Positions 1-64,000 of a DNA stretch of 64,000 bases are shown here, in pieces. The stretch's first letter is position 1, and each line of letters opens with the position of its first letter. The position numbers and the translations under genes were made by a program. The DNA comes from Polytrichum commune (Eukaryota > Streptophyta > Polytrichopsida > Polytrichales > Polytrichaceae): the NCBI GenBank assembly GCA_950295325.1, contig OX485809.1, forward strand, positions 13,952,001 through 14,016,000, written 5' to 3'. The notes beneath the pieces were generated by a model. The model made no database searches and had not been told where the DNA came from. It saw only the letters and a program-made list of their open reading frames with translations.

Positions 1-2692
1 TGTTTGGTCCCCAAAGGACATATTTCAAGGCCTACATTATCCACTGACATGGTCCAATGGGTTTTGGGTGGGAGAGGCTAAAGAGGTGCTCTACTAGAAG
101 AAAGTAGGGCCCATGGCAAAGAAATGATGTTATGATAATTTTTTGATGAAATGTTTTTAGGGGAAGAGAAGAAGAAGACGAAAAAATGACAAGAGAATGG
201 TCAAACCTCGAGTTTTTTGTTCTTTCCAAAATTGCCCTTTTTGGACATATATTAAACAAATTAGCACACTCACTTTTGGGTGCATGGTCATTCCTCTTGG
301 TCCACATTCGGTCTACACCTAGTGAGGGGCCCAAAGACTTTGCAAATTGGTTTTTATAAGTAATCGGACCATGAAGTCGGACCATGAAAAAAGGCCATCT
401 TCCATGGTCCGATTTGATGGTCCATGGTGTAAACCGGCCCTCGCTGATCTACTTATTTAATGGACAGAAATGACATAAATGAATGGCAATTCAAAAGGAT
501 GGCCTTTTGCATCTTGTTATATATGGGAATGTTGTAGTGTGGTTGGAGCTTAAGAAGTGCATTGCAAATTCACGAGTCCAATAAAGTAATTGCTCACAAC
601 CCGAGGGTTGCGAACCATGTTTAACTTTTGAAATAATGTGCGTTCAAAGGGTCATTTGCCCCCCCCCCCCCCTCCTTTTTCTCCACAAAGCTCATGGAAT
701 GGAATGGAATAAAATCTAGACATGCATTTAAGTGTGGGAGAAATAAGTGCAATATATGCACATCTAATAACAAACTCAATGGAATAAACGGCATAGGTTA
801 AGTATATGGCAATTATGTAAGAGGGTAATGGTATCCCCTTTCATGTGCATAATGGACAAAGACTAATTTCTATTCCTAGAGCCGTTAAAAGTGTTTTACT
901 TGTTCAAAACTCATGTTTGTAGACTTAGTCTATCATCAAGTGACCAATATTCATGGACACTTTCCCATTTGATATCCAACTGAAATCCCTTATGTCCAAG
1001 CTTTATCGTCCATTTGTCATCCGTCCCCCAATTCTTTTAAACAATTGTCTAAAACCCTTCCCCACCCTACCATAATGTTGATTTCTTAAGGAGGTCCTTT
1101 GAGCCTCTTCCGTCCGCCTATATCTTTTACTTTTACAATATGTATAGGTTGCATATATGTTGTATATCGTCATTCTCATAAAACCCCCTCCTATGCACTA
1201 ACTCACTTGGTTTAATTGCATCATTGGAGTGTAACTAATCTCACATGCATAAAGTGCACTTCAAAGATTGCATAAGGATTCAACATAACAAAAGTGAAGA
1301 AATACTCATTATTTGGACAATTTTTTTGAAGCTCGTAGAAATTCTCTAAGAAAATGAAACTATTTTTGCCAATGGATGCTTTGCAAAAATCGACTATTTT
1401 TATGTATTTCAAAGATTGATTTTCTTCATGTATTGTGGATCGTAGTTAGGTTTTTATGACTAGGATTAAAAAAACAAGAACCTAGGGTGTTGTGTGACTA
1501 ATTTTGGGCAGCTTGACAATCATATGTCGGCCCTACTTATAAAAGCACTCGTGCTCTAGCTTTGGGTTTTCCACAGTGTTTGGCCCCGGCCTTTACATTT
1601 TACAAATAACTCTAATATGTTGCCATTATATCCAAACCAAAATATTCAAATTCCATCGTGCTTAAAATAATATTTTCAATATAAGGTGGTAGATTAAAAC
1701 TATAAATAAAACTTTCAATCAACATCCTTAAAGTCCTCTAAAAGGCATACCATATATGTAGAGGATTACAACTCCCCTCTCTTTGCATTTAATGCTTATG
1801 ATTGGGAACCCTCCTCCTCTCAAATGATTCTCCCATGTAAAATAATGGCATGATATGACAAGGAAAATGGGAGGCACCACACATGCGACTTGATGGAGTA
1901 AACTTCTTGTCAATACCATGCATTAGACCACGGTCGCATAACACATACGTACTTCAACCCTTGTCCTATGAGAAAATGGCATAATAAAGTAGGGAATTGG
2001 GAGGTACAACACAATCTCCTTCATATAAAGTTATCCACTTTAATGTTGTGCATTTCATTTGGTCATGATCGCATTCTATCAGTCTAAGATCACATGGGTA
2101 TACTAAGCCTTCTCACGAATATGAAATTATGGCACAATATGATGAGGTTGGGAGCTACAACATATCCCATCACATTCCACCATGCTAATATAATGTACCA
2201 AAACATCTAGCCTTACAAAGGTAATGTAAATACGTTAAGTCTCCTATGTAAGCACTTGATTGATATGAAGAGGAAGCGAAAGCTACAACATGTCTCATAT
2301 GATGGAATACTCTCTTCTTCATTGTAGTGTATTTCATCAAGGTAAATTACATAGTATTGTTCAACTTTGGAAAGAACACATATTTACACCAAGCCTTGTG
2401 TTAGATTAACTTATGGTAGGATATAATAAAGATATGGGGTTTTCAAACATCCCATCACATTCCACATTTAGCATAATGTCTTGCACATTTTAATAATGTA
2501 TAGCATCATCAAGCCATAGGAAAACAAAAGTTTGCACAATGTATTCTCTCATATAAATATTAAAAAAATTATGATAAGAAAATGGGAGCTACAACACATT
2601 ATGGCAAGGAAAAATGTACTTCAACCTATTAGAATAAACAAATATCTACACCAAGAAGTACCCTATGTCAAATATGATAAGAAATGATAAGT
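1..2692. repeat. Repeat R, partial copy 1a
   Basis: This stretch is closely similar, in the same orientation, to 52267-54967, with scattered substitutions and short indels such as a different poly-C length near 660-672. It holds no convincing gene; the open frames of about 60-117 codons fall in MITE-like DNA and are repeated in decayed form elsewhere. Its first 420 bases are the right part of a Tourist-like TIR element that ends near the GTGTAAACCGGCCC motif. The copy stops exactly where the CACTA terminus begins at 2693; the uninterrupted sequence is preserved around 54968. Confidence 0.85.
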
Positions 2693-2739
2693 CACTACTA
2701 GGAAAACATGCAAAATATGACTGGGTTTTGTGACTAAAA

Positions 2740-3580
2740 ACGGGCATAAATGACCTTATGACTACTACCCATTTTAGTCATCAACCCAGTCATAACGGAC
2801 AAGTCAGATTTTGAAATATGACTACAATCATATCTGCGGGCATACGTTCCCAATGGCGCGTTCCCGAAATATTTTTGGGTTCTCGATTCTGGGCAGCCCG
2901 TCAAATGTGACTATTTATAATCACAAATATGTGACTCGTATTAGTCATAATTATTTGACTGCATTTAGTCAGCTTCTTCAACTCAATGACTAAAATGTCA
3001 TGAAACGTGGTTCTCATAACATGACTGCCAGTGGTTGCAGAATATGATCGTGATGACTACAATTAGTCATTGATGTAGTTTTGAAATTCTTAAGGCTCGT
3101 CATCCATTCACATGTGTTGGTAAACATTCGAGATGTCATGACTATATCTAGTAGTGCCGGATGACTACAACTAGTCACATTTAAAAACAAAATATTGGTT
3201 TCTGACTGATTCTCGATTGTTTTCAGTCCAGAAAAAACGACTACTCATAGTCATCCACTTAAAATTTTTGCGTATGCTTCCTGATCACTGGTCATCATTT
3301 CCAGTTACGTTACTACTTCGTATGTGAAATGGTAGTCAGAACTTTAGATACATTCAGGATCACGCACAACGATATGACGATATAGATGCGACATATGAGA
3401 ACAATGTTGACAAAAATTGCAAAAAGTCAACCTTTGTTTATATAGTCATTGCTTTCAAACATGTGACTAGAGCTAATGACTACATGTAGTCAGCTTGGGT
3501 CACATAACATACTCATCAGACCAAAAAAACTCACTGAACACTAAATGACTACATATAGTCCGCTAAATTCAATCGATCAC
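2740..3580. repeat. CACTA subterminal motif array (GACTA-N4-TAGTC)
   Basis: About a dozen variants of TGACTACAACTAGTCA are spread through this stretch, for example near 2936, 3055, 3165, 3240, 3480 and 3545. The motif is nearly self-complementary. Subterminal arrays of short motifs are the binding sites of the accessory protein in known CACTA elements; that role here is inferred. Further copies lie at 4480-4620 and 6270-6440, inside introns of the element's gene. Confidence 0.7.
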
Positions 3581-3646
3581 TACAATCACAGTGAAGCTTT
3601 AATATCCACATTGTTCTAACCAAATTGAATCGTGCCCTATTTTAGC

Positions 3647-6600
3647 CTAATTAAGTTCACATGAATGCTTTAGGAATTGGGTGGGCCACAATATAAAGCT
3701 GCCTATTGCTTGTTCCATTTTCATGATCGGTGGGTCGTCCAAATCTACGCTGCAATAGAGAAGGTACTCGTCGAGTTTGCTTTTTTGCACTTCCACTGAG
3801 ACACATCCTTCTGGAATTGTGACCCCATGCAACTTGGACCCTTCCAGGTTAACCACTTTTCCAATACCAACCACCTCTTCTTCTTCCCCATCTGCAACAC
3901 CCATGATCTCAACAACGTCACCCTTGCAAAATTTCGAGGTCGATGAGCCTTCATCCTTTTGTCCGCTTATCTGCAATAACACAAACACTTGTAAATAAAG
4001 GAATGAGGACTGCCATTAAGACTATTCATGCACTTTAAGAAAACACCAAATGTGCAGTGCGTTGGGTCTCCTTACCTTTGATGTGTTTTTCTCCTAGTGA
4101 GCCCCCATTTTGTCTTCTTTCCTATCTGGGGCCGAGACAACATGACTGCTTGATTGCTTCTGTTTTGCAGCTTGTCCCCGTGTCTTCCTCTGCTCAACAA
4201 CTGGGGATCCCTTCGAAGACCGGCTTTGCTCCCCTCGTCCAAGGACCCCTTCTCCTTTCTCCTCCGCTCGCTGGTGGTACCCTTCTCAGTCCGGGGTATT
4301 TTCTGCTCACCCCCCATGATTTCCAGCTTTTGACTCTTAATGATCCTCATTTTCTTCTCACCAGGTGGACGAGGCTTCGGGAGGGACGTCAAAGCAACGT
4401 CGTCCACATCTTCCTTCCCTTTGCTGACTTCTTCCATCTGCATGCCCTCTCTTCCATCAGAGATTTCTTTGGAATCCTTAGATCAACCATAGTCAGTCAT
4501 GCAGTGACAGTCAATGTTAAAGGGAATTTTCTGACTAAAGCTAGTCACAAATAGTCTAGAACGTGACTAATGTTAGTTATAGTCTCCATAAACTTCACTA
4601 GCACTAGTCATAAGCAACTCGGAACTTTGAGGTTCATAGGCAACGAGCACAAAAACACCTAAACTTAAACTGTGATTAACCATTGATTATGTGTCTCAGA
4701 CCTCTGCAACATACCTTTTCACTGCAGACAACATCGTCAATTTTCAGCTCATTCTTCATTTTCTCGCCTCCACTGTCATTTCCACGTTGAGGGACAATAT
4801 TATCTTTGTCCACGTTCTCTGCTGAGCTGCTTGCAGCTCCACCTTCCACCTGTACATTTGGAGGAGGTACTGCGTTTGCCTGTGGAATCTTCAATGCAGC
4901 TAATATCAACTTCAGGCTCTCCTCTAACCCATCCATGCGTCTGTGTATGTCTCTATCTGGCACCATTTTCGAGTGCATGCTGGACGGCGAGCTGCGATCA
5001 AATCTGCTTCCTCCTGGTGACATGGAGGAGACATGGCTGCCACCTGCCTTCCTAGTTACAGCCTCTTTTTCCTTTTGCATGGACAAGTCAAATTCTTGCC
5101 GTGTTAGAGTCCTCTCCAATTCAATGGCCTGCACCAACATAGTCTTCCCTTGCAAAGTGGATCATTGAATCCTATCATGAAAGATTAAGGTAACATTGAC
5201 TGCCTCAAACAAAGGTTGATGGTCCAAAACTTACCAGATTATGTGCAAGCCCATCTGAGTCTCGAGCTGAGATCGATGGCCTCTTCAACTCTGCCCGGTT
5301 CTCTCTTAGCTTCTCCGCCTTTTTTACCTTCCTCTCCTCCACAATCAGCTTTGAGAGGCTCACCCAATGGTCTTGATGAATGTGCTTAGGCTTTGTCCTC
5401 CCAACTAATAATGCCTTCTTCAGCTGATATCTCTTAGTCTTCAACTGGTTTTTCAACAACGAATGGAATGTTTCCTCGGTGACTCGCCCAAGTCCCCCCT
5501 CGTAATCAAAGGTGTTGTCAACACGTTGCTTGATGGAGAGCAACATTGTTGTGCTGTGCATGTGGTAGTTGTCGACGCTGAAGTCCACATCTTATGCGTG
5601 GCCCCGCAGGCACGTCATCCACAACGGCCTGTTTTGTCCGCAGGGATGGCCCTTCATGTCAACCTCCATTGTGTATCTTTTCTTGCCACGGTGTTCTCTT
5701 TCCCGAACTCCCAATTGTTGCTGCAGCTCCACCTTTCATCTGCGACTCCGTAGCTCAGAGTCCTCCTTCCGCATCACCGTGTCTTGCTCGAGCCTTTCAC
5801 TTCCATGTCCCTGCCCATGTTGCGCACTGCCTCCAGAGTATTGTGCATGCGCATGTTGTCCACCTTCTCGTCGACGTTGCGAACTCAACAACTCCAACTT
5901 CTGTAACTCCAATTTCTTGATCTCCAGGTCAAGTGACATGGCTGCATCCACGTGGGCATCACCTTCTGAATCGGGAGCGCGATCATCAATATTTGATGAT
6001 GGAATTGCCACATCGTCGACTGGAGGTTCCTCTTCGTAGAAATCATGCTCCATTGAATCGCCTAGCCATGATGCCTGCGACATCTTCACGGCATGTGCAC
6101 TCGTGAGGCGTGGTGCAGATTGGGTGACGCGCTTTGGAACCCTGAACTCAGGGGTGGATTAGGAAGGACGTTTTCTTACAATCCACTGTACTGGTTCTAA
6201 CGTCTTCAGCTCCTGGACATGACATAAACATTGAATTTTGGGGAATAGTCAGATTTTGGGGAGATGCTGATTACAACTAGTCAAAGTTGCGGCAGTTGTG
6301 ACTATAGGTAGTCATATGTTTGGTATACATGACTACAACTAGTCATACTGCAGACAGATGTGACTATATGTAGTCAGATTTTTGGTATATATGACTACAA
6401 CTAGTCATACTGCAGACAGATGTGACTACAGAGATTAGGGTTTGGTATTGCATGAAACTACAACTCACATTGCCTACAGAAACAATGTATCCCAAGATGT
6501 GCCTTGATTAGTGTTACCTTTCCCTTAACTCGTAGAGGCAGTATGGCTGGCTCTTCCCCCTCCTCTTACTCCGTATCCTCGTCGTCTTCAGAAGGCTCTG

Positions 6601-6907
6601 AATCAGCAACACCTTTTTCCTCGCAGACTGACCTATTTATCCTCGCAGATCTCCTCGTACTTGAAGGTGGGTTGGAAGGTTGTGTACACCGCACAGATTG
6701 CCGAGTGGACCTCCGCTTATGTGGAATTGGAGCCTCCCTGGAGTCTGCATACATGTCAGACATCACATTTGCCATGCGATTCAAGACATGACTCGAAATT
6801 TGTGACAATCTAGCAACTCCCTGGAATACTTCTTCCACACGTTCGTCCGGCAAGTTCGCCACCAACATCATTATCTCCGGTACAGAGGGTAGATCATGAA
6901 TAGGCAT
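3647..6907 (-). pseudogene. CACTA accessory gene (plant transposase-like), spliced, broken
   Basis: Five coding blocks can be followed on the minus strand: about 6907-6518, 6212-5235, 5145-4715, 4437-4076 and 3970-3647, joined by GT-AG borders (GTAACA, GTAAGT, GTATGT, GTAAGG donors). The second block holds the plant-transposase (PF03004-type) signature, with a Trp-rich segment followed by ENRAELKRP. The third is a coiled-coil-like Ser-rich region (HRRMDGLEESLKLILAALK). The last resembles the small C-terminal domain of CACTA proteins, with VVGIGKVV and AIGSFILWP. The likely role is binding the subterminal motifs of its own element. Stops interrupt the frame at 6566-6568 (TAA), 6159-6161 (TAA), 5736-5738 (TGA) and 5592-5594 (TAA); each could be one C-to-T change from a Gln or Arg codon. 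Exon borders are by eye. Confidence 0.7.
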
Positions 6908-8479
6908 TTTGGTTACTACAATGGGGGAGCATCACCATAAAACAACTCATCAATGTTATTTGGGGGGTGGAGTTTCTAGCCAACTAACTCTTAAAATAAG
7001 CATCAAACATTTAGGTCATTTTCTTACCGCATACCAAAATCGAGTTGACTTGAATGCACGGAGTATCAAATTTGGTGTGAGTGTGTGTAACTTAGGGGTT
7101 GTTTACACCATGGATCATGAGGTCGTCCTAAGGTCCTGTAAAATTTGTGATTGGTTGTTGAGCTCGTCCCGGGACCACTTCGGTTTACACTAAGGAAAAA
7201 AATGTTAGAGTGACCATGGAGTTCAAAGTCCCCAAAGTACATATTTTAAGGCCTACATTATCCACTGACATGGTCCAACATGTTTTGGGTGGGAGAGGCT
7301 AAAGAGGTGCTCTACTAGAAAAAAGTAGGGCCCATGGCAAAGAAATGACATTATGATAATTTTTTGATGAAATGTTTTTAGGGGAAGAGAAGACGAAGAC
7401 GAAAAAAGGACAAGAGAATGGTCAAACCTCGAGTTTTTTGTTCCTTCCAAAATTGCTCTTTTTGGGCATATATTAAACAAATTAGCACACTCACTTTTGG
7501 GTGCATGGTCATTCCTCTTGGTCCACATTCGGTCTACACCTGGTGAGGGGCCCAAAGACTTTGTAAATTGGTTTTTATAAGTAATTGGACCATGAATGTT
7601 GGACCATGAAGTCGGACCATGGAAAAGGGCCATCTTCCATGGTCCGATTTCATAGTCCATGGTGTAAACTGGCCCTCGCTGATCTACTTATTTAATGGAC
7701 ATAAATGACATAAATGACTGGCAATTCAAAAGCATGGCAATTTGCATCTTGTTATAAATGGGAATGTTGTAGTGTGGTTGGACTTAAGAAGTGCATTGCA
7801 AATTCACGAGTCCAAAAAAATAATTGCTCACAACCTGGGGGTTGCGACCCATGTTTAACTTTTGAAATCATGTGAGTTCAAAGAGTCATTTGACCCCCCC
7901 CCCCTTTCTCCACAAAGCTCATGGAATGGAATGGAATAAAATCTACACACGCATTTAAGTGTGGGAGAAATAAGTGCAATATATGCACATCCAATAACAA
8001 AGTCAATGGAATAAAGGCCATAAGGTTAAGTATATGGCAATTATGTAAGAGGGTAAAGGTATCCCCTTTCATGTGCATAACGGACAAAGACTAAATTCTA
8101 TTTCTAGAGGCGTTAAAAGTATTTTACTTGTTCAAAACTGATGTTTGTAGAGACTTAGACTTAGTCTACCATCAAGTGACCAATATTCATAGACAATTTC
8201 TCATTTGATATTCAACTGAAATCCCTTATGTCCAAGCTTTATCGTCCATTTGTCATCCGTCCCCCAATCCTTTTAAACAATTGTCTAAAAGCCCTACCCC
8301 ACCCTACCATAATGTTGATTTCTTAAGGATGTCCTTTGAGCCTCTTCCGTCTGCCTATATCTTTTACTTTTACAATATGTATAGGTTGCATACATTTTGT
8401 ATATCGTCATTCTAATAAAACCTCCTACTATGCACTAACTCACTTGGTTTAATTGCATCATTGCAGTGTAACTAATCAA
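6908..8479. repeat. Repeat R, partial copy 1b
   Basis: This stretch matches 51953-53512 in the same orientation and ends at 8479, where it switches to a sequence related to 56820-57270. Together with copy 1a it flanks the CACTA fragment, but the two copies cover overlapping, not successive, parts of R, which points to recombination rather than simple insertion. It contains a Tourist-like element at about 7096-7675. No gene is visible. Confidence 0.8.
7096..7675. mobile_element. Tourist-like TIR element within repeat R
   Basis: The ends are inverted repeats: GGGTTGTTTACACCATGGA on the left and, on the opposite strand at the right, GGGCCAGTTTACACCATGGA. Length, the GGGC-type terminus and absence of coding capacity fit a PIF/Harbinger-derived MITE. 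The same element lies at 52141-52708, and its right part at 1-440. A clean TAA/TTA duplication is not preserved here. Confidence 0.55.
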
Positions 8480-8943
8480 TGTTGAGCAAGGTAGGGTGGT
8501 AGCAACATTAAATATAATCAAACACTAAATGTCCTATTTAGTGTAGTGACAACACAAGCTACATGTCACATGTAAATTACATGGAACATGTACAAATGAA
8601 ATTTCTCATTTTTTTTTTTGTAAAAATTGTTGTGAGAAGATTTGGAAACCACATCTTCGACATATTTAACAAGAAGTGAAGACAAGTGAAGCCCCAAGAG
8701 AAGACAAGAGAATGATCATACTTGAATTTTTTTTCTTTCAAAATTGCCCTTTTTGGGCATGTATTAAAAAAACCAACACCTTCACTTTTTGATGCGTGGT
8801 CATTCTTCTTGGTGCACATTCGGTTTACACCTAGTGAGGGGCCCAAAGCTCTCAGAACTATTTTTTTTATGGAAGTCGGATCATGGACAAAGGCCATCAT
8901 CTTCCATGGTCCGACTTCATGATGCATAGGGTAAACTGGCCCA
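8480..8943. mobile_element. Right part of Tourist-like TIR element
   Basis: This matches the right part of the complete element at 56192-57275, beginning at the GTTGAGCAAGGTAGGGTGG motif and ending with a GTAAACTGGCCC terminus. The left part was lost at the junction with repeat R at 8479. Confidence 0.65.
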
Positions 8944-9085
8944 TAGTAAGGAGCAGGTGGTACCGTACTACCGACGAATGAAACACGTGCGGGAACGGAG
9001 ACGGGCGGCTGGGGGGGCGTGCAGAGGATGCGTGAGGCATCTTCTCATCTCCTCACTCCAATTCTCTACCTCCTCGATCTACTGC

Positions 9086-9241
9086 CTATTTATACTTACC
9101 GCTGAATCGTGCTTTTCACTCATCGCAATCTGCACACATACTCCTCTCAACAGCACCTTACTCTCCACAATCTCTCCTTACACCGCCTGCTGGATTTGGA
9201 CTGCTCTACAACTGACTCTCTCTCTCTCTCTCTACACTCTG
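9086..9241 (+). promoter_or_regulatory. TATA-type promoter-like region with CT-rich leader
   Basis: CTATTTATAC at 9086-9095 matches a plant TATA box. About 120 bases downstream lies a pyrimidine tract, (CT)n at about 9213-9235, typical of plant 5' untranslated regions. The same arrangement is conserved in segment B at 58307-58460, with a shorter CT tract. Transcription is inferred only. Confidence 0.4.
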
Positions 9242-11092
9242 CTACTTTGACATTGGAGACGGATTCCTTTGGATTTGCCGGCCTCCACGGTGTTGCGGAT
9301 TCTTTTGAGCTATTGGTACATAGTCTCAACATTCCACTGGACTTTGCAGCTCTCCTCGTACCTTGTTGGCCATGCTTGGTTACGCTTGGAATGTGAATGG
9401 GTTACCAAGTTTTCGTCGTTATTGTGATGTTGTGGGGAGATTGAAAAGCTAGAGAATTAAGCTGGATGTCAGGATTTCGGATGGGTCGTAGTTGAAGCCC
9501 CTCCCCTTGCAACGAGTCTCTTTGTGGTCTCTGTCACTTTAGTTGCTATCGATCGTAGGTCGTTTCGATCCATCGATGTTTGGACTCTTGGTCGTGATCC
9601 TTTTTGTTTCCATCTCGCGATACCAGACACTTCCTTTTGATCAATTTGTACATAGCCTCTATGATGTCGCTGTTGAAAGGCTTTGTGCTCCCATGAGGTG
9701 GTGGTAATGCTGCACTTTAGTATTTGGGATTTCAATGTTTCTGGAGAGCATTCCTGGCTGTTCTGATTGCTCTGACAGGTCGTAGAGTCAACACACACTT
9801 TCTTTCGGGCCAATTTGTTTGATGGCTCGCATGTTGTTCTAATGTTGGTCTGTTGTGCGTATTCTGGTTGCACTGGAGCTGGGTGAGGTCTGGCAACCAT
9901 AACAAGGGGTTTTGTGTTGGGCCCTGCCATTGCAATTAGCGTCTTTGTTATCCCTATGGCACTTTAAGCCTCTCATGTGTGGCCCCCCAGTGTTGCTACC
10001 ATAGGTCATGTTCAGGCAGCGATGCCCATCTTTCTGGAACCTCGGTACAAGACAGGCCTGACGGCCTCCATGTTGTTACCATATCTGTGCATTTGGTGCT
10101 TGGGTTTGGTGCTTGGGTTCACTGCACTATACACTGCAGGATGGGTTTGCGTTCTCCTCGTGTAACCGTGCTGGTGGTGCTTAGTCTCATTCCTAGGGCT
10201 CGCCTGCAAATCTACGAGATTCGAAATTGTGCCGGAGGAAAGGGAGCCGATAGATGTGGACGGCCCGGGGATATCCGTTGTAGTTAGCGTCTTCGGTGTT
10301 GGTGGTGTCAATTACTTTCTTTAGCTACCATCGGCAAATAAACCTCCCAACATCCATAATTCGTTGTGATGCAACGAATACGTAGTTTTTTTTGATTATG
10401 GCATTCTTTTTTTCCTGGTTGAGTTTTTTTGTAGCAACTTGTAGAACCAGCCAAATTCTTGCAGTGCACACATATTAGTGTATTGCTATGTCCTTTAATA
10501 GGAGTTTCTTTGAGCTCAAACGCCTTGGAGTATCCCCGAAGCATCTGCTTCCACTTTTATTGAATATTTTGGGTAGGGTAAGGCTTCGCGATTGAGTTTG
10601 TAAAAAAACGGAATTGGGTCAACTTATTTGACAGAAGTTTGTTCAAGTACTCTTCCTTCGCGTTTCCCAGATCTGTTGGACTCTCTGGATATGTGTGGCC
10701 TGCTATATATGTAACTAGTTAAGTCCTTTGATAGTAACCAAGTTAAGAATTGGTGTGTGCACAGGTGTTGTTCCAGTGAGTGACGAGCAAAAAGGAATAA
10801 GTTACGCTCCACATTACGAGAAGATCAGTTGCATGAGCGTTGTATGCATATGGAATTGGCTTCCGGTGCAGGGTTTCTCCAGTCGTGCTTTGTGCAGCGT
10901 GCGAAGGTTCGAAATACGGCCTGACATCGAAGTCATCCACTTAGCTCCTCTCATTTGGAACTTTCGTCGAGCGTTTGCACTATCCATTGAACCCGAGGCC
11001 GCCTTTCCTGCTTGAAGAAATCTTTGAGAGGAGTTCCACATACGAGCATTTTGTTGAAAGACATCACATCAGTGTACTCAACTTACTTCGCC

Positions 11093-11272
11093 ATGACTGA
11101 ACACACTAAGCACGTGGCCGTGCTCCCTAGGAGAGGGGACGTGCTCCGTAATGTCGCCGTTTCCGTGGCAGACGATATAAACAACATCTACAATGCTATA
11201 TGTAAGAGGACCGGACATCCTCATCACGACCCAGCTGCCAAGTGTAGCTGCTTAGCTAATCCTCCTAAGTAA
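11093..11272 (+). CDS. Hypothetical small protein in segment A
   Basis: An open frame begins with ATG at 11093 (open a further 81 bases upstream) and ends with TAA at 11270-11272. The predicted 59 residues include LPRRGDVLRNVAVSVADDI and a Cys-containing tail, and have a protein-like composition. It is preserved exactly in segment B at 60410-60589. I do not recognise the family. It could be the last exon of a transcript driven from the promoter-like region 2 kb upstream, since the stretch between is not openly coding. Chance cannot be excluded, as the two copies are so similar that conservation carries little weight. Confidence 0.25.
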   Translation: MTEHTKHVAVLPRRGDVLRNVAVSVADDINNIYNAICKRTGHPHHDPAAKCSCLANPPK

Positions 11273-11864
11273 TGGAAGGCACTCAAGGTAGAATGCTGCA
11301 GAAGAGACCCCAATCTCTCTCCGCCCTTAGTTGTTCAAGGGTTGAGCGCGCGCATATTTGTATTTTTACAGTAAACAACGAGAAGGTAGAAGGTGAGCAA
11401 TACTAGGGAGGTGGTGATGGCGAGAGTAAAAGCTTCCAAGATGCGGCAACCAAAAGAGCCGGCAGGCGAAGAGGGACGGGCTTCCGGCGGCGGCACTTAT
11501 TCTAACTGTTCTTGCACCGAGGACAATGGCAATTGCAAGAATCTGTTATGTATTGAAGTTGACCCCACATGTTTGGATTTGTGTGGTAAACAATGAACAC
11601 GTAGAAGGCGAGCGGCGGAAATCAAAGAAACGGTGGGCGAAGAGGGTCTGCAGCACAATGTCGATTTTGAGATTTCGCAAGAGCGTGTCTGTTGTAGAAT
11701 ATTGCATGATAACGAACACATCTAGCAGCGATGTGGCTGTAATCAATGTTATGCATTACCTGTTTAGGATTAAGCTAGTCACTCCACGTGAACTGGACTA
11801 CAATATTTGTCGTCAGATTGTTCATAGTGAATGTTGTAGCTAGTACTAATTCCCGGGTACTTCT

Positions 11865-12085
11865 GCAGTGGCTTTGGATGCTAGCCCTTGCAATGTAACT
11901 TCACTTCATCCGGATGGTGCATCATATGCACAGAGCAGAGGACATGTAATCTAGTGTTGAATAGCTTGCATTGGCTTGGATACCAGCCCTTGCAATGTAA
12001 TATATAGTTCGTCTGGATGCTCCATCACATCATGTGGAGGAGCAAAGCGCATGTAATCTAGTGTTGAATAGCTCGTAGTGAACCT
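11865..12085. repeat. Diverged tandem duplication, about 100 bp
   Basis: Two adjacent copies (about 11865-11962 and 11968-12080) share blocks such as AGCCCTTGCAATGTAA, CATGTAATCTAGTG and TTGAATAGCT, with intervening divergence. The pair is also present in segment B at 61182-61395. No coding role is seen. Confidence 0.6.
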
Positions 12086-12659
12086 TGGCGTGTTTCTATC
12101 ATGATGTAATTAACCAACTAGAAACATAAGGCCGTTCCACGGTGCATGACTTCTTTGTATCCATCTCCTGCTTCACATGATGGGAAGACCACTCGGCATG
12201 TATGGTTTGATTACGAGACCAATATCTCTGCTGTGCTTATGTTGTTGTACGCCGTTTTGCAATATGGATCTTTTGTAGATAATATGTAAACATCTTCAAG
12301 CATCTTGAAGTGATCTTTTGCCGGCTGGCTGCATGCTTGCAGATGAATTCATCAATGGCTATTATGTATGTCTTGGGAAGCATTTACATCTCACTAGACA
12401 TTTCGACAGATTTGGCACTTGAAGAACATGTATTGTTTTCAACTTCCATCAATCTATTCTATTCATTCTTGTAGTCAATCATCTCAAGTTTAACATGAAA
12501 AAACCAGCTTTGCATGATGAAATTTTGAAGCACTTCCTTTAAATTGAACACAAGAGGATGATTCTTTTTCTTTTTCTTTTTTGAGCCATATGAAATGAAA
12601 TGAACTTTGATTTTAATGTGTGGGAAGCCAAAAAGGCTAATGGCATGGGACTGTAAGTA

Positions 12660-13452
12660 CATTAGGATGGTTTCAAACTAGGTAATCCCCTAGAGTGGTG
12701 GAGTGCGGTAGCTTCAGTGAGATAGAGGTTAATGCCAACTTCATGGTCCAACTGAAAGATAGACCATAGGCTCTCTTGAACTACATTCTCAAATAATGAT
12801 GGAAACTTATCTCTAATGGGGTTATATAGGGCACATTCCAACACAAAACTTGGCTCCTTTTCAACTGCACTATTGGAACAAAAGTGGCATAGTCTATTAT
12901 CTCTAGAGATGGGGATAGTCGTCCGTTGTATAATTTGAATGACAAGTCTATGGTTCGAGGTGCAGTAAGCAACAATGATCTTACGTTGTGATGGTGTCAA
13001 TGGTTGCTTCAAGTATAATTTGCATTTGTATTTGAGAAAATCCTTGAGGTCGAGGTAGTCTAGGTTCCTCCCTCAGGGATGAAAAAAGTTCCACTCTTTA
13101 GCAATAAAAGCCTCATTGATATCATTGTATGTGATTTTAATGTGGTTGTTTTGTCATGGGTTTCCCAATGATGTAGACCCCATGATGCCTTTCACATGGT
13201 TGTCGATTTGTGCCAAGTATTAAATTTTCGTTCAACAAGGTGTTGGGAAGTAGTGGTTGCTCTATGGACTAACTAAGAGGAGGGTAGGTGTACATGTTGT
13301 TGTTGAAAATGCGTAATGAGCTTGAGAGCGTATAGTTCTATGAGAGATTCTCCAAATTCATATATGGCATTGGGTTTCCCTAGAGATGGCTTGGCTTCAT
13401 GATTGAAGGTAGCACCAAAATGGGGATACAACCACAATGCATCATACAATCG

Positions 13453-13499
<47 letters not shown>

Positions 13500-13600
13500 T
13501 GAATTTATTACATGCATCATGCTTAGTCGTTGTTGGGAACATCACTTTTAAACAACTCATCAATGTAACATATATGGGACTGTGAGCCCAAAAGGGTGCC
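12660..13600 (-). pseudogene. LINE reverse-transcriptase C-terminal end, broken
   Basis: Read on the minus strand, a frame gives KEWNFFHP, then a TGA, then LKDFLKYKCKLYLKQPLTPS, TSNHRLVIQ and RLCHFC followed by ECALYNPIRDKFPSLF. The Cys-X2-Cys with downstream Cys and the Arg-rich segment match the zinc-binding C-terminal tail of non-LTR reverse transcriptases (zf-RVT type). Upstream, separated by the microsatellite, further frames continue to about 13600. The 3' side at about 12569-12585 is A-rich on the minus strand, as expected for a LINE tail. Stops and frame changes show it is dead. The same remnant is at 61977-62900. Confidence 0.6.
13454..13496. repeat. TA/TG microsatellite
   Basis: A compound (TA)n(TG)n tract. 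The corresponding tract in segment B (about 62768-62821) is longer, so it has changed length since the duplication. Confidence 0.9.
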
Positions 13601-15748
13601 CACATTTAGTCTTAGACCCTTGAAACATTAGTTGATGCACTTTGAAGTAGCATGTTACTTCACAAAAATATAAAAAGAGTGAAATGTTAGTCTTAGAAGT
13701 ACCATGTTGTAAGAGGCTAGGATGTGAGTTGTTATTGTGTTTTTACCTTCGGAAGGATTTGAGTGAATGAGGATAGGTAAGGAGAACTTGGATTGAGTAG
13801 TTAGTGAGTAGGCTAGTACAAATGGATGGAGACAACCAAAGTGACTCAAGAGGCAAGTGCATTCGAATTGGGATGAATGGAGGATCACATGGAGCGCACA
13901 AGTGGACCACCTCATCATGGCCACTTAATGGGGAAGGCCCAAGGAAGAATGCAAGGTGGAGGATAAGCAAATTTTCAAAGCACCAATCAAATCACGAGTT
14001 AAGCATCGTGGTTTGAATTAAGTGGTGAGCGACGATTTGGGAAAGTAAGGGGAGAAAGTTATGGCGGCGGAAAGCGAAGGAGGCTAAGTTTGGGTTGAAG
14101 CATCCCAAGTTTGGTAAAGTGTGGTAGGTAGAAAGCCAAGGCTAGTTAAATGTTCGAATTAGGATCCTTGTTGATCATTTGAGGGAGGAAGGCTTAGAAG
14201 ATAGGATTGGCGCCTACTAAGTAGGAGGAAATCTCAAGGGCTTATCGTGAGCCTTGAGGGTGCTCACCCCCTCAAGCTTACTATATAATCCCTCATTCTT
14301 CCCTCACTCATCCTCTCTTTCCTTTGTGCTCCAAGGCACCCCACGAGTTATAAGTGTGGGTGTGGGAAGCCATATTGGAGCACATGTGTGTGCTTAGTTT
14401 TTAGTTTGAGAGCCAAGGCTTGTTAGCCTTGAAGAGGGCTTGACCTCTTGGTAGAATTAGTGTTGACGTGAAGGATTTTAAAGTTAATTCATGATTCCAA
14501 TTTGTAGTACTTTAAGTTCATGTTTTGAATACACGTGGTTGCAAGTTCCATGTTTAAGAGTTGAGCACTTGATGTTGTGATGAGTGCAAAAATATACTTG
14601 TGTGGATTAGTTAGTCTTAGTGAAGTTAGGAAATTCTCTCTCCCCGTCTCCTCTCTAGGATTTTAGGATTTTAGGATTAGAGAAGAATTGTGTGATTAGA
14701 AAGGGGTTGTTAGTAGAATTAGGGAAATTAGGTAGGAAGATTAGTTAAGGGCTTGAATAATTAGTGAGGTAGTTGGGGATTACAACTACAAAGTTGTGGG
14801 TTCATGAAGGAGCTGGGTTTATGAAGGAGCTGGGTTTGTTTAGTTAGAAAGTAAAGAGCTGGGTTTATGAAGGACCTGGGTTTGTTTAGTTAGAAGCTAA
14901 GGAGCTGGGTTCATGAAGGAGCTGGGTTTATGAAGGAGCTGGGTTTGTTTAGTTAGAAGCTAAGAAGCTGGGTTTATGAAGGAGCTGGGTTTATGAAGGA
15001 GCTAGGTTTATGTAATTAGAAAGTAAAGAGATGGGTTCATGAAGGAGCTTAGTAGATAGCCTACCTAATTAGCTCATAGACAAGTAGTTAGTTACATTAT
15101 GCTAGTTAGTGTTATGTGTGGCTTTCACAAGTAAATGTATTTGAGATTGACTATAGAGAATAGTGTTTTTTTTTTTAACACTTGCATCCTCTCTTTAAAT
15201 ATAAACCACGTGCACAACTTAATGGAGAATGTGGAGCACTCTCGCGATGGCAAGACAAAGGAAGCAAAGACCAAAGGTGCGAGGGAGAGATTGACATAAG
15301 TCACATAAGTATTTCTTAATACTTAAAGGCTTATGTACGGTATGGAGACACCAAGTGAGACCTCTTATAGTAGCGATACGGAATACACAAGTGATAGTTC
15401 AAGTGGTAGTATAGAGTCAACGGCACGGACTCCATTTAGGAGAGGGATATCCTTAAGGGCTTGTGTAGCTAAAGCAGCCGGATGGACGTTAGAAGCAAAC
15501 AAAGACAAAATAGCACCCGAGCATAAGGAGGTTAAAATAACATACTTAACTTGTGCATTCTCCACATACGTATTGAAATCGTACATTGAGTTGTTAAAAG
15601 TGAAATTCCAGTTAAATCCAAGACCACTTGAAGGGTGAACCTTGCACTATGGACTCATCCAAGTCCAAATCCAATACCGCGGAGGAATGTGAGCCCAAAC
15701 CCACTACTCGGACTACGGACGCTTAAGGGTGGGGGGTTTGGCCTCACA
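13581..15748 (+). mobile_element. LTR (probably solo), TGTGAG family, copy 1
   Basis: The element runs from TGTGAGCCCAAAA to TTTGGCCTCACA, so its ends are TGTGAG and CTCACA. It is flanked by a perfect 5-bp duplication, GGGAC (13576-13580 and 15749-15753). Segment B keeps the unoccupied site at 62902-62906, with a single GGGAC, which proves insertion after the A/B duplication. A TATA-like CTATATAATC at 14281 precedes a CT-rich stretch, as in an LTR promoter. No gag or pol sequence is present, so it is best read as a solo LTR or a large non-autonomous derivative. Related copies: 21235-22233 and 27055-28870. Confidence 0.85.
14800..15060. repeat. Minisatellite inside the LTR
   Basis: Units of 17 bp, ATGAAGGAGCTGGGTTT, alternate with a GTTTAGTTAGAAG spacer, giving a higher-order repeat of about 60 bp. 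The other LTR copies have unrelated minisatellites, so the expansion happened separately in each copy. Confidence 0.85.
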
Positions 15749-16101
15749 GGGACACTAGAAGAAATTGTGTCCAAATGAACCCTGGCACATGGCGGCGGTT
15801 GCCTTTGAGTTCGATCATTACCGTTTTGACTAGTACCGCCATTTCCATTGCCTTTTTTACTACAAAAAAGGTGACCCTGGGTTAAATCCATTTATGTAAC
15901 AAACATTATGTACTTTGACACCGATTATACCCGTGAAGGGTAGTCGTTACCACTTTGGTAGCGACTAGGTAGACACTAAGTAGTCACTAGGTAGCTATTT
16001 CAATATAATGGATATGCACTCTACATGCTAGGGTGACCACTAGGTTGTAGTTTTGGAGCATAGTCACTGTGGGACAACAATAATCCGTGGGGAGGGTAGT
16101 A

Positions 16102-16464
16102 CACTTAATATGATATTTAGTGTCACCAAGTCTTGCTCAATACTAATTGTAAACCGCATGATATTGTCACCAACACTAAAAGTTAACCCAACATTATTTG
16201 TCACTCCTTGTAAATTTTTGGGGAATGAATGGTTTACAGTGTTGCAATTACTGTCACTTCTGGAGAGATTTTTTATCGAAATTTCAATTATCCATGACAA
16301 CATTTCATCACAAGTTGTTGACAAGTGAAGGTAGGGTTTTGGCCAATGGATGAACTCATCCATCATCCATGACTATTTTTCTTCACTTGTTCATAAGAGG
16401 TGTCATATGAAAAGTTACCATAGTGACATAAAATATCAAATGACACTAAATATCATATTTAGTG
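16102..16464. mobile_element. TA-flanked MITE with 24-bp TIRs, copy in A
   Basis: The left end CACTTAATATGATATTTAG and the right end CTAAATATCATATTTAGTG are inverted repeats of about 24 bp with one mismatch, flanked by TA on both sides. The termini are themselves nearly palindromic. No coding capacity. TA duplication suggests a Tc1/mariner-type transposase in trans. Other copies: 43217-43616, 48855-49226 and 63255-63655. Confidence 0.7.
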
Positions 16465-16551
16465 TAGATGTTTTACAAATTTTAGATTTCCATGTCTATA
16501 TGTAGATATGTGTGTGACATGTAATTATTGATGGAATTTCACGTTCAATAG

Positions 16552-17340
16552 CTAGAACAAGTAGGATGTGCAAGTTGGTTGTTGTTTGCATTGTATTCTT
16601 GGGAAGATGTTCGTCGATACATAAGGTGTCTCAATGGGATTAATGAAGAACAATTTTGAATTGAGTATGTTGTAATTGATTTTTTTCCATAAAAGTTGAA
16701 TAGATTGGCATTCACTAGTTAGAGAGTATTCGTTGCAATAATTGTTGGCAGTTAGACATCGGAGATTCATCACTTGGGCAAAGTTGAAGAGCCCTGATTT
16801 CAAAGGATGTTCGGAAACATTTGGGCCCTTGGTTGGTTTAAGCTCATTGACAAACATATTATCACTCGAGTTACTAGGTTTCAAGCCATTCAGACAACTT
16901 GTGTTGGTATTAAAGAGCTTAAGCTCATCATGTTGACCAATTAGATTGTTCTAGGACGCCAAGATTTGACGAATCTCGTACGTTTGGAGATTTTTGTAAT
17001 GTTCGATTGCTTCCGTCTTACAAGCTTAGGTAGCATTTGAGCACACGGTTTATGATACAATTTGCAAGAGTTTGAAGAATAGATTATGACCCAATGCATC
17101 AGCTTGTAAAAAGTTTGGTTTTTCCCACCCTTGATTATACTACTTGAAGTGTTGGACTAGTTTGGACCCATGCCATCTTGGCCTACTACACCGTGTACTA
17201 CAGTTATGGATAATGTATAGTACATGGGTGTTAGTCGATTGTTTTTTAAATATTATGTAGCTTCTACCAATCATATTTAGGCAACCGAACTTGTATTGCA
17301 TTAGCAAATCTATTATATGATGAAGCATCACCAAAAATTG
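16552..17340 (-). pseudogene. Conserved decayed reading frame, unrecognised
   Basis: On the minus strand a frame with few stops runs from about 17340 to 16552 and includes SECQSIQLLWKKINYN and SKLFFINPIETPYV. The same frame is kept in segment C (43704-44270) and in part of B (63766-64000), with mostly silent or conservative differences in the last 110 codons. It was therefore probably part of a transposon protein, possibly of the LINE whose 3' end lies at 12660-13600 in the same orientation, but I do not recognise a domain. Confidence 0.3.
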
Positions 17341-17900
17341 GATTGGAAATCGGACTTTCCCTAATTTAGTTATGGTTATTGGAAGTGTGTCTTTGTAGAC
17401 TCTTCAACCGAAAACGTACGTCCCTTCCAATTATGTTCACTATTGAGTGTGGAGTAGTTGATAACATTTCAAAGGCGTAGTCCAATCTCTTTTAGCATGT
17501 GTCTTTTATGGTGCTCGTTCTTTAATTTTTGCCTACCCACACACCAATCCAATATAAGTGTCCGATTGAGGGTAGAATTTGAATAACACCCGCATACCTT
17601 ATGAAACCATCTCCTAGGTCATCCATGAATTGTTCGCTCGACATGTCATAGCTGATGACCAACGGTTTTTGGAATCTTTGAAACAATGATTTCGTCAACA
17701 CCCACCCATGCCCTTCGTTAGAGGTTCCTATAATGTATATATGATTTCGTGGAATTCAACGGACGACTCGTCATGAAGGGCAAGGATTCGTGCCACTAAA
17801 GTAATTTGGAGGTAAGAGTGTTGGGAGCTCAAGTTAGATGGACCCCATTCATGACTCGAGTGGCTTGAATCCTAAGCCCATCGTGACTCGTGATTGTACC

Positions 17901-18941
17901 CAGGGTTAATTTTTGCACCCGTCACAGCCCGTCACATGTCAAATTTCCGTCGAATTTTACCACAACTCGTCACAAGACAAAAAAATGTAAAACTGAATCT
18001 GTCAAAAGACATAAAGCTTTTAAAATGCCCGTCAAATGACAAGACCCAGTCTGAGATGACCTGTCACAGATTTAACTTTACAAGTTCCCTACATTCATCT
18101 ACTAATCATCTTAAATTCCCAACAGGCATTCATTCATGCTAGGGCTCCCGTAAAGCACGATAGAAGCCGCCACGACAAGTTAAACATTGTTTCATAGACA
18201 ACAGCTTATCAGCCTTGTCTGTTGAGGTTTGCTTCTCTCAGCTCGTCAAGTTGGGATCTGTTGAGTACCCGAGGTATGTTCTTATGCATTTTTCGTAGCG
18301 TATCTGCGGTTGCCATAATGTCCTGCAATGTTGTCTCTTTGAGAAGCTCGCACATCACTTAACGTAGAGCAGTAGACTCGGTGGAGGACCAATTGGCCCA
18401 ATCTCACAAGATTATGGCAGAAGGTGCTTGTAATACCATCGAGTATTGCAATATGCGAGAGGGGATTTTCAAAGCAAAATTTGGTGAAGAGTGCATTGCG
18501 TTCTCGACTTCGATTGAATACATTGGACGCGTTAATGCGCGTATCTCTATGTGGCATAGATGTGGGAGATATAGATTGGTTAGCTGTTATGCAAGAATGG
18601 AGAAATATGCGAGATAGACGTATTCTAGCATTGGATTGAGTGATCCCAATTTTTTTGGGTTGAGGTTGTGGATAGTGGACATTTACATATAAATGTTTTT
18701 GATATAAGAGTTTATTGGTATTTTAGTACAAGAATTTATGATGTATTGCAAAGGGACTTCATTCTTTGAATACATGTTGAAGTTTACTTTGTAAATGAGC
18801 ATTAAATAAATTCAACCCGTCAAATGAGAATTTTGCCCGTCAAAAAACTGGTTTATATTGGATGAACCCATCACAAAAACAGGTCAAGAAATTACAGCCC
18901 GTCACAAGATAGATGGGACCCCTTGTCAAAAATTATCACTG
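17901..18941 (+). mobile_element. hAT deletion derivative with 8-bp TSD
   Basis: The element runs from CAGGGTTAATTTTTG to CAAAAATTATCACTG. The ends are inverted repeats (13 of 15 bases match) and are flanked by a perfect 8-bp duplication ATTGTACC (17893-17900 and 18942-18949). Segment C carries the empty site with one ATTGTACC at 45047-45054. Subterminal regions on both sides are crowded with CCCGTCAC/CCCGTCAAA motifs. Inside, only the end of the transposase gene remains, so the element is an internal-deletion derivative of an autonomous hAT. Confidence 0.9.
18424..18639 (+). pseudogene. hAT transposase C-terminal (dimerisation) fragment
   Basis: The frame encodes CERGFSKQNLVKSALRSRL followed by LDALMRVSLCGID and ends EWRNMRDRRILALD with a stop. 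This is the hallmark C-terminal hAT dimerisation region (S-x-CERGFS-x-x-N, then LDALMR). The N-terminal zinc finger and RNase H-like catalytic core are missing because of the internal deletion. The frame itself is open over 72 codons, so the loss is recent. It lies inside the hAT element with its TIRs intact. Confidence 0.85.
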
Positions 18942-19094
18942 ATTGTACCTAAGAAATAAAGGTTAAAGAAACGGAATCAATGTCCTTGCACTCGGTCGGT
19001 ATTCTTTGTCTTTCCTGCGTAGCACAATTTGCACATGCACTTTGCCTTGAAACAAGGTAAGGAATGAGCACTACTAGGGTTAACCCTTGAAGCT

Positions 19095-20030
19095 ATATAT
19101 ACAAGGACAACATAGTGGTGGTGGTGGTGGTGGTGGTGGTGGTGTTCCCCAACGGTTCCCATTGTTCCCAAAAGGTGGGGGACCACATTGAAATGACATG
19201 TCATATGCACATGTGGGAAAAAGCTGAGACAACAAGGGGCCCATACTAGATAGTACACCCTAACCTCTATAACATCACTCTCCATAATGTCATTCCCTTT
19301 CTTATATCCCGGAACCACATGGAATGGATGTGCTTAGTTAACTCTTCCTCTTTGTTGTCACATTTCCCTCCCATATTTCGCAAGTTTTGACACTATAGAG
19401 CTTATTGTCACGTGCAGTTTGGTTGCCACGTACAGAAACAATAGAGAGGTTAGAATGTAACATTTAAACCATGTTCAAACAACGTGCAAGTGTTGTTGAA
19501 GCAAACGTCAAAGCTCAAACTTCGAAGTCACACATCATCCACAATTTAAGAGTAGGTCCAGGCATCTAGAGTTGACTGTGTCCATTTAACTGCTCACAAG
19601 GTTCATATAATGCCAACATGGATGAGATTTATATTTTGTAGGCGAACAGAGATAAAGTATGTGTGGTGGCAGCTTGTGATTGATCACCCTCACAATAAGA
19701 CTTTTGACAAATGTCATAGCCAAGTACAAGCATTTAGCTGAGTGGTTCGGGTTAACCTATAGAACAATTGTGTGTGGCTTACCCTAAACTTTATCGCTTT
19801 GAAATGTGCAGCAATTTCCATATTCATGCATAAAACATAAAATATTCATTCTCCTTAGAAATTGTTTTGCTTCACAAGACAAATAGTTCTCCGATATTAC
19901 TCCTCCTAAACAAATGCAGACTCTCTCATTATTTTTATCAGTTATAGGCGCCTCAACCCTATACTTGATTTCATCGTTGACGTGGAGATTTCATGTGAAT
20001 CTGCGAAGTTGGTGGAGATTGTTTTTAATA
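19095..20030. repeat. Dispersed inverted repeat, arm 1
   Basis: This stretch is the reverse complement of about 49416-50350, with high similarity throughout. A (GGT)n tract at 19111-19143 corresponds to a (CAC)n tract in the other arm and differs in length. A more diverged third copy, in the same orientation as this arm, is at 45415-45800. The two arms are about 29 kb apart. No convincing gene; the open frame with a His run is a product of the microsatellite. Confidence 0.8.
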
Positions 20031-21234
20031 TAGTAAGGGCTTGTGTAGACTTGGGGCCAAGGCCATTGGGAACGAAGGCCAATATGTCTCATGTGGCATG
20101 CAAATGGGCCCCCAAGGCCATCAATAAGAAAGTAACCTAACTCCATTCATTGTTTTCATGTGTAAACCTATTTAGGTTGGGTTGGGGCCATTTGGAGGCT
20201 GCAATTATGAGAGGCTTATCCACGTACCAACGTACTCATGAACTATTCTATGGATAATGATTAAAGTATAATAAATTTAGAATTTCTCCCCTCCTATTCA
20301 ATGCTCAAAGAATAAACTACTACAAGCAAATAAAAACTTTGACAATGGCCTCAACTAGAGGGAAAGAGTCACGGGGAGGTGACTATTGAAATTTTAGAAA
20401 CCACGTGAGATAAAAAATATGGTCAATTTAATTCATCGAGGGTAAATTTTACAAATTCGTTAGATCTACCATAGCATTGGAAATATGTCCTCTACATGAT
20501 TATTTGGAAAATAGGGTGGTGAATAATTCCTCCATTTTAGTAATCAGTAGAAAAAAATAGGTTATTAGATATTCGATCCCCCCAAATGTGTGTAGTAGGA
20601 TCAATAGAATAATTATGGGTTTGACTACTTGGATGAAGAATTATGTAAATTTTGTCCAAATTTGAATGAAACGCGTTATCGTGGAGGGAAATGTTGTGGA
20701 TTTTTTTGGGGAAGGAATGTTATGACTTCTCAATGGCCCTTGGCTTGCTTAGGGTTGGGCAAGCACAGTGGCGTGAAGGCGGCGAAGCGTTCGGGTAGGA
20801 GGTCTTGCGTTGGTGAAGTGTGGCGCATAGGCGGTAGGTAAGACACATTTTTTGGAATTTTCTTATTTACTTCATAACGTTCACACAAGGTGTTTCATGA
20901 GCGCCAAAAATTCAACTTGCTCCGCTTGCATGCGATAAGAATTGATTTCAAACTCCAACTCCTTGATTTTTCCCTTCCACTGTCCGTTTTTTCACGACAT
21001 GCTATTGATTTCCGACGCCCTCGAGCTCCTAAATGTGAGATGTAGAAGAATGAAGAGTTACAAAACCTGAATGTGAGCGTAGAAAGATGAGATGTTTTTT
21101 CAAGTTATTATGCACTTGTATCTTGTTCTTTGAGACATCTACCTCAAGTGGGATGTTCTGATGTCGCTACCAATAGTTGTAGAAATGTGTACGTTTTGAT
21201 GAGATGTGTTATTCGGATTTTGTATAACAGGTGG
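20031..21234. other. Intergenic, nothing recognised
   Basis: AT-rich single-copy-looking DNA. A short G-rich patch at about 20044-20110 and small open frames (for example 20629-20841) show no recognisable features. Confidence 0.6.
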
Positions 21235-22233
21235 TGTGAGCCCAAAATGGTGCCCACATGTGTTATTAACCCTTTGAAACCATTAGGAGTTACATTTTGA
21301 TGTTTTATGATTATTTTCAAAAATATGAAAAGAGTGAGGCTTGGTGTAAAGTTATGTTTAGGCCTTAGGCTTACGTGGTGTAGTTAATTAGAAGCTTAGC
21401 GGCATGAAGGAAGTTCTTTGGTTAGGTGAGTGTCGCATGTGGTGGACCAAGGGGAGCTCCTTGAGTTTAAATATTTGAATTGGGATCCATCTTGTTGGTT
21501 TAGGAGTTGAAGGCTTAGCGGATAGGATAAGAGCCTACGAAGTAAGGAGAGGATCGAGGGGCTTACTTAGCGGATAGGATAAGAGCCTACGAAGTAAGGA
21601 GAGGATCGAGGGGCTTACTTAGCGGATAGGATAAGAGCCTAGGAGAAGATCGAGGGGCTTATTTTGAGCTTTGAGGGGTGCTCACACCTTCCCTTCCCCT
21701 ATATATTCATTTCTCTCACCTTCTTCACTCACTTGTGTTCCTATTCACTCTCTCTTCCTTCGCGCTCTTTCATCTTGCACGTGTGGGTGCACACGTGTGT
21801 GTGGGCACATGAGCATGTTGTATTAAGAGGGGAGTGTGGGTAAAGGGGAGAGGTTCATACAAGGCCCCCTACCCTCTCCCTTTCTTTTTCCTTCTCTCTC
21901 TCTCTCCCTCTTGTTGTTCCTCTCATAGAATTAAGTTTTAGAATTAGAGTTGTGTGGGAATTAGTAGAAGGATTAGTGGAATTAGTAGAATTCATAGAGA
22001 CTTGTAGGGGATTTAGTAAGATTAAGTGTAGTAGTTGGTCGATCCTTGAGAAGGCCAATGCTCTACCTATTAAAGAGACTAGCATTAATAAAGCATCATG
22101 ATTTCAAGTGAGCTGGGAGCTTGTTGAGATGGAAGTACATTCCATGTTACCACGAGCTTTGGTATGACACATGTGATTCTCAAAACCATCACCCGGACTA
22201 GGACGCTTAAGGGTGGTGGGTTTGGCCTCACAT
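21235..22233 (+). mobile_element. LTR, TGTGAG family, copy 2
   Basis: It begins TGTGAGCCCAAAATGGTGCC and ends GGTTTGGCCTCACA, like the other two copies. The flanks GGTGG and TGTGG form a 5-bp duplication with one mismatch. A TATA-like CTATATATTC lies at 21699. Upstream of it, a unit of about 54 bp containing CTTAGCGGATAGGATAAGAG is repeated about 2.6 times (21510-21665). At 1.0 kb it is the shortest copy. Confidence 0.75.
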
Positions 22234-24331
22234 GTGGTTTCGGAGTTAGAGGACGAGGTCCTACTGGAGATTGCAATGTCATTCCATGAGAGGCCAATTT
22301 TGTCATAGAACTGGAACTAATGTCGTAGAAACTAGGAGATTACTCAGATGAAAAAAAAATTAAGAAAGTTCGTGAGGTTGGAATTGGCTTCTAGAAAGGC
22401 CGATATTGAGATGAATTCGGAAATGTAAGCCAACTTTTCTCATGTGACCATTTTCAGCCTTAGAATTATACGTTTTTTTCGAAGATTTCAAACATAAAAT
22501 TACAAATTCTATTATGTAATCCTAGTAATGCTAGTAGTGTCCAATATGCCAACATTATATTGATTGTATTTTTGCTACAAAAACTTTTGTAGATGATCGA
22601 TGATGCGCTACAACATTTGGCAACGTCACCGTGGTAGACGTAGAGGATTGCGCTTTGCCTTGCACTCTGCCTTGGAGGAAGACTTGGTGGAGTGGTTGGA
22701 GACTTCAAAGGTTGCCCGCCTCATGCCATCAATTAGTTTTAGTTATTCGTCATCATTGGTGTTAAGCAAATCTCTCCAAATTTTTTAGTCTTATCATGAC
22801 ATTGTAGAGGATATTGACATGTATTGGAGGGTGCATAATTATATCCTAGCCCTTTACATTGTAAATATTTGGTACAAGGTTGAATGTGTTTGTAAACACA
22901 ATTGAAGTAAACGTTTTCAATTTGTGTATCTAGTTTTCTTTCATTTGAATGCAATCTTTTGTTTTTGGAGTACATAGTTGTGCAAAAAATCATGTTTTAT
23001 GATAATTGATTGTGTTTCTTGTTTTGTTCTATCCGTGTTTACAACTTGTCTATGTTAGCTTGTACATTTTGTTATCTCCATATTTATTGGTAACCTTTTA
23101 AATAATATCCAAGTGTTATTGATTGTGTTTTGAACGGCATTTTGAACGGTTTAGCATTGGTAAAACTAATTGAAACCGATTGAATGACAAGATGGATGCT
23201 ATGGAACGTTTGTTGCTCACATAGTCAATTTTACAATGCTATAGTATTCCGTCTACTATTTGGTACTTGTACGATTTATAAAAAAAATGATGCAAAAAAT
23301 TAGCCTTTTTAAACAATCACAAATAAATATAGGGTGTTAAAAAATACGTCAAAGTAGATTTATATCTACATATAGGGAGGGAAAATTTATTGAGAGGTGC
23401 ATAAATATCCCCCCATTAAAATACCCCATTATCGCACGTGGTTACAAAATGTAAGGGGGTGTGACCCCCCCGTGGAAAGAGTCCACAAGGTTAGGAGCTC
23501 TCTTTTTCAAGGCTTGAGGTCATTGTCATGATGAATAAAATAATTTATTTGTTAATTGGCCCCAACTCATTGTGTAAACTTGAAGAGACGAGTCCCAGCC
23601 TCTCTACCAATGAGAGGAGTGGATATCTTGCACCCCAGCCCATTTTTGAGCCCTGACTCCAAGTCTAAACCCGCCCTAATGGCCCAAATGTTGTCACAGA
23701 AACCCTTCCTTATTTGGTGGATGGGGGGTGCTATCATGTGAGTGGTGAGCGGTGAGCAATGAGCAGTAAATTGTGAGCAGTGAGGGATGAAAAATAATTG
23801 GAATTACACCCAATATTATCCTATAACCGTGGTATTTTGGCATAATTAGTTGCATATTTCTTTATATATTAGAATTGGGGAGTGCAAACAAAATGTAACG
23901 AACCTAATGAATTTATCACAATTCTACTTTCAAAATCAATAACCACAAGATTGGCATGAGGGCTTTATGATGAATCTTAATATTGTTGTTAGATTCAACA
24001 AAACAAATGTAAACATATTTCAAGCATTGAGAAATGCATTAATGGAGGTGTTTCCGGGGGGGGGAACTAAGTTATTTGAGCATATTGTTTATGAGTAAGA
24101 AGAATTTGCTTACTTAAAATCACTCTCTACTAGTTGTGGTAATTCAAAAACAATGCAAAGAAATGACCTCAATTGTTTTGTTTTATTAGAATGTCAAATC
24201 CAATGTCATTTCACATTTCTAACCAACCATATCCAATCCAACCAAACATATGGTGGATGATATTTTCAACTATCTAAATGCCCCCATTGTCATCTAATGC
24301 CTCAAAATGGAACAACATCTCCACATTGGTA
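22234..24331. other. Intergenic, mostly unassigned
   Basis: AT-rich DNA without a supported gene. A short stretch at about 23682-23730 matches the reverse complement of about 49360-49420, next to arm 2 of the dispersed inverted repeat, so it is a remnant of the same family. A short GTGAGCGGTGAGCAATGAGC-type tandem is at about 23742-23785. Confidence 0.55.
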
Positions 24332-25171
24332 TTAAATGGGCGAGACTTTGGCCGACTTGTAGGTGTTGACGTGGCCGCTTGTGGCCGCTTGTGCTAGAGC
24401 AATGCTCTCCGCATATACAGGAAGCAACAACGACCTAGGAGGAGATGATAATTGCTCCATCATCTTGCCAACACTGCATTTAGATATACACAATGAGGGT
24501 TAGTTACTTTGACGATACACAAATTCACAAATATTCAATAAATTCAAATAGGTTGGGCAAAACTCACGTACTCAAACGTGATTTCCTGGCTACTTTGCGA
24601 GGAGGTTCATCATCCTCCTCCAATGAAGGTGGTTGTGATGATTGACCAATTACGGGATTTTGCGATGAGAACTCGCGAAGCGGTTGAAGTATCTTATTAA
24701 AGATAAGATCATCTGCCTCGTAAGCAACAAGATGGCGTTCACTTTTACGACATGCGTGGATAGAGGCACCTGAAATGAAATGAAATTAAACAATATATTC
24801 AGTATATATTCTATAAGCATTACAATGCATTAGATGACAGAAAGTCTAATGAATCATTAAGGTAGAAAAACTGAGGGTCGATGGTAGATATGGAGATTGT
24901 AAATCCACCGGTAGAAGCTGTGACATTAATGTAGTGTCTGAACTTGAATGAAGAGCAACCTATTTCGGTCCATTGAGGACCGAACTTATTTTAGCTTTGC
25001 AAACTCTGCTTTTGAATCAGCAATAAGCCTTCCATCTGAATCAAGTGACTGCCTCCATCAAAGCTGATCCCATGCCTCCATTTTGTCATAAGTTTGGTAC
25101 AGTATGTCAAAATGCACACAAAATTGCAAGTTTATCTATGTGTTGTCACATGGAAATCGCTCAGCTTTATC
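24332..25171 (-). pseudogene. Decayed multi-exon gene, unrecognised
   Basis: Three coding blocks read on the minus strand. The last two are clear: 24769-24568 (acceptor TTTCAG, donor GTGAGT) encoding HLVAYEADDLIFNKILQPL and an acidic stretch followed by PPRKVARKSR, and 24473-24332, encoding VGKMMEQLSSPPRSLLLPVY and ending in TAA. Upstream, 25171 to about 24960 contains YDKMEAWDQL and DGRLIADSKAEFAKLK but has TAG and TGA stops. A stretch with a different frame (FGPQWTEIG) follows. The basic PPRKVARKSR could be a nuclear localisation signal. The family is unknown to me; a transposon accessory gene is possible because it follows a CACTA-like fragment in the same orientation. A hAT MITE sits just before the first block. 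Confidence 0.5.
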
Positions 25172-25184
25172 CTATATCTGCAAC

Positions 25185-26154
25185 TAGGGTTGTCTATTGT
25201 GTCGTGACGGAGGGTAATCCCGACATAATGTCGTGCCGTCACGACACGTATCCGTCACGACATTATGACGGATGATGTCTTTATCCTGCCGGACTTGAAT
25301 TTTACTGAATTTTTTGTGTATTTACATTACCCCATTGCGGACACGTAGGAGTTACGATGTCCATGTGTGATGACATGTCAACAAAGTAGATGTAAAGTGG
25401 GGAATAAAATTACTAGCGCCCGTCCGCCCTCCCGTCCGCCCCCGTTCCCCGTACCCTAACCCCGCTCCCTTAGCCCATTAACATGTTCCCTAACCCGTTC
25501 CCTACGTTCCCTCCCGTCCGACCCCCCGTCCGACCATTTCCCGTCCTCCCTTTTCCCGTCTGACCCTCCCGTCCGACCCCCCGTCCTCCCTCCCGTTCCC
25601 CTCCCCCGTTCCCCTAATCCCGTTCCCATCCATCCCGTCCTATCCAAACCTCCTAAACCCGCTCCCATCCCCCATTCCCCACTCCCCACGTTTCCACACG
25701 CTCCCCGCGTTCCCCCCCGTTCCCACTTACCTTCCCGTCCTCCCCGTCCTCCCCCCCGTCCGACCCTTCCCCCCGCCCGACCCTCACCCCCATCCGACCC
25801 CATGTTCCCCCGCGTTCCCACACGTCCGCCCGCGCTCCCCACCTGTTCCCCCCGTCCGACCCTCCCGTCCGACCTACACCCTCCTTAGTAATATTTTATT
25901 ACTTTGATTTTAACAAAATGGTAAACACAATGGCAAAATGGTTTACATGCCAAGGGAAATATGCACATCCACGTCGGCATTTTTTGCCACATAGGACGCC
26001 ACCTTGGCAAGAAGGTAAGTATTTTACCCACCATACTAGGTTGACCCTAGTTTGACCCTATGAGGAGCCTATTGTGTCGTGACGGAGGGGTCCGACCCGA
26101 CACGACGCGTCATGACGGCACGACCCCATCATGACGTCGCGATAGACAACCCTG
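25185..26154. mobile_element. hAT-type MITE with C-rich core, copy 1
   Basis: Ends TAGGGTTGTCTAT and ATAGACAACCCTG are inverted repeats, flanked by a perfect 8-bp duplication TCTGCAAC (25177-25184 and 26155-26162). Next to each end are copies of GTCGTGACGG/CCGTCACGAC that can form hairpins. The core, about 25418-25880, is almost purely C with T and scattered CCCGTCCG and CCCGTTCCC units on the plus strand. There is no coding capacity; the Gly/Arg-rich minus-strand frame is a by-product. The insertion is a few bases upstream of a probable splice acceptor. Confidence 0.9.
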
Positions 26155-26359
26155 TCTGCAACATGAAATTCGACATTTGGAAAGTTGGAAGTTTCCAATA
26201 TATGTAAGAACATGGAATAAACAAGATAGATCGGAGCAAAAATGATTCATGATATAATAATAACATATTTTATTACCAAGTTCATATGCCTAATATGAAC
26301 GCCTCGTACATGATTATACTTGTGCGTCTACTTATACTACTTATTCAAAATATTATTAT
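26155..26359. other. Short AT-rich spacer
   Basis: Between the hAT MITE and the stop codon of the next minus-strand gene fragment; nothing recognised. Confidence 0.5.
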
Positions 26360-27054
26360 TTATTTTGAATTTTTCTCGTACATGCGAAGATAGGCTCCTG
26401 GCCACACCGTCATCCCGCGTTTCACATTCAAAAGTGTGAGTTGTAGAGGTATGTCGTCCTCTACAGTCACAACCAATGGACAATCCTGAACCAAAATTTG
26501 GCCGACATTAACTTTAAACATTCATGGCGCAATACTCATGCCATGGAATGGTTCTCCAGCACAGCCGGAAACAATGCAACATTCGGCCACTTTTTGAACC
26601 GGTTCATCGGGATGGAATAAATTCACCAACTCCCATTTTGTCCATGTTCCATGGGCGCATATACAATAACAACACAAGCCATGATTAGTATTAGTGAAAT
26701 TATTGGAGGAACAACGCCCTGTTACGAAGTTCAACGTTTAGATATCCCGTATGAGTCGCAAGTCTTACATAAGGCAATTCTTAGGGGATGGATTTGTCAT
26801 GTTACAAGTTGTTTTGGGCTGTCTAGTAGATGTTTTGCGGCTACCCTTTCTTCTCCCTCCTCCGCCATTCTGTACAGGTACACCAATAGGCCATCATAAC
26901 TTATTTTCAATAAAAAAAACCAGATTATAAATCCAATATTTCGCTGACCTTATTGGACACGTTTTTCTGATTCAGTAAACATAAACACGAGTCAGCCCTA
27001 ACCTTCATGAACAAGATTGCTCCCACTCCGTCCACGGATATTCTTGGAACCATG

Positions 27055-28870
27055 TGTGAGGCCAAACCCACCACCCTTAAGCGTCCTAGTCCGGGTGATG
27101 GTTTTGAGAATTACATGTATCCTATAGAATTGAAATGGTTTGAAATGCAACTTTCATGTCCAAAGGCATCCATTTCATTTTTAAATCACAATGCTTTATT
27201 AATGCTAGTCTCTTGGTTTGTGGTGGAATTGGCTTTCTCAAGAGTCCATCCCGCCACCTTGGTCACACATGTCCTTAAAGACATCCCCCTTGCACCCTTT
27301 GGCCTAACCTCCTTTGTCTTGCCATCGCGGAGATCCTCCACCTTCTCCATTGATTGTGCACGTGATTTATTTCAACCAAAATAATACAAGTGTTAAAAAA
27401 CACTTGCCTCAATGGTCAATCACCAATACATTCAAAAGTCACACACACACCCCTACCTAGCCTAATGAATCCAACACTTACCTAAGAGCTAAGATAGTCT
27501 AAAATAATCTAGTATGGTCTAGATTAATTTTGGCGAGGCAACTAAAGTTGCTAGGCCTTGATTGGTTAATTGCAGTCCCGCAAGGGCTTAGCCCAGGTTG
27601 CTCCAGTGTTGGCTTCGGTCCAGCAGGGCTTAGCCCGGTTGCTTCAGTGTTGGCTTCGGTCCAGCAGAGCTTAGCCCGGTTGCTCCAGTGTTGGCTTCGG
27701 TCCAGCAGAGCTTAGCCAGGTTGCTCCAGTGTTGGCTTCGGTCCAGCAAGGCTTAGCTCGGTTGCTCCAGTGGTGGCTTCGGTCCAGCAGAGCTTAGCCA
27801 GGTTGCTCCAGTGTTGGTCTCGGTCTGCAGAGCTTAGCCAGGTTGCTCCAGTGTTGGCTTTGGTCCAGCAGAGCTTAGCCCGGTTGCTCCAGTGTTGGCT
27901 TCGGTCCAGCAGGGCTTAGCTCGGTTGCTCCAGTGGTGGCCTCGGTCTGCAGAGCTTAGCTAGGTTGCTCCAGTGTTGGCTTCGGTCCAGCAAAGCTTAG
28001 CCCGGTTGCTCCAGTGTTGGCTTCGGTCCAGCAAAGCTTAGCCCGGTTGCTCCAGTGTTGGCTTCGGTCCAGCAGGGCTTAGCTCGGTTGCTCCAGTGGT
28101 GGCCTCAGTCTACAGAGCTTAGCTCGGTTGCTCCAGTGGTGGCTTCGGTCCAACAGAGCTTAGTCAAGTTGCTCCAGTGTTGGTCTCGGTCTGCAGAGCT
28201 TAGCCAGGTTGCTCCAGTGTTGGTTTCGGTCCAGCAGGGCTTAGTTATGGAGTTGCATTTTAATAAGGCAACCTTAGGTGCTAATCAAACATCACACTAA
28301 CTCCCTTTTTCTTGTACTTTGGCTAAATGAACTAACTTACCTCGCTAATGAACTAATCTAACACACAACTACTCTAAGAGCTACTTAATCCACACACCTT
28401 GTCTCAAGCTCTAAGAGCTCACCCCCCTTGAGAGATAATGAGAGAGAGAGCAAAAATGAGAGAGGGAAGCCTTAAGTAGCCAAGAGGGAGAGAGGGAGAG
28501 TGAGGTAAGGATAGGGTGAGGGAATTAGCACCTCCAATCACAACCCCTTAATCCTTTCCTCCTAAGTAGGGACTCCTCCCATCCACAAAGCTCTTACATT
28601 CCTAAACCAACAAGGTGGATCCTAATGTGGGTATTTAACCCGCGGAGTTCACCTTGCCTCACCTTACTCCATACTCACCTAGTCAAGGCATCCCCTTTAT
28701 TGAACTTAAACCTTGAAACAATCACACAACACCACCTAATGTCTAAACTTAAATCCACACCACACTTCACTCTTTTTATATTTTTGTGAATAATCATAAC
28801 ATATCAAAGTCTAACTAAAATTGGTTTCAAAGAGTTAATCACCATATGTGGGCACCATTTTGGGCTCACA
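27055..28870 (-). mobile_element. LTR, TGTGAG family, copy 3
   Basis: On the minus strand it starts TGTGAGCCCAAAATGGTGCC and ends GGTTTGGCCTCACA. A perfect 5-bp duplication CCATG flanks it (27050-27054 and 28871-28875). It shares with copy 1 a segment containing ACGTGCACAA and CGCGATGGCAAGACAAAGGA. It splits an exon of the surrounding gene fragment. There is no gag or pol, so it is a solo LTR or non-autonomous element. Confidence 0.88.
27560..28245. repeat. 40-bp minisatellite inside LTR copy 3
   Basis: About 17 tandem units of 40 bp (GGTTGCTCCAGTGTTGGCTT then CGGTCCAGCAGAGCTTAGCC), with interspersed point variants that form recurring subtypes. The frames running through it are repeats, not genes. 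Copies 1 and 2 of this LTR have different tandem arrays. Confidence 0.95.
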
Positions 28871-29491
28871 CCATGACTTGCCGGTATTTGGTGTTGATCA
28901 AATTATGGTGTGTATTCTACAATCATGCCGAAATTATATTGGGGGAGAGATAAGATTGACTAACCGTACCATATTGGTAAGAATATATTGCTTAAGCTTA
29001 TCTTTATAGAAGGAGAGATGGTTACCTCGTTCACGCTGCCAAGTGGCCTATCATTTGCGAGAGTTTTTCCTCTTGCATTCGAAGTGGTTTTTTTCTTCAA
29101 TGCAGTGACAGTGGCCTTGGCCGGAGGAGATATTAATGCACAGTCTGATCCGGATGATGTGGATCTACCTGCTCCTTCGTTTGCAGTGGCTACGTCCACG
29201 TCCGTGAATGATATGGACATATTGATGGACAGTGGAGGTCCTACAGATGAAATGTGAATGAATTCTTACATTTTCAAGGGACGAGTCGTTTGGACGTTTC
29301 CGAGAATCTGTACTATCTGTAGGGTGGATTGTTGTAGTAATGCCAACCCCATCAAGACATTTGTCCTCAGCTTCACGTTCTTGCAAAGAATCGGACTTAT
29401 GAAGTTGTGTGTTCTCAACCATAGTATCCGCCGCCTCCGTCATGTTTCGCTTGTGAAACTTGCTACCATACTTTCCAAGGGAAGAATGAAG

Positions 29492-30396
29492 CTAACACCA
29501 ATCGTACAAAAAAATCTGCACAAAATCGTTATTACAAAAGGTTCTTGCATGGCATATAGAGCTGAATGAAATCAAAAACAAAAAATATCCTTAAAATACT
29601 TGTACCTTGCCAGTATCAAAAAACGTAGAATCCTCATTGCACATACCTAAGTGGTTAAAATAAAACCTAATTTCAACACATATTTCAAAACGTGATTATG
29701 ATCTATGGAAGATGCACAACAAGGAAAACTAACTGAATAACAACCACATACCTTATGCACAAATTCCTTCAAACAAAGAGTTGAGAACCAAAAGACGAAA
29801 TTTGCACAAACAACTTCAAAGCTCACAAAAAATCCCAGAGCTCACAACACAGACACCACAGTCTTCTACACTCAATAGTCATCGCAATTGGGGGACCTCT
29901 CTGTATACATTTCAGGAATCAGCACACATGCATTTCCGATAACCATAACCAAATCAGGAGAGGATTCCCAACTCTATGCAAGAAACACAGAGGAAAAACA
30001 TGTACAGCACATACAAACATGTACAACATTCAAGTGGGGCATATTCAAGTGCAATAGTGGATTGCTCATTCTCTTGAAACTCTGCACTGGAATTGCTAGA
30101 CCTTGAGCTCCAGGACTCTACACAGCAAATAGAGAGTGAACACGTCAAGACATTGTGAGCATGAACAAGAAGATCACAGATACAGACCATCACAACAATA
30201 TTCCTTCCAGAAAATCCCCTCTGAACAAGATATGTATCTCCTTTCTACTCCTTGTTAGTCCATAGAGTCAACAATTGAATAGAATATATCATCTCACATG
30301 TCACTCACATATCACATCTTACCCCTTGATTGCTTCTTGCTTTGCCATAAAGGAAAATTAGGAGGGAAATTAGAAAGTTCAAGTTTTCAAGAAATT
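29492..30396. other. Flank of gypsy element, intron-like
   Basis: A stretch at about 29672-29785 is repeated, in the same orientation and with few changes, at 40640-40750 on the other side of the gypsy element. The minus strand at 29954-30193 has an open frame with SSRSSNSSAEFQENEQ that might be coding, but no family is recognised. Confidence 0.4.
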
Positions 30397-30830
30397 GTCA
30401 CGTGAGGCGACATCGGGGGCTAAGTCACGTCAAATTAGGGGTCCATGTGTGTTTGGATGGATTATGGACTCCATTGGGAGTCCTAGTTAGTTGTTCATCC
30501 ACTCCATGGATGAAATCCACATAGGATTGGGGTTATGTGGAGAGGAAGGCATCTTGACTTGCCATTGTTGTCAAGTCAAGTCTTGTGAGTGTGTTTTGAG
30601 AGAGAGAGAGTTTGTTGTTGCTATCTTATGGCTATGGTGTAGTAGATCATGAGTAAAGCCTTTGCATTCTTTCTCCATCACTTGCACTCTTGGATTCTCC
30701 CTTCGTGGAGTGAGAGATAGCTTGACTCTTGTGTGTGAATTTCAGAGTTTTTTAAGCTTTGTAAGGAGACTTCTTAGTTTCTTGAGCTTGGAGAGAGAAA
30801 CCCTCATACTTCACAACAATGGCTTATTTT
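30397..30830 (+). repeat. 5' LTR-like repeat of the gypsy element
   Basis: TGTCACGTGAGGCGACATC opens a stretch matching 39468-39888, ending where both share GAGAGAGAAACCCTCAT. The 3' copy has about 10 extra bases (TAAATGG region) near 39511 and few substitutions. The true LTR probably extends beyond 30830, but the 3' copy is cut there, so the end and primer-binding site cannot be fixed. Confidence 0.75.
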
Positions 30831-31360
30831 TGCATTTTTGGTTGTATTTCGGAGCTAGAATGGCCCAGTAGTAAGAACAAATGAGTGATACAAGTGTATG
30901 AAAGCTTAGTTTGCAATTCCTTGCAACCCTCAAGAAGATTTTGAGAGAAATCTCCGCATTTCTCTTTTGGTGTCTCTTTGTGTTTTCTTCAATTGTTGAT
31001 GGTTGAATCTTGAGACCAAATGGAATCTCAAGTCACATCTTTCTTGCTTGCAAATTGTGGAAGCAAAGTTTAATTTTTTTTTAAACAAACACAAAAAAAA
31101 TATATATATCCGACTTGTTTTTAATTTTTTTTATTGAGCTCCGGACGGATCCGGAGCTCACCGGACCCTCCTGGAGCTCTGAAATTCTTGGCAGTGGCAG
31201 GTAAGCCTTTTTTTAAATTTTTTAAATTTTTTTTGTTTTTTTTTGTTTTTGTTTTTAAAATAAAAACAATTATTTTCATTTTCATTTTCATTTTCACATT
31301 TTTACTTTCACCTTTCAAACTTGTCATTTGACTCTCACAAACTTTGAGGTTCAAATTTGG

Positions 31361-31645
31361 GGGCATACTAGCTCCGATTGGAGTGAAATTTGAGCCTATC
31401 TTGTGTGAAATTTGCCAAGGAATCCAATGGTGTAATTGGATTGTTGATTGAAATTCAAAATCATTGCTGAAATTATTAATTTCAACGCTGATTTTTGTTT
31501 TTGGGAGCAAATTAACTCCGAACGGAGTGAAATTTGAGCCTAATTTGTGTGAAATCTTCCTAGGAGTCCATTGGTGCAATTAGTTTGTTGATTGGAGTCC
31601 ATAATTACCTTGGAAATTAGCATTTTCAACGCTGATTTTTTAAAT
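31361..31645. repeat. Two-copy direct repeat in the gypsy leader
   Basis: Two diverged copies of about 135-140 bp (about 31361-31495 and 31503-31645) share GGAGTGAAATTTGAGCCTA, TTGTGTGAAAT and TTTCAACGCTGATTTTT. They lie between the 5' LTR and gag, where packaging or translation signals would be expected; that role is speculation. Confidence 0.7.
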
Positions 31646-31802
31646 TTTAATTACCAATCTCGAAACCTTTGCACAATTTTGGAATTCTGGGGGCATAAAT
31701 AAACACTTGGCATTTGGCAAGGGATTGCCATTTAGATAGCCCGCAACAGGTGCAGGTTGCCATTACCTTGTAGATAGTTGCAGGAACTCAAGTGATTATT
31801 TT

Positions 31803-33571
31803 ATGGTGCAAACTAGGAGCCGATATTATCGATCTCCATCACCAGATTACTTGGAGGACGTGCATACCACAAATCTTGAGCCAGAGGTAGATACCAACGA
31901 GGCTTTTGAGCCTATTTCAGCGTTGGACACTACTAGTAGGCTTCGGATTTGGAGTGTCGGCACGTTCGACGAAATGGAGGACGATCGCCACAATTTAGTG
32001 CGTGATCAGTTTTTAGGTCGAGCTGGGGGCATTTCCTTGCCCGATTGGAAACTCCGGTTTCGTACCTGGATTAAGGAGAAACGCCAAAGGTCTTCCAATT
32101 TCAATGATTAGTATGCCTTTGAACTTCTGCCTCAGCATTTGGAGTATGAGGCACTCCAAACTTATGAACGTTGGACAGAGGGTCATCAGCGACAACTTCG
32201 GGAGGTGGAGCAGTATTGGGAGGCTCGGGTTGAGCTTATTTCAACCCTTAAAGATGGGGCGGTTGCTACCTTAGCTCCACCCACCTTAAAGGAGGAGGAA
32301 TCGCTGGAGGAGTCTAAGGACAAAGAACTGGCACTTGGGCCAATAGTGGCTGGCAGTAGCACGGCTACCCTTTCACGGATGGCACGTACTACACAGGCAG
32401 CATTGACGGTTGTTGGTCCACCACCTCCATTTAATCCCCTTGCTGAATTTGTCGCACATTTGGAGGTGGAGTATGGTGGATTTCGGCGAGACCAGATGCA
32501 GCGCATTCAGGATTTCCGCCGAGAGAAGGATGATACTCCACGGACCATGTATACGCGACTCGCACGCTTTGCTGTTGAATCGGGAGGTGTTTTTGCTGAG
32601 AGCCAGCTTGTCAAAATCTTTTTATCTAAGATTGACAAGCGGCTACTTGAGTTGGCATCACCTCGGATTATCCTCGACTACGAAGGCAGAGCTACGCTTG
32701 CACAAGCGTTTGCCGTGGTTGAGAGATGTGATCGGGCTCTTTGTCAACACGATGCCACAGACATGGTATCTTGGATGACAGAGAGTACGAAATCAAGAAG
32801 AATTGTCACAGCTACTAGTAGTTTAGCTGAGACTCAAGCCGTTAAGGAGCAAAAGATTTTGCATTGTTGGGGTTGTGGAGAAGCTGGTCATTCGAAGAAT
32901 GATCCCAATTGTCCTTAGAAGAAGAAAACCCAACCTTTGGGAAAATTAAAACAAAAGATGGAACCAGTAAAGACAGGGGAGAATTCTAAGAAGAGACAAT
33001 TGAAATGTAACCATTGTGGTGGCACTAATCACGATGTGGATCATTGTTTCCAACTTCATCCTGAGATGCGGCCTGCCAGTTATGTCACTGGCAAATCTCC
33101 AAGGGAGCAGAGTCTTGAGGCTAAGGTGGCAGAGCTTGAGCAAAAGCTCAAATCTTCTGCATCTTTTGCTCAAATTTTTGAGCCGCATGTGGATGGGGGC
33201 ACCTCGGGTTCGGACATGTATATGTTTGGGGCATCTGGAGAGGTGGTGGCTGCGGCTTTTACTCGATCACAAACATTGGCAAATGCAGTGGCTTCTTCAA
33301 GTGGTGGTAGCAACGAGGTGTCACATCCTCGCCATGCCCGACCAGCGGATCAAGTTGGTCAAGCACGTTTACCTCTCTCATTTGGATTGGTAGACACCAC
33401 TGTTGTTGGGGCTAAAAACCCTGTACCTTTGAAAGATGGGGATTCCATCTCGAAGGATGTTACGCAAGCATTGGCGTATAAAATTCTCCATATGCCAATT
33501 TTCTCGGGTTTGGAGTTGATGGCTCCGGATTTCAAGCCTGCTGGAGTTTTCCATTTAGCTGGAAAATGTTA
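31803..33571 (+). pseudogene. gag of the methyltransferase-carrying gypsy element
   Basis: Starting at the ATG at 31803, one frame runs to 33571, broken by TAG at 32109-32111 and at 32916-32918. The N-terminal and middle parts have capsid-like character, including EFVAHLEVEYGGFRRDQMQ and a helical region. Two zinc knuckles follow: CWGCGEAGH with the last Cys two residues later than usual (from 32865), and a canonical CX2CX4HX4C (33006-33047). The product would form the particle and bind RNA. Near 33560 the coding frame changes, and a further block (33562-33800, with a TAA at 33599) continues in another frame towards the protease. Confidence 0.75.
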
Positions 33572-33794
33572 GAAGGAAAGGCGGATTTGCCATCCCTTTA
33601 AGTATCCCAAGCTGTTGTTGACGTACCTGTGGCTGCGGAGGTGGAGGACTTAGCCAATTTGCGAGCGAGCCTTGCGGATGCGGCGATCATTGCTTTTGGT
33701 AAGCACACTGATATTCCTCCATCAACAATTTCAGCAATGGACACGTCATTTTCGAATTATGCAGCGGGAGCGGCATATCTTGCAGATATATGTA

Positions 33795-34400
33795 AGGCCT
33801 GCTCGCGAGCGGCATAATTTGCAACCTGGAGTTGTACGGCTAATGAACGATAGATCTTTGTTTGTCGTCTCACGCACGGATATGCCTACTATTCGTGCTA
33901 CACCACTGAGAATTATGATGGATTCCGGTGCTCAACCGGTTATGATTGGCAAAGGACTTGCTGACAGTCTTAGATTGACGCCAACAAACTTAGATCCTTG
34001 TCCATTCACAATTGTGACTTTAGTAGGGGGCATTGAACGTGCAATAGGTTATACCAAGGCACCTCTACGTTTGATTTTTAATGTGGGGGCAGGACCTACC
34101 TACACTCATTTGTCAATGAAGTGTGTTGTTACTAATGCTACCAACTATGATATACTTGTTGGTCAGCAAGCTCTTTATCCACTTGGCTTTGGTTTGGATA
34201 ATTGGACTGAAGAGGCATGGATTAGACCGGGATGGTCTTCTGGAGATGGCAGGAAGGTATTTATTCCTGTAGCATTTACAGCTACTTCTATGACTATGGT
34301 TGCGGAGGAAATGTTTGGTTGTAGCGGTTCAGTTGCGGATTTGCCTTGTGGTCCAGTTTTGTTGGAGGAAACATTGGACTACGCTTGTAATGCAGCAGAA
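33795..34400 (+). CDS. Retroviral-type aspartic protease domain
   Basis: The protease lies at the start of a frame that stays open to 35399 and also includes the methyltransferase. The active-site motif is MMDSGAQPVMI, with DSG at 33921-33929, followed about 75 residues later by YDILVGQQALYPLGF, the usual second hallmark of gypsy proteases. It would cleave the polyprotein as a dimer. The frame proper begins near 33795, where it takes over from the preceding block by a frame change; the ATG at 33672 lies in the shadow of that other frame and is unlikely to be the start. Confidence 0.8.
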
Positions 34401-34589
34401 CAACAAATTTTGCCATCTTTACAAATTCATGCTCGACATTTCAAGGATCCACCTCCACCATGGCGTACCCCTAAGGAGTTATCCGACCATTGTCGACACA
34501 TTGTAGCGGACTTGGGGCTTGGAGAGACGCCTCCAACGTCATCCTCATTTTCTTTTGCTCAACCCATCCGTTGGCAACCACCACCTAAA

Positions 34590-35570
34590 GGTATTGTCCT
34601 TGTAGAAATCTTTGGGGGCATTGGCATAGGTTTGGCAGCAGTGTTGGAGGCTGGGATTACAGTTAGGCGATATATTCATGTGGATAATGGATATGCAGCC
34701 AACAGAGCCGTCCGACACCACATCCAACAATTGTTGTTGAGGTACCCCGCACAATTGTCAGCCTCTGCCATTCTTGGATGTTGTGGTCAACTTCCTCAAG
34801 ATGTCACTATGATTAGTGATGAGAATTTGAGAAGATTGGGTCACGTGGATTTAATTATTGCAGGATGGCATTGTCAAGGTCATTCACGGGCAGGAACTGG
34901 CCAGGGTTTGGATGATCCTAGGTCTAGTTTGTTCGCGAATTTGATGCGATTAACACAATGGTGGTTTACCCACCAATCAATTCCGCCAGGGTACATTTTT
35001 GAAAATGTGCCATTATTGGGTGATACACGGTACAAAGTGGTGAAGGATGGTGAGTACATTAACCAAATTCTGGGTACTCCAACATTTATGGATGCTGCAT
35101 CCTTGGGATCCTTTGTTCATCGGCCTCGTTGGTTTTGGACCAATTTGGTATCACCTCAGGTGCTTTCAGCGGCGATCGCCCGCATTCCCCGCCTTATAGA
35201 TCGCAAGGTGGATGACATTTTAGATACTCATCGTGTTTCGTTGGCAGTAACCAAGGATGACACCTTGCCATTTGCAATAATTAACAAGGTGGGAATTCCG
35301 AGAGGTGCACTACCTACTTTTGTGACATATCCACGGTCTTTTGCATTTCGATCTCGTGGACCAGGCATGGTTTGGGATTTAAAAATTCCAAACTTATGAT
35401 GAGCCTACGGCAGATGAGCGGGAACGAGCCATGGGTTTTCCTACAGGCACCACGGCTGCTCATGGGCTTCAGGAAGGTCAGAGACGTTTCCTATTGGGAC
35501 AAGCTATGGATCTCAATAGCATGGTGTGGATAATTGGAATTTGTCTTGCTGCTCAACAACGTATGGATGA
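34590..35570 (+). pseudogene. DNMT3-like cytosine-5 DNA methyltransferase domain in a retrotransposon
   Basis: Motif I is VLVEIFGGIGIGLAAV (from 34596), the S-adenosylmethionine site. Motif IV is AGWHCQGHSRAG, with the catalytic Cys at 34872-34874; most C5 methyltransferases have Pro before it, here His. Motif VI is FENVPLL (about 34998). A DNMT3-type motif VIII region reads AASLGSFVHRPRWFWTNL. After it come TFVTYPRS and, across a frame change near 35390, a motif X-like region with RERAMGFPTGTT and FLLGQAMDLNSM (35419-35515). The order and spacing resemble the DNMT3 group more than DNMT1/CMT. The domain would methylate cytosine in DNA, perhaps the element's own copies. Frame change and Pro-to-His change suggest this copy is inactive. 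It sits between protease and reverse transcriptase. Confidence 0.88.
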
Positions 35571-36945
35571 CCAATTGCTTCCTCTGAGGGCAGAGAACAA
35601 TGGTCAGGGGGCAATAGAGCCGCAATCCAAGGATCACATGGAGGTCAATGACACCAACGGATTATTTTCTTTGAAACAACAGGTTGGAGAAGAGTTTCGA
35701 GCCTAACGTGTTTTTTCGGCTTTGGCCCAAGATTTTGGGAAGTTGGAGGCCCATAAAATGTTTCCACTTCTATTTCTTGGTGACACTTCATATGTGGGTA
35801 GTTATTTACCTACACAAATTGATTGTAGTGGAGAGGATACGCATTTGGATTCAAGTACAGATGATGGGGGCAAAGGTGTTGCCCTCTCCACGGACTAGCA
35901 ATCACAGGTTGTACTGGCACCAAGTGGCAATCTTTCTATGAAGAAGGAAACCACGGAGTTTGACGATTGGCCAATTGAAGTGGGGCCAAAACTTACTGGT
36001 GTCGAAGCACGAAAGGTACGGGCATTTATTCGCTCTTACCGTAATTGTTTTGCCTTTAGTCTTCATGATCTTGAAGGATATAAAGGTAAACATGTTCGTA
36101 TTCAACTCGAGGATGACCATCCTATTTTTAGACGACTGTACAGACTTAGTACATCTGAAAGGTTGGGTGTTCAAACTCGATGTCAAGAATTATTGGCAGC
36201 GGAATTGATTGAACTCTCCAATGGAGAGTATGTTTGTACCACGGTTATGCCTTCAAAGAAAGATATCTTTGGCAACTGGACGGAAAAACGGATGTGTGGT
36301 GATTATCGTCCAGTCAACCGCAAGACCAAGTCGGATCGATATCCAATGCCGATGCCAGAGGAATTGTTTGATGCACTGGGATTTGCTAGAATCTTCAGCA
36401 CTCTGGATTTGAGGTCTGGTTATCATCAATTACCTTTGTTGTTGGGTGATCGGATAAAGACCGCATTTTGGGGAATTGATAAAGATGGCAAGGATCAACT
36501 TTATCATTGGAAATTTTTGCCATTTGGTCTTAAGAATGCACCAGCTGAATTTCAACGGGTGATAGATCAATTATTGGCTGGTTTACCGTTTGCTAGATGT
36601 TACATTGATGATGTTATCATCTTTAGTAATAGTCCACAGGATCATGTGAGACATTTGCAAGCGGTATTTGAACGACTACAACGGTGGGGACTCCGTTTAC
36701 ATCATGGCAAATGTAAGTTTTTCCATGATCGATTGCCCTATTTAGGCCACATGATTGTTCCTGGCGGTCTTGGTGTGCAACAGGCGAAAGTGGATGTTTT
36801 GCACAAAATTCCCGCACCTAGTGATGTACCACGACTTCGGGCATTTCTAGGATTGGCAAATTATTATAGAAAGTTTGTCAAAAACTTTAGTTTGATTGCC
36901 AAACCTCTCACCATTCTCACGGGAAAAAACCAACCATGGATTTAG
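35571..36945 (+). pseudogene. Reverse transcriptase (gypsy type)
   Basis: The frame from about 35395 continues through TAA (35704-35706) and TAG (35896-35898), then is open from 35938 to 36945. Reverse-transcriptase motifs are present in order: DYRPVNRKTKSDRYPMP, FSTLDLRSGYHQLPL, LPFGLKNAPAEFQRV, the catalytic CYIDDVIIF (YIDD at 36601-36612), and YLGHMIVPGGLGV, then the thumb FLGLANYYRKFVKNF. The catalytic aspartates are intact. The frame is cut by TAG at 36943-36945, where related elements usually have Trp (TGG) at the connection to RNase H. It would copy element RNA into DNA. Confidence 0.93.
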
Positions 36946-37440
36946 AGTCGGGAACAACAACATGCATTTGATACATTGAAGCAGAGGCTCGGTTCAACGC
37001 AAGTGCTTCGACGCCCGGATGTGTCTAGAGCTTTTCAATTGCACACGGATTGGAGTGCAGTGGGATTGGGAGCGGTATCGATACAGAAAGATGAAGAGAA
37101 AAAGGAATATGTGGTGGCTTATGCATCTAGAAGCAATAATAATGCTGAATCTAATAATTCTTCTTATGAAGGCGAGGCCTTGGCGGCCGTTTGGGCCATT
37201 GCACATTTTCGACCTTATTTGTATGGGCAAAAAATTACTTTGGTGACTGATCATCAGTCTTTAAAATGGCTTATGAAATCAGATAAACTCACCGGGAAAC
37301 TTGCTAGGTGGACATTATTACTTCAAGAATATGACTTTGAAGTTGTTCACCGAGCAGGAATTGCCAACTTGGATGCAGACGGATTGTCTCGCAATTCAAG
37401 TCCTTTAGATGAGGATTTAACTGGAGCCAGGTGGCATGGA
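36946..37440 (+). CDS. RNase H domain
   Basis: This is the first part of a frame open from just after the TAG at 36943 to 39063. It contains AFDTLKQRL, then LHTDWSAVGLGAV with the first catalytic Asp, SSYEGEALAAVWAI with the catalytic Glu, LVTDHQSLKWLM with the next Asp, and ends RAGIANLDADGLSR. This is a standard Ty3/gypsy RNase H that removes the RNA template. All key acidic residues are visible. Confidence 0.92.
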
Positions 37441-37539
37441 GATTGTGATCGTGAGGCAGTGCCGGGTTGGCATGCTGCCACATATATTACAATGATGTCG
37501 GGATTGGCTGCTGAGATCCTTGTGAAAGAACAAGATGAG

Positions 37540-38830
37540 GAGGTTGATAAATCTCTCGTTGTTAGTGATATGTGGGAAGATCAGGCGGTCTTGCACAAAC
37601 TTCAACAAGGGATATTTCCTCTTAGACTATCTGCTATGGAGCGAGATAGAATTAGCCATCGAATAACAAGGTTTCGTTGGGCAAACGGCTTGTTATTTCG
37701 TGTGTGGCCAAACGGAACGAGGTGCATCGTTCCAAGGCCATATCAAAGAGCTTCTTTAGTGCGGCAAGTGCACGAGGAGTTTGGAGATTTTGGAGTGCGA
37801 AGGACACACTCTATGTTGCGCAACCAATATTGGTGGACTGGTATGTATCAACAGGTTGCCACTTATGTTTCTCGGTGTGAAGTATGTGACCGGGTCAGGT
37901 CAAGTTTTAATACTTTATCACCTCAACTTCAGCCTTTACCTATTATGGGCTTGGGATATCGTTGGTATTTGGATTTTGCCGGACTGCTTACTATCACTCC
38001 ACGTGGAGCAAAGTATGTACTTGCGATGGTGGAACATTTTAATAAGTGGATTGAACTCGTGGCTCTTCCCCAAAATTCCTCAGAATTGGCGGCTATGGCA
38101 TTTTTTGATCGAGTTTTGGCACGGTTTGGAGCACCTGCAGAGGTGTTGACGGATCAAGGGAGAGAATTTCTTAGATCTTTCGAGGCTTTGTGTACTAAGG
38201 CTTTGATTGATCATCGAACAACTTCCAGAGATCACCCTGAGGCAGATGGCTTAGCCGAACGAGTTGTTCAGACTGTCAAGCGCGGTTTGCAGAAGTATGG
38301 GTTGTTTCATGGCAACCATCGCGATTGGGACTTGATGTTACCATGGATAGCAATGGGTTACCGTTTCAACAGGCAAGCATCTTTGGCATCCTATAGTCCT
38401 TACCAACTCTTGTATGGACGGGAACCAATTTTACCTAGCTCTGTGCGAGAGAAATTGGCTCATGTGGTAAACTTGGATGATCCAGATGTTTGGGCTCAAT
38501 GTCTTCATGACCGAGCAGAATTCTTTCAAAAGGCCATGCCTATGGCCATGAAGAACTTAAACATAGCTCAACATCGTGATACATTACGGTATGCCCGGAT
38601 CCGCAGTGGAGCTTATCGACCTCAAGTTCGTAGATTTTCCAAGGGGGATTATGTTTACTTGCAACAGGAGACGCCTACGACATTGGATGTCAAGGCTGGG
38701 CGCACAATTTTGCGGGTAAAAGATGTTTTACCAAGTGGTATATTATTGCTTGAAGGCAAGGACGGACGGGAATGTCGTGAGCATTCAAAGAATTGTACTC
38801 CATGTCACCTTCCCATCGACGGCTCTGTGC
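37540..38830 (+). CDS. Integrase (gypsy type)
   Basis: The HHCC zinc-binding domain is seen as VHEEFGDFGVRRTHSML, then CEVC (about 37767-37895). The DDE core is complete: Asp in YLDFAG (37972-37974), Asp in LTDQGREF (38152-38154) and Glu in GLAERVVQTV (38257-38259), with 34 residues between the last two, as in the family. It would insert the cDNA into the genome. Downstream is the SH3-like region (KGDYVYLQQETP, then ILRVKDVLPSGILLLEG), followed not by a chromodomain but by a PHD finger. The frame is uninterrupted. Confidence 0.93.
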
Positions 38831-38865
38831 ATCCCGAGTTGGCGGTTGTACCACAGGGTCTGTCT

Positions 38866-39063
38866 TGTTATGTGTGTGGGGAGAAGAAAGGAGCTGCAAC
38901 GATGTTATTGTGCGACCATTGTCAACGTGGATGGCACATGGCATGTTTGACACCTCCCATTTTTATTCTTTCTTCTGGCAATTGGGTTTGTCCTCGTTGT
39001 CGGAAAGCCTCCCACTCCATGGTCATGATTAGGGACTTTGTGGATGTTTGCCACATGTCTTAG
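38866..39063 (+). CDS. C-terminal PHD finger on the integrase
   Basis: The last residues of the polyprotein contain all eight zinc ligands of a C4HC3 PHD finger: CYVC, LLCDHC, GWHMAC and CPRC (38866-39000), with the usual Trp before the His and the GNWVCP ending. PHD fingers read modified or unmodified histone H3 tails. Placed at the integrase C-terminus, it could steer integration to chromatin with a given mark, as chromodomains do in chromoviruses; this is inference. The frame ends with TAG at 39061-39063, and a TGA follows one codon later. Confidence 0.9.
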   Translation, partial: CYVCGEKKGAATMLLCDHCQRGWHMACLTPPIFILSSGNWVCPRCRKASHSMVMIRDFVDVCHMS

Positions 39064-39367
39064 TGGTGAAGTTGTTATCTAGTTGGTCGGAAGTTTTATG
39101 GGATTGAAAATCACATTGGGAGAGTTATCAAAGAATTCAACATAAATTGTTGAAGGCGATTAATGATGGGGCTCACATTGCATCCAGCCTACAATTCTTG
39201 GGTTACTTTCTCAACCATGAATTTAATTCCTTAGATTACCACTACCCAATTGGATATGTATAGATGTAGCAACAACTTCATCATGTTCAGCACCTCTACC
39301 GATGAGTGTGTTTGTTTCTAGCCGATTGGAGGGGCTCCTTATCTGCTAGGGAGGGCACTTGAAGAGG

Positions 39368-39986
39368 TGGTTGTTTAGCATATTAGTTTGCTATGTTTAT
39401 TTTGCTAATTGATGTAGATGACGACACTCGATCTGTTGTGTTTAACGATCTTAGTTTACACGACAGCTGTCACGTGAGGCGACATCGGGGGCTAAGTCAC
39501 GTCAAATTAGGAGTAAATGGAGTCCATGTGTGTTTGGATGGATTATGGACTCCATTGGGAGTCCTAGTTAGTTGTTCATCCACTCCATAGATGAAATCCA
39601 CATAGGATTGGGGTTATGTGGAGAGGAAGGCATCTTGACTTGCCATTGTTGTCAAGTCAAGTCTTGTGAGTGTGTTTTGAGAGAGAGAGAGCTTGTTGTT
39701 GCTATCTTATGGCTATGGTGTAGTAGATCATGAGTAAAGCCTTTGCATTCTTTCTCCATCACTTGCACTCTTAGATTCTCCCTTCGAGGAGTGAGAGATA
39801 GCTTGACTCTTGTGTGTGAATTTTAGAGTTTCTTAAGCTTTGTAAGGAGACTTCTTAGTTTCTTGAGCTTGGAGAGAGAAACCCTCATTGGTTGTTTAGC
39901 ATATTAGTTTGCTATGTTTATTTTGCTAATTGATGTAGATGACGACACTCGATCTGTTGTGTTTAACGATCTTAGTTTACACGACA
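39368..39986 (+). repeat. 3' LTR flanked by a 98-bp direct repeat
   Basis: The LTR-like segment 39468-39888 matches the 5' LTR start but stops after CCCTCAT. Immediately before (39368-39465) and after it (39889-39986) is the same 98-bp sequence, starting TGGTTGTTTAGCATATTAG and ending TTTACACGACA. The first copy follows a purine-rich GAAGAGG that could be part of the polypurine tract. The arrangement indicates a tandem duplication or recombination that removed the LTR end. Confidence 0.8.
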
Positions 39987-40218
39987 AAATGTCAAACCTA
40001 GATGGACCAAGACAGTAGAAGTTCATGGCGTACAATTTCTTGGCATATGGTTATTATGGCGTTATATAGTGTTGGACCTTGCAATAGGTACAGGATGCAC
40101 AAACAATAAAAATCTTGCAAGCTTACACACCTAGATTATGAAGGTATTAAACTGAACATTGTTTGAGTACAATATTCAACTGAAAATTCTACGAAATATT
40201 GCAACTTACATGGGTTAT

Positions 40219-40647
40219 TCACCTCAAGCAAAAAGTGAAGTAACGTTGTCCAAACGTGGAGTCAGATGATACCGAGTTCTGGGCTTTTTGAACAGCCCTA
40301 TGCACAGCAGAAGACACCCGCGGGGCGCAATTACTCACGAACAAGCCACGAGGAATGTCATGTGGATGTAGTTGAGCCATTCGTGAAACTTCCCGAAACA
40401 CAAATTTAGCATCTAAATCAGATGGAAAACATGTTTGCACATGCTTGACAAACAACACCTCATTGGATTCATCAAGCCTCCTCTCTCGCACCAAATCAAC
40501 CCCTTCTTGACTCTTGCATATCCGTGACTGAGTGAAGATTGCTGAAGACAATCCTGCAAATTCCAGTTCACCAAATATTGATGAGCAAGCCACACCTCCC
40601 TCGAGCAGGCTAAGGTATGCAGGTCCACATAATTCAATGCAACACAT
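40219..40647 (-). CDS. Unrecognised exon or remnant, 142 codons
   Basis: An open minus-strand frame containing LSLLEGGVACSSIFGELEF, RICKSQEGVDLVRERRLDE and FVFREVSRMAQLHPHDIP ends in TGA at 40219-40221. The composition looks protein-like and a possible splice acceptor lies near its upstream end. I recognise no domain. Its upstream flank (40640-40750) is repeated at 29672-29785 on the other side of the gypsy element, so it may belong to the same disrupted transposon-like locus as the minus-strand exons at 24.3-29.5 kb. Confidence 0.4.
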   Translation of the reverse strand: MCCIELCGPAYLSLLEGGVACSSIFGELEFAGLSSAIFTQSRICKSQEGVDLVRERRLDESNEVLFVKHVQTCFPSDLDAKFVFREVSRMAQLHPHDIPRGLFVSNCAPRVSSAVHRAVQKAQNSVSSDSTFGQRYFTFCLR

Positions 40648-41097
40648 ATTTCAAGACGTGATTCTGATCTATGGAAGATGCACAACAAGGAAAACTATCC
40701 GAATAACATCCGCATACCTTATGCACAAATTCCTTCAAACAAAGAGCTGAGATCATTTGAGAGGAGTCATGCTTTGACAATGCATATAATTATTATTTAC
40801 AGAGCTTTGTGAAGTAATTCCTCAACCTCATCTACCATGCCTCGATTAATTATAAAAAGTTGGAGTTGGCATGAGGTGCTTTTGATAACATTGGGACTGA
40901 TCTTTGAATACAACTATCTAAATGTGAATTATCCGAGTTATCTAGTTATGGAGCTCCTTGTTTAATTGATTAGTGCTCAAATGGGATACAATTATCTAGT
41001 TTCAATTACCCTTCCTATTATGTCTTGCTCAAATTTTCAGTTGGCCACCATTATTTGAAAACATTGTCCACAATGTCTTCCTTGTTTCAAGTTTCAG

Positions 41098-41214
41098 CAG
41101 ATTCAATGATTAGAACAACATGTGGCAATGTCTCAGTAAAGAGGCTATTGGGTACAACCATTGATGTCAATACAGGTGGAGGTGATATGCTTATTGGGTC
41201 CCTCTATGGAAATG
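41098..41214 (+). CDS. Isolated exon, FAM185A/DUF4097-like
   Basis: A 117-base exon begins after the acceptor GTTTCAG and ends at the donor GTATAG. It encodes DSMIRTTCGNVSVKRL and IDVNTGGGDMLIGSLYGN, the short beta-strand repeat pattern (GN-V-V, then GGGD-IGS-YG) typical of the FAM185A/DUF4097 adhesin-like family. Both ends have the same phase. Neighbouring exons were not found within the window, so it may be part of a host gene with long introns or a stray fragment. Confidence 0.45.
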
Positions 41215-41730
41215 GTATAGATTTCACAATTTTAGAATTGCAACCTCTTTCATACTTTCATTTATTAGTGTGTGCTCTCCCCTCAGCTGGTTGATTGGGA
41301 CTTTAGTAATGTTTTGTTATGATTTTGTCTTGTATTCTACATATTGCCCTTTCACATCTTTTTATAACAATTCTAATAAACTCCAAACATGGATAGGAAG
41401 GAAGATCCAGGGTTGCCTCGTGGAACTCCAGGGAGGTCAAATTCTAGATGCCAGATATCTGACTATAATTTTTTTCCTTAAAACAGAAGCCATTCATATT
41501 GATGAATGTGAACACTTACCTCTTGTGCATGCTCATGTATCTGCAACTCTACTGAACCCCCTGTTGTCACAATTCTTGCATTACTGAAGAATAAACATGT
41601 TGCAAGAAGTTATGTGCCTCCTTTTCTCCTTGGCAAGGATGTGAAAAGTCTACACAAACATAACCTTGTAACTAAACACATGACAATTATTATATCCTAA
41701 AGGCCCACATTGTTTAATCAAATCACATAC

Positions 41731-41962
41731 CAGATTGTTGCAAAGCAGTCTCATGGATTGCTCAATCCATAGGTGCTAAACCTCTAGCATTCAAACTTAT
41801 GCTAAAGATGATTGGGACATCAATCATCCGAATATTGTACATAAGCAACAAGTTGGCAACGAAAAATAGTCGGGTTTCTTTGACGGCAGGTTCTAAATCA
41901 AGACAACATTCTAGAACATGTGACCTACCCATCAACTCCGGATACATGGACTGAACCACGTT
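41731..41962 (-). pseudogene. Decayed exon, unrecognised
   Basis: On the minus strand, an exon-like block from a TTTTCAG acceptor to a GTATGT donor encodes VVQSMYPELMGRSHVLECC and RLFFVANLLLMYNIRMIDV, then has a TGA (41762-41764) before AIHETALQQS. The TGA could come from CGA. Another coding-like block on the same strand, about 42230-42120, contains VGKWASTHMKQWIVELV after an in-frame TAG. No family recognised; same orientation as the other decayed minus-strand exons. Confidence 0.4.
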
Positions 41963-42439
41963 CTGAAAACACATGCAAAGACAAGGAAAACACTTTGTAT
42001 CATCACACACCAGTCCAGGTTTTCTTCAGAACCCCGAGTGTCTCTTATTTGAAATACAATGAAATACCTTCAACATATAAGGTTTTACAAAATGAGATGT
42101 TGGTATCAGTTATGACAATTTCATGCAGAGACCAACTCAACTATCCACTGCTTCATGTGTGTGGATGCCCACTTTCCAACATAACTTCCCTATGCGGCCC
42201 TCCAAAATCTATTGCCATGTACCAGGTGAAACAGTCAATGAATAAAGCATGTCATAATCTAGGGGCAAAGCCTGTATGGACCAAAGAAACCTCGTGAAGG
42301 GCTCCAATTTCTCAACCGAGGATTAGTTTAGTTTTGGGGCAAGAATTGCTCTCTCCTAAAAGCATGCGCAGTGGACAAGTTTCAACAAGTCTTGTAAGGA
42401 CGTTTCCTTCTGAGTAGTCAAGTACTCTAGCTTCAAGTG

Positions 42440-42885
42440 TAAATTATCACCCGGTTGATGTTTGGGTAGCAGACACCCTGGGAGAGTACAAGCCCATCAA
42501 GGGAAAGGGGAGGAAATGACCAACATACAGATGGCCCGGGGGTGCCAATGACACCCGGCACGGGTGCCAAGCCACCCACATGTGGCGCCCACCCTCGCCA
42601 CTGCATTGTGAAACCATGAATGGCAACCCGCTTGCAACCCTATGCCCAAAACCCAAACCCGACACACAAAGAACGCCACCCAAAGGCTACCAAAGCGGTG
42701 GCGGTCACCCAATCGGGTAGACATGGCAACCGTCACCCATGTAAACCGGGTTACACCCAACATTTACCGACATGTACCCAAACTTCAGTGGCGGCGGCAG
42801 TCAGACTGCGGGTTTTAGTCAGAATGGCAGTGGATATAGACCCAGCCATCACCGCAGAGGAGGGTTGATTTGGACACAACTCCTT
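42440..42885. other. GC-rich unassigned stretch
   Basis: A CCCAC/GGGTG-rich island with no supported gene. Its right edge, GGACACAACTCCTTCTAGT at about 42872-42890, is an inverted, slightly changed copy of the first 19 bases of segment A/B (15753-15772) and abuts segment C. Confidence 0.45.
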
Positions 42886-42889
42886 CTAG

Positions 42890-45199
42890 TTCAAATGAAC
42901 CCTGGCACGTGGCGGCGGCTACCTTTGAGTTCATTACCGTTTTGACTAGTACCGCCATTTCCATTGCCTTTTTTACTACAAAGAGGGTGACCCTGGGTTA
43001 ATTCATTTATGTAACAAACATTATGTACTTTGACACCAATTATACCCGTGAAGGGTAGTCGTTACCACTTTGGTAGCGACTAGGTAGACACTAAGTAGTC
43101 ACTAGGTAGCTATTTCAATATTATGGATATGCACTCTACATGCTAGGGTGACCACTAGGTTGTAGTTTTGGAGCATAGTCACTATGGGACAACAATAATC
43201 CGTGGGGAGGGTAGTACACTTAATATGATATTTAGTGTCACCAATTCTAATTGTCTTGCTCAATACTAATTGTAAACCGCATGATATTGTCACCAACACT
43301 AAATGTTAACCCAACATTATTTGTCACTCCTTGTAAACTTTTGGGGAATGAATGGTTTACAGTGTTGCAGCTACTGTCACTTCCGGAGAGATTTTTTATC
43401 GAAATTTCAATTATCCATGACAACATTTCATCACATGTTGTTGACAAGTGAAGGTAGGGTTTTGGCCAATGGATGAACTCATCCATCATCCATGACTAAT
43501 TTTCTTCACTTATTCATAAAAAGACTATGTTTCTTCAGTTATTCATAAGAGGTGTCATATGAAAAGTTACCATAGTGACATAAAATATCAAATGACACTA
43601 AATATCATATTTAGTGTAGATGTTTTACAAATTTTAGATTTCCATGTCTATATGTAGATATGTGTGTGACATGTAATTATTGATGGAATTTCACGTTCAA
43701 TAGCTAGAACAAGTAGGATGTGCAAGTTGGTTGTTGTTTGCATTGTATTCTTGGGAAGATGTTGGTCAATACATAAGGTGTCTCAATGGGATTAATGAAG
43801 AACAATTTTGAATTGAGTATGTTGTAATTGATTTTTTTCCATAAAAGTTGAATAGATTGGCATTCACTAGTTAGAGAGTATTCGTTGCAATAATTGTTGG
43901 CAGTTAGACATCGGAGATTCATCACTTGGGCAAAGTTGAAGAGCCTTGATTTCAAAGGATGTTCGGAAACATTTGGGCCCTTGGTTGGTTTAAGCTCATT
44001 GACAAACATATTATCGCTCGAGTTACTAGGTTGCAAGCCATTCAGACAACTTGTGTGGGTATTAAAGAGCTTAAACTCATCATGTTGACCAATTAGATTG
44101 TTCTAGGACGCCAATATCCAAGATCCAAGATTTGACAAATCTCATACGTTTAGAGATTTTTGTAATGTTTGATTGCTTCCGTCTTACAAGCTTAGGTAGC
44201 ATTTGAGCACACGGTTTATAATACAATTTGCAAGAGTTTGAAGAATAGATTATGACCCAATGCATCGGCTTGTAAAAAGTTTGGTTTTTCCCACCCTTGA
44301 TTATACTACTTGAAGTGTTGGACTAGTTTGGACCCATGCCATCCTGGCCTACTGCACTTATGGATGACGTATAGTACGTGGGTGTTATTCGATTGCTTTT
44401 TTAAATATTATGTAGCTTCTACCAATCATATTTAGGCAACCAAACTTGTATTGCATGAGCAAATCTATTATATGATGAAGCATCACCACAAATTGGATTG
44501 GAAATCGGACTTTCCCTAATTTAGTTATGGTTATTGGAAGTGTGTCTTTGTAGACTCTTCAACCGAAAACGTACGTCCCTTCCAATTATGTTCACTATTG
44601 AGTGTGGAGTAGTTGATAACATTTCAAAGACGTAGTCCAATCTCTTTTAGCATGTGTCTTTTATGGTGCTCGTTCTTTAATCTTCGCCTACCCGCACACC
44701 AATCCAATATAAGTGTCCGATTGAGGGTAGAATTTGAATAACACCCGCATACCTTATGAACCATCTCCTAGGTCATCCATGAATTGTTCGCTCGACATGT
44801 CATAGCTGATGACCAACGGTTTTTGGAATCTTTGAAACAATGATTTCGTCAACACCCACCCATGCCCTTCGTTAGAGGTTCCTATAATGTATATATGATT
44901 TCGTGGAATTCAACGGACGACTCGTCATGAAGGGCAAGGATTCATGCCACTCATGTAATTTGGAGGTAAGAGTGTTGGGAGCTCAAGTTAGATGGACCCC
45001 ATTCATGACTCGAGTGGCTTGAATCCTAAGCCCATCGCGACTCGTGATTGTACCTAAGAAATAAAGGTTAAAGAAACGGAATCAATGTCCTTGCACTCGG
45101 TCGGTATTCTTTGTCTTTCTTGCGTAGCACAATTTGCACATGCACTTTGCCTTGAAACAAGGTAAGGAATGAGCTACTAGGGTTAACCCTTGAAGCTAC
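42890..45199. repeat. Segment C: third copy of the A/B right part
   Basis: It matches 15772-17900 and 18942-19090 in order and orientation, lacking the 1041-bp hAT element of A, and so records the pre-insertion state. It also holds its own copy of the TA-flanked MITE (43217-43616) and of the decayed minus-strand frame (43704-44270). Identity with A is high. Confidence 0.9.
43217..43616. mobile_element. TA-flanked MITE, copy in C
   Basis: Same TIRs as at 16102-16464, flanked by TA. The interior contains an additional short TTATTCATAA-type duplication shared with copy B. Confidence 0.7.
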
Positions 45200-45414
45200 G
45201 AGAGGTCCATTATGGGGCTCAAGCTGCAATACATACAGGTTTAAGATTGCTTCTTGATATTTCTAGCTGAAAGTTCTAAGAGTGACAATGTGTGAATTGA
45301 GCTCATTTATCACATGCCCCATTCCAATTGAGGCAATACAGTAAGTAGGGCATGTGGGCCTTACGTCGTCATTCTTCTTAATTGTCCACACCTAGTTAGT
45401 TTAAGTAGTAACAT

Positions 45415-45800
45415 CGAGGCATTCATAGTTGACTGAGTCTATTTAACTGCTCACTAGGATCATGTATTGTTGACAATGATTAGGTCTATAATTTTTAGAC
45501 GAACAAAAGTTGAGGTTTATGTGGATGCGGGCTTGTGATTGATTGTCCTCGTAAGAGTTTGGCAATTGTTGTACCCAAGCATTAGCATTTGGATGAAAGG
45601 TTATGGGTTAACCTACAGATCGACTACATTCTACCCTAACTTTACCGCTTCAAAATTTTTAGCAATTTCCATATTCATGAAAATAAAATTGAAAATTTGC
45701 ATTATGCTTAGAATTTGTTTTCATTGTGCAAGAAAAATAATTCCCACATATTACTCCTCCTAAACATATGCAAACTCTCTTATTTTATCGGTTATAGGTT
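45415..45800. repeat. Diverged third copy of the dispersed repeat arm
   Basis: Similar to 19555-19930 in the same orientation, with shared landmarks AGTTGACTG, TTTAACTGCTCAC, TTAACCTA and TTACTCCTCCTAAAC, but far more diverged than arms 1 and 2 are from each other. Confidence 0.6.
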
Positions 45801-46191
45801 CCTCAACCTTTAGATGCCAAGGTTCAAAGTTAAGAATGGACATCAAAAAGACACAACGTTACAATGAGGTTGGACTATGTGTTCGTAACATATTTGACAC
45901 CATTCTAATGTTGGTGTACAACAAAATAAAAAATAAAAGCAATCATGTATTAGCCTAGTTCTAAACCATGGGGTGAAACTCCTTGCAATTCCTATTTCAA
46001 TCCAAATTGCTTGCAAGAACTTTAGGATATGGAATGGAGTTTGACTCGTGTGACCATCCTTACTTCTCCATTGGCATGTGCAAGGCTAGCTTGGCCCCAC
46101 ATATCCTAGTACGATAGTCTCAAATATCAATCTTTTTTTTCCCTTTTGGCATGCAAAGTTAAGCCTTAATCAAAACTTGAAAGCCTCTATG

Positions 46192-46917
46192 CAGGGTTGT
46201 CTATTGTGTCGTGACGGAGGCTAATCTCGGCATAATGTCGTGCCGTCACGACACGTATCCGTCACGACATTATGCCGGATGCTGTCTTTATCCTGACGGA
46301 CTTGAATTTTACCGAATACTGTGTGTAATTACATTACCCCATTTCGGACACGTAGGATGTAAGATGTCCACGTGTGATGACATGTCAGCAAAGTAAAGGT
46401 AAAGTGGGGAAAAAATTACTAGCGCCCGTCCAGCCCCCCCCCCCCCGTTCCTGACCCCGTCCGCTCCGTTCCCCCCCCCCCCCCCCCGTCCGCCAAAAAA
46501 AAAAAAAAAAAAAAAACACCCCTTTCCCGACCCGTCTGCCCCCGTTCCCGTTCCCGCCCCCGTCCACTCCGTCCCCCCCCCCCCCCCGTCCGCCCCGTTC
46601 CCGCCCCCGTCCGCTCCGTTCCCGACCCCGTCCGCCCCACACCCTCCTTAGTCATATTTTACTACTTTGATTTTAACATAATGATAAACATAATGGCAAA
46701 ATGGTTTACCTAACACTAGGCATATCCACGTCCACGTCGGCCTTTTCTGCCACATAGGACGCCACCTTGGCAAGAAGGTAAGTATTTTACCCACCCTACT
46801 AGCTTCCCCCTAGGTTGACCCTACGTGGACCCTATTGTGTCGTGACGGAGGGGTCCGTCACGACACAACACATCATGACGGCATGACACCGTCGTGACGT
46901 CGGGATAGACAACCCTG
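46192..46917. mobile_element. hAT-type MITE with C-rich core, copy 2
   Basis: Ends CAGGGTTGTCTATTG and GATAGACAACCCTG are flanked by a perfect 8-bp duplication CCTCTATG (46184-46191 and 46918-46925). It has the same GTCGTGACGG hairpin-forming flanks as copy 1. Its core (46426-46635) consists of CCCGTCCG/CCCGTTCC units with runs of up to 15 C and one run of more than 20 A. No gene. Confidence 0.92.
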
Positions 46918-47429
46918 CCTCTATGCACAAGTTGCCAAACTCACCGTTCAGCCAACTTGCCCAAAATTTGACCCAAACACTTTTCGGATAATTCTAATAT
47001 CCATCAAATGTTCACATACACAAGAAGAAAACATGTCCGTTACAACCATTGGTTGCAACTTGCAACTTACATAAAGGAAAACATGAATAGATCATTTTTA
47101 AATCCACGTGTCCAAAAATTGCAACCAAAAACCTCATATTGACAACCAAAAATATCTATCTATGCATTTCCTCACCTGGAGTTGTAATGGACAAGTTGCA
47201 ACAATTGGACAAGTTTTTTTTCGAGTGATTCCTCCGTTGCTTTAAGCCATTTCTCTCATTTGCAAATTGGGTGGCATATGAAAAACGAGATGACAATCAA
47301 ATAATGTCCTCACCCACTAGGTAATTAGTAGGTACCTTGTAGCACTATATAGTAGGAAGGGGGTACCCACAAGAAAATACAGTCCCCCTATGGCTCCTAC
47401 CTTGAACAATGCAGACAACATAGATGTCA

Positions 47430-47878
47430 CTGCAATGCTAGATTCAAACCTGATCTACTATGTATTAAAGAACTTTCACACCAAAGTACTCCACCAATAA
47501 ACCCAGCAGACAACCTCACCAAACAAGTTATTGAATTCACATACACAAATGACAAATTCTCACAAGATACAATAAACAATAAAATTCAAAAATATCAACC
47601 ATTAATTAATAGCATCATTCACCAAGGATGAAAAGTAGATCCACTTATAGTCATCTCGGTTGGTGCTAGAGGTACTACGCACATCTTGTCAATGAAACAA
47701 CTGGAAACAAAATTTAAATTATTTGAAACTTTTGTCAAACGCACATTTAAAGAAATAAACACTATTTCTATACAATACGCCGGATCAATCCTTCTACATA
47801 AAAGACGAATAGAAAACAATCAATCAATACCAATAGAATATAAAGAGGGGGGTAGTGGTGAAGACCACTATTTGTTTT
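47430..47878 (+). pseudogene. LINE C-terminal restriction-like endonuclease fragment
   Basis: A plus-strand frame reads RFKPDLLCIKEL, then VIEFTYTND, IQKYQPLINSI and, after a TGA at 47628-47630, KVDPLIVISVGARGTTHIL and ENNQSIP. The series Arg-x-x-Pro-Asp, Glu on a following strand and a Lys-Tyr element is the pattern of the PD-(D/E)XK-like endonuclease at the C-terminus of early-branching LINEs. The TGA stands where Trp (TGG) would fit. Reverse transcriptase is not visible upstream. Assignment is from motif memory and is tentative. Confidence 0.45.
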
Positions 47879-47885
47879 AAACAAT

Positions 47886-48100
47886 TAGCACGGTGTCACC
47901 ACTTGTCTCAGGAAGATGGGTAGGGGCCGGTTGTTTGGTACAACTTTCTTGCCTATGATAAATTCACTAGCCGCACCAAGTCATGGATATTACAATAACG
48001 CTCAGACGGACCCAACAGGAATCGAACCCGGACCGTATAATTGTAACACAAACATCCTCCTCCAACCAACCTAGGAACCATGACTTGGCGACCATCAACA
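47886..48100 (-). repeat. tRNA-derived SINE-like remnant
   Basis: On the minus strand a tRNA-like 3' half with a perfect B-box GGTTCGATTCC (48018-48028), followed by GGGTCCG, lies downstream of an A-box-like TTCCTAGGTTGG. CCATGACTTGG occurs in inverted orientation on both sides (about 47977-47987 and 48078-48088). Arms do not fold into a full cloverleaf, so it is not a working tRNA gene. RNA polymerase III promoter boxes in a short element fit a SINE. Confidence 0.4.
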
Positions 48101-48854
48101 TAATAAACTTCGTTTTATACCATTACAAATGATGTAAATACTTGATAATGTCTACTGTGCGTTACTTTTACTTGTTTCTGATTACTAAAGTGTCTATTCC
48201 CGGAAGGGGAGAGTAGTCTTGTACCAATGTTCCTTTGCCCAGTGGGCACTGGCTCATTGTCAAGACGAACATACACTTTATTCACGCCGGCCTCGCAAGA
48301 GGACCGGAGTTTCTATCTATCTATCTAGGAAGGGGGTATGTATGTTACACCTTTGCCTTTTTCACACCAAGAGACCACTGTAACAAAATCCTCCACAACT
48401 TGAAGTATATTTACAATCATGTAAACTCCACCCCCTAGATGTAAAACATACATGCAAAGTGGCCCACATCTAACCTCAATTTAACGGCTTGGGATTTGTG
48501 GCATCTATGTGAACTCATCCATTATGGATGAGTAGGCCCCACTACCAAACAGATGGGAGGCCAATTCATTCCATTCAACACCACTAGACCAATTCGGAAT
48601 CTTTGACTCCATTGTCGGAGTCAATTGTCTAACAATAATCATTTACATGTTACAATATAGTTCATTACGTTTTCCCTTTGCAACAAATGAGTTTCCGTAG
48701 ACACCACGAATCCCTAGCTAAATTCAACTACACCTTTTTGTCTACTTAGTGTGGATTACCATTCAGAGTCACGTGTTGCTATAACTTTTTAACCGAAATG
48801 ATTCATTTCTACCAGCTAAAGTTTTATCAAATTCTTGGGTGTGCACACTAACTA
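48101..48854. other. Unassigned stretch between SINE-like remnant and MITE
   Basis: No gene seen. A (TCTA)n run at 48311-48326 next to GGAAGGGGGTATG recalls the AGGAAGGGGGTACC at 47355-47368, so both may be parts of the same LINE-like element. Confidence 0.35.
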
Positions 48855-49226
48855 CATTGAATATGATATTTAGTATCACCAATTTAAGTGTCTTTCTCGA
48901 TACTGATTGTAAACCGCGGTATAGTGTCACCAACACTAAATGTGAACCCAACAATATTTGTCATTCCTTGTAATTTTTGGGGGGATTATACATTTACAAT
49001 GTTGTAAATATTGTCACTTACCAAGTGATTATTCATCCAGATTTCAATCATATGTGACAATATTTCATCACAAGTTGATGACAATAGAAGGGTAGGGTTT
49101 TGCCCAATGAATGAACTCATCCATCATCCATGATAGTATTTGTTCACTTATTCATAAGAAATCTCATCGGAAAAGTTACCATAGTGACATAAAATACCAT
49201 AATGACACTAAATATCATATTTAGTG
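48855..49226. mobile_element. TA-flanked MITE, independent copy
   Basis: The left end CATTGAATATGATATTTAG and the right end CTAAATATCATATTTAGTG are flanked by TA. It is more diverged than the copies in A, B and C and lies in unrelated flanks, which confirms the element borders. Confidence 0.7.
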
Positions 49227-49415
49227 TACATATGTTATTTGGGTAGAAAACGTTATAGCAATACATAACCCACACTGCTTAGATTTAATTTTTAATGTAA
49301 TTTTGAAATGTAGCTGCCCAGAAACTTAGTTTCATGGGAGCGTCTGAGACAGACCGGGTCAATAGCATCCACCAAATAAGGAAGGGTTTCAGTGACAACG
49401 TTTGGGCCATGACTG

Positions 49416-50350
49416 TATAAAAAACAATCTCCACCAACTTCACAGATTCACATGAAATCTCCACGTCAGCGATGAAATTAAGTATAGGGTTGAGGCACCT
49501 ATAACTGATAAAAATAATAAGAGAGTTTGCTTTTGTCTAGGAGGAGTAATATCGGGGAACTATTTGTCTTGTGAAGCGAAACAAATTCTAAGGAGAATGA
49601 ATATTTTATATGTTTATGCATGAATACGGAAATTGCTGCACATTTCAAAGCGATAAAGTTTAGGATAAGCCACACACAATTGTTCTATAGGTTAACCCGA
49701 ACCACTCAGCTAAATGCTTGTGCTTGGCTATGACATTTGTCAAAAGTCTTATTGTCAGGGTGATCAATCACAAGCTGCCACCACACAAACTTTATCTATG
49801 TTCGCCTACAAAATATAAATCTCATTCATGTTGGCATTATATGAAACTTGTGAGCAGTTAAATGGACACAATCGACTCTAGATGCCTGGACCTACTCTTA
49901 AATTGTGGATGATGCGTGACTTTGAGGTTTGAGCTTTGAAGTTTGCTTCAACAACACTTGCACGTTGTTTGAACGTGGTTTAAATGTTACATTCTAACCT
50001 CTCTACTGTTTATGTACGTGGCAACCAAAATGCACGTGACAATAAGCTCTATAGTGTCAAAACTTGTGAAATATGGGAGGGAAATGTGACAACAAAGAGG
50101 GAGAGTTAACTAAGCACATCCATTCCATGTGGTTCCGGGATATAAGAGAGGGAATGACATTATGGAGGGTGATGTTATGGAGGTTAGGGTGTACTATCTA
50201 GTATGGGCCCCTTGTTGTCTCATGTTTTTCCCACATGTGCATATGACATGTCATTTCAATGTGGTCCCCCACCTTTTGGGAACAATGGGGACCGTTGGGG
50301 AACACCACCACCACCACCATGATACCATCACTATGTTGTCCTTGTATATA
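49416..50350. repeat. Dispersed inverted repeat, arm 2
   Basis: Reverse complement of 19095-20030. It extends a little further left, where it shares sequence with about 23682-23730. The (CAC)n tract is shorter than the matching tract in arm 1. No gene. Confidence 0.8.
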
Positions 50351-51952
50351 GATTCTCAAGTTCCACACTTCTATATGCCCGTAGGGCCGACGAAGAATGA
50401 CAACTTTGCTACCAACGTACATTGGTATTTGACAACCATTTGGTGGACATTCTTCGTACTATGGTGGTGGTTATCACCTTGGAACATGTGATTGCTTTAA
50501 CCTTTAACTCCCCAAGCAACCTTTTCATGGTTGATGGATGATTTATGCCCTACATTAATCCCGTCTAGCTCGTTCATTTGCGATCAAAAGTACAGTGAAC
50601 ATCAAGTCAACATGATATCTACCCATACACATTTGGCTTGTGCAATTTGGAGAAGATTAGAATGTGTAAAATATTTCAACACGGTAAGTGATCATGTTTT
50701 GTTGTGTTGGGAGCCCATGTAAGGGTGTTGACTCCAATCAATGGTTGCCATTTCACTAAAATTATTGCTTGAACATTAGTGGTGTTAATTTTGGTAAAAA
50801 GTGTTTTTCTAGGTTCTTGTAAATGTGCCCTCTAACATCAGTCGGTCGCTTTAACTTTTGAACACTCTTTGATTCACAAGGACTTCTTTGCATATAGGTA
50901 GTAAGAAATATGGGTCAATTCACATACTCCAATTGCAATGTGGCTAAACCATCATGTTAAACACATTTTGACTTAAGAAAATTTGGAGGTACTCAACTAT
51001 CGAGTTCTTCCCATCTACTAAGTGGATCACACGAGCATTTTACTTGATTTTCATGCAAATTCGATTGGTCAAAGGTCTTTCATTGGGGATAGAATATGGC
51101 ATTTCCACGTGCACTCCTTCCTTCAAGTTTTGTAATATGTATATGTATGGGACAATTCATGAACATTTCCCTTAAAATAGCTCATCTCCCATGTGTTCAA
51201 GAACATATTGATTTATCCCACTTCAAGCTCACGACTTGTCCATGTAATATCCACAGTCAACATTGAGTGAAATGCACTCAAAACAACCCTTTCATAGGCT
51301 TGGGAAGTTGAGCTATGACTTGGGCATGATTTGCGTGAATGGGAGTATATATATATAATTGCAGCCTCAACTTATGAAGTTGTTTTACTTATTAAAAGAT
51401 GGGCATTGTTCGGGTTTGCATGGAAGCAAAGTCGAGCACTCGACATTACGAACCATGCTTGCTCATTGAGTATCTTTGCTTCATGTCTCAACTTTCAATC
51501 ACACTAATTAGAAGCAAGAAAACGGTAGAACCATGAGGCTCTGTCCTTTACTACAATTGTAGTTGTCCACTTTGCTCATGCCATTCCATGGCTATTTACT
51601 ATACTAAACCTTTCTTGGATTTTGTGCACCTTCTTCTCAAATGCAAGTCAAGGATTGAAGCTACTCATTTATCACCCGAAAATTCTAAAATAAATAATCA
51701 AGAACTGCCGAAATAACTATAGTTAACTAGATTTCTTTCAATACATTTTAGGGAGCAATCATATATATGTATAACTATAGTTAACATCCACATTAAATAA
51801 AGTGGACCAAAAATAACAAGAACAAGTAACGTCCAAGTGTGAACGCAAAGTGGTTAGGAAATTTGCTCTTGAATTGAAGAAGTTGATGCATAGTCTTTGT
51901 TCTACAGACAAAGCCAATAAATAAATTTAAAGAGTGATCTTGAATGGATTAT
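50351..51952. other. Intergenic, nothing recognised
   Basis: AT-rich DNA with small open frames only (for example 50531-50722). No repeats shared with the rest of the window were noticed. Confidence 0.55.
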
Positions 51953-54900
51953 GTTGGTTACTACAATGGGGGAGCATCACCCTAAAACAACTCATCAATG
52001 TTATTTGGGGGGTGGAGTTTCTAGCCAACTAACTCTAAAAATAAGCATCAAACATTTAGGTCATTTTCTTACCGCATACCAAAATCGAGTTGACTTGAAT
52101 GCACGGAGTATCAAATTTGGTGTGAGTGTGTGTAACTTAGGGGTTGTTTACACCATGGACCATGAGGTCGTCCTAAGGTCCAGTAAAATTTGTGATTTGG
52201 TTGTTGAGCGCGTCCCGGGACCACTTCGGTTTACACTAAGGAAAAAAATGTTAGAGTGATCATGGAGTTTGAAGTCCCCAAAGGACATGTTTCAAGGCCT
52301 ACGTTATCCACTGACATGGTCCAATGGGTTTTGGGTGGGAGAGGCAAAACATGTGCTCTACTAGAAGAAACTAGGGCCCATGGCAAAGAAATGACGTTAT
52401 GATAATTTTTTGATGAAATGTTTTTAGGGGAAGAGAAGACGAAGATGAAAAAAGGACAAGAGAATGGTCAAACCTCGAGTTTTTTGTTCCTTCCAAAATT
52501 GCCCTTTTTGGGCATACTTTAAACAAATTAGCACACTCACTTTTGGGTGCATGGTCATTCCTCTTGGTCCACATTCGGTCTACACCTAGTGAAGGGCCCA
52601 AAGACTTTGTAAATTGGTTTTTATAAGTAATCGGACCATGAATGTTGGACCATGGAAAAAGGCCATCTTCCATGGTCCGATTTCATGGTCCATGGTGTAA
52701 ACCGGCCCTCGCTAATCCCTCGCTAATATAATAGACTGAAATGACAAAAATGAATGCCAATTCAAAAGGATGGCAATTTGCATCTTGTTATAAATGGGAA
52801 TGTTGTAGTGTGGTTGGAGCTTAAGAAGTGCATTGCAAATTCACAAGTCCAATAAAGTAATTGCTCACAACCCGGGGGTTGCGACCCATGTTTAACTTTT
52901 GAAATCATGTGCGTTCAAAGGGTCATTTGACCCCCCCCCCCCTCTCCACAAAGCTCATGGAATGGAATGGAATAAAATCTACACATGCATTTAAGTGTGG
53001 GAGAAATAAGTGCAATATATGCACATCCAATAACAAAGTCAATGGAATAAAGGCCATAGGTTAAGTATATGGCAATTATGTAAGAGGGTAAAGGTATCCC
53101 CTTTCATGTGCATAACGTACAAAGACTATTTTTTATTTTTAGAGCTGTTAAAAGTATTTTACTTGCTCAAAACTGATGTTTGTAGAGACTTAGACTTAGT
53201 CTACCATCAAGTGACCAATATTCATGGACAATTTCTCATTTGATATCCAATTGAAATCCCTTATGTCCAAGCTTTATCGTCCATTTGTCATCTGTCCCCC
53301 AATCCTTTTAAACAATTGTCTAAAAGCCCTACCCCACCCTACCATAATGTTGATTTCTTAAGGATGTCCTTTGAGCCTCTTCCGTCTGCCTATATCTTTT
53401 ACTTTTACAATATGTAGAGGTTGCATATATTTTGTATATCGTCATTCTAATAAAACCCCCTCCTATGCACTAACTCACTTGGTTTAATTGCATCATTGCA
53501 GTGTAACTAATCTCACATGCATAAAGTGCACTTCAAAGATTGCATAAGGATTCAACATAACAAAAGTGAAGAAATACTCATTATTTGGACAATTTTTTTA
53601 AAGCTCGTAGAAATTCTCTAAGAAAATGAAACTATTTTTGCCAATGGATGCTTTGCAAAAATCAACTATTTTTATGTATTTCAAAGATTGATTTTCGTCA
53701 TGTATTGTGGATCGTAGTTAGGTTTTTATGACCAGGATTAAAACAACGAGAACCTAGGATGTTGTGTGACTAATTTTGGGCAGCTTGACAATCATATGTC
53801 GGCCCTACTTGTAAAAGCACTTGTCTTCTAGCTTTGGGTTTTCCACAGTGTTTGACCCCGGCCTTTACATTTTACAAATAACTCTATATGTTGCCATTAT
53901 ATCCAAACCAAAATATTCAAATTCCATCGTGCTTAAAATATTATTTTCAATATAAGGTGCTAGATTAAAAATATAAATAGAAATTTCAATCAACATCCTT
54001 AAAGTCCTCTAAAAGGCATACCATGTATGTAGAGGATTGCAACTCCCCTCTCTTTGCATTTAATGCTTATGATTAGGAACCCTCCTCTTCCTCTCAAATG
54101 ATTCTCCCATGTAAAATAATGGCATGATATGACAAGGAAAATGGGAGCCACCACACATGTGACTCGATGGAGTAAACTTCTTGCCAATACCATGCATTGA
54201 ACCACGGTCGCATAACACATAATTACTTCAACCCTTGTCCTATGAGAAAATGGCATAATAAAGTAGGGAATTGGGAGGTACAACACAATCTCCTTCATAT
54301 AAAGTTATCCACTTGAATGTTGTGCATTTCATTTGGTCATGAACGCATTCTATCAGCCTAAGATCACATGGGTATACTAAGGCTTCGCCCGAATATGAAA
54401 TTATGGCACAATATGATGAGGTTGGGAGCTACAACATATCCCATCACATTCCACCATGCTAATATAATGTACCAAAACATCTAGCCTTACAAAGGTAATG
54501 TAAATACGTTAAGTCTCATGTGTAAGCACTTGGTTGATATGAAGAGGAAGCAAAAGCTACAACATGTCTCATATGATGGAATACTCTCTTCTTCATTGTA
54601 GTGTATTTCATCAAGGTAAATCACATAGTATTGTTCAACTTTGGAAAGAACACATATTTACACCAAGCCTTGTGTTAGATTAACTTATGGTAGGATATAA
54701 TAAAGATATGGGGTTTTCAAACATCCCATCACATTCCACATTCAGCACAATGTCTCGCACATTTTAATAATGTATAGCATCATCAAGCCATAGAAAAACA
54801 AAAGTTTGCACAATGTATTCTCTCATATAATAATTAAAAAATCCATGATAAGAAAATGGGAGCTACAACACGTTACGGCAAGGAAAAATGTACTTCAACC

Positions 54901-54967
54901 CTACTAGAATAAACAAATATCTACGCCAAGAAGTACACTATGTCAAATATGATAAGAAATGATAAGT
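51953..54967. repeat. Repeat R, most complete copy
   Basis: It joins in one piece what is split into 6908-8479 and 1-2692 at the left of the window, and continues past 54967 into sequence absent from copy 1a because of the CACTA insertion there. It contains the Tourist-like element 52141-52708. The reading frames (for example 52371-52673 and 53999-54298, minus) are eroded and unlike known proteins. Confidence 0.85.
52141..52708. mobile_element. Tourist-like TIR element in the full repeat R
   Basis: Terminal inverted repeats GGGTTGTTTACACCATGGAC and, on the other strand, GGGCCGGTTTACACCATGGAC. Same family as 56192-57275, where the TAA duplication is intact. Confidence 0.6.
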
Positions 54968-56191
54968 AAATGGAAATTACCATGAATGTTTCCAATTCTC
55001 CCCTTTGGTGCAATTAATTCCATTGGGCAAAACTAACTAAATAAGGGCTTGGCCACACATAGTGAATCTAGGCTAAAATTAGAGCAATAAGCAGCATGGA
55101 ACTACAAAAGGATACCGTACATGATGGCTCTGGAACGGACGTACGTCAATGTGTTTGAATTTGTTGGGGCATGGTTCTTGCTCATATAGCAGGAGAGCGG
55201 GGAGATAAAGTCTGGAGGCAAACATTGTGGGAGAGCTCCATTAGTAGTTATGAGAGGGATGAGTGGATGATCAACGTCGATAAGTGGACAAAATACCAAA
55301 CACTAAGGCAAGAGGAAATTATTGCATAAGAGCGTCAGTCTCAACCATCCATTGTAAAAACTTAGCCCCCCTAGGGGTTTGTGGCTGATTCAACTACACG
55401 ACTTGGACAAAATTAATTCAAGGTGCCAAAACCTAATGCCAACGCCAACTTATCTAAAAGTAGTAACATCAGGGTCGCATACTACTTCTTGCCTCTATGT
55501 TGGACGAATGGGGCATGTTTGTATGCACTCATTCCCTCTCTTCACTAAATAATACTCTCCCGCATTCCTTATTTTATCCTTGTCAAAGGAAAGTGTCGTT
55601 TGATGCCTTCCCCCAACTCCAAAACAATAAAATAAAATAAAACAAAATAAAATAAAAAGTTGCGAAATTAGCTTGAAGACTTTTCATTAGTCATGGCCAA
55701 GTCATTTGAGATGAATTAACAACAACCTTATAAGGGGCGGGGGGGGGAGGGGGTCAAGTCTTAATGTTGGATGGATGAGAAGTAAGCTCATATGCAATAA
55801 TCCCCTCTTGGGTTCTTTGGTACCATTATTGATGTTGCAATAGATAATGCTTGAAGATCATGGTATTCCACGAATAATGGCCTGCCCAACAACAGGAGGC
55901 TAAGGCCATGGCCATTGTTCATGAACTGCCATGTTCCAAGGGCGCAATCAAGTGTAAATTAAGTCCTAGATTAGATATTAGCCCTTGAATGAGTGCCAAT
56001 ATCTATGGTTCATATGCCAGTATGTTTGAAGTCCCACCGTGGATCATGGTTGGAAATTTACGTAGTGTAAGGGGGTCGCTCGTACCAAAGAGAAGTATGA
56101 CCTAGGCTTTACGATTGCATATGGATGCCTATGCGCATTCATATAGAGAAAGCCTTGGTAGAAATCCTTGCGTTGCGTGGGAGGTTGTTAA
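54968..56191. other. Intergenic, nothing recognised
   Basis: No gene. An A-rich AAATA-type microsatellite is at 55627-55658 and a G-run at 55736-55757. Confidence 0.55.
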
Positions 56192-57275
56192 GGGCCGGTT
56201 TACACTATGGACTAGGGCTTTGCAAGGCAGTTGATTGGCTGTTGGAGTTGTCCCAGGACATCTTCAATTTACACTAAGGAAAAATGGCAGAGGGACCATG
56301 GAAGTCGAGGTCCCCAAAATAAAAAATTTTAAGGCCTAATAAATGCTATGATATGGTTCAACCAGTTTTGCGGTGAGAGAGGCAAGAGAGGTGATATGGT
56401 AGGAAAAAGCAAGGGCCCATGTTAGAGAAATGCCATTTCAAGAATCTTTTAATGAATCTACCTTTTATGTGCTTTAATCATATCATAGCCCATGACACAT
56501 ACCAACATTACCTTGCCCTACCCCTTAAACCGGCTCACCAAACAACGTGGGACATCTAGAACTCAAGAATTCAAGTGCATATTTGTTTTTTTGGTCTACC
56601 AACTGCAATGTTTGGAATTTGGGGGCTTGTAATATACCGTTGGAAAGGTCTTGAAAATACATTTCTAGCGGTATATTACACACCCCAAAATGTTTAAAAA
56701 ATATAGTTGCAAAACAAAAAAGACAAATCTATAGTGGTTTAGTGACTGTAGATCAGGGTGGTCAAACGAAGAGCAATGAGAAATCTTCTAACACTAATAA
56801 TCAAAGAATTGAAAATTAGTGTTGAGCAAGGTAGGGTGGTAGAAACATTAAATATAATCAAACACTAAATATCCTATTTAGTGCAGTGACAACACAAGGT
56901 ACATGTCACATGTAAATTACATGGAACATGTACAAAGTAAATTGCTCAATTTTTTTTTGTAAAAATTGTTTTGAGAAGATTTGCAAGCCACATCTTCAAC
57001 ACATTTAACAAGAAGTGAAGACAAGTGAAGCCCAAGAGAAGACAAGAGAATGATCAAACTTGATTCTCTTTTCAAAATTGTCCTTTTTGGGCATGTATTA
57101 AAAAAACCAGCACCTTCACTTTTTGGTTTGTGGTTATTCTTCTTGGTGCACATTGGTTTTACACTAGTGAGGGGCCCAAAGCTTTCAAAACTATTTTTTT
57201 AATGGAAGTCGGACCATGGACAAAGGCCATCATCTTCCATGGTCGGACTTCATGGTCCATAGTGTAAACTCGCCC
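56192..57275. mobile_element. Tourist-like (PIF/Harbinger) TIR element, complete
   Basis: Ends GGGCCGGTTTACACTATGGAC and GTCCATAGTGTAAACTCGCCC are inverted repeats of about 21 bp with two mismatches, flanked by TAA on both sides (56189-56191 and 57276-57278). GGGC-type termini and a three-base TWA duplication are the PIF/Harbinger signature. The right part matches 8480-8943. There is no transposase. Confidence 0.8.
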
Positions 57276-57278
57276 TAA

Positions 57279-58127
57279 AGGCAAGCCCAATGACCCTGCA
57301 CCTGCATCTGCATTTGCGTTTTTTCATTTGCGATGCGGATGCAGATGCAGGATACTGGCCCAATCACCCTGCTACTTGCTAAAACCGGATGTAAAATAAT
57401 ACATGAAGTGCAAACTCCCTGCATTTCGTCGAGATATTCAAGGAGCCTGCTATCAGCTAAGGACAAATAACTTCATGGCGGCTTTTAACTAAAGACAACT
57501 CAATAGGGTAGGGTCCTAGTGAATGACGAGGTTTAGGGTAAACCAAAAGATAATTCTAGTTACGTGCAAATTACGGATGAGTTTGAGAAATTACCGGTTG
57601 AGGTTTAGGGTAAACCAGGAGATAATTATATTCCAGTGCACATTACGGATGAGTTTGAGAAATAATCGGTTGAGATTTAGGGTAAACTAGGAGATAATTA
57701 TATTCCAGTGCACATTACGGATGAGTTTGAGAAATAACCGGTTGAGATTTAGGGTAGACGAGGAGAAAATAATATTCATGTGCACATTACAGATGACTTT
57801 GAGAAATAACTGGTTGAGATTTAGGATAAACCGGGAGATAATAATATTCACGTGCACATTATGGATGAGCTTGAGAAATAACCGGTTGAACCGGTTGAGG
57901 TTTAGGGTAAACCATGAAAAAAATACTAGTTACGCATGAAGCACGGATGAGTTTGAAAACTAACCGGTTGAAGTTCATGACTTCAGAAAACTACAAATCA
58001 TTTTCGAAGAAATTAAGTTGAAAGCAATGCAGAATGAGTGGCAGTTTTGCCGGGGTCTGCATCTGCATTCTGGATGGAGGCCACTTTTCATTCCCGGATG
58101 CAGATCCAGGAACAACTGGGCTTGCTC
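57279..58127. mobile_element. Second TAA-flanked TIR element, with minisatellite
   Basis: Ends AGGCAAGCCCA and TGGGCTTGCTC are inverted repeats (9 of 11), flanked by TAA (57276-57278 and 58128-58130). Subterminal blocks on both sides are rich in CTGCATCTGCAT/ATGCAGATGCAG. The left TAA is shared with the right end of the neighbouring Tourist-like element. Segment A lacks this element at the matching place. Confidence 0.6.
57525..57975. repeat. Minisatellite with TTTAGGG in most units
   Basis: About seven tandem units of 60-72 bp share GAGGTTTAGGGTAAACC, ATTACGGATGAGTTTGAGAAA and TAACCGGTTGA. Most units include one plant telomere-type TTTAGGG within the near palindrome GTTTAGGGTAAAC. No gene; the frame at 57721-57939 is a repeat product. 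Confidence 0.9.
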
Positions 58128-58130
58128 TAA

Positions 58131-61100
58131 GTAAGGAGCAGGTGCTACAGTACTACCGACGGATGAATAAGTAAGAAGCAGGTGGTACCGTACTACCGAC
58201 GGATGAAACACGTGCGGGAACGGAGACGGGCGGCTGGGGGGGCGTGCAGAGGATGCGTGAGGCATCTTCTCATCTCCTCACTCCAATTCTCTACCTCCTC
58301 TACTGCCTATTTATACTTACCGCTGAATCGTGCTTTTCACTCATCGCAATCTGCACACATACTCCTCTCAACAGCACCTTACTCTCCACAATCTCTCCTT
58401 ACACCGCCTGCTGGATTTGGACTGGTCTACAACTGAGTCCCTCTCTCTCTCTACACTCTGCTACTTTGACATTGGAGACGGATTCCTTTGGATTTGCCGG
58501 CCTCCACGGTGTTGCGGATTCTTTTGAGCTATTGGTACATAGTCTCAACATTCCACTGGACTTTGCAGCTCTCCTCGTACCTTGTTGGCCATGCTTGGTT
58601 ACGCTTGGAATGTGAATGGGTTACCAAGTTTTCGTCGTTATTGTGATGTTGTGGGGAGATTGAAAAGCTAGAGAATTAAGCTGGATGTCAGGATTTCGGA
58701 TGGGTCGTAGTTGAAGCCCCTCCCCTTGCAACGAGTCTCTTTGTGGTCTCTGTCACTTTAGTTGCTATCGATCGTAGGCCGTTTCGATCCATCGATGTTT
58801 GGACTCTTGGTCGTGATCCTTTTTGTTTTCATCTCGCGATACCAGACACTTCCTTTTGATCAATTTGTACCTAGCCTCTATGATGTCGCTGTTGAAAGGC
58901 TTTGTGCTCCCATGAGGTGGTGGTAATGCTGCACTTTAGTATTTGGGATTTCAATGTTTCTGGAGAGCATTCCTGGCTGTTCTGATTGCTCTGACAGGTC
59001 GTAGAGTCAACACACACTTTCTTTCGGGCCAATTTGTTTGATGGCTCGCATGTTGTTCTAATGCTTGTCTGTTGTCCGTATTCTGGTTGCACTGGAGCTG
59101 GGTGGCGTCTGGCAAGGGGGTAATGCTGGTCGTGCTTGATTTCATCGTCACGGCTTAGCTTGCACCGAATGTTGTGATATAGGGAAAGAAGTTGTTGGAT
59201 GTGGATGGCTGGTCCATAACCAGGGGTTTTGTGTTGGGCCCTGCCATTGCAATTAGCGTCTTTGTTATCCCTATGTCACTTTAAGCCTCTCATGTGTGGC
59301 CCCCCAGTGTTGCTACCATAGGTCATGTTCAGGCAGCGATGCCCATCTTTCTGGAACCTCGGTACAAGACAGGCCTGACGGCCTCCATGTTGTTACCATA
59401 TCTGTGCATTTGGTGCTTGGGTTTGGTGCTTGGGTTCACTGCACTATACACTGCAGGATGGGTTTGCGTTCTCCTCGTGTAACCGTGCTGGTGGTGCTTA
59501 GTCTCATTCCTAGGGCTCGCCTGCAAATCTACGAGATTCGAAATTGTGCCGGAGGAAAGGGAGCCGATAGATGTGGACGGCCCGGGGATATCCGTTGTAG
59601 TTAGCGTCTTCGGTGTTGGTGGTGTCAATTACTTTCTTTAGCTACCATCGGCAAATAAACCTCCCAACATCCATAATTCGTTGTGATGCAACGAATACGT
59701 AGTTTTTTTTGATTATGGCATTCTTTTTTTCCTGGTTGAGTTTTTTTGTAGCAACTTGTAGAACCAGCCAAATTCTTGCAGTGCACACATATTAGTGTAT
59801 TGCTATGTCCTTTAATAGGAGTTTCTTTGAGCTCAAACGCCTTGGAGTATCCCCGAAGCATCTGCTTCCACTTTTATTGAATATTTTGGGTAGGGTAAGG
59901 CTTCGCGATTGAGTTTGTAAAAAAACGGAATTGGGTCAACTTATTTGACAGAAGTTTGTTCAAGTACTCTTCCTTCGCGTTTCCCAGATCTGTTGGACTC
60001 TCTGGATATGTGTGGCCTGCTATATATGTAACTAGTTAAGTCCTTTGATAGTAACCAAGTTAAGAATTGGTGTGTGCACAGGTGTTGTTCCAGTGAGTGA
60101 CGAGCAAAAAGGAATAAGTTACGCTCCACATTACGAGAAGATCAGTTGCATGAGCGTTGTATGCATATGGAATTGGCTTCCGGTGCAGGGTTTCTCCAGT
60201 CGTGCTTTGTGCAGCGTGCGAAGGTTCGAAATACGGCCTGACATCGAAGTCATCCACTTAGCTCCTCTCATTTGGAACTTTCGTCGAGCGTTTGCACTAT
60301 CCATTGAACCCGAGGCCGCCTTTCCTGCTTGAAGAAATCTTTGAGAGGAGTTCCACATACGAGCATTTTGTTGAAAGACATCACATCAGTGTACTCAACT
60401 TACTTCGCCATGACTGAACACACTAAGCACGTGGCCGTGCTCCCTAGGAGAGGGGACGTGCTCCGTAATGTCGCCGTTTCCGTGGCAGACGATATAAACA
60501 ACATCTACAATGCTATATGTAAGAGGACCGGACATCCTCATCACGACCCAGCTGCCAAGTGTAGCTGCTTAGCTAATCCTCCTAAGTAATGGAAGGCACT
60601 CAAGGTAGAATGCTGCAGAAGAGACCCCAATCTCTCTCCGCCCTTAGTTGTTCAAGGGTTGAGCGCGCGCATATTTGTATTTTTACAGTAAACAACGAGA
60701 AGGTAGAAGGTGAGCAATACTAGGGAGGTGGTGATGGCGAGAGTAAAAGCTTCCAAGATGCGGCAACCAAAAGAGCCGGCAGGCGAAGAGGGACGGGCTT
60801 CCGGCGGCGGCACTTATTCTAACTGTTCTTGCACCGAGGACAATGGCAATTGCAAGAATCTGTTATGTATTGAAGTTGACCCCACATGTTTGGATTTGTG
60901 TGGTAAACAATGAACACGTAGAAGGCGAGCGGCGGAAATCAAAGAAACGGTGGGCGAAGAGGGTCTGCAGCACAATGTCGATTTTGAGATTTCGCAAGAG
61001 CGTGTCTGTTGTAGAATATTGCATGATAACGAACACATCTAGCAGCGATGTGGCTGTAATCAATGTTATGCATTACCTGTTTAGGATTAAGCTAGTCACT

Positions 61101-62766
61101 CCACGTGAACTGGACTACAATATTTGTCGTCAGATTGTTCATAGTGAATGTTGTAGCTAGTACTAATTCCCGGGTACTTCTGCAGTGGCTTTGGATGCTA
61201 GCCCTTGCAATGTAACTTCACTTCATCCGGATGGTGCATCATATGCACAGAGCAGAGGACATGTAATCTAGTGTTGAATAGCTTGCATTGGCTTGGATAC
61301 CAGCCCTTGCAATGTAATATATAGTTCGTCTGGATGCTCCATCACATCATGTGGAGGAGCAAAGCGCATGTAATCTAGTGTTGAATAGCTCGTAGTGAAC
61401 CTTGGCGTGTTTCTATCATGATGTAATTAACCAACTAGAAACATAAGGCCGTTCCACGGTGCATGACTTCTTTGTATCCATCTCCTGCTTCACATGATGG
61501 GAAGACCACTCGGCATGTATGGTTTGATTACGAGACCAATATCTCTGCTGTGCTTATGTTGTTGTACGCCGTTTTGCAATATGGATCTTTTGTAGATAAT
61601 ATGTAAACATCTTCAAGCATCTTGAAGTGATCTTTTGCCGGCTGGCTGCATGCTTGCAGATGAATTCATCAATGGCTATTATGTATGTCTTGGGAAGCAT
61701 TTACATCTCACTAGACATTTCGACAGATTTGGCACTTGAAGAACATGTATTGTTTTCAACTTCCATCAATCTATTCTATTCATTCTTGTAGTCAATCATC
61801 TCAAGTTTAACATGAAAAAACCAGCTTTGCATGATGAAATTTTGAAGCACTTACTTTAAATTGAACACAAGAGAATGATTCTTTTTCTTTTTCTTTTTTG
61901 AACCATATGAAATGAAATGAAATTTGATTTTAATGTGTGGGAAGCCAAAAAGGCTAATGGCATGGGACTGTAAGTACATTAGGATGGTTTCAAACTAGGT
62001 AATCCCCTAGAGTGGTGGAGTGCGGTAGCTTCAGTGAGATAGAGGTTAATGCCAACTTCATGGTCCAACTGAAAGATAGACCATAGGCTCTCTTGAACTA
62101 CATTCTCAAATAATGATGGAAACTTATCTCTAATGGGGTTATATAGGGCACATTCCAACACAAAACTTGGCTCCTTTTCAACTGCACTATTGGAACAAAA
62201 GTGGCATAGTCTATTATCTCTAGAGATGGGGATAGTCGTCCGTTGTATAATTTGAATGACAAGTCTATGGTTCGAGGTGCAGTAAGCAACAATGATCTTA
62301 CGTTGTGATGGTGTCAATGGTTGCTTCGAGTATAATTTGCATTTGTATTTGAGAAAATCCTTGAGGTCGAGGTAGTCTAGGTTCCTCCCTCAGGGATGAA
62401 AAAAGTTCCACTCTTTAGCAATAAAAGCCTCATTGATATCATTGTATGTGATTTTAATGTGGTTGTTTTGTCATGGGTTTCCCAATGATATAGACCCCAT
62501 GATGCCTTTCACATGGTTGTCGATTTGTGCCAAGTATTAAATTTTCGTTCAACAAGGTGTTGGGAAGTGGTTGCTCTATGGACTAACTAAGAGGAGGGTA
62601 GGTGTACAGGTTGTTGTTGAAAATGCGTAATGAGCTTGAGAGCGTATAGTTCTATGAGAGATTCTCCAAATTCATATATGGCATTGGGTTTCCCTAGAGA
62701 TGGCTTGGCTTCATGATTGAAGGTAGCACCAAAATGGGGATACAACCACAATGCATCATACAATCG

Positions 62767-62825
<59 letters not shown>

Positions 62826-62906
62826 TGAATTTATTACATGCATCATGCTTAGTCGTTGTTGGGAACATCACTTTTAAACAACTCATCAATGTAACATATA
62901 TGGGAC
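58131..62906. repeat. Segment B, left part
   Basis: Near-identical to 8946-13580. It starts with a short tandem duplication of TAAGGAGCAGGTG-type sequence, carries the same promoter-like region (TATA at 58307), the same small open frame (60410-60589), the tandem pair at 61182-61395 and the same LINE remnant. About 100 bases at 59115-59215 are absent from A. Its GGGAC at 62902-62906 is the empty site of the LTR in A. Confidence 0.92.
61977..62900 (-). pseudogene. LINE reverse-transcriptase C-terminal end, copy in B
   Basis: Same frame and breaks as at 12660-13600, including the RLCHFC and PIRDKFPSLF segments; the microsatellite dividing it is longer. Confidence 0.6.
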
Positions 62907-64000
62907 ACTAGAAGAAATTGTGTCCAAATGAACCCTGGCACATGGCGGCGGTTGCCTTTGAGTTCGATCATTACCGTTTTGACTAGTACCGCCATTTCCA
63001 TTGCCTTTTTTACTACAAAGAGGGTGACCCTGGGTTAAATCCATTTATGTAACAAACATTATGTACTTTGACACCCATTATACCCGTGAAGGGTAGTCGT
63101 TACCACTTTGGTAGCGACTAGGTAGACACCAAGTAGTCACTAGGTAGCTATTTCAATGTTATGGATATGCACTCTAGATGGTAGGGTGACCACTAGGTTG
63201 TAATTTTGGAGCATAGTCACTGTGGGACAACAATAATCCGTGGGGAGGGTAGTACACTTAGTATGATATTTAGTGTCACCAATTCTAATTGTCTTGCTCA
63301 ATACTAATTGTAAACCGCATGATATTGTCACCAACACTAAATGTTAACCCAACATTATTTGTCACTCCTTGTAAATTTTTGGGGAATGAATGGTTTACAG
63401 TGTTGCAATTACTGTCACTTCTGGAGAGATTTTTTTATCAAAATTTCAATTATCCATGACAAGATTTCATCACCATTTGTTGACAAGTGAAGGTAGGGTT
63501 TTGGCCAATGGATGAACTCATCCATCATCCATGACTATTTTTCTTCACTTATTCATAAAAAGACTATGTTTCTTCAGTTATTCATAAGAGGTATCATATG
63601 AAAAGTTACCATAATGACATAAAATATCAAATGACACTAAATATCATATTTAGTGTAGATGTTTTACAAATTTTAGATTTCCATGTCTATATGTAGATAT
63701 GTGTGTGACATGTAATTATTGATGGAATTTCACGTTCAATAGCTAGAACAAGTAGGATGTGCAAGTTGGTTGTTGTTTGCATTGTATTCTTGGGAAGATG
63801 TTGGTCAATACATAAGGTGTCTCAATGGGATTAATGAAGAACAATTTTGAATTGAGTATGTTGTAATTGATTTTTTTTTCCATAAAAGTTGAATAGATTG
63901 GCATTCACTAGTTAGAGAGCATTCATTGCAATAATTGTTGGCAATTAGACATCGGAGATTCAATCACTTGGGCAAAGTTGAAGAGCCTTGATTTCAAAGG
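62907..64000. repeat. Segment B, right part, cut by window end
   Basis: Continues directly from the left part with no LTR and matches 15754-16830. It holds a TA-flanked MITE (63255-63655) and the start of the decayed minus-strand frame (from 63766). Confidence 0.9.
63255..63655. mobile_element. TA-flanked MITE, copy in B
   Basis: Same termini as the copy at 16102-16464, one substitution in the left end, TA on both sides. Confidence 0.7.

What the first reader, a model, noticed from the sequence alone, without database searches (positions are those of the whole stretch)
34590..35570. Ty3/gypsy retrotransposon encodes a DNMT3-like cytosine methyltransferase between protease and reverse transcriptase
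Seen: motif I (VEIFGGIGIGL), a catalytic-Cys motif IV, FENVPLL, a DNMT3-type HRPRWFWTNL and a motif X-like region, in the same polyprotein as DSG protease and YIDD reverse transcriptase. Known: methyltransferase capture by retrotransposons has been reported in charophytes and dinoflagellates, and is rare. Inference: the element could methylate its own new copies, trading immediate silencing for tolerance by the host.
Basis: partly seen in the sequence, partly recalled or inferred. Interest (0 to 1): 0.92.

Follow-up and report, generated by a model that had tools for sequence, protein, structure and literature searches.

The report
Retrotransposon carrying a DNA methyltransferase
This is a decayed copy of a jumping gene that carries its own DNA-methylating enzyme, a known but rare kind; relatives turn up in liverwort and Sphagnum moss genomes, although a 2019 article said land plants have none.

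Summary
The window contains a ~9.6-kb Ty3/gypsy-type element (30396-39986, flanked by a 4-bp AAAT repeat) with a DNMT3-type cytosine-C5 methyltransferase (MTase) between protease and reverse transcriptase (RT). Pfam, PDB sequence search and a confident model of an intact relative's domain point to DNMT3. This copy is dead (stops, frame changes, an altered residue beside the catalytic Cys), but 105 database relatives have a near-complete domain, and one pairwise comparison shows purifying selection. The kind is published: KnitGypsy-Dnmt3 of Klebsormidium nitens. Not found in the papers seen: (1) relatives in named land-plant records (Marchantia, Calypogeia, Sphagnum); (2) an integrase ending in a PHD finger; (3) a shared UAG-CAA-UCA stop between MTase and RT, so the MTase should be made at Gag level; (4) co-varying self-primer and primer-binding site; (5) a second architecture with the MTase between RNase H and integrase. 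The A...B-A-B repeats around a DDE-integrase element (DIRS-like, as reported for K. nitens) suggest integration from a permuted, perhaps circular, form. Methylation of the element's own cDNA is the best guess, untested here. Host, number of captures and enzyme activity remain unresolved.

The parts
30392..30395 (.). left 4-bp target-site repeat AAAT
30396..30807 (+). repeat A, 5' copy (begins TGTC)
   Evidence: 412 bp; 406 of 421 alignment columns identical to the 3' copy
30561..30576 (+). putative self-primer inside repeat A (overlaps a possible hairpin)
   Evidence: 15 of 16 complementary to 30808-30823; 0 of 300 shuffles as good; hairpin weak here (20 of 200 shuffles as good), strong in L030 (0 of 200)
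30808..30823 (+). putative primer-binding site directly after repeat A
   Evidence: similar relation in L030 with co-varied bases
31740..33572 (+). gag region in pieces (31740-32111, 32112-32918, 32919-33572) with CCHC-like knuckles
   Evidence: no significant Pfam match; homologous to the N-terminal parts of P0013, P0016, P0051 and L030; knuckles read by eye
33891..34046 (+). aspartyl protease core (MDSGAQ)
   Evidence: PF13975 E 0.0094, PF13650 E 0.0099, both below cut-off; homologous P0005 passes the PF13650 cut-off
34590..35399 (+). DNMT3-type cytosine-C5 methyltransferase domain, open part (motifs I, IV, VI, VIII)
   Evidence: catalytic Cys codon at 34872-34874; alignment
35398..35565 (+). 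rest of the methyltransferase domain (motif X region LLGQAMDLN) in a shifted frame; end approximate
35566..35895 (+). tail after the methyltransferase, conserved in relatives; one in-frame stop in this copy
35896..35904 (+). UAG CAA UCA: stop between MTase and RT frames, Type I readthrough motif
   Evidence: same 9 nt at the same place in L030; motif as in PMC11166343 (passages)
36280..36756 (+). reverse transcriptase
   Evidence: PF00078 4.3e-30; nearest solved Ty3 RT 3e-49
36946..37332 (+). RNase H
   Evidence: PF17917 9.7e-35; a stop separates it from RT in this copy
37744..38238 (+). integrase zinc-binding and catalytic core
   Evidence: PF17921 8.9e-15, PF00665 2.3e-12
38866..39000 (+). 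PHD finger at the C-terminus of the integrase
   Evidence: PF00628 1.1e-8; solved relatives of the L030 copy
39361..39367 (+). putative polypurine tract GAAGAGG abutting repeat B
   Evidence: read by eye; purine-rich stretch at the same place in L030
39368..39465 (+). repeat B, inner copy (98 bp)
   Evidence: 100% identical to 39889-39986
39462..39471 (.). GACA-GC-TGTC palindrome at the B|A junction
   Evidence: same 10 bases in L030 at 7051
39468..39888 (+). repeat A, 3' copy (421 bp)
39889..39986 (+). repeat B, outer copy; element ends ...GACA
39987..39990 (.). right 4-bp target-site repeat AAAT

Best explanation
The element is an inactivated member of a widespread family of Ty3/gypsy-type retrotransposons that carry a complete, unrearranged DNMT3-type cytosine-C5 methyltransferase. 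In the window's branch the order is Gag-protease-MTase, a UAG stop, then RT-RNase H-integrase-PHD. Shown: domain order, DNMT3 affinity, conservation of the domain, stop motif, split repeats. Inferred: because the MTase lies before the (presumably leaky) stop it is made with every Gag-protease chain, released by the protease and packaged in the particle, where it methylates cytosines (most likely CG) of the newly made cDNA; the integrase's PHD finger reads a histone H3 tail and helps place the new copy. New copies would then arrive already marked like host heterochromatin, lowering the harm per insertion or hiding the DNA from host defence.
Against: No activity was or could be shown. The K. nitens enzyme was inactive in yeast, called inconclusive. 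The element is not more CpG-depleted than its flanks. In the second architecture the MTase lies in Pol, behind RT, so Gag-level dose is not a family rule. Six relatives have Glu for the motif-IV Pro. The MTase is less constrained than RT and integrase, about like the protease. The PHD ligand is a guess: the matches also include readers of other marks (KMT2C/D, DPF3, KAT6A).
Confidence: 0.55

Rival explanations
1. The MTase acts on RNA: it methylates cytosines of the genomic RNA in the particle to aid packaging, stability or translation, not DNA.
For: A particle-borne Gag-level enzyme would meet the RNA first (inference); de Mendoza et al. raise RNA methylation for the SymbioLINE enzymes.
Against: Sequence and fold are of the DNMT3 DNA type. 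No DNMT2 (RNA-type) chain is among the matches up to E 1, all of which are shown.
Confidence: 0.15
2. The MTase is kept as a non-catalytic or scaffold domain (binding DNA, or other MTase units, as DNMT3L does; the DNMT3L comparison is recalled).
For: Six relatives have ECQ for PCQ; constraint is weaker than on RT and integrase.
Against: The motif-IV Cys is kept in 103 of 105 near-complete domains, and 96 of 105 match the motif-VI pattern (pattern counts).
Confidence: 0.12
3. The domain is a passenger: a chance capture without function that happens to be carried along.
For: This copy's domain is broken.
Against: Purifying selection in the one pair compared, many divergent relatives with near-complete domains and two positions in the polyprotein.
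Confidence: 0.05
4. The MTase serves the host: methylation damps transposition and lowers insertion load, the element profiting through host survival.
For: Proposed in PMC5890265 (section 11); hard to tell from self-marking by sequence.
Against: No host data here.
Confidence: 0.13

Closest known systems
KnitGypsy-Dnmt3 of Klebsormidium nitens (PMC5890265; abstract, text parts 1-2 of 7, sections 9-11 and passages seen; no figures or supplement)
   Same: LTR gypsy domain composition, unrearranged Dnmt3 in the polyprotein, repeats described as arranged like DIRS, purifying selection on the MTase.
   Different: Its sequence was not obtained here, so relatedness is untested. The main text mentions neither PHD, readthrough, Marchantia nor Physcomitr-. 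MTase placed there in the 'Pol polyprotein ORF'; here before a stop that separates it from RT.
SymbioDIRS-Dnmt3 and SymbioLINE-Dnmt of Symbiodinium (same paper)
   Same: C5-MTase carried by a retrotransposon; Dnmt3 kind in the DIRS case.
   Different: DIRS with tyrosine recombinase or LINE; here a DDE integrase (rve).
DNMT3A/DNMT3B/DNMT3C catalytic domains
   Same: Best sequence and fold matches of the relatives; shared DA..xxAHRxRxxWxNL and ExERxxGF...T...R..LLG stretches.
   Different: About 24% identity in aligned residues; PCQ instead of PCN; inside a polyprotein, no PWWP or ADD match by Pfam.
Self-priming Tf1/Sushi and Tcn1 Ty3/gypsy elements (PMC6317226, passages)
   Same: Primer-binding site complementary to the element's own 5' repeat.
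   Different: Those are chromoviruses; here the 12 Pfam families listed for the integrase frame include no chromodomain. Placement against Tcn1 in a tree was not tested, nor was the primer site compared with tRNA sequences.

Membership tests
Ty3/gypsy (Metaviridae-type) retrotransposon | RT most similar to Ty3-type RT | tested here: met
   best solved match Ty3 RT 4ol8, E 3e-49
Ty3/gypsy (Metaviridae-type) retrotransposon | order protease, RT, RNase H, DDE integrase | tested here: met
   protease below cut-off in this copy
Ty3/gypsy (Metaviridae-type) retrotransposon | short target-site duplication | tested here: met
   AAAT on both sides; about 1 in 256 by chance for one placement
Ty3/gypsy (Metaviridae-type) retrotransposon | two complete LTRs, one at each end | tested here: not met
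   A at the 5' end only, B-A-B at the 3' end; so filed as Ty3/gypsy by coding region, not as a plain two-LTR element
DIRS-type element | split direct repeats A-coding-B-A-B | tested here: met
DIRS-type element | tyrosine recombinase, no target-site duplication | tested here: not met
   rve integrase instead and AAAT repeat
DNMT3 C5-methyltransferase | motifs in the order I to X, unlike rearranged DRM | tested here: met
   model of the L030 domain
DNMT3 C5-methyltransferase | closest to DNMT3 by sequence and fold | tested here: met
   on relatives of this copy; plant DNMT3 genes were not available for comparison
DNMT3 C5-methyltransferase | de novo DNA methylation | not testable with these tools
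   needs enzyme assay
KnitGypsy-Dnmt3 | Dnmt3 in a gypsy polyprotein with DIRS-like repeats | tested here: met
KnitGypsy-Dnmt3 | common descent with the K. nitens element | not tested
Self-priming (Tf1-type) elements | 5' repeat complementary to the primer-binding site | tested here: met
   15 of 16 in window and in L030, 0 of 300 shuffles each, poorer in cross-comparison; the L030 stretch was chosen after the match was seen
Type I readthrough (UAG CAR YYA) | motif at a stop followed in frame by a conserved coding region | tested here: met
   efficiency not measured

The most novel reading that the evidence does not exclude
These DNMT3-carrying gypsy elements integrate from a circular, two-LTR form. 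By the positions of the putative primer-binding site (after A) and polypurine tract (before B), reverse transcription should give B-A at both ends; the integrated copy instead is A-coding-B-A-B with a target-site repeat, TGTC...GACA ends and a GACA-GC-TGTC palindrome at the B|A junction. A DDE integrase would thus cut an internal palindrome of a two-LTR circle, a route that in retroviruses is held to be a dead end (recalled), and would use a DIRS-like replication cycle without a tyrosine recombinase.
Probability: 0.25. Interest if true: 0.85.

Novelty: new variant of a known kind. Interest (0 to 1): 0.6.

Why it matters
Retrotransposons normally suffer DNA methylation; a family that has kept its own de novo-type methyltransferase turns that around and makes it testable whether elements mark their own copies. 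[quoted passage not shown] named Marchantia, Calypogeia and Sphagnum records argue otherwise for bryophytes. Marchantia is a tractable laboratory plant in which this can be studied. The split repeats and self-primer make the replication cycle itself open to test.

Tried and rejected
Phage or bacterial origin of the MTase: the viral-contig scan gave 29 loci, best segments 28-55% identical. Eleven were tried for the trees, one (L002) fell to a length filter, ten went into and eight into, where they part from retrotransposon MTases plus DNMT3 on one branch. Against a clean split: the bacterial-type P0023 fell on the DNMT3/retrotransposon side (long-branch warning).

Single capture: the quick tree put all 55 retrotransposon rows in one clade (SH-aLRT 99), but in the careful tree DNMT3A/B lie unresolved among them. 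AU tests reject neither one clade of all 43 (p 0.383), nor of all 20 type-I rows (p 0.21), nor of the 17 rows of the window and bryophyte branches (p 0.318). No plant DNMT3 gene was available and DNMT3A/B went in as partial pieces, so the number of captures is open. Dropped before, 16 of 69 rows: 12 of 16 of unknown architecture, two phage rows, HhaI and P0023; four unknowns (P0003, P0006, P0011, P0012) were counted as type I by similarity.

RT and integrase trees (quick): type I is one side of a branch in both (95 with 6 rows; 99 with 3 rows); few type-I rows, long-branch warnings.

Selection: the MTase tail piece gave dN/dS 1.53, but there L030 was read in a wrong frame, so I discard it. Element-specific CpG depletion: not seen; repeat A alone is low (0.272).

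Host identity: ten flanking frames gave no Pfam match above cut-off, Rfam and tRNA scans gave none; the host is not identified. First structure model, of the window ORF, was poor (pLDDT 53) and not searched. RT pattern search of viral contigs found nothing.

Literature on bryophyte copies: listings show no title on them; of the papers listed, passages of PMC10952607, PMC11244446, PMC12344493 and PMC6338049 and the stated parts of PMC5890265 were seen, the rest not opened. PHD-carrying gypsy integrases: listings (two papers each, not opened). The library lacks most subscription papers.

Full report
What is there. The window holds one such retrotransposon, on the + strand. Repeat A lies at 30396-30807 and 39468-39888 (96.4% over 421 columns including a 9-base gap), repeat B (98 bp, identical) at 39368-39465 and 39889-39986. 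The layout is A-coding-B-A-B; B has only these two places in the window. AAAT flanks the whole on both sides, and the element runs TGTC...GACA. Between lie gag pieces, a weak aspartyl protease, a DNA_methylase domain, RT, RNase H, integrase and a PHD finger.

State of this copy. It cannot make its full proteins: gag is split by stops and, read by eye against P0001, by frame changes; the MTase frame shifts before motif X, a stop follows in the tail, and another lies between RT and RNase H. The residue before the catalytic Cys is His; of 105 near-complete database domains 97 match a pattern with Pro there, six have Glu, two have lost the motif. The two A copies differ at 6 of 412 aligned bases beside the gap, so the insertion is not very old; I give no date.

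Relatives. Three protein searches returned 23, 64 and 144 proteins, overlapping (120 of the 144 listed). Among the 185 distinct listed proteins thirty carry land-plant or charophyte names: Marchantia polymorpha 21, Calypogeia fissa 3, Sphagnum troendelagicum 2, S. fallax 2, Closterium sp. NIES-54 1, Marchantia paleacea 1; 27 of the 30 have an MTase hit with my profile, 9 of them near-complete. Several sit on contigs of 8 to 31 Mb, so contamination is unlikely for those. L030 is a 9285-bp contig filed under a cyanobacterial MAG, with 127 identical bases at both ends; I take it as a plant or algal contaminant and an intact relative (both long frames open).

Architectures. With profiles made from L030, 190 rows were scanned (185 database proteins, 5 pieces of L030 and window). 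PR-MT, the window's order, is seen in 46; 36 show RT-RH-MT-IN-PHD, a second type. The counts depend on the queries used and many rows are fragments. The 23 type-II MTases in the tree form one clade (99/99). Of 55 database proteins with an integrase hit 44 also have a PHD hit; 7 of the other 11 end within 29 residues of their last hit.

Expression. In L030 the Gag-PR-MTase frame ends in UAG followed by CAA UCA, and the RT frame goes on in the same frame; the window has the same nine bases. At about 75% identity in this stretch the likeness alone is no proof; the fit to UAG CAR YYA, called the Type I readthrough motif in PMC11166343 (passages), is the point. Twenty of 66 proteins that end after the MTase share one kind of tail; they are related, not independent. 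So in this branch the MTase should be made at Gag level and RT, integrase and PHD at readthrough level. This is inferred.

Priming. The 16 bases after the 5' A pair 15 of 16 with 30561-30576 inside A; in L030 comparable places (7236-7251, 7415-7430) pair 15 of 16 with different letters (0 of 300 shuffles each; cross-pairing scores 9 and 8 against 13). By eye, three positions changed on both sides. The L030 stretch was chosen after I had seen the match, and its end of A is not defined. The primer overlaps a hairpin, strong in L030 (z -4.29), not significant in the window (z -1.39). In plants self-priming was predicted for Tcn1 and TAR lineages (PMC6317226, passages).

Integration. A purine run GAAGAGG abuts B1 and the primer site abuts A1. 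Standard reverse transcription would then give B-A at both ends. The integrated form is permuted by B, and the B|A joint is GACA-GC-TGTC in both elements. Integration from a two-LTR circle would explain this; the evidence is one copy here, plus the published legend that K. nitens repeats are structured like those of DIRS. The circular L030 contig does not decide it, as an assembler can fold any repeat-ended element into a circle.

Selection. Window against L030: MTase dN 0.22, dS saturated, dN/dS bootstrap 0.053-0.112; RT 0.025-0.079; integrase 0.014-0.034 (dS set to 3 where saturated). These are rough but far below 1.

Function. Published SymbioDIRS DNMT3s methylate CG in yeast; the K. nitens one did not, inconclusively. 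The element's CpG ratio is 0.652, flanks 0.626 and 0.524, L030 0.817: no sign of extra loss. The solved relatives of the PHD include CHD4, PHF12, UHRF1, KDM5, PHF21A and AIRE, but also KMT2C/D, DPF3 and KAT6A; that many of the first group bind H3 tails unmodified at Lys4, and the last ones other marks, is recalled. That DNMT3 itself has an H3-reading ADD domain is also recalled, and makes the pairing of MTase and PHD suggestive only.

Novelty. Already known: DNMT3 capture by a gypsy element with DIRS-like repeats. Not found in the papers seen (see Tried and rejected for the searches): bryophyte members, the PHD finger, the stop after the MTase, the self-primer, the second MTase position; the figures and supplement of PMC5890265 were not seen and may hold some of these.

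Noticed in passing
window 8945-13580 and 58170-62906: Large local duplication at 98-99% identity; further repeats (2-2692 / 52267-54967, 16371-17900 / 43523-45054) make the window strongly duplicated.
   Followed up: no
window 27575-28244: Tandem array with a period of about 41 bases.
   Followed up: no
window 29674-29786 and 40640-40752: A 113-bp direct repeat (94%) lies about 610 and 654 bases outside the two ends of the element; unexplained.
   Followed up: no
L030 1-9285: A contig filed as a Synechococcales MAG is an intact relative of the element with identical 127-base ends: likely contaminant, circular by assembly or in fact. P0006, named as a Candidatus Obscuribacterales protein, is likely another contaminant.
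   Followed up: partly
proteins P0117, P0118, P0124, P0126, P0127, P0128: Six proteins of the second architecture have ECQ instead of PCQ in motif IV, Cys kept.
   Followed up: no
window 35566-35895 and tails of P0002, P0003, P0006: A conserved stretch of about 100 residues after the MTase (...EELRAQRVFAALAQDFG...); no Pfam match for it in P0002 and P0003.
   Followed up: no
[quoted passage not shown]
   Followed up: no
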